A stretch of DNA of 24,221 nucleotides from positions 1 through 24,221 of the IMG/VR virus record IMGVR_UViG_3300021093_000352; one strand, written 5' to 3'. The notes beneath the pieces were generated by a model. It did not search any database and was not told the origin of the DNA. It saw only the letters and a list, made by a program, of their open reading frames with translations. Below are positions 1 through 24,221 of the stretch, one piece after another. Numbering within the stretch: position 1 is the first letter of the stretch; every line of letters starts with the position of its first letter. Position numbers and translations under genes: made by a program. The stretch is from a virus.

Positions 1-691
1 CTAATGCTATGGCAGTTCTGTCCACGTAGTCTTTACGTGTAATATTTGAAGCCACAGTAGGCGCATTAGTCACTGTAGCACTGACAAAGGCTGCTGTGCT
101 GGGTGTGGTCGCTCCTATGGTGGTGTTATTGATTGTGGTATTTTGCACAGGCACATTTGATCCTGTGGCATCAATTCTTCCAACCTCGGTGCTCTGTCCT
201 TGTGTTTTAAAAATCACATCACCCAATGGTTCAATTTCTAAATTAGACACAGTGCTGCCATCATCTACTGAAGCAATGAATGATGTGATCAGATTGGCAT
301 TGGTTTGTATGTTACCATAGGTTAGATTGGAGCCAAAAGTTGTTACATTGGTGCCCACAGTTAGAGCAGTGCCGATGTTCGCTTGTTGACCAACTATTAT
401 ATTTTTTTGTATGCCCACACCACCAATGATTGCTAATGCTGCTCCTGACTCTGAAGCTGCTGTGTCATTCACAATGGTAGTGAGATTCAAAGTGCTGTTT
501 GAATCCACCTGAAGAGTGTCTTGTAATACAGTGGGTCCGGCCACTGTTAAAGATGTGGTTGAAATATCCACAGCCGTAACAAATGTAGAGCTGGTAACAC
601 TGTTGGCTATCAGTTGACCTGTGGGAGATACACTAAAACCTAGGCTTTCAAAGCCATATTGCGAAATAAAAGGGTTATTAATCACGGGCAT
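1..691 (-). CDS. tail-fibre-like virion protein, C-terminus cut by window edge
   Basis: An open frame starts at ATG 691-689 and stays open to base 1, so about 230 residues are visible and the C-terminus lies outside the window. It begins MPVINNPFISQYGFESLGFS and is rich in Thr, Val, Asn, Ser and Gly with almost no Cys, typical of a beta-structured fibre. It contains GGVGIQKNIIVG, a pattern I know from repetitive marine T4-like phage fibres, and near the left edge NITRKDYVDR, which resembles the (T/N)KxYVD motif that often precedes distal parts of phage fibres. A T4-late-like box lies 28 bases upstream (720-727); no strong Shine-Dalgarno is visible. The role (adhesion or structural fibre) is inferred from composition and motifs; no catalytic motif is visible in this part. 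Confidence 0.72.
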   Translation of the reverse strand, partial: MPVINNPFISQYGFESLGFSVSPTGQLIANSVTSSTFVTAVDISTTSLTVAGPTVLQDTLQVDSNSTLNLTTIVNDTAASESGAALAIIGGVGIQKNIIVGQQANIGTALTVGTNVTTFGSNLTYGNIQTNANLITSFIASVDDGSTVSNLEIEPLGDVIFKTQGQSTEVGRIDATGSNVPVQNTTINNTTIGATTPSTAAFVSATVTNAPTVASNITRKDYVDRTAIAL

Positions 692-719
692 AATTTTGCT
701 CTAATAGTGTTTGTATTTG

Positions 720-727
720 TATTTATC
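720..727 (-). promoter_or_regulatory. T4-type late promoter box GATAAATA
   Basis: The minus strand reads GATAAATA in the 47-base gap between the 134-aa gene and the partial fibre gene, 28 bases before its ATG. It matches the T4 late promoter consensus TATAAATA at 7 of 8 positions. The same box recurs in other gaps of this window, which supports a real signal. Confidence 0.55.
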
Positions 728-738
728 TAGGGTAGTCT

Positions 739-1143
739 TTAAGTGGTGACTGGATTAAGAGTTTCAAAATACGTAGCTTGAAACGTTATTTTAGAATCAT
801 TGTACGCACTGCTGCTGGCGCTGGCTAGCAATTGTATGTTGGTGTAGTTAACCACAGCATTTAGATTAATCAACTCATTGCCTAAATTAGCACGGCCATA
901 TATTGTAACTGTGGCTGTTTCCGGGCCTCCTACAACAAGACATCTAATAATTTCCTTGTTAGCTGTGTTGAAATCTACAAATATGGTGTATTCAGCAGCT
1001 GACACTGAAGTGAAAGGCCATTTATCTATCACTGTGTTGTCGCGAATAGCTGTAAAATTAGTGCCCACTGAAAAGTTCAATCCGTTCTTTAATAAAAGAG
1101 TGTTTCTTGGACCTTTTCCAAACAATTGACTTACATCAAACAT
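739..1143 (-). CDS. small virion-type protein (134 aa), function unknown
   Basis: This 134-residue protein begins MFDVSQLFGKG and then turns beta-rich, with many Val, Thr, Ile and Asn; there is no signal peptide or membrane segment. I recognise the style (short all-beta protein between fibre genes) from T4-like marine phages, where such proteins are often found in virions, but I cannot name the family. It follows the 316-aa glycosyltransferase-like gene by 23 bases and precedes the partial fibre gene by 47. No Shine-Dalgarno is visible before the ATG, and an AATAAATA box ends only 6 bases upstream, so a transcript from that box would be almost leaderless. There is no other Met near the N-terminus, so I keep this start. 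Structural role is inferred from context. Confidence 0.7.
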   Translation of the reverse strand: MFDVSQLFGKGPRNTLLLKNGLNFSVGTNFTAIRDNTVIDKWPFTSVSAAEYTIFVDFNTANKEIIRCLVVGGPETATVTIYGRANLGNELINLNAVVNYTNIQLLASASSSAYNDSKITFQATYFETLNPVTT

Positions 1144-1149
1144 ATGTTG

Positions 1150-1157
1150 TATTTATT
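1150..1157 (-). promoter_or_regulatory. possible T4-type late promoter box AATAAATA
   Basis: The minus strand reads AATAAATA in the short gap before the 134-aa gene, 7 of 8 matches to the T4 late consensus. It is only 6 bases from the ATG, so transcription would start at about the initiation codon. The tight spacing and the AT-rich background make this less certain than the boxes at 720, 5597, 8957 and 15670. Confidence 0.35.
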
Positions 1158-1166
1158 GATAAAAAT

Positions 1167-2117
1167 TTACTTTTTATTCTTTTTGTAGCCGTGTTTAATA
1201 AAACTATTTACAGATTGTACTATCTTAGTTTCTATTTCTTTATCCATATTCATTGCATTTTCATTGGCTCTGTCCACAGTTTCATCTATGGTTATTCTTA
1301 ATGGACTGTAGATTCTTTTTTCTGCATTCATATTGATGCAGTGAAATTTAGGATTATCAGGATATGACACATTGATTGGATAGGTAGACCCTAGCACTAC
1401 CGTGGCTGTTTTTTCAAAAGCATGTGCAATATGTTGTCCAAGACTGTCGCATCCTAAAAAATGATCGCACTGTTTAATAACAGAAGCCCAGACTCTTACA
1501 TGTACTCCTTGTGGATTGGCCACTGGAAAATTTATCTGATATTTGGAAAAATCTATTGGCGACTCTGTCATAATAATCATAGCATAGGTTTTTCCGAGTT
1601 GTCTTATTAGACTAATTGTATTATCAATTTCAAAACTTCTACCACTAATGTCTATGAAATTATCATCTTGATTCTTGCTCATTCTTCCAAATGGTTGAAA
1701 CACTATAACTTTTTCTTTGCCTGTTTTTTCCTTAACTTCTTTGATCATTTGACGTGCAAATATTAATTCTTCTTTATTAAGAAATATTTGTGGTAATTCT
1801 AATTTTCGTATTCCTTTGTTGTTAATTTCTATATCGTATGCCTGCCCAATGCTGCATTTTTGATTGTAATATTCCCATACTCTGTATGGTTCTGGGCTAA
1901 GAATTTTCCTTGTCAACAGTAGATCTTGAAACAAATTTTTATGCCAAACATCATATGCTCGTGCATGTAGTAGTGGATGTCCTTTGTAGAAATCTGTGCC
2001 ACCTTCGCACACAATTATAAAATCATCTTTAGTATTTTCTTTTGCATATGTATCTAACGCTGATACTGAAGATAATGTTCTACCTGCTCCACCATTTATA
2101 AAAAAAGCACTGTGCAT
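1167..2117 (-). CDS. GT-B glycosyltransferase, family 9/heptosyltransferase-like (copy B)
   Basis: 316 residues, close to the usual length of ADP-heptose:LPS heptosyltransferases (GT9). The N-terminal half begins with FFINGGAGRTL (residues 5-15), in the place of the GT9 'GD' loop, then IIVCEGG and KGHPLL (45-50), as in GT9 proteins. The second Rossmann half has VIVFQPFG (137-144), ASVIKQCDHFLGCDSLGQH (211-229) and VVLGSTYP (240-247), which align with the GT9 'adlvvgnDSGpmHlA...vaLfGpT.P' region. The Asp of the 'GD' loop, proposed as catalytic base in WaaC-type enzymes, is Arg here. The gene starts 1 base after the carbamoyltransferase stop, with no clear Shine-Dalgarno, so translation is probably coupled. 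It is a paralogue of the 314-aa gene on the other side of the carbamoyltransferase; both share EPYRVWEYYNQKC. The fold is fairly certain; the sugar donor and acceptor are unknown. Confidence 0.75.
   Translation of the reverse strand: MHSAFFINGGAGRTLSSVSALDTYAKENTKDDFIIVCEGGTDFYKGHPLLHARAYDVWHKNLFQDLLLTRKILSPEPYRVWEYYNQKCSIGQAYDIEINNKGIRKLELPQIFLNKEELIFARQMIKEVKEKTGKEKVIVFQPFGRMSKNQDDNFIDISGRSFEIDNTISLIRQLGKTYAMIIMTESPIDFSKYQINFPVANPQGVHVRVWASVIKQCDHFLGCDSLGQHIAHAFEKTATVVLGSTYPINVSYPDNPKFHCINMNAEKRIYSPLRITIDETVDRANENAMNMDKEIETKIVQSVNSFIKHGYKKNKK
1853..1898 (-). repeat. near-identical block shared by the two glycosyltransferase genes (copy B)
   Basis: This 46-base stretch, coding the EPYRVWEYYNQKC region, matches 4588-4633 with 3 differences by hand comparison, although the flanking parts of the two paralogues have diverged much more. 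It suggests duplication with local gene conversion or very strong constraint. Confidence 0.7.
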
Positions 2118-2118
2118 T

Positions 2119-3924
2119 TTAGTTAGGAACGTATATTAGTTTCTTGTGTTCGGGAAGATATAGATATTCTATTTTAGAATTAATCAAGGTTCGCACAGCA
2201 TCTTCTAGTGTTTCAACTAATGGTTCTCCGCCCAGATTGAATGAAGTATTGAATATGATCGGCACTTGAGTTTTTTTATAAAAAGCATTAATAAGATTAT
2301 GATAGTGTAGATTTTGTTTTTGCGTGATAGTTTGTATTCTACACGTACCATCCACATGTATAATGCTAGGTATCTGTTCAGCTTTGCCTGGTTTACAATC
2401 CACGGCATACATCATAAATGGACTATCTTTCATACCTCGTAAATCAAACCATTCATGCACGTGTTCTTGCAGTATTGTGCCTGCAAATGGTCGGAAGTAT
2501 TCTCTTTTCTTCACCACATTTACAAAATCTTTGCCGTCAGCGAATCTTGGATCAAACAATAATGATCTATTACCTAAAGCTCTAGGGCCATTTTCAGATC
2601 TACCTTGAAACAGTGCCACAATATTTTTGCCGATTATCAAATCTATTACGTCAGAATCTTGTGCGTCTTTTAGAATTACTTTTTGATTATCACACATAGA
2701 TTGTATATGAGCTATTGAATAATGCCTATCAGGCCCCAAATAAAGAGTATTGTGTGCTACAATGTTTTTGTTAGGTAATATTTGATGATAGAACAAAAGT
2801 GCTGCCCCGATTGCTGTGCCTGCGTCATTACTGATCGGCTCCACATATAAATCAATTTGATCTTTTTGCAAAAATTCTAAGTAAGAATAATTTGCCACAC
2901 AATTTAATCCATAGCCCCCTGATAACACTACTTTTTTCTTACCCGTCATTTGAACAGCTCTGTATATTAGTTTTAAAACCTGTGTTTGTGTCTCCAATTG
3001 ACAATGATAAGCCATGTCTCTGCGATTTTGTAATTTTGTGACGTCATCAAATTCTTTATCTGTGGGGTCTTCTAAGAATTCGAACATTTGTGAATTCACT
3101 AGTGCAGCATTAGGATATGTGGGTAATATTAAATTTCTATTTGATAATTCAGCTTTGGAGTTGCTTTCAAACAAAGGAGGAATGTTTGGATTTTTTTTAC
3201 CATAAGGAAAAAGTCCCATAGTTTTTCCTGCTTCAATAGGCATAAAGCCACAGTACTGAGTAACTGCCTCATAAACTTTCACTATGCCTGCTCTGTCAGA
3301 AAAAACAGCTTCGTGGGTTTTGCCTGGTTCATCTGTAATTTCAGAAGGAAAGTTACGAAATACTGCGCCCATTACAGGTTCCTTGGTGCCGTAATGTTTG
3401 TATAATGAAACAAAATTAGCAGGATAATCACATCCAATAATTGATTCAACTTCCCACACAGTGGTTGGCCCTTGCCTACTGTTGTTAATACCCAAAAATG
3501 TTCCCGCACCATCAACTATAACACTGACTGCACTATCAAAACCACTGCGATAGAAAGCACAGGCAGCATGAAGTTTATGATGTATGTGACTTAAATCAAT
3601 TACCTGTGGGTGATTCATCACGTCTGCTTGTCTATCAATCAATCCAAGTTTGCGAGCTAGACCTGTGTACACATCATCACCGGTAAAATCTACTCTACCT
3701 GCTGTATCTTTAATTTTTTGTGTGTGTGCTATGATCAAATAATCAATTTTGTCAGTGTATTTTAAAATTTCTATCATTGAAGCATAAGGACCTCCATCAT
3801 ATTTGTGTCTGCTGAGTCTTTCTTCTTCCACGCTAAAAATAATGTTGCCATCTTTCAAAAGGCAAACACCAGCATTATGTCCTCTAGTGATGGCGGCTAT
3901 ATATCCAGTAGTTTTACTTGTCAT
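2119..3924 (-). CDS. NodU/CmcH-family O-carbamoyltransferase
   Basis: 601 residues, full length for this family, which moves the carbamoyl group of carbamoyl phosphate, through carbamoyl-AMP, to a hydroxyl of a sugar or similar acceptor. The N-terminal Kae1-like domain shows RGHNAGVCLLKDG (14-26), VEEERLSRHK (32-41), the metal-site motif HHKLHA (115-120), VDGAG (137-141), SGGYGLNCVAN (335-345) and NDAGTAIGAA (366-375). The C-terminal carbamoyltransferase domain shows FQGRSENGPRALGNRSLL (439-456), KKREYFRPFAG (472-482), HVDGTCRIQ (523-531) and FNTSFNLGGEPLVET (558-572). All key blocks look intact. The start is supported by a strong GAGGAG 8 bases upstream (3933-3938); the gene overlaps the upstream glycosyltransferase gene by 11 bases and ends 1 base before the next, so the three form one translational unit. 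Acceptor unknown: phage fibre glycan or host surface sugar are both plausible. Confidence 0.93.
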   Translation of the reverse strand: MTSKTTGYIAAITRGHNAGVCLLKDGNIIFSVEEERLSRHKYDGGPYASMIEILKYTDKIDYLIIAHTQKIKDTAGRVDFTGDDVYTGLARKLGLIDRQADVMNHPQVIDLSHIHHKLHAACAFYRSGFDSAVSVIVDGAGTFLGINNSRQGPTTVWEVESIIGCDYPANFVSLYKHYGTKEPVMGAVFRNFPSEITDEPGKTHEAVFSDRAGIVKVYEAVTQYCGFMPIEAGKTMGLFPYGKKNPNIPPLFESNSKAELSNRNLILPTYPNAALVNSQMFEFLEDPTDKEFDDVTKLQNRRDMAYHCQLETQTQVLKLIYRAVQMTGKKKVVLSGGYGLNCVANYSYLEFLQKDQIDLYVEPISNDAGTAIGAALLFYHQILPNKNIVAHNTLYLGPDRHYSIAHIQSMCDNQKVILKDAQDSDVIDLIIGKNIVALFQGRSENGPRALGNRSLLFDPRFADGKDFVNVVKKREYFRPFAGTILQEHVHEWFDLRGMKDSPFMMYAVDCKPGKAEQIPSIIHVDGTCRIQTITQKQNLHYHNLINAFYKKTQVPIIFNTSFNLGGEPLVETLEDAVRTLINSKIEYLYLPEHKKLIYVPN

Positions 3925-4858
3925 CCTTATTTCTCCTCATCACTTCATTAATCATCCAATTTTCAATTTCTTCATTCATGCTCATTATTAATTCATTTTT
4001 CCTCATTATTCTTTCATCCATAGTGATGCGTATTGGATCATATTCTCTATCTAGCTCACCCATGTCACACACTCTAAAATATGTGCAATCGGGATAGCTG
4101 GTATTAATTGGAAAAGTAGGGCCTAAAATAACTGTGCTTGGTATTTCCATGCAGTAGGCAAGATGTTGTCCCACGCTGTCACAGCCAAAGAAATGATCAG
4201 AATGTTTGATAACTGAAGCCCATTGTCGCAAATTTAATCTTTCAGGCGCAGCTACCTCATCTGTGTATTTTTCACCAGTAAAATCCATGCCAAATTCTGC
4301 CATGATTATTACTGCAAATTTTTCTGCTTGCAATTTTCTTATCAAACTTTTAGTATTTCTATATTCTATACTTCTGCCGGTTTTGTCCACGAAACTGCCA
4401 TCAATGTGTTCTATACCTCGGCCAAATGGTTGAAACACAATCACTTTGTTGTGTTTAATTTTAGTTTTTATTTGTTCAACAATTTTTTTTCCTTGTAAAA
4501 TTTCTTCTTTACTCAAAATAATTGTTGGTTTTGAAAGTTTTCTTATGCCTTTGTTGTTTATTAAAATATCGAATGCTTGGCTTAAATTGCATTTTTGATT
4601 GTAGTATTCCCATACTCTGTATGGCTCTAGGCTCACAACATCTTTACTTTGTAACTTTGTGTGAAATAAATTTTTATGAAATATGTCATATGTTTTTGCA
4701 TCTAATACTGGATGACCTTTCAATATGTCAACTGCACCTTCACACACAACTAAAAAGTCTTTATCTCCTGATTCTTCATGATATTTTTCCAGTGCAGGAA
4801 TAGCACATAAGATTCTACCAATACCACCATTCAAAAAAAATGCTTTGGATCTAACCAT
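3914..4858 (-). CDS. GT-B glycosyltransferase, family 9/heptosyltransferase-like (copy A)
   Basis: 314 residues, first gene of the three-gene sugar-modification unit. Layout matches GT9: FFLNGGIGRILCAIPALEKY (7-26), LVVCEGAVDILKGHPVL (36-52), the shared block EPYRVWEYYNQKC (78-90), KVIVFQPFGRG (138-148), WASVIKHSDHFFGCDSVGQH (213-232) and TVILGPTFP (242-250). The last two correspond to the GT9 nucleotide-sugar region. As in its paralogue, the Asp of the N-terminal 'GD' loop is replaced by Arg. It is preceded by a 56-base gap after the 219-aa gene, has no evident Shine-Dalgarno, and its 3' end overlaps the carbamoyltransferase start by 11 bases. Coding sequence is clearly more AT-rich than the virion genes. 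Substrate unknown; a divergent or inactive member cannot be excluded. Confidence 0.77.
   Translation of the reverse strand: MVRSKAFFLNGGIGRILCAIPALEKYHEESGDKDFLVVCEGAVDILKGHPVLDAKTYDIFHKNLFHTKLQSKDVVSLEPYRVWEYYNQKCNLSQAFDILINNKGIRKLSKPTIILSKEEILQGKKIVEQIKTKIKHNKVIVFQPFGRGIEHIDGSFVDKTGRSIEYRNTKSLIRKLQAEKFAVIIMAEFGMDFTGEKYTDEVAAPERLNLRQWASVIKHSDHFFGCDSVGQHLAYCMEIPSTVILGPTFPINTSYPDCTYFRVCDMGELDREYDPIRITMDERIMRKNELIMSMNEEIENWMINEVMRRNKDDK
3933..3938 (-). promoter_or_regulatory. strong ribosome binding site GAGGAG for the carbamoyltransferase
   Basis: The minus strand reads GAGGAG 8 bases before ATG 3924, inside the last codons of the preceding glycosyltransferase gene. It is one of the best Shine-Dalgarno sequences in the window and fixes this start. 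Confidence 0.8.
4588..4633 (-). repeat. near-identical block shared by the two glycosyltransferase genes (copy A)
   Basis: Partner of 1853-1898: same 46 bases with 3 differences, at the same place in the paralogous gene. The encoded EPYRVWEYYNQKC segment is identical in both proteins. Confidence 0.7.
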
Positions 4859-4914
4859 ATTGTAAATTGATACAAATAGTTAGTTCTTGAATATAAAAAT
4901 GAATTTATTCTTGA
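4859..4914 (-). other. 56-base gap before the sugar-modification unit
   Basis: This is the largest non-coding gap in the window and separates virion-type genes from the glycosyltransferase/carbamoyltransferase unit. It is strongly AT-rich. I see only a poor late-box match (AATAAATT within 4901-4910) and no stem-loop followed by a T run. A promoter is expected here but I cannot define one. Confidence 0.4.
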
Positions 4915-5574
4915 TTAATATACAGGTACTTGATGTTTGAAAGGAATTTTCCAATGCTTTACATTGGCATATTTGGTTGGCACTGCTTTTAACCATGCAA
5001 CATATTCTTGCAGCTTTATTTTATCTTCTGCTGAAATTAAATCTGCCTTTTCAACGAAAGCCTTTTCGATTGCATTGATTTGCACCACTAAACTTGCTAG
5101 GAAACTTTCTCTGCTTAATATGTGCACTCTAAATCCTGGTCTTATCCACGCACCATTTTTGAATTTCATATCAATGTGAAGATATTGCTGACCTATCATA
5201 CCATTGTTGTCGTCCCAACCGTATGTAAAAGTCTCTGGCTTACCATCCTCATCGACTGTGCCAATATCTTCAGAATAATCTTCTACTTTGCCTGTGTCAT
5301 AATAACCAGATATGTAAGCAGCTTCAAATGTGTGCACAGTGGCATCAATTTTTTCATACAATTTGCCTGGTTCTTTAGGATAGCTTGTGAATTTGTCCAT
5401 TTCAACTAAAGAATCTGTGCCAAACACTGTATTTTCTACCACGCCAGTTGACTGATCTACTTTCACTAAAAGATATCTTGGTCCTGTGTATGTGGCAGTG
5501 TAGGTTTTGTTTAGTGCAGTGGTGCCTACGTAAGGCTCATCTGTCAACGGGATTTGAAAAGTCTTCTTAATCAT
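4915..5574 (-). CDS. unknown protein (219 aa), possible fibre-assembly factor
   Basis: 219 residues, no Cys, no signal peptide or membrane segment. The first 150 residues look beta-rich and acidic (for example SEDIGTVDEDGKPE at 101-114), with AWIRPGFRVHILS at 142-154. The last 65 residues look helical: ASLVVQINAIEKAFVEKADL (160-179), then LQEYVAWLKAVP (188-199) and a Pro-rich end. A helix of the type 'L..Y...L..(I/V)P' near the end, followed by Pro-rich sequence, recalls tail-fibre assembly chaperones, and the gene sits directly after three fibre-like genes, the usual place for such a chaperone. The resemblance is weak and I do not claim the family. Two T4-late-like boxes lie in the gap upstream; no Shine-Dalgarno is visible. 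Confidence 0.65.
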   Translation of the reverse strand: MIKKTFQIPLTDEPYVGTTALNKTYTATYTGPRYLLVKVDQSTGVVENTVFGTDSLVEMDKFTSYPKEPGKLYEKIDATVHTFEAAYISGYYDTGKVEDYSEDIGTVDEDGKPETFTYGWDDNNGMIGQQYLHIDMKFKNGAWIRPGFRVHILSRESFLASLVVQINAIEKAFVEKADLISAEDKIKLQEYVAWLKAVPTKYANVKHWKIPFKHQVPVY

Positions 5575-5586
5575 AGTTATATATTA

Positions 5587-5594
5587 TATTTATG
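5587..5594 (-). promoter_or_regulatory. possible T4-type late promoter box CATAAATA (proximal)
   Basis: Second of two boxes before the 219-aa gene, 12 bases from its ATG. It is identical to the box at 8957-8964 but closer to the start codon, so it may be secondary to the box at 5597-5604. Confidence 0.35.
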
Positions 5595-5596
5595 TT

Positions 5597-5604
5597 TATT
5601 TATC
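5597..5604 (-). promoter_or_regulatory. T4-type late promoter box GATAAATA
   Basis: The minus strand reads GATAAATA 22 bases before ATG 5574, in the gap between the cysteine-rich genes and the 219-aa gene. The same octamer occurs at 720-727 and 15670-15677 at similar distances from start codons. Confidence 0.55.
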
Positions 5605-5613
5605 ATAAAACTA

Positions 5614-6576
5614 CTAGCTCTCCACAAATCTGATACGCATGCCACCCCAACCACCTCTTATGCCGTGATCTCTAACATCTGGGCAGGGTTGTGGAGGCAA
5701 TCCACCTGCTCCGATTGGTAGGTATGGTGAACAACCTTGCATTTCATAACATCCGCAGGATCTATCTGATCTCCAACAATAACTGTTAAACGAACCCCTT
5801 GTAGGCTGTTTATTGATACCTGCCAATGATGAAAAATAAGCTGGCAATTGACTGCCTGACATACCACTAGTGTGTATTCCACCGTCAGTGGTATTGAAAG
5901 TGATACGTGCACCGGAGTCTGCAAACATATATGATGGAATTGGTGCATGATGATAGAACTGACATGGACAAGTTGGATAACATCCTAAGAAGGAACTACA
6001 TCCTATAATGCCGCAACAGTTGATGTCACCACCATAGGCCAGTCCTTCCCAAGCTCCATTACATTGATTGCAAATGATACCGCAGTGATCGTTGATGGGA
6101 CCTGTGCCACAAAATCCATTGGCATAAAAACAACACCACATGCTGGTGCTGGTGCTGCAAAAAGATATTCCACCCTTGCCGCCTCTAGCACACATACAAC
6201 CATTGGAATCGGTGCTGGTCCAACATACTGTGCTGGGATCACCGCAACCTTGAAAACACAATGAGTGTGCATAAGGTGGGAAACCCACGCAACCACACAC
6301 ATAATTTGTCGTGGTCACTAGAAATGATTTTCTTGCATAACCACCTGCATTACCGGGAATTCCTCCTCCGCAACAACACATACGTGCTCCTGGTCCACCT
6401 GCTCCCCAAATTTCTAAATGCACACAGCCACTGGCTGGTGGTTTCCAACAAAATCCATTGCAGTATTGTGTGTACATGGTGCCTGGACAAAAGGCATAAA
6501 TTACGCCGGTCTCTAAATTATTTTCAGTAACACTGTACTGTACTCTAGATGATATAATACTTTTTAATCCTGGCAT
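5614..6576 (-). CDS. cysteine- and glycine-rich fibre-like protein, paralogue 3
   Basis: 320 residues with 32 Cys by hand count (about 10 percent), exceptional for a phage protein. After an N-terminal leader of about 50 residues comes a glycine-rich adhesin-type core: LEIWGAGGPGARMCCCGGG (54-72), then NGCMCARGGKGGISFC (125-140), WCC (147-149), CGIICNQC (165-172), GCYPTCPC (198-205), SCGCYEMQGC (273-282) and CPDVRDHGIRGGWGGMRIRF (298-317). The 'EIWGAGG...' opening and the ending '(I/M)RI(K/R)(F/Y)' are typical of glycine-rich domains in phage tail fibres and tip adhesins; the Cys pattern is not. Start ATG overlaps the previous stop as TAATG. It is most divergent of the three in its last third (no NWSG segment). 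Likely role, from context: tip or decoration of a receptor-binding fibre. Whether the Cys form disulfides or bind metal cannot be told. Confidence 0.8.
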   Translation of the reverse strand: MPGLKSIISSRVQYSVTENNLETGVIYAFCPGTMYTQYCNGFCWKPPASGCVHLEIWGAGGPGARMCCCGGGIPGNAGGYARKSFLVTTTNYVCGCVGFPPYAHSLCFQGCGDPSTVCWTSTDSNGCMCARGGKGGISFCSTSTSMWCCFYANGFCGTGPINDHCGIICNQCNGAWEGLAYGGDINCCGIIGCSSFLGCYPTCPCQFYHHAPIPSYMFADSGARITFNTTDGGIHTSGMSGSQLPAYFSSLAGINKQPTRGSFNSYCWRSDRSCGCYEMQGCSPYLPIGAGGLPPQPCPDVRDHGIRGGWGGMRIRFVES

Positions 6577-7577
6577 TAGTTTAACCCCAATAATCCTGTT
6601 CCAATGTATTTAATTCTAATAATACCGTGTCCTCCACGATAAGCATGGTCTCTCACATCTGGACAAGGATGCGGTGGTGGACCACCATGTCCTGGAGGTG
6701 AAAAAGTTATACAACCATTCATGTTGTAACATCCGCAATATCTATTACCAGTCCAACAGGCAGTGTAGTGTCCTCCATGTGTGGGGTTTCGTGCTGCCAA
6801 CCCTAATGTGTGAATGTAACCATACATGGAACCGCCGCTCCAGTTGTACATTCCGTTGTCTGTGTCATTGGTATATGTGATCCATGCACCGCAATCTGCA
6901 TACTGTTTAGGTGGAGTTCTCATGTGATACCAGAATGCACAAGGGCATGATGGATAACAGCCAAAGAAACTTACACAGCTGAATCCGCCTGCCATGTTGC
7001 AGGTTCCTCCATATGATTGTGCTTGATGGATAGCACAACCTGGTCCTCTATAGTTGCACACAATTGCGCAGTTGTCTCCAGCACATCTTGTGTGACAAAA
7101 ACCGTTTGCTGCATAACAACAGTAGGCAGATGTAGAAGTTGAACAGTAGCTAAATCCACCTTGACCACCTTCTGCACACATACAACCGTTGGTACCATTG
7201 CCTTGCCAACATATTCCTGTTGATTCTGATCTGCCTCTGTAACATAAATCGTCTGAGTTTCCGCAACTGATACCTACGTTGCCAAATATACAACAACCAA
7301 TTGTGACGTTCAATGTTCTGCTGGAGTATGCTCCAGGATTTCCTGGTAGTCCATATCCACAACAACACATCTTAGCTCCAGATCCACCTGCACCCCAAAT
7401 CTCTACCAGTGCTGTGCCTGTGCCTGGCGAAATCCAACACACACCGCAACAAAAGTTGGTGCCTACTGTTGTGCCAGGATTGTATGCCCAGATTCTGCCT
7501 TCTTCAGTGTTTTGTTCCAATCCTTGAAATTGAAAACTTAATCTTTGTGTTTCTAAATATGTTCTTAAACTTGGCAT
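6576..7577 (-). CDS. cysteine- and glycine-rich fibre-like protein, paralogue 2
   Basis: 333 residues, 32 Cys by hand count. Same plan as its neighbours: a leader containing RIWAYNPGT (28-36), VEIWGAGGSGAKMCCCGYG (58-76), NGCMCAEGGQGGFSYCSTST (130-149), YCC (152-154), GCYPSCPC (206-213), NWSGGS (245-250), YCGCYNMNGC (280-289), and PCPDVRDHAYRGGHGIIRI (304-322). Four bases separate it from paralogue 1, and it overlaps paralogue 3 by one base, so the three are probably translated from one message by reinitiation. Shine-Dalgarno is weak (GGG-type upstream). The closing segment has 8 extra residues beyond the IRIKYI end compared with paralogue 1. Known biology: glycine-rich sandwich domains serve as receptor-binding tips in some phages. 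Inferred here: a fibre tip or head/tail decoration protein. Confidence 0.8.
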   Translation of the reverse strand: MPSLRTYLETQRLSFQFQGLEQNTEEGRIWAYNPGTTVGTNFCCGVCWISPGTGTALVEIWGAGGSGAKMCCCGYGLPGNPGAYSSRTLNVTIGCCIFGNVGISCGNSDDLCYRGRSESTGICWQGNGTNGCMCAEGGQGGFSYCSTSTSAYCCYAANGFCHTRCAGDNCAIVCNYRGPGCAIHQAQSYGGTCNMAGGFSCVSFFGCYPSCPCAFWYHMRTPPKQYADCGAWITYTNDTDNGMYNWSGGSMYGYIHTLGLAARNPTHGGHYTACWTGNRYCGCYNMNGCITFSPPGHGGPPPHPCPDVRDHAYRGGHGIIRIKYIGTGLLGLN

Positions 7578-7581
7578 ATCA

Positions 7582-8565
7582 TTAACCCGCTATAAATTTA
7601 ATTCTGATTGCACCGTTGCCACCTCTGCTGGCGTGATCTCTCACTCCTGGACATGGATGTGGTCCTGGTGATGGGAATCCTGGTGGAAACAACATTTGAC
7701 AACCTTCATTTTCATAACAACCACAGTTGCCGCTAAAGCCCCAACAGGTTGCAAATTGCACGCCCATCTGAGGCCATCTGCTGGCCGCTGACAGTGCATT
7801 AACATATTGTCCTCTGCCTTGTCCCGACCAATTGGCAAAACCATTGCCGTCATCTGAGTTGTAACTTACTATTACGCCAGACTTGGCAAAATATCCTGGA
7901 GGACCTTGCATGTGAAAATGTGTGGAACACGGACATGAACTGCCGCTTGCTCCTAAAAAACTTACGCAACTGAAACCTGCATTACAATTTACTACTCCTC
8001 CATATGCCTGAGCACACCAACCACCAGAACAACATTTGTTGCAGACTATGCCACAACTGCCGTTGACTCCTAATGTAGAATAAAATCCGCCTGATAAAAA
8101 ACAACAGTATGCATTGGTTCCTGTAGAACAATAAGAAATTCCTCCTCTGCCGCCTTGAGCACACATACAACTTTGTCCTGCAGATGTACCATTAGGATAA
8201 ATTGTAACTCCTGTGGGATCGCTGCAACCTCTAAAACAGAGTGCAGAAGAGTTGTTGCAGGCCATACCTACTTGTCCACAGATGTAACCGCAACATGTTA
8301 GACTGACTGTGTTTCTTGAATACGCTCCGGGATTTCCTGGAGTGCCAAATCCACAACAGCACATTTGTGCTCCAGATCCACCTGCTCCCCATATTTCTAT
8401 AATTGCTGTGCCTGGCTGACAAGGTTTGAAACAGATGCCATGATAAAATGCATCGAAGTTTGGACCTGGTTGATACATGAAGATTCGACCTGACTCTATA
8501 TTCGTTTCCACAATCTGTGGGAACGTTGGATTTTTGGTCGGTATCAATGTTGATAAAGCCGGCAT
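7582..8565 (-). CDS. cysteine- and glycine-rich fibre-like protein, paralogue 1
   Basis: 327 residues, 30 Cys by hand count. First of the tandem triplet. Landmarks: RIFMYQPGP (27-35), IEIWGAGGSGAQMCCCGFG (56-74), SCMCAQGGRGGISYC (132-146), CGIVCNKCC (171-179), CPCSTHFHM (211-219), NWSGQG (245-250), CGCYENEGC (281-289), HPCPGVRDHASRGGNGAIRI (303-322). About two thirds of Cys positions can be lined up with paralogue 2 by eye, so the cysteines are conserved and not random. AAGGA lies about 11 bases before the ATG, supporting this start. No signal peptide is present, consistent with cytoplasmic synthesis and assembly into a virion. No catalytic motif is visible. Function as receptor-binding or decoration protein is inferred. 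Confidence 0.8.
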   Translation of the reverse strand: MPALSTLIPTKNPTFPQIVETNIESGRIFMYQPGPNFDAFYHGICFKPCQPGTAIIEIWGAGGSGAQMCCCGFGTPGNPGAYSRNTVSLTCCGYICGQVGMACNNSSALCFRGCSDPTGVTIYPNGTSAGQSCMCAQGGRGGISYCSTGTNAYCCFLSGGFYSTLGVNGSCGIVCNKCCSGGWCAQAYGGVVNCNAGFSCVSFLGASGSSCPCSTHFHMQGPPGYFAKSGVIVSYNSDDGNGFANWSGQGRGQYVNALSAASRWPQMGVQFATCWGFSGNCGCYENEGCQMLFPPGFPSPGPHPCPGVRDHASRGGNGAIRIKFIAG

Positions 8566-8601
8566 AATTTTTTTTCCTTGTTAACTTTGATATAGCTAGT
8601 G

Positions 8602-8934
8602 TTATACTGCGCCCACTACCCAACCATAAGTTGCTCCGGTGTAAATCAATGTGATGATTGCACCATTCAAGTCAATTGTTAGATTATCAGCCGCCCCATT
8701 TATCAAACTGCCATTTCGTGCCACAGTGATGTTGTTAGTTGCTGAAGACGCACCAATGTCAATAATTTGGATGTTGTCTCCTTCAACTAAACTGGCAGTG
8801 GCTGGCAGCGTGATGGTAAAAGCACCACCAGCTGAGCTAGCTAATATTCTATCATTGACCAAAGCACTGTAGGTTGTGGTTACTGAACGATTCGTAACAC
8901 CTGCTGTACCGGTTGTAGATATATATCTTCCCAT
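8602..8934 (-). CDS. small beta-rich virion/fibre domain protein (110 aa)
   Basis: 110 residues. It consists of one domain of a type that often forms the C-terminal part of marine phage fibres: ILASSAGGAFTITLPATAS (30-48), then GDNIQIIDIG (53-62), NNITVARNG..INGAADNLTI (67-87) and TLIYTGATYGWVV (94-106). The pattern 'TITLPA ... G..I.I.D ... NNITV.R.G..ING....L..D..GA...L.Y.G...GW' is familiar to me from fibre and baseplate-associated proteins of tailed phages; here it stands alone as a gene. A late box (8957-8964) and AAGGA 8 bases before the ATG support the start. Role inferred: structural or adhesive virion component. Confidence 0.78.
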   Translation of the reverse strand: MGRYISTTGTAGVTNRSVTTTYSALVNDRILASSAGGAFTITLPATASLVEGDNIQIIDIGASSATNNITVARNGSLINGAADNLTIDLNGAIITLIYTGATYGWVVGAV

Positions 8935-8956
8935 GTTTCAGTCCTTGTTTGTACTA

Positions 8957-8964
8957 TATTTATG
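8957..8964 (-). promoter_or_regulatory. T4-type late promoter box CATAAATA
   Basis: The minus strand reads CATAAATA in the 44-base gap between the 106-aa and 110-aa genes, 22 bases before ATG 8934, with a Shine-Dalgarno (AAGGA) between box and start. Good geometry for a late promoter driving the 110-aa gene and the cysteine-rich triplet behind it. Confidence 0.55.
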
Positions 8965-8978
8965 CTAATCTAGTAGTT

Positions 8979-9299
8979 TTACAGTGTTGATGTTTCAATA
9001 CCATAAACCACGCAACTAGCTGTTGATCCCGACGCATATGCCACTATTTTTTGTGCAGCTGATAATACCAAACCAGTTCTTTCTAGAACTCCCTTGGGAT
9101 TTACTTCCACATCATACTCAATGTATTCACCATTTAGTGGTGTCGCTGCATCAGCGATAGCCAATCTAAATGCTTGCATAGCATTGCCTCTGTTTAAGAA
9201 GTTAACAGCCACAACAGCAAAAGTGTCTGCTGGACAGGTGTACACCGTTGTGAGTGTGCCTGCTGCCAGAGCGCTTGAACCTAATCTTCCTGTTGCCAT
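8979..9299 (-). CDS. small virion-type protein (106 aa)
   Basis: 106 residues, MATGRLGSSALAAGTLTTVY at the N-terminus, all-beta by appearance, with NGEYIEYDVEVNPKGVLERT (56-75) and a closing strand. Length and layout (MAT..., 'GT..(T/K)VY', a central 'EY/YYI..V' strand, a 'G..L' turn and a final beta strand) resemble the 109-aa protein at 23212-23541, so the two may be distant paralogues. Such proteins are found near the fibre genes of T4-like marine phages and are probably virion components. A strong AAGGAG 6 bases before the ATG (9306-9311) fixes the start. No enzymatic motif. Confidence 0.72.
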   Translation of the reverse strand: MATGRLGSSALAAGTLTTVYTCPADTFAVVAVNFLNRGNAMQAFRLAIADAATPLNGEYIEYDVEVNPKGVLERTGLVLSAAQKIVAYASGSTASCVVYGIETSTL

Positions 9300-9305
9300 T
9301 TTTTT

Positions 9306-9311
9306 CTCCTT
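9306..9311 (-). promoter_or_regulatory. strong ribosome binding site AAGGAG for the 106-aa gene
   Basis: The minus strand reads AAGGAG 6 bases before ATG 9299, in the 18-base gap after the 2108-aa gene. It suggests high expression of the small virion protein relative to the giant upstream gene. Confidence 0.75.
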
Positions 9312-9317
9312 TTATTT

Positions 9318-12300
9318 TTATCCTTGTAAGAAGTAGCCCATGGACAATGGACCACCTGTTACGCCCCTTGTGAAATTCACAGGAGCACCAAAATTTATTG
9401 TCACTCCAGTGGTGGTTTCAATTGTAGAAGCATATATGGTGATCAGACCAGCCGTGATCTGGTTCACATTCAAGCTGCTGGCTCCACCACCAATTTGACT
9501 TGCTATATATGTTCTAATGGCTCTCTGAGTAGGCACTATTTGGTCGCTGTTAGCCGCCATTGTACCATCTGTAGAGAACTCATTGATTGAAGCACTGGTA
9601 CCACCTAGTACTAGTTCTCCCAACTGAAGTTCTTGTAGTCCTGAAATATTAAATGCGTCTGCATTTAGTGTGGCCACACCTGTGCTCTGCTCTACAGAGA
9701 ACAGATCGCCAACTCTAAAATTACCATCCTGGTCAGTGGAAGTAAAGAAAACTCTACCACCACCATTTTCCACAGTTTCATTTGCGGATATAGGATTTTG
9801 TGTAGGCAATCCTGGATAATTGGTTTCTGAAAAATTACCTGTGCCTATGTCTAAGAAATCGTGTCCTGTTAGACGTATCTGTGAATATCTTCTTCTAATT
9901 GTGACTGTATCACCATGTGCTGGAGATTCACTTACTCTTAATTCTGGACTTATTTGCAACAGTGCTGTGAAAGGATATTGACTTCCTAAGAAATTTTGAA
10001 CACTTACTAATTTGTAATACTCACCAGCCACACTGGCAAATTCTACGTTAGAACCTGCTATTGGTATTTCAGTTAGACCTTCCACTTGAATATATTTTCC
10101 AGACTGTAGTGCATCTCTATAACCACCAAAAGTGGTCACAGTGCCTGCTGATGCAGTATAAGTGCCGTATGTGGTTGAGTTGACAGGAATTGATAATGCT
10201 TCATCAATGTATAGACTGAAAGTGGTTGCTGACAACACTGAGATGTAATACCATACACCTGTGTTCAATTCAAAAATACCTGCCACATTGTCAAATTGCA
10301 CTTTGTTGCCTGTGGTAAATGTGTGTGCTGTTGACGTGGTCACCACTGCAGGATTAGCATTGGTTACACCACTCACTGTTTTTTGAATGCCATTGTCAGT
10401 GATTGTGGTGGCTGCTGTAACAAAAGCTAGACCTCTATTTGTAAAAGTAGGTTGTGCTAATACTCCGTTGCCGATAAAAACATTTAATGGTGCTTCTACA
10501 GTGTTGCTTGGATCCACTATGGTTACAGTCGGTGCAGTCACGTAGCCTGATCCAGGATTTATGATTCTAATTGAACTAATTTTGTTTGTGGTCACTATTG
10601 CTCTTGCCACTGCAGTATCACCTGTGGGCGAAGCACTGACAACCAGTCTAGGCACATATTCATATGTAGTGGTGCCATCCAGCAATGCTTCTGTGCCTTG
10701 CACAATCATACTGCCCACATAGCTCGCCACTGTCAGTGTGAGGTTGTTGGCCGGAGTAGCGCCACCCAAACTGGCTCCTGGAATGGTGATAGTGTCGCCT
10801 ACCACATAACCGGAACCCTCTGTGGTCACTGTGACAGTGGTATTGGCTGAAGAGTATGAAGTGAGTGCGCCTGTTTTTTGTATAGTAAATATGGCTCCTG
10901 TGCCTGTGCCGCTGGTGGCCGATTGAGATACTGCTGTGTAGGTAGCTGCGCCCACTATGCTGGTACCGCTGACTGAGAATGTGGTTTCTGTGGTGAGTGC
11001 ACCTGTGCCTGCTGTGGACAATGCCACTGCAGCTCCACCTGAAGTGGTACTGACTCTAAATTGTGTTGCTGTAAGTCCTGAAGCTATCACATAATACTGT
11101 GTGTATGGACTCAAGCCTCCAAAAGTTCTTCCTTCAAATTGCACCGCTAAACCTGCATACAGAGCTGATGTGCTTGCGCATGTGAGTAGGTTGGTGCCAG
11201 TAGTGGTGGCAGTCACAGTGGTCTTCACCAAATGATCGTATCCAGCTTTGTGTAGATACATGGTGCCTGTATCATCGGCAGTGATGTCAAAAGTTGAACC
11301 TCCTGGCGAAGTAGAAATACTAAAAGTTGTGGCACTTGCTATGGTTTTAATATAATAAATGGTGACGTTTGTTGGCGTTGTGACCACACCTCCAAAAGAT
11401 GTACCGCTGAACATGATAGGCATGTTCAATTGCAGACTGGTTGTGGAAGATGTAGTGAATAAGTCTGATGAAGCTGTGGCAATGGTCACAGTTAAATTTG
11501 TAAAAGATGGCACTGCAACTTTAGCTAATTTTGTGCCAGCATTATATCCTACGACATATGCATACTGTCCAGCTCCTAAACCTTCTTTTATCCATAGTGC
11601 CATACCTGGCAATTGTGAAGCTAATGAAGTATCAGTGTTGGATATTGTAATTGTTTTGTCTGTGCCGGTCTGTGCCACATTGGTGTTGGATTGATATCCG
11701 TCTCCTCCAAAATCACTTTCAGGAGATACCACAGTTTCATCCAATCTGATCTGATAAACAGATCCGTTCTTTACAGTGGCAGTTGTGCCTGCTAATCCAT
11801 ATCCATCACCTGATATAGTGATTGTGGCTGAAGTGTTGTAATTTACTCCTGCGTTGCCGTATTCTAAAGCTAGTATTCTATCACCATCTGTAAATGTGTT
11901 GGCTACCACAGCATCAGTGCTATGATTGTCCACAGTGGCTTCAATTGGTGTCTCTGCTGAATCTCCACCTTCAGACACTGATCCAAAATCTCCATATGAA
12001 TTATTACCATTGGTTGCACGCACTTTGCCACCATTTTCAGCAAGATATCCGATGTGGTTATAATAAGTGAATACAGAAACTAATTCAGATCTACCTAGGT
12101 TAGTTACCCAGAAGCCAATACCATCTGATAAAATCTGTGTGAAATCATTTGCAACCACAGAGTCATTGCCGCTATTGTGAAGAGCGCCGTCAACTTTTAA
12201 TCCTACGCAACCTGTGCCAAATGTTGAAACGTTCTGCACATATGGTGATTTGTTTGTAATCCAAACTTCCTCATGCGCTGGTCCCCAACCTGGATCTAAA

Positions 12301-15300
12301 GAAACATAAGCTCCAGCTGTGGGTCTTTGTGTGCCATAGGCGTTTGCTGCGCCTAGTGTGCCAGACAATCCTTGCAATGTGCAGTTTCTTAGTCCTGTGC
12401 CGTTACGCATGTAGAACATGTCTGATAGTGTACTACCTGTCACTGAAATTTCATAATATTTGGCTGCTACGATTGATCGATAATTACCTGTGTATATCAA
12501 GTCATGCGTGATTGCATCTATGTATTCTCTAAGATCTCTTTCACAGAATGCTCTATTTGCAGCATTGAAATATGTGATAAATGCGCCTGGGTTATTTTTT
12601 CTTACATATTCTATGGATTCCTGTACTAAAAATTCTTTATTTTCAATCAATCTTAACACAGCATCTGTGTAACCCACTGCTGTCTCTGGAGTGTTGCTGC
12701 CGCTGATTGTTGGCAGAGGACTAGAACTGTCACCTATTATTTTGTAATTTATCCAGTCATATATGTCGTCAGCTATTGCCACTGCTGCATTGGCAGCTGC
12801 CACTGAACCTGTTGGAGCATTTAAATCCTGTGCGCCTGCTAGAGCCACAGTGCCAGAACCAACTGCTGTGACTGTGAATGATGCTGCCAAGCTGGAAGCA
12901 CCCAATAGTCCAGCACCTATGGTCACTGTGTTGCCCACAGCATAATTAGAACCTGCATTGCTGCCTACCACTAATGAAGTTATCACGCCGCCAGCAGCTA
13001 CAATAGCAGTGAATGTGGCTGATGAACCTGCACCACTGGTTGAAGTGGCCACGTCAGTATAAGTGCCTGCAGTTCTATTCACGTCCGTGGCTGGTGTGGT
13101 AAATCCTGTGATATAACCTGCTGCAGTTGGAGTAATTGCAATATTTCTTATAATGTCATCAATTATATTGCGTAATCTATCAATGCCTGCTAAAGAATAA
13201 GGTGTGTCAGCAGCAGTGGTTACAGGACCTCTTGGTCTTATGTTGGTGCTTCTCAATTCATCTCCAACAATGGCTGTGCTTTCTCTTACGCGGATAGGAC
13301 AAAATTCAAAATAAATGCCTGTTTTAACAAAAATACAATTGTTAGCAATTATTTCGCTTGGTACGTCATCAATGTCACCAGCATCTATTGCATCTATGAT
13401 TATGTCCATAAGGTCTTCAATAATACCTTGAGCCTGTGGTTCTTCATAAATGGCTCCATCAAATACTTGTGGTACTGTGCCTTGCAGTGCAGTGTATGTG
13501 TTGTCATTAGATATAGCTGAATCAATCACAGTTTTAGCAAATTCAATAGCAGCACTTGTTTCACTTTCTGTGCCTGGAATATATGTGCCGCTGCCAGTGT
13601 AGTAACTGATAGCTGCCAATCTTGATCTTTCATTACCGCCATGTCCCAAATCCCACAACACTGCATCAATGATCTGCCCCAAATCTCTTTGGCACTTGAC
13701 TTGATCATACAGTAGTTTCACAACCATTGTGCCTGCTGCTGTGGATAGAGCCTCGGCTGTACCGCCAACAGTGAGGCTCACTTTGAATTGTGTGGCACTG
13801 AAACCACTGGCAATAATAAAATATGTGGTGGAGGTAGTGATGCCACCAAATGTGGTGCCTGTGAATTCCACTGTCATGCCCACTCTTAAATTAGCAGTGC
13901 TGTCGCAGGTAATAAGATCAGGAGCAGTTGTATTTGTACAATTGGCCTGGAATGTGTCATTAATATATTGAATGGTTTCTCTCTGAATGAATGCTTTGTT
14001 TCTCAATAATAAATTTCTTGCTGATGGATACAATGGCCCATACTCCACCTGTCTAGCTGCGTATTGTATGGTCTTCCATGGTTGAGTCAAAGTGGATCCA
14101 TAATCTGGAGCAGGAAGGTCAGTGCCTGATGGAGCAACATACCAAACGTTGTTTATCTTTCCAAAATATCCCCATTCTGGTAAAGTACCTGCTGCATTTA
14201 CTAAAAGTGTTTGACCAGGCAGTCCAATAGGCAATCGCACAGGCCCTGATGGACCATAAATCAAAAGATCTCCTTGTGTGGTGAGTGCTAAACTTTCAGC
14301 ACCGCCCGACAACAATTGCCAGTATGTGCCTGTGTCTACTCCCACACCTGGTGGATAGTCTGGCTGAGTGATTGTGGCAGGTCCCACGTTGTTTGATGTG
14401 TGTCCTAGAATACAAATATAAGTGTTTGTGGTAATTGTTGTGCCACGCACCACATCACCTTTGTCATACAGAGTAGCATTGGCCCAATTGCCTTTCCAAT
14501 ATATGCCTTCATTAAGTTTGTCCCAATAGGTCACATTGGGTGGTCTGTTGCCAGTGGTATCTGTAATTGCTATGTAGGTGAATCCACCCAGGCGCACCAC
14601 ATCTCCAATTTTGTATGCAGTAGCGTTGTTGTAATCACCTCTAAGATTAAATCCTGTGACAAATAATTTCCAATCTGCAGGATAACTTACTGGAGCCTTG
14701 TTGATATTATTTGTTGCGGCCACATATCCATAACCACCATAAGTTACAAAATCACCTATTTGGTAATTGGTAGCTGAGTTCCAACTGTCTTCAAATTCTA
14801 AACCTGGTACAAACACTGCCCAGTTTGCCTGATCGGCAGTCAACGTTGTGGTACTTACATGCAGTGTGGTACAGATCCATAAACTTGGTCCCCACTTCAC
14901 CACATCATTTATTTTGTATCTGTTTGTCGCTGTCCACGCACCTTTGTATTCGATTCCTTTGTGTAGATAATCCCATTTGGCTTGATCTGCTTCTAGTCCG
15001 CCTGCGGCTAGAGTGGCTGATGCATTCGATGTGTGTCCAGTGTTACACACATATAATTGTCCACCATATCTCACCACGTCACCTACTTTGTACCTTGTGC
15101 TTACAGTCCAAACATTAAGCCAATTGAATCCTTTGGAGAAAATTTCCCATTTGGCTGAATCAGCTTCTAGTCCTAATGCGGTTGTGGCTGCAGATGTGTG
15201 ATAAGTGATACAAGTGTAGATGTAGGCACCGTATCTCACAAGATCATTTACTTTGTATCGAGTGGAGATGCTCCAATCACCTTTGTAATCAAAACCTTCA

Positions 15301-15644
15301 GAAAATAAATCCCATTTGGCAAGGTCGTTTTCCAGTCCCAATGAAGTTGTGGCAGCTGATGTGTGTCCTTCGTTGGCTATGTATAGATAGCCGCCATATT
15401 TGACTATGTCATTTACTTTGTATGTGGTTGTGACTGACCAACTATCTTTCCATTCTTGACCATCACTCCATAAATTCCAATAACCTGCATCTAAATCAGT
15501 TTGGAAAGTTCCGCTGGTGTGTCCTTCCACACACACATAGGTCCTACCACCATATCTGATTACATCATCAATAAAATACTCAATAGCAGTGTACCATACA
15601 CTTTTCCAAATAAATCGAATCCTACCTAATTTGAACTCTGCCAT
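9318..15644 (-). CDS. giant modular virion fibre protein (2108 aa)
   Basis: 2108 residues. In order: MAEFKLGRIRFIW start; eight repeats of about 50-65 residues (1-448); a linker with LRIPIG-like RLPIGLPGQTLL (470-481); a helical module split in two (545-568 and 648-682); start of a pectate-lyase-like beta-helix, CIFVKTGIYFEFCPI (770-784) and AIVGDELRSTNIRP (791-804); a long insertion with a second helical module (about 1000-1064); the rest of the beta-helix (1075-1227) with NKSPYVQNVSTFGTGCVGLK (1131-1150) and ATNGNNSYGDFGSV (1210-1223); a string of beta modules; and a conserved C-terminus with STDQDGNFRVG (1969-1979) and IVPTQRAIRTYI (2036-2047). It is a paralogue of the 1777-aa protein. No catalytic residues of a lyase can be pointed to. 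Probably a long adhesin or baseplate-attached fibre. A late box lies 25 bases upstream; the Shine-Dalgarno is poor. Confidence 0.88.
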   Translation of the reverse strand: MAEFKLGRIRFIWKSVWYTAIEYFIDDVIRYGGRTYVCVEGHTSGTFQTDLDAGYWNLWSDGQEWKDSWSVTTTYKVNDIVKYGGYLYIANEGHTSAATTSLGLENDLAKWDLFSEGFDYKGDWSISTRYKVNDLVRYGAYIYTCITYHTSAATTALGLEADSAKWEIFSKGFNWLNVWTVSTRYKVGDVVRYGGQLYVCNTGHTSNASATLAAGGLEADQAKWDYLHKGIEYKGAWTATNRYKINDVVKWGPSLWICTTLHVSTTTLTADQANWAVFVPGLEFEDSWNSATNYQIGDFVTYGGYGYVAATNNINKAPVSYPADWKLFVTGFNLRGDYNNATAYKIGDVVRLGGFTYIAITDTTGNRPPNVTYWDKLNEGIYWKGNWANATLYDKGDVVRGTTITTNTYICILGHTSNNVGPATITQPDYPPGVGVDTGTYWQLLSGGAESLALTTQGDLLIYGPSGPVRLPIGLPGQTLLVNAAGTLPEWGYFGKINNVWYVAPSGTDLPAPDYGSTLTQPWKTIQYAARQVEYGPLYPSARNLLLRNKAFIQRETIQYINDTFQANCTNTTAPDLITCDSTANLRVGMTVEFTGTTFGGITTSTTYFIIASGFSATQFKVSLTVGGTAEALSTAAGTMVVKLLYDQVKCQRDLGQIIDAVLWDLGHGGNERSRLAAISYYTGSGTYIPGTESETSAAIEFAKTVIDSAISNDNTYTALQGTVPQVFDGAIYEEPQAQGIIEDLMDIIIDAIDAGDIDDVPSEIIANNCIFVKTGIYFEFCPIRVRESTAIVGDELRSTNIRPRGPVTTAADTPYSLAGIDRLRNIIDDIIRNIAITPTAAGYITGFTTPATDVNRTAGTYTDVATSTSGAGSSATFTAIVAAGGVITSLVVGSNAGSNYAVGNTVTIGAGLLGASSLAASFTVTAVGSGTVALAGAQDLNAPTGSVAAANAAVAIADDIYDWINYKIIGDSSSPLPTISGSNTPETAVGYTDAVLRLIENKEFLVQESIEYVRKNNPGAFITYFNAANRAFCERDLREYIDAITHDLIYTGNYRSIVAAKYYEISVTGSTLSDMFYMRNGTGLRNCTLQGLSGTLGAANAYGTQRPTAGAYVSLDPGWGPAHEEVWITNKSPYVQNVSTFGTGCVGLKVDGALHNSGNDSVVANDFTQILSDGIGFWVTNLGRSELVSVFTYYNHIGYLAENGGKVRATNGNNSYGDFGSVSEGGDSAETPIEATVDNHSTDAVVANTFTDGDRILALEYGNAGVNYNTSATITISGDGYGLAGTTATVKNGSVYQIRLDETVVSPESDFGGDGYQSNTNVAQTGTDKTITISNTDTSLASQLPGMALWIKEGLGAGQYAYVVGYNAGTKLAKVAVPSFTNLTVTIATASSDLFTTSSTTSLQLNMPIMFSGTSFGGVVTTPTNVTIYYIKTIASATTFSISTSPGGSTFDITADDTGTMYLHKAGYDHLVKTTVTATTTGTNLLTCASTSALYAGLAVQFEGRTFGGLSPYTQYYVIASGLTATQFRVSTTSGGAAVALSTAGTGALTTETTFSVSGTSIVGAATYTAVSQSATSGTGTGAIFTIQKTGALTSYSSANTTVTVTTEGSGYVVGDTITIPGASLGGATPANNLTLTVASYVGSMIVQGTEALLDGTTTYEYVPRLVVSASPTGDTAVARAIVTTNKISSIRIINPGSGYVTAPTVTIVDPSNTVEAPLNVFIGNGVLAQPTFTNRGLAFVTAATTITDNGIQKTVSGVTNANPAVVTTSTAHTFTTGNKVQFDNVAGIFELNTGVWYYISVLSATTFSLYIDEALSIPVNSTTYGTYTASAGTVTTFGGYRDALQSGKYIQVEGLTEIPIAGSNVEFASVAGEYYKLVSVQNFLGSQYPFTALLQISPELRVSESPAHGDTVTIRRRYSQIRLTGHDFLDIGTGNFSETNYPGLPTQNPISANETVENGGGRVFFTSTDQDGNFRVGDLFSVEQSTGVATLNADAFNISGLQELQLGELVLGGTSASINEFSTDGTMAANSDQIVPTQRAIRTYIASQIGGGASSLNVNQITAGLITIYASTIETTTGVTINFGAPVNFTRGVTGGPLSMGYFLQG
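10131..10379 (-). repeat. beta module 'tTGN.V.F....G..ELNTG..YY' (residues 1756-1838 of the 2108-aa protein)
   Basis: One copy of a 70-80-residue beta module seen repeatedly in the giants: '...TTS.....TG..V.F....G....T.YY(V/I)......T.F.(V/L)S...GG'. Other copies are residues 571-643, 1385-1465 and 1474-1551 of the same protein and 953-1028 of the 1777-aa protein. This copy is the most divergent. The pattern resembles small beta domains common in phage fibres. Confidence 0.5.
10992..11225 (-). repeat. beta module (residues 1474-1551 of the 2108-aa protein)
   Basis: Contains LAVQFEGRTFGGLSPYTQYY (1499-1518) and GLTATQFRVSTTSGGAAVAL (1523-1542). Closest to the copy at residues 571-643, with which it shares the '(G/S).YYVIASG(L/F)(T/S)ATQF(R/K)VS' core. 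Confidence 0.65.
11250..11492 (-). repeat. beta module (residues 1385-1465 of the 2108-aa protein)
   Basis: Contains LNMPIMFSGTSFGGV (1406-1420) and YYIKTIASATTFSISTSPGG (1430-1449). It directly precedes the copy at 1474-1551, giving a tandem pair. Confidence 0.6.
11964..12422 (-). repeat. shared beta-helix core, copy in the 2108-aa gene
   Basis: Residues 1075-1227 are the longest conserved block between the two giants; the partner is residues 684-835 of the 1777-aa protein (18526-18981). Identical runs include GNNSYGDFGSV, LVSVFTYY and NDFTQ(V/I)LSDGIGFWV. This is the most conserved functional core of the pair. Confidence 0.8.
12453..12668 (-). repeat. helical module, intact copy (residues 993-1064 of the 2108-aa protein)
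   Basis: Pattern 'L..NK.F(I/L)Q.E.(I)(E/Q)Y(V/I) ... C.RDL...(I)DA...DL...GN.(R)S..AA.YY'. The other copy lies at 13599-14012 and is interrupted by a beta module. Function unknown; amphipathic helices suggest a trimerisation or packing element. Confidence 0.65.
13599..14012 (-). repeat. helical module, split copy (residues 545-682 of the 2108-aa protein)
   Basis: LLLRNKAFIQRETIQYI (545-561) and CQRDLGQIIDAVLWDLGHGG (651-670) with RSRLAAISYY (673-682) match the intact copy at residues 993-1064. Between them sits a complete beta module (571-643; bases 13716-13934), so this copy looks like a domain into which another was inserted. Confidence 0.62.
14301..15644 (-). repeat. eight N-terminal carbohydrate-binding-like repeats of the 2108-aa protein
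   Basis: Repeats start near residues 1, 63, 118, 173, 231, 282, 332 and 381. Pattern: 'W...(T)..Y..(G/N)D(V/L)V(R/K)YGG..Y(V/I)C...HTS.........W.....G'. This is the look of chitin-binding type 3/CBM5-12-like domains (aromatic residue, 'Y..GD.V.Y.G..Y', closing Trp). Binding of sugars is inferred, not shown. Confidence 0.7.
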
Positions 15645-15669
15645 GACTGTAATTTAGTTGTTGCATTTT

Positions 15670-15677
15670 TATTTATC
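15670..15677 (-). promoter_or_regulatory. T4-type late promoter box GATAAATA
   Basis: The minus strand reads GATAAATA in the 52-base gap between the giants, 25 bases before ATG 15644. It matches TATAAATA at 7 of 8 positions and has the same spacing as the boxes at 720, 5597 and 8957. Confidence 0.58.
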
Positions 15678-15696
15678 ATATTAACATACATTAAAT

Positions 15697-18600
15697 TTAT
15701 GTGTTTTCAACCTCCAATGTGGAGTCTGAAGAACCCCCTAAAAAGTAATTTAAAGCCAGTGGTGCTCCTTTAATGCCCTGCTGGAAATTCACCGCATCTT
15801 TGATAGAAATTGTTTCATCTCCTACATGCACAATGTCATCATTGGATATTTCTATAGCTCCTGCTCTTAGTGCTGAAACGTTTAGATTTGATCCACCACC
15901 TGAAATTCTACTTTGTATATAAGCCACCACAGCTTTCTGTGTGGGTATAATGTTGTCACTGTTAGCTGTCATTAAAGGATCTTTGCTGAATTCGTTGATC
16001 ACAGTTTGTGATCCGCCCAATACAACTCCACCTAAACTGAGTTCAGTAAGTCCTTCCAGAGAGAAAAAGTCAGCGTTCAACGTCACAATACCTGTGCTTT
16101 GTTCCACTTCAAATTGTTCTCCAACTCTAAAATTACCATTTTGATCAGTGGATGTGTAGAACACTCTGCCGCCACCTGATTCAACAACTTCATTGAATGG
16201 TTGTGGCTCATAGCCAGATGTAAATCCAGTGACATACAGTTCAGGATAATTGGTAGTTGTGCTATTGCCAGTGCCAATATCCAAAAAGTCATGACCAGTC
16301 AATCGCACTTGACTGTAATTCTGTCTAATCACGATAGATTCTAAATGATCTGGACTGTTGAAAGTGTCTAGTCCTGGTGAAAATTGCAGTGTGCCAAAGA
16401 GATTAGGTTCGACACCGCCCAATTGAGTAAAGTTGTTCAGTTTGAAAATCTGATTTGCTATGTTGTCAAAATATATGTTGTCTCCTGGTCCAGGTAATCT
16501 GCTGAGATTTTTGATACGAATTGTTTTTCCAGTTTGATATTGATCTTTTAATCCATCCCCAGTAATTGTGGCTGACACGTTCAAAAATCCTGTGCCTCTG
16601 TTTGTAAAAGTTGGTTGTGACAGTGTGCCATTGTTTGTTCTGATGGTAAATTGTGCCTCCACAGTGTTGCTGTTGTCCACTATTGTTAAAGTTGGTGTAG
16701 ATGAATAACCACTGCCGGGTTCTAAAAGTTCTACAAAACTTAATCTTCCACTTCTTACAATGGCTCTACCCACTGCTCTTGCTCCATAGGTGATAACTCT
16801 CACAGTGTTGGTATTTCCATTTATGATTGGAATAAATCTAGGTCCAGGTAAACTTGCTCCTGCTATCTGAGTGTAACTGTCTATGCCTCCAGGAGGTATA
16901 GTTGAGCCAAGCAATTTCCAATGTTTGGCATCTATGCTTTCTGCCAATTCTCCATCTTCTGTGATGGCCACAAACACTCCTTGACTGTAACTTAACCAAT
17001 ATCTATCTGCTGATGGAGGTAATTCACTGGGTTGCCACACTGTGGCAGTGGATGCATTAAGAGTGGCTTCATTGGCTAAAGTATAATAAAATCTGTTGGC
17101 TACTGTGCTGGAATCACCTGGAGCGTCGTTGGCTGCTGCCACAAATCTATTATTTCCATAGATTAAATCATGAATGGCATAACTTACTCCACCAATTGTT
17201 GGACCTGGAATAAAAGTTTCTCCAAGATTCACACTTTCATATGTTTGACCTGCATTACTGCACACAATAAAAATACCTGCGCCACCTGCAGCGTGACTGA
17301 GCGCTACTGTGCTACCATCATACACTGCAGCTTGATATGGTGCCCATGTTGAACCGTTGTCAGATGTTCGCAACACATATCCTTGTGAAGTGGTCACAAT
17401 AAACACAGTGCCAACTGCTGCCACAGATGTAAATGTACCATAACCACCGGGATTGGTTGCACCAGTCCAGGTGATACCATCTGTGCTGGTAGAAATAGCA
17501 GAAGGTGATATGGCCATCATTCTTATTGTGGAGCTGGCAATTTTAAAATATGGCACGGGTGCTAGACCACTGCAGGCATTCCAAGTGGTGCCATTTGTGG
17601 TGTATCTACCACCTGTGTTGCTCAGAATCACTGTGATGTTAGTGCTGGCTAATCTAGCGGAGCCTATGGCTGTGTACACTCCTGATACGCCCACACTGAC
17701 AGTGCTGGCACTGTAAGGCGGATCTGAAAAGTTCAAAGATGGCTCTATGATATATCTGGTTGATTGATCCAACACTGGCTCAATAGCTAGTCCTCCTAGT
17801 AAATGTTCAAACCCATTCACATTGTCAAATTGTCTTTTCACATTCACAGATTTTAAAGTGTGATCATAGTATGAAATAATTGCAAATTGTCCTCTGCCTG
17901 TGCCTTCTAATATTTGAAGTTTTTGTCCTACTATTTCAGCTGAAACTAGGGTAGCTGAACCTGACGCAGTGGTTAAACTTACTGCTGCGCCTCCTAATGT
18001 TGTGCTGACTTTGATTGTGTTAGATGTCACTATCTCTTTCACATAGTAGATAGTGTTTGCATTGATGTTGCCAAATGTGGTACCTATAAAAATTATGGCA
18101 TCATTGACTTGCATAAAAATAGTATTCTGTATGGTCAAAGTGTTCACACCTCCACCAGTTGTGGCAGTGAATGATTTTTCATATTCTGGTTCATACTGGT
18201 TGGCCAGTAACACTGATGTGTCATCTCCACCTCTTGCATTTCCTTCTATTGACGTGTAATTCAAACCACCCACGAATCCACTGTCAAGAGGATCTGTGAA
18301 TCGCACTTCGCTGATACTTTGATATCTTGTATTTTCATTGCCAAGGGTGGCTGCTGCACCAGCACCAGAACCTGTGATGGTTACCGAGGCTGATGAATAA
18401 TCTTGTCCTGTGTGAGTGTAACCAAAAGCGAATATTTGGTTTTCATCATTGTACACTGTGCGTATGGTGGCTTCACCAGTGCGATTATCAACCTCTGCTG
18501 TGATTGGAGTTTCCACCAAAGAAAATCCTTCTGCTACAGATCCAAAATCTCCATAAGAATTGTTGCCGTTGGTGGCTCTCACTCTGCCTCCGTCAGTGGC

Positions 18601-21030
18601 TAGATATCCTATGTGGCAATAATATGTGAACACAGACACCAATTCTGAACGACCATCACCATTTACCCAGAAACCTATGCCATCGGATAGCACTTGAGTA
18701 AAATCATTTGCAACTATGGATTTATTACCACCGTTGTGAAGATCCCCATCTATTTTCATTCCTATACATCCTGTGCCAAATGTAGTGACATTTTGTATGT
18801 AGGGTGATTTATTTGTGATCCAGGCTGTGTTATCTGAAGGTGAGTTGCCAGGATTCAAAGAAACAAAAGCTCCCCCGCTGGGTCTCTTGGTGAGAAAAGC
18901 ATTGGCTGGACCTAATGTGCCATATAATCCTTGCAGAGTCATATTTCTTATGCCTGATCCATTGTTCACTCGGAACATATCTTCACCTTCATAACCATCC
19001 GCTGGTCTCACTACCACACTGCGTAGCTCATCACCACACAATGCTGTATCGTATGGTACATTCATGGGAAGAATTTCTTCATATAAACCTGTTTTTACAA
19101 ATACTGTACAGGGAGTGCGTGCTGGTTTGTCTGCATTGACAAAATCCAAGGCAAATTTTATGGTTCTAAATGGTGTTTGAATGGTGGTACCTCTGGTAAG
19201 AGAATCAATTCCTTCAACTGACACATAGAAAATTTTGCTAATAAGTTCAGCATTTTTCCAATCTGGAAGGTTGTCAGTGATTTGTAAAGATTGTCCAGCG
19301 CTGCCTATAGGAATTCTTAAAAAAGTACTGTCATCATTAATAGTTTTTATGTCTCCAGGTACTTCTAACACATTGGTTTCTATGCCTTGTGCTATTTTAA
19401 CCCAGTAGTCTGTGGCAAATGACAACATATCAAGAGTTGGTTTAGCAGCTGATACGCTTGCTGAGTGATACAGTATGCAAGCATACGTTGTGCCCGCCAC
19501 AGTGACCACGTCACCAGGATAATATTGTCTTATGGTGGTGACAGTGAATGGCTCTATTTCATACCATGGACCTCTCCATCGTTTGCCTGTGACCAATAAC
19601 TGCCAAGGATAAGGAGTAAAGGTGCCAGGATCATAGGCTGTGGTTTCAACAGGCACAACATTCAGATTGTCAGTGACAGCTATGTATAAATTGCCTCCAC
19701 TGCGTACCACGTCACCTGTCTTGTACGTAGTTGTGCTTGTCCAGTCGCCCTGTAATTTGTATCCTGGAATAATTAATTCCCATGCACTAGAACTGTCAGT
19801 TTCCACTTCAGGTGTTTGATTTATATTAGATATCAAACAAACATAACTGTATCCACCGTACATCACCACATCGCCTGGTTGGTAGTACGTGGTTTCTAAC
19901 CATACGTCTTCAAATCCCAGTCCTGGTAGCCAAATTGAGAATTTTGATTCATCCATTATTGTGGACGAGGCAAACACACCTGCATCGCTAGGATCATTGC
20001 ATATCCAAAGACTGGATCCTCCATATTTGACTATGTCATTCTTTTTGTATCTTGTGTATTGTGTGTAATCGCCTTTGTATTCTATGCCACTTATCACTAT
20101 TTCCCATTTCAATGTGTCAGCTTCCAAACCATCGGCGCTAACAAAGGCAGTGCCAGTCACAGAATATGTGGCAATCGTGCCGCCTGCACCCACAGAAAGC
20201 ACAGTGATCACACAGTTGTTAGCAGGAGTGGTACCTCCAATCAGTGCGCCGGCCACGATGATAGATTCACTGGCCAGCCAACCTGTGCCTAGACTGTTGA
20301 ACTTTGCGTAGTAATTTGCACCATCTTTAGTGATTATGAAATCTATGCCAGTACCTGCTACTGTGTTGCTGGCATATGTGGGATTACTAAATGAGTTGGA
20401 TGTTTTTGCCACATGTCCAGTGATACATCTGTACACTATGCCTCCGTAGCGAGCCAAATCATCAGGCTTGTATCTGTATTCTGGAGTCCAATCTGTGAGC
20501 CAATCTAAACTTCTAGTGTAGACTAGCCAGTTGGGTAAATCTAATTCAAGGCCATCCACCACGCCTGAGCTGATGTGATATGCTTGACATATGTATAACT
20601 TACCACCATATTTGACTAGATCGCCATACTCATATGTGGTACTAGGTGTCCAGGAGCCTCTCCAGTTTTCTCCTTCAGCAAAAATTGTCCAGTTGGATTC
20701 TTGACCAGACAGTCCTAGAGCAACTGTGGCATTGGAAGTGTGTGCTTCAATACATTTGTATATGACTGAACCTAATTTTGCTAAATCATCAATTTTGTAA
20801 AAAGTACTTACTGTCCAATTGCCTGTCCAACTTGCTCCAGTGTTGTTCAGTGTCCATTTTGGATCTGCTGCATTCAAATCAGTGTAAAAATTGGCGTTTG
20901 ATGTGTGTGGGATAAGAGACACATAAACTCTGGCACCATATCTTACAATATCATCTTTGGCGTAGATAGTGGTGGCCTGCCATTCACCTCTCCATCTAAA
21001 CCGTATCCTTGCTATTTTAAATTCAGCCAT
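15697..21030 (-). CDS. giant modular virion fibre protein with beta-propeller insertion (1777 aa)
   Basis: 1777 residues, same plan as the 2108-aa protein: MAEFKIARIRFRW start, eight N-terminal repeats (1-549), linker with FLRIPIGSAGQSLQI (570-584), uninterrupted pectate-lyase-like beta-helix from VFVKTGLYEEILPM (643-656) to GNNSYGDFGSVAEG (822-835), one beta module (953-1028), a BNR-type beta-propeller (about 1112-1395), and the common C-terminus with STDQNGNFRVG (1627-1637) and NIIPTQKAVVAYI (1693-1705). Repeat 4 carries an extra beta module (about 211-298). Six bases separate it from the 117-aa gene; AGGA lies about 14 bases before the ATG. It lacks the helical modules of its paralogue. 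Likely role: long baseplate-attached or side fibre with several sugar-contacting domains. Hydrolase activity of the propeller or helix is not supported by any visible catalytic set. Confidence 0.88.
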   Translation of the reverse strand: MAEFKIARIRFRWRGEWQATTIYAKDDIVRYGARVYVSLIPHTSNANFYTDLNAADPKWTLNNTGASWTGNWTVSTFYKIDDLAKLGSVIYKCIEAHTSNATVALGLSGQESNWTIFAEGENWRGSWTPSTTYEYGDLVKYGGKLYICQAYHISSGVVDGLELDLPNWLVYTRSLDWLTDWTPEYRYKPDDLARYGGIVYRCITGHVAKTSNSFSNPTYASNTVAGTGIDFIITKDGANYYAKFNSLGTGWLASESIIVAGALIGGTTPANNCVITVLSVGAGGTIATYSVTGTAFVSADGLEADTLKWEIVISGIEYKGDYTQYTRYKKNDIVKYGGSSLWICNDPSDAGVFASSTIMDESKFSIWLPGLGFEDVWLETTYYQPGDVVMYGGYSYVCLISNINQTPEVETDSSSAWELIIPGYKLQGDWTSTTTYKTGDVVRSGGNLYIAVTDNLNVVPVETTAYDPGTFTPYPWQLLVTGKRWRGPWYEIEPFTVTTIRQYYPGDVVTVAGTTYACILYHSASVSAAKPTLDMLSFATDYWVKIAQGIETNVLEVPGDIKTINDDSTFLRIPIGSAGQSLQITDNLPDWKNAELISKIFYVSVEGIDSLTRGTTIQTPFRTIKFALDFVNADKPARTPCTVFVKTGLYEEILPMNVPYDTALCGDELRSVVVRPADGYEGEDMFRVNNGSGIRNMTLQGLYGTLGPANAFLTKRPSGGAFVSLNPGNSPSDNTAWITNKSPYIQNVTTFGTGCIGMKIDGDLHNGGNKSIVANDFTQVLSDGIGFWVNGDGRSELVSVFTYYCHIGYLATDGGRVRATNGNNSYGDFGSVAEGFSLVETPITAEVDNRTGEATIRTVYNDENQIFAFGYTHTGQDYSSASVTITGSGAGAAATLGNENTRYQSISEVRFTDPLDSGFVGGLNYTSIEGNARGGDDTSVLLANQYEPEYEKSFTATTGGGVNTLTIQNTIFMQVNDAIIFIGTTFGNINANTIYYVKEIVTSNTIKVSTTLGGAAVSLTTASGSATLVSAEIVGQKLQILEGTGRGQFAIISYYDHTLKSVNVKRQFDNVNGFEHLLGGLAIEPVLDQSTRYIIEPSLNFSDPPYSASTVSVGVSGVYTAIGSARLASTNITVILSNTGGRYTTNGTTWNACSGLAPVPYFKIASSTIRMMAISPSAISTSTDGITWTGATNPGGYGTFTSVAAVGTVFIVTTSQGYVLRTSDNGSTWAPYQAAVYDGSTVALSHAAGGAGIFIVCSNAGQTYESVNLGETFIPGPTIGGVSYAIHDLIYGNNRFVAAANDAPGDSSTVANRFYYTLANEATLNASTATVWQPSELPPSADRYWLSYSQGVFVAITEDGELAESIDAKHWKLLGSTIPPGGIDSYTQIAGASLPGPRFIPIINGNTNTVRVITYGARAVGRAIVRSGRLSFVELLEPGSGYSSTPTLTIVDNSNTVEAQFTIRTNNGTLSQPTFTNRGTGFLNVSATITGDGLKDQYQTGKTIRIKNLSRLPGPGDNIYFDNIANQIFKLNNFTQLGGVEPNLFGTLQFSPGLDTFNSPDHLESIVIRQNYSQVRLTGHDFLDIGTGNSTTTNYPELYVTGFTSGYEPQPFNEVVESGGGRVFYTSTDQNGNFRVGEQFEVEQSTGIVTLNADFFSLEGLTELSLGGVVLGGSQTVINEFSKDPLMTANSDNIIPTQKAVVAYIQSRISGGGSNLNVSALRAGAIEISNDDIVHVGDETISIKDAVNFQQGIKGAPLALNYFLGGSSDSTLEVENT
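16846..17697 (-). other. BNR/sialidase-type beta-propeller domain inside the 1777-aa protein
   Basis: Residues about 1112-1395. Asp-box-like motifs recur: TTNGTTW (1144-1150), STDGITW (1182-1188), TSDNGSTW (1222-1229), SVNLGETF (1266-1273) and SIDAKHW (1365-1371). Spacing of about 40 residues between the first three fits propeller blades. The paralogous 2108-aa protein has no equivalent at this place, so this looks like a domain insertion. Confidence 0.72.
17947..18174 (-). repeat. beta module (residues 953-1028 of the 1777-aa protein)
   Basis: Contains VNDAIIFIGTTFGNI (975-989), YYVKEI (995-1000) and TIKVSTTLGGAAVSL (1005-1019). It is the only copy in this giant of the module found four times in the 2108-aa protein. 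Confidence 0.6.
18526..18981 (-). repeat. shared beta-helix core, copy in the 1777-aa gene
   Basis: Residues 684-835, partner of 11964-12422. Here the beta-helix is continuous with its N-terminal part (643-676), unlike the 2108-aa protein where about 250 residues intervene. Confidence 0.8.
19384..21030 (-). repeat. eight N-terminal carbohydrate-binding-like repeats of the 1777-aa protein
   Basis: Repeats start near residues 1, 66, 121, 175, 316, 371, 424 and 483, with the same 'Y...D(D/V)(L/V)V.YGG..Y.C....' pattern as in the 2108-aa protein. Repeat 4 is enlarged by a beta module. The repeat number (eight) is the same in both giants and individual repeats correspond in order, for example 'IEYKG' opens repeat 5 in both and '(L)(E/G)FED.W' repeat 6. 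Confidence 0.7.
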
Positions 21031-21036
21031 ATTAAA

Positions 21037-21390
21037 TTATATTCCTGTAGGATATGTGTAAGGTTCATTCACTCTTAATGTCAACTGTCCATCAGAGTCA
21101 ATATAGTACAAAATACTCCTACCGTCCCACCTAAATTGTTCATAGTTAAGATTTTCATAAATTTTTGTGTGTAACTCATCCCTACCTTCTAAAAAATCAA
21201 CTCCTCTTTGAAAATGTGGAAAATTGCCAGCAGCTTCACCAGGTTTATTGATTTGTAGACCATCTGATACTGACATCAAATCCACTTTGCCCAAGTACAA
21301 TTCTCCAGCATCAGTTCTGCGAAGTCCATAAAAATATCGCGTTGTGCCTAATGCATCTTGTATGGTTTCTATGTATTTGTTGTCATCCAT
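21037..21390 (-). CDS. FYGLRR-type small virion protein (117 aa)
   Basis: 117 residues. Landmarks: RYFYGLRRTDAGELYLGKVD (18-37), then INKPGEAAGNF, RGVDFLEGRDELH, YENLNYEQFRWDGRSILYYI and a final DGQLTLRVNEPY. I recognise this pattern (FYGLRR.TD.GE.(Y/W)LGK ... DF.(E/D)GRD..H ... YEQ(F/Y)RWD ... YYI...G.L..R.N.PY) from uncharacterised proteins of T4-like cyanophages. A second member lies at 22746-23210. It ends 6 bases before the 1777-aa gene start and begins 1 base after the 435-aa gene stop, so it is in the fibre operon. No Shine-Dalgarno is visible. The presence beside each fibre suggests an attachment or chaperone-like partner, but this is inference. Confidence 0.75.
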   Translation of the reverse strand: MDDNKYIETIQDALGTTRYFYGLRRTDAGELYLGKVDLMSVSDGLQINKPGEAAGNFPHFQRGVDFLEGRDELHTKIYENLNYEQFRWDGRSILYYIDSDGQLTLRVNEPYTYPTGI

Positions 21391-21391
21391 A

Positions 21392-22699
21392 TTATGTTAC
21401 AACGTTGATTGTTGCACCCATGCCGCCATGCACACCACACTGATAGTACAGTGTACTAGGTGCACTCATAGGCACAGTGAAAGTAATTACGGCTGTGCCA
21501 GCTCCTGACACTCCATCAGAGTACGTCGCGCCACCGCTGCTGACTCTTATGTTCAACGGGTGGTTAGTGTGCACAGTGTTGTTAAAAATATAAGTGTGAC
21601 CTCTGTGCAAATACAACGTAGGATTATTTGTTGCTGTTGGAAAACCAGGACCAGTAAAGATATAAACAGAATTGGTGGCCTGATCCAAACTCCATCTGAT
21701 GATAGGACCATTTTGTTTTACCCAAGCTGTGCCGTTGTAATACAATACATCTCCCAGTGCTGGGCTCACAATAGTGACATCAGTGAGATCATCCAATGTG
21801 CTCACCACTGTAGTCGGCGCAACAAATTCTAATGCAGTAGCGCCTGCATTCACTTTCACAAATCTGCCACCATTGCCAGTAAAAGTAGCAGGAGTATCAG
21901 TCAATTGTAAAAAAGTACTGACTGTGGTAGGAGTGTTGGTCAAATTGTTGTAGTTTAAAAAATATGTGCTATCAAAGCCATCTAAAGTGTCGGCATTGCT
22001 ACCTCCACCACCTGCTGTGGCATCTGCTGCTGGTGTCCATTGTGATCCATTCCATTTTAAAACTTGTCCTGCAGTGGGAGCCACTGTGGCAGTATCAACA
22101 TCAGACAGAGCATTGATAGAAATAGCATTTAGATCTGCTGATTGCACTCCTGATACAAATTCTAGTGCATTGGAACCACTGTTGACTTTGACATATTTAC
22201 TGGCTGATCCTGAAAATGTTGATGGAGTATCTGTGAGTGCTAAAAAAGTTGTCACACCTGAACCACCTCCGCCTCCTGCGGACACTGTGCCTGGTTTCCA
22301 ATTGCTGGAGATACTGTCCCATAATAATGCTTGACCATTTGTAGGCGCTGCAGTGGTGTCAACATCACTTAAAGCATTTATACTGTCTGCTGTGCTGATT
22401 AGTTTTGTCCATGCGCCGCCATGTGCAAAATACATTGCTCCATCTGCGTGTGAATGTGCCACAGCACCATGATAAGTGCTGGCACTGGGAAAAGCTGCTT
22501 GATTGTCAAAATAAAACGCAATTCTATTTCCGCCAGTGGCAGTGATTAAATTATTATTGATCACTGTCAATGCTGTGCCATTGCCCAATGCTGTGTACAA
22601 CTCAGTGAAATTATTGTTGATCTTAATCGCACCTGCTCTTAGATTATCACCTTGTCCGTCATTTGGTAATACTCCAGAATTTATAACTTGTTTTACCAT
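21392..22699 (-). CDS. fibre-like virion protein with C-terminal cupredoxin-like domain (435 aa)
   Basis: 435 residues. N-terminus: VLPNDGQGDNLRAGAIKINN (10-29), a baseplate/fibre attachment pattern of T4-like marine phages. The middle holds repeats 'INALSDVDT..APT.GQ.L.W....W.P' at 107-136 and 194-223, a related LDDLTDV...P..GDVLYYNGTAWV unit at 302-327, and interleaved 'F(L)(A/Q)LTDTP.TF.G....(Y/F)VKVN.G..ALEFV' units at 152-182 and 263-293. The last 100 residues (334-435) look like a cupredoxin: YLHRGHTYIF (363-372), NHPLNI (379-384), an 'FTVPMSAPSTLYYQ' strand and CGVHGGM (421-427). His380, Cys421, His424 and Met427 are the type-1 copper ligand set in order. AGGA about 6 bases before the ATG supports the start. 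Confidence 0.82.
   Translation of the reverse strand: MVKQVINSGVLPNDGQGDNLRAGAIKINNNFTELYTALGNGTALTVINNNLITATGGNRIAFYFDNQAAFPSASTYHGAVAHSHADGAMYFAHGGAWTKLISTADSINALSDVDTTAAPTNGQALLWDSISSNWKPGTVSAGGGGGSGVTTFLALTDTPSTFSGSASKYVKVNSGSNALEFVSGVQSADLNAISINALSDVDTATVAPTAGQVLKWNGSQWTPAADATAGGGGSNADTLDGFDSTYFLNYNNLTNTPTTVSTFLQLTDTPATFTGNGGRFVKVNAGATALEFVAPTTVVSTLDDLTDVTIVSPALGDVLYYNGTAWVKQNGPIIRWSLDQATNSVYIFTGPGFPTATNNPTLYLHRGHTYIFNNTVHTNHPLNIRVSSGGATYSDGVSGAGTAVITFTVPMSAPSTLYYQCGVHGGMGATINVVT
21395..21700 (-). other. cupredoxin-like domain with H / C-x2-H-x2-M motif
   Basis: Residues 334-435 of the 435-aa fibre. Cys421-x2-His424-x2-Met427 has the same spacing as the blue-copper loop of amicyanin, and His380 in NHPLNI stands where cupredoxins have their first His. 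The fold is inferred from the strand pattern 'HTYIF ... NHPLNI ... FTVP...TLYYQC'. Copper binding is not shown. Confidence 0.6.
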
Positions 22700-22721
22700 C
22701 TTATTTCCTGTGTTTTGTTAA

Positions 22722-22729
22722 TATTTACC
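22722..22729 (-). promoter_or_regulatory. weak late-promoter-like box GGTAAATA
   Basis: The minus strand reads GGTAAATA in the 46-base gap before the 435-aa gene, 22 bases from ATG 22699. Only 6 of 8 positions match the T4 late consensus, but the position is the same as for the better boxes. Confidence 0.3.
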
Positions 22730-22745
22730 ATAATAATACCTTATA

Positions 22746-23210
22746 TTAAGTCTTATCAAAAGTTAATTCATTGCTGTCAAAAGTTGCAGTGTAATCATCG
22801 TCAAATGTTAAACTTGGACCAGTAGGAATTGGTACTTCGCTGAGAGTTGGATATGTGATCAAGTTCTGATCATTGTCATATGGTTGATTTATTCTCAGCA
22901 CTAATTCTCCTGCATCATTGATGTAATATGTGACGTCCACACTGTCCCATCTGTATTGTTCGTATTTCAAATTGTCATACACATATGTGTGATTAACATC
23001 TCTACCATCAAAAAAATCCACGCCTTCCATCCAATCCTCATAGTTTTGAGTAGTTGCACCTGGTCGATTAATGGTCAATGATTCGCCACTGTCTTGTTGA
23101 TTAATTTTTCCCAACCATACTTCTCCGTCGTCGGTCCTTCTTAAACCATAGAAAAACTTGTCTCGATGTTGCTTCTCTATGCCTTGAATATTTTGTCCTA
23201 TTGTTTTCAT
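22746..23210 (-). CDS. FYGLRR-type virion protein with extended C-terminus (154 aa)
   Basis: 154 residues. Same family as the 117-aa protein at 21037-21390: KFFYGLRRTDDGEVWLGKIN (18-37), LTINRPGATT, EGVDFFDGRDVNH, YDNLKYEQYRWD and DAGELVLRINQPYDN. It has about 35 extra residues at the end, acidic and Thr/Asp-rich (YTATFDSNELTFDKT), without a match in the shorter paralogue. GGAG lies about 11 bases before ATG 23210. It starts 1 base after the 109-aa gene stop and precedes the 435-aa fibre by 46 bases. Function unknown; its conservation next to fibres suggests a virion or assembly role. Confidence 0.75.
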   Translation of the reverse strand: MKTIGQNIQGIEKQHRDKFFYGLRRTDDGEVWLGKINQQDSGESLTINRPGATTQNYEDWMEGVDFFDGRDVNHTYVYDNLKYEQYRWDSVDVTYYINDAGELVLRINQPYDNDQNLITYPTLSEVPIPTGPSLTFDDDYTATFDSNELTFDKT

Positions 23211-23211
23211 A

Positions 23212-23541
23212 TTATGTGATCTCCACGTAGCTCATTACTACATCCACACTGGCAGCTGCTGAACTTTCCACAAAAAGATCATATTCTTCTGGAATGATTA
23301 ATTTCTCACCATTTGTAACCACTCTCAGTGCAGAATTAGCAGCAATTTGTACGTCTTTGATGTAGTATGCTGTGGCACTGGTGTCATCCTGCACATAAAC
23401 ACTGGCATTGATGATTCCTGCTGTAACGTTTGCTAAACTGAGCCCAATTATGGTAGTGTATGTGGCTACAGGAGCTTCATACACTTTAACAGGGCTTGTG
23501 CCCACTGCGCTTACTATTTTGTTTCTAAATAATGTTGCCAT
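23212..23541 (-). CDS. small virion-type protein (109 aa)
   Basis: 109 residues, MATLFRNKIVSAVGTSPVKV at the start; beta-rich, Ala/Val/Thr-rich, no Cys, no membrane segment. It contains SVYVQDDTSATAYYIKDVQI (47-66) followed by ANSALRV and EKLIIPEEYDLFVES. The layout recalls the 106-aa protein at 8979-9299 and the short beta-sandwich virion proteins of T4-like marine phages. AGGA about 9 bases before the ATG supports the start. It lies 6 bases after the partial fibre gene stop. Probably a structural component; the exact role is unknown. Confidence 0.72.
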   Translation of the reverse strand: MATLFRNKIVSAVGTSPVKVYEAPVATYTTIIGLSLANVTAGIINASVYVQDDTSATAYYIKDVQIAANSALRVVTNGEKLIIPEEYDLFVESSAAASVDVVMSYVEIT

Positions 23542-23547
23542 ATGTTG

Positions 23548-24221
23548 TTATCCTAATATCAATGCGTATTTAACCGCTAATTCAGTTGCGCCAGTCACAG
23601 TAACTCCACCTCCAGCCCCTGCCACAGATTCCCAGCTGGCTCCATCATATATCTCAACTCTTTGATCTGTGGTGCTGTATCGCATCACTCCAATCACAGG
23701 CACAGATGGTCTTAAAGCAGAAGTACCATAAGGAATTCTCAAACCTCCTGCTTGTGAAGTGTCCACATAGCCATCACCTGTGGTCTCAAATATGATTGGT
23801 TGATTGCTGACATAATTGGTTATGGTATTGGTTTGAAAATTTAAATTTTCTATTCTAATAATTCCAGTGCCTGCACCAGTCAAGACTAAATCCTGATTCA
23901 CTCCTGTGGTTGTCAGAGTGCTGCCTGAAATCAATATGCTGTCTACCTGCAGTGTGTTAGCATCAAATCTAGTTGAATTTACATCTGCCACTAAAGCACT
24001 ATTGCTGTAGAATCTGATTGTGTCATCGTTAGCACCAGGCGTTAATTCTGGAGTAATATAAGTGTTCCTATCCAAGTCATACACACCTTGCAGCACCTGC
24101 CACGAACCATCATAACCCTCAAAGAGATTATTGTCTGTGTTGTATCTTATCATGCCCACTTGTGGCACAGCAGGTCTATTAGCAGTGCTGCCTGCTGGTA
24201 ATCTTATAGCGCCAGTGCCGG
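23548..24221 (-). CDS. fibre-like virion protein, N-terminus cut by window edge
   Basis: The frame is open from the right edge to the TAA at 23548, giving 223 visible residues; the start lies outside. A GTG at 24168 is in frame but the sequence before it (RLPAGSTANRPA) is clearly part of the protein, so it should not be taken as the start. Two copies of a repeat are visible: 'RLPAGSTANRPAVPQVGMIR' continuing as YNTDNNLFEGYDGSWQVLQG, and 'LRIPYGTSALRPSVPVIGVM' continuing as RYSTTDQRVEIYDGASWESV. Between them is a beta-rich segment with GVYDLDRNTYITPELTPGA. These patterns are typical of repetitive fibre or baseplate-linked proteins in T4-like marine phages. Role: virion structural protein, by family resemblance. 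Confidence 0.78.
   Translation of the reverse strand, partial: GTGAIRLPAGSTANRPAVPQVGMIRYNTDNNLFEGYDGSWQVLQGVYDLDRNTYITPELTPGANDDTIRFYSNSALVADVNSTRFDANTLQVDSILISGSTLTTTGVNQDLVLTGAGTGIIRIENLNFQTNTITNYVSNQPIIFETTGDGYVDTSQAGGLRIPYGTSALRPSVPVIGVMRYSTTDQRVEIYDGASWESVAGAGGGVTVTGATELAVKYALILG

Follow-up and report, generated by a model that had tools for sequence, protein, structure and literature searches.

A cysteine-rich gene triplet in a T4-like tail module

The stretch of DNA analysed here (the window; 24,221 nucleotides, i.e., positions 1 to 24,221 of IMG/VR virus record IMGVR_UViG_3300021093_000352) carries three adjoining minus-strand genes in a T4-like tail module, in which a gp9/10 N-terminal domain was recognised at 21392-22699 (PF07880, 28.7 bits; cut-off, 25). 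The three genes, designated A, B and C by position, and their neighbours are the following.

2119..3924, minus strand: Nol-like carbamoyltransferase (PF16861, E 4.9e-57; phrog_1601, E 7.8e-161)
3914..4858, minus strand: GT9-like (heptosyltransferase-like) protein, downstream of the triplet (Pfam Glyco_transf_9, E 0.0069, below the cut-off)
4915..5574, minus strand: PHROG_9740 protein without Cys, 219 aa, immediately downstream of the triplet (weak PHROG_9740 match, E 3.1e-4)
5614..6576, minus strand: position C, putative Cys-rich, glycine-rich tip protein, 320 aa, 32 Cys (PHROG_4205, E 1.5e-6)
6576..7577, minus strand: position B, putative Cys-rich, glycine-rich tip protein, 333 aa, 32 Cys (PHROG_4205, E 3.3e-9); the protein modelled
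7582..8565, minus strand: position A, putative Cys-rich, glycine-rich tip protein, 327 aa, 30 Cys (PHROG_4205, E 3e-5)
8602..8934, minus strand: Cys-free tail-associated protein, 110 aa, upstream of the triplet (the top PHROG family has no known function and is followed by families of tail proteins)
8979..9299, minus strand: tail-fibre-like protein, 106 aa (phrog_11338 tail fiber protein, E 2.1e-9)
9318..15644, minus strand: giant fibre-like protein, 2108 aa, upstream of the triplet

The reading of the open frames confirmed the original prediction of three adjacent paralogues of 320-333 aa with 30-32 Cys each. The predicted Cys share of about 10% holds for A, B and C (9.2-10.0%), glycine makes up 16-17% of the whole proteins, and the motifs EIWGAGG.GA.MCCCG, CMCA.GG.GG.S(F/Y)C, CPC and CGCY...GC are present in all three, A being 50% and C 45% identical to B. 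Long minus-strand ORFs elsewhere in the window that do not overlap have 0-2.2% Cys; shadow frames overlapping real ORFs (up to 5.2% Cys) are not part of this range. Chance composition as the source of the Cys richness was rejected on this comparison and on a binomial P of 7.9e-20 for at least 30 Cys in 320 residues at 1% Cys.

Relatives of the 110-aa protein and of the giant protein, a possible shaft module, lie upstream of the triplet in 61/65 and 60/65 loci, respectively; identical and similar sequences were collapsed in these neighbour-gene counts, as they were in the trees, in the complete-locus counts and in the count of Cys columns across four groups below. Rows L015-L017, which are copies of the window, were set aside in two of the analyses. 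PHROG_9740 relatives occur in 81 of 91 loci (window included) and were recognised in only 2 of the 27 loci of the Sf-FS3-profile group. The AF2 model of the window's PHROG_9740 protein (pLDDT 96.6) has a beta-rich N-terminal part and two C-terminal helices. Foldseek gave it no match at or below E 0.001, and there was no convincing PDB or chaperone match, the best VIA row (Z 7.0) spanning residues 151-219 only; one of 57 members matched Caudo_TAP (E 0.018). We regard this protein as a candidate fibre-assembly chaperone.

Predicted fold, family and occurrence

The AlphaFold (AF2) model of B (pLDDT 80.6, pTM 0.83) was based on an alignment in which similar and identical sequences were collapsed and from which rows of the phages collection were left out. 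Its best counterpart is the Pam3 fibre (7ypx_A; Foldseek E 2.4e-5; VIA Z 15.2, 196 aligned residues, 3.2 A), which appears in a second VIA row with Z 14.9, 196 aligned residues and 3.1 A, followed by the Bxb1 tail tip (9d93_Qa, VIA Z 11.9) and the ALK/LTK TG domains (VIA Z up to 8.9); the first VIA row beyond these reaches only Z 3.8. The TNF-like, glycine-rich fold of the Pam3 gp24 type is matched on the predicted model of B only, and the glycine-rich, adhesin-like core that had been proposed from the motifs is borne out by this model's match to the Pam3 fibre tip. At the N terminus, where tips of the Pam3 gp24 type have an alpha-helical docking domain, helix 4-17 is predicted with low confidence (block pLDDT 64 and 51). 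In BFVD, the model of B retrieved proteins of S-CAM3 and P-SSM2 at ranks 1 and 2 and Syn9 gp38 (Q0QZJ0) at rank 3.

A, B and C all match the PHROG_4205 profile, whose function is listed in the library as unknown. Their family is large and lacks annotation; its members occur in many contigs of IMG/VR as well as in isolates of the Kyanoviridae. The idea that the triplet is a one-off oddity of the window was rejected. Triplets in the same locus order as in the window, annotated as hypothetical proteins, are present in the Synechococcus phages S-CAM1, S-CAM3, S-SSM7 and Sf-FS3, while the Prochlorococcus phage P-SSM2 has exactly two copies, in which the N-terminal stretch is longer; the proteins of these five isolates contain 24-36 Cys each. 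Identity to B is 25-31% in the S-CAM1-like rows. A Pfam search gave no match to PF21722 (Gly_rich_2) for A, B or C, the third copy of S-CAM1 scored 40.4 bits (cut-off, 24.3), and 8 of 111 family members matched at E up to 0.1. Sequence searches against the PDB returned nothing useful, and the scan of genome contigs gave a single match, in a Euryarchaeota MAG contig that is perhaps a stray phage contig. Among the matches listed in a literature search of open PMC papers, no paper describing these Cys-rich triplets was found.

A cyanophage host for the window is not supported, the photosystem family PF00124 being found in 0/13 and in 1/20 of the records searched (the one being the S-CAM1-like record G022; many records are fragments). 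The gp23 of the related contig G015 is closest to Vibrio phage 2.275.O (72.6%), Sinorhizobium phage Phosso (70.5%) and PA5oct-like Pseudomonas phages (69.1%) among the best 12 of 2482 records, and gp23 was found in neither of two contigs from among the window's own closest.

Copy number and position-specific lineages

Whole-record profile searches detected three copies in 21 of 24 window-type records, some of them near-copies (12/13 in the first set, 9/11 in the second). The genes stand either in tandem or split 1+2, the latter in six of the 21 records, at a distance of about 21-23 kb. The exceptions, records of 78-91 kb, have one copy (G025) or two (G039 and G041). Among complete non-redundant loci, from which edge-cut ORFs were excluded, three copies occur in 32/39 of the window type and in 17/19 of the Sf-FS3-profile group. 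Three is not a universal number, since P-SSM2 has two copies, as does the AG-345-F15 fragment. The A2 profile used in these searches is weak for Sf-FS3-like records (one, three and no stretches found in G047, G048 and G049); it found none in P-SSM2 and one in Sf-FS3, where direct reading gave two and three genes.

On the trees, likewise built without edge-cut ORFs, gene position changed 10 times in the first group versus 43.5 times after shuffling, and 3 versus 40.3 times in the second; L018, L019 and L094 were omitted from the second tree. The gene positions largely represent separate lineages in two groups, a pattern that is broken by one clade (L061, L063, L079 and L084) and by the C genes of L082 and L093. 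Since all S-CAM rows cluster together, no A/B/C orthology is claimed across subfamilies. That related viruses usually keep exactly three copies suggests one tip made of three different chains, and together with the position-specific lineages it lends indirect support to the hetero-oligomer that had been envisaged as one meaning of the triplet.

Overall, we lean towards a heterotrimeric receptor-binding tail-fibre tip stapled by Cys, most likely by disulfides. The three genes would encode paralogous subunits of a single tip, each chain being a TNF-like beta-sandwich that bears a glycine-rich loop lattice like that of the Pam3 fibre, and the three different chains would assemble into an obligate 1:1:1 heterotrimer, perhaps aided by the adjacent PHROG_9740 protein. 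The predicted fold match of B, Cys conservation, the usual number of three and the position-specific lineages are what the analysis shows, whereas the place of the tip, its stoichiometry, the task of the PHROG_9740 protein, the bonding of the Cys and the purpose are inferred. It is unlikely, if far from negligible, that the same fold and location serve three separate homotrimeric tips, i.e., alternative or mosaic receptor binders: Pam3 gp24 is described as a homotrimer, P-SSM2 manages with two copies, and the paralogues have diverged to 45-50% identity, but the set of three persists also where the genes are divided between two loci, and the positions mostly have conserved lineages of their own instead of a repertoire that turns over. 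The alternative receptor tips of the original prediction have accordingly become less likely.

Conserved cysteines and comparison with known systems

Within the family alignment, 21 of 30 Cys-consensus columns are at least 90% Cys, and the nonsynonymous/synonymous ratio of Cys (0.16) is the lowest among the 18 residues with synonymous codons. The Cys residues thus sit at conserved positions, as had been proposed, and the outcome that would have spoken against it, i.e., homologues in which most Cys are freely replaced, was looked for and is absent inside the family. Across four diverged groups, 16 columns have Cys in 12 or more of the 20 proteins and C134 is Cys in 20/20; this alignment may itself favour the matching of Cys with Cys, and the second S-CAM1 protein entered it in its annotated length, which is less than that of the open frame.

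In the heterotrimer that we favour, the roughly 10% Cys would staple the loop lattice, probably by disulfides that most likely form after the particle has left the reducing cytoplasm, and the result would be a rigid, durable tip. Followed on the tree, Cys co-change was borderline: the pairs 55-88 and 123-201 stood out, but permutation of 33 columns under four statistics gave P values of 0.051, 0.067, 0.203 and 0.036, with an Ala control reaching P <0.001 on one of them. Even Cys counts are not in excess (55/111 proteins), and summing the Cys of a triplet gives an even number in 60/123, so that full pairing inside one trimer is unsupported. VKOR was found in 0/11 records with a working control; the search for Erv1 also gave 0/11, but its control was silent and the result is uninformative. 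Glutaredoxin, present in 7/11 records, is common and hence not telling.

Alternatively, the Cys residues might bind metal ions, and clusters of zinc or copper would then give the tip its cohesion while it is still in the reducing cytoplasm, in which phage proteins fold. The spacings CC and CxC are enriched in ten proteins (54 and 47 observed versus 29.7 and 30.1 after shuffling) and the CCC motif is nearly invariant. The usual zinc or iron-sulphur ligand pair, CxxC, is however not enriched in the same proteins (32 versus 29.8), and the aromatic and glycine content is unlike that of metallothioneins. The solved Cys-rich virions considered here, Milano and 7-7-1, are described as carrying disulfides. 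We consider metal binding improbable.

Even less can be said for the Cys residues as attachment sites of a phage-made modification, e.g., a sugar that the GT9-like protein would attach by an S-linkage and the neighbouring enzyme would carbamoylate; we hold this reading to be highly improbable. The GT9-like and carbamoyltransferase genes do lie within 6 kb downstream in 64/65 non-redundant loci, and tracing the GT9-like gene led to the previously unnoticed triplet of S-SSM7; in AG-345-O18 and P14 it led to other proteins rich in Cys. Against this, the GT9 assignment is below curated cut-offs (NCBIfam heptosyltransferase scores are far below), 12 of 80 GT9 loci lack a Cys-rich protein (five of them with 9 kb of upstream sequence), Cys-rich neighbours are missing (0/3) beside the S-CAM8 carbamoyltransferase and beside distant GT9-like genes from two phages, and the enzymes could target LPS or other fibre residues. 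An equally slight chance is given to an obligate heterotrimer, widespread in T4-like phages, in which such sugars decorate the Cys instead of or besides disulfides.

The phage fibre tips known so far are for the most part homotrimeric and poor in Cys. A heterotrimeric stapled tip, if true, would be a receptor-binding module whose three faces differ and whose chemistry is unusual, its three dedicated paralogues at about 10% Cys being common to many metagenomic phages and to isolates (S-CAM1 and S-SSM7 among them), with a two-protein version in the model phage P-SSM2. "Hypothetical proteins" of well-studied cyanophages would thereby become a testable tail-tip hypothesis. It raises the questions of whether oxidation is needed for binding and whether infection is controlled by redox state or sugar modification, and the co-conserved transferase genes make this directly testable in S-CAM1, S-SSM7 or P-SSM2.

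Among the closest known systems is gp24, the tail fibre of the cyanophage and myophage Pam3 (PDB 7YPX/7YFW), which shares the TNF-like, glycine-rich fold with predicted B and which PMC9608196 describes as a trimer that binds the receptor and has a chaperone. It is formed by one protein, whereas three paralogues are present here, and its tip domain is reported to contain 39% Gly, in contrast to 16-17% Gly and about 10% Cys over the triplet proteins. The word 'cysteine' does not occur in the text of that paper, while the Pam3 PNAS paper is cited in the E217 paper for disulfide-linked fibres. The virophage DSLV2 is described as forming a heterotrimer from three consecutive tail proteins; this tripartite tail has a T4 gp37-like fold, and 'cysteine' is absent from the paper's text. 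Syn9 gp38 has the same predicted fold as B and sits after putative fibre genes in a tail module, but it is a Cys-poor version (2 Cys in 266 aa). Disulfide networks are described for the virions of the Agrobacterium myophages Milano and 7-7-1, where Cys makes up a reported 1.4-2.6% of the proteome or structural proteins and is located in capsid, sheath and baseplate; the reported average for Milano structural proteins (2.1%) is a fifth of the level reached by the triplet in its putative fibre tip.

Cysteine-rich triplet and its family

The minus strand of the 24,221-base virus record bears a T4-like tail module, and ORF reading confirmed the original prediction of an adjacent trio of 320-333 residues with 30-32 cysteines each, whose proposed shared motifs were found in A, B and C alike.

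Cysteine-rich proteins of the window
7582-8565, minus strand: A, 327 residues, 30 cysteines
6576-7577, minus strand: B, 333 residues, 32 cysteines
5614-6576, minus strand: C, 320 residues, 32 cysteines

Cysteine accounts for 0-2.2% of the remaining non-overlapping long minus-strand ORFs of the window and for up to 5.2% of shadow frames. By eye, the giant fibre-like proteins at 9318-15644 (2108 aa) and 15697-21030 (1777 aa) carry N-terminal tandem modules (W..YKVND.V.YGG..Y.C...HTS) that resemble repeated carbohydrate-binding-type modules.

All three proteins match PHROG_4205, a family of unknown function, and none matched Pfam or NCBIfam. IMG/VR scans yielded 13 loci with B as the query, 213 relatives with the three-row alignment and 133 with an Sf-FS3 protein (80 loci kept in each of the latter two). 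Among isolates, tblastn of B gave no match at E 1e-5; Synechococcus phage S-CAM1 was matched at E 6e-4 and shares the gene order of the window, i.e., fibre, proteins of ~106 and ~109 aa, three cysteine-rich proteins, a 241-aa protein, GT9-like protein and carbamoyltransferase. The triplets contain 36, 31 and 25 cysteines in S-CAM1 (counted in open frames), 36, 35 and 24 in S-CAM3, 28, 28 and 25 in Sf-FS3, and 29, 28 and 30 in S-SSM7. P-SSM2 has two family proteins with 36 cysteines each, the only ones at 10.1% cysteine in a whole-genome scan (next long ORF, 4.0%). The evidence does not mark the window phage as a cyanophage, since a single record out of 33 relatives, which is S-CAM1-like, had the photosystem family PF00124, and the best among the listed matches for gp23 of a related 364-kb contig were Vibrio, Sinorhizobium and Pseudomonas phages.

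The cysteines are under strong selection and, as originally predicted, occupy conserved positions. In an alignment of 111 rows, 21 of 30 cysteine-consensus columns hold at least 90% cysteine by weight (glycine, 27 of 49), and across 133 protein pairs of 75-93% identity the ratio of nonsynonymous to synonymous changes at cysteine codons (0.16; glycine, 0.27) is the lowest among the 18 residues with synonymous codons. Among 20 proteins from four diverged groups, cysteine stands in at least 12 rows at 16 columns, in all 20 proteins at C134 and in 19 at C73 and C213. In ten proteins, CC (54) and CxC (47) exceed the ~30 found in shuffles, whereas CxxC does not (32 versus 30).

Copy number and gene neighbourhood

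With near-copies removed, complete window-type loci contain exactly three family genes in 32 of 39 cases (two in five, one in two), and those of the group collected with the Sf-FS3 profile in 17 of 19 (exceptions, AG-345-F15 and P-SSM2). Whole-record searches of the window type, whose counts are not independent because certain records nearly duplicate others, found three in 12/13 and 9/11 records of two sets. The exceptions, contigs G025 (one copy), G039 and G041 (two each), are 78-91 kb long, and the missing copies may be located off contig. In G034, G035, G036, G037, G038 and G040, the genes are split 1+2 at a distance of ~21-23 kb, and the total is still three. The family profile recovered three genes of S-CAM1 in six stretches and three of S-CAM3, but lacks the sensitivity for P-SSM2 (0) and Sf-FS3 (1). 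At loci L060, L074 and L080 (with L072 and L076 named alongside), a lone member precedes a very large protein shortly after a gp23-like gene, as judged by eye; the remaining two members lie ~22-23 kb away in the records of L080 and L076 (G034 and G035).

Gene position largely follows lineage: position labels change 10 times in the tree of window-type and S-CAM proteins (43.5 when shuffled) and three times in that of the second group (40.3). Exceptions are the clade of L061, L063, L079 and L084, whose positions fall within other lineages, and the C proteins of L082 and L093. The S-CAM rows cluster together, on branches flagged as long, so that A, B and C need not correspond as orthologues between subfamilies.

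A PHROG_9740 relative lies next to the family in 81 of 91 loci, one of them the window (4915-5574, minus strand); of the ten loci without it, four stop at the triplet, five have a single family copy and one is AG-345-F15. The profile built from the window protein detected it in 38/38 window-type loci versus 2/27 of the second group. Position and the layout of a beta part and a helical part make this protein a candidate chaperone, a role that stays conjectural since its model (pLDDT 96.6) matched no chaperone among solved structures. Two consecutive relatives follow the triplet in L031, L049, L056, L070 and others.

Among the 65 non-redundant loci that have a minimum of two copies and 4.5 kb of downstream sequence, 64 carry both a GT9-like gene and a Nol-like carbamoyltransferase gene within 6 kb downstream (exception, L171). 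Tracing the GT9-like gene in isolates led to the previously unseen S-SSM7 triplet. Proteins noted beside the GT9-like gene for their cysteine content, with no family membership implied, have 758 aa with 73 cysteines and 290 aa with 31 in AG-345-O18 (L258, 4024-7166), and 282 aa with 26 in AG-345-P14 (L259, 5105-5962). No cysteine-rich ORF occurred within 8 kb of the distant GT9-like genes of Aeromonas HJ05 and Vibrio D505 or the S-CAM8 carbamoyltransferase gene (0/3). Conversely, 68 of 80 GT9 loci in IMG/VR contain the family, a test biased by a query derived from cysteine-rich loci and by keeping the best 80 of 538 relatives; of the other 12, seven have <4 kb upstream and five have 9 kb and another arrangement. 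Another type of cassette, in L313, L321, L323, L333, L336 and L340, consists of a GT9-like gene and one or two proteins beginning like MKRLFAFGCSYTSYSWPTWANFLG, then a carbamoyltransferase where the contig continues, with no cysteine-rich genes on that strand. In the window (1167-4858), the carbamoyltransferase gene lies between two GT9-like genes directly downstream of the putative tail-tip genes. Carbamoyl-heptose decoration of the virion or host surface is possible, since neighbouring genes in S-CAM1, S-CAM3 and S-SSM7 bear annotations that refer to heptose or phosphoheptose.

Fold of B and a possible tip architecture

An AlphaFold model of B alone, built from 111 sequences (mean pLDDT 80.6, pTM 0.83), matched the Pam3 fibre in the PDB (7ypx_A; Foldseek E 2.4e-5; VIA Z 15.2, with 196 residues aligned at 3.2 A). 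The Bxb1 tail tip followed at Z 11.9 and ALK/LTK TG domains at Z up to 8.9, before a drop to Z 3.8 in the next row. Its top three BFVD matches were the S-CAM3 protein, the P-SSM2 protein and Syn9 Gp38. The Syn9 protein gp38, equal in length to that match and encoded downstream of putative fibre genes, has 2 cysteines in 266 aa, so the fold can do without cysteine.

The best reading is a receptor tip in which three chains would each adopt the Pam3 gp24 fold and the three paralogues would form an obligate heterotrimer. This suits the data better than a shifting set of homotrimers would, because the three paralogues are distinct, their number stays at three and most of them keep to separate lineages. 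The cysteines would probably staple the glycine-rich lattice via disulfides, by analogy with other virions. Co-change of cysteines along the tree was borderline, with an equally strong alanine control, parity of cysteine counts did not support pairing, and VKOR was found in 0/11 records; the cysteines may instead bind metal or be covalently modified.

For disulfide stapling, Milano and 7-7-1 demonstrate that disulfide networks can occur in myophage virions, and the Pam3 baseplate is reportedly disulfide-linked to its fibres, as cited in the E217 paper. For the heterotrimer, a virophage has been described whose three consecutive tail proteins form one. Pam3 gp24 itself, according to PMC9608196, is trimeric, binds its receptor through TNF-like and glycine-rich domains and has gp25 as its chaperone. 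The cysteine-rich triplet is a real and widespread feature and a variant of this known type of tail-fibre tip; what would surprise specialists is that the number three is kept and that ~30 cysteines per chain are strictly conserved.
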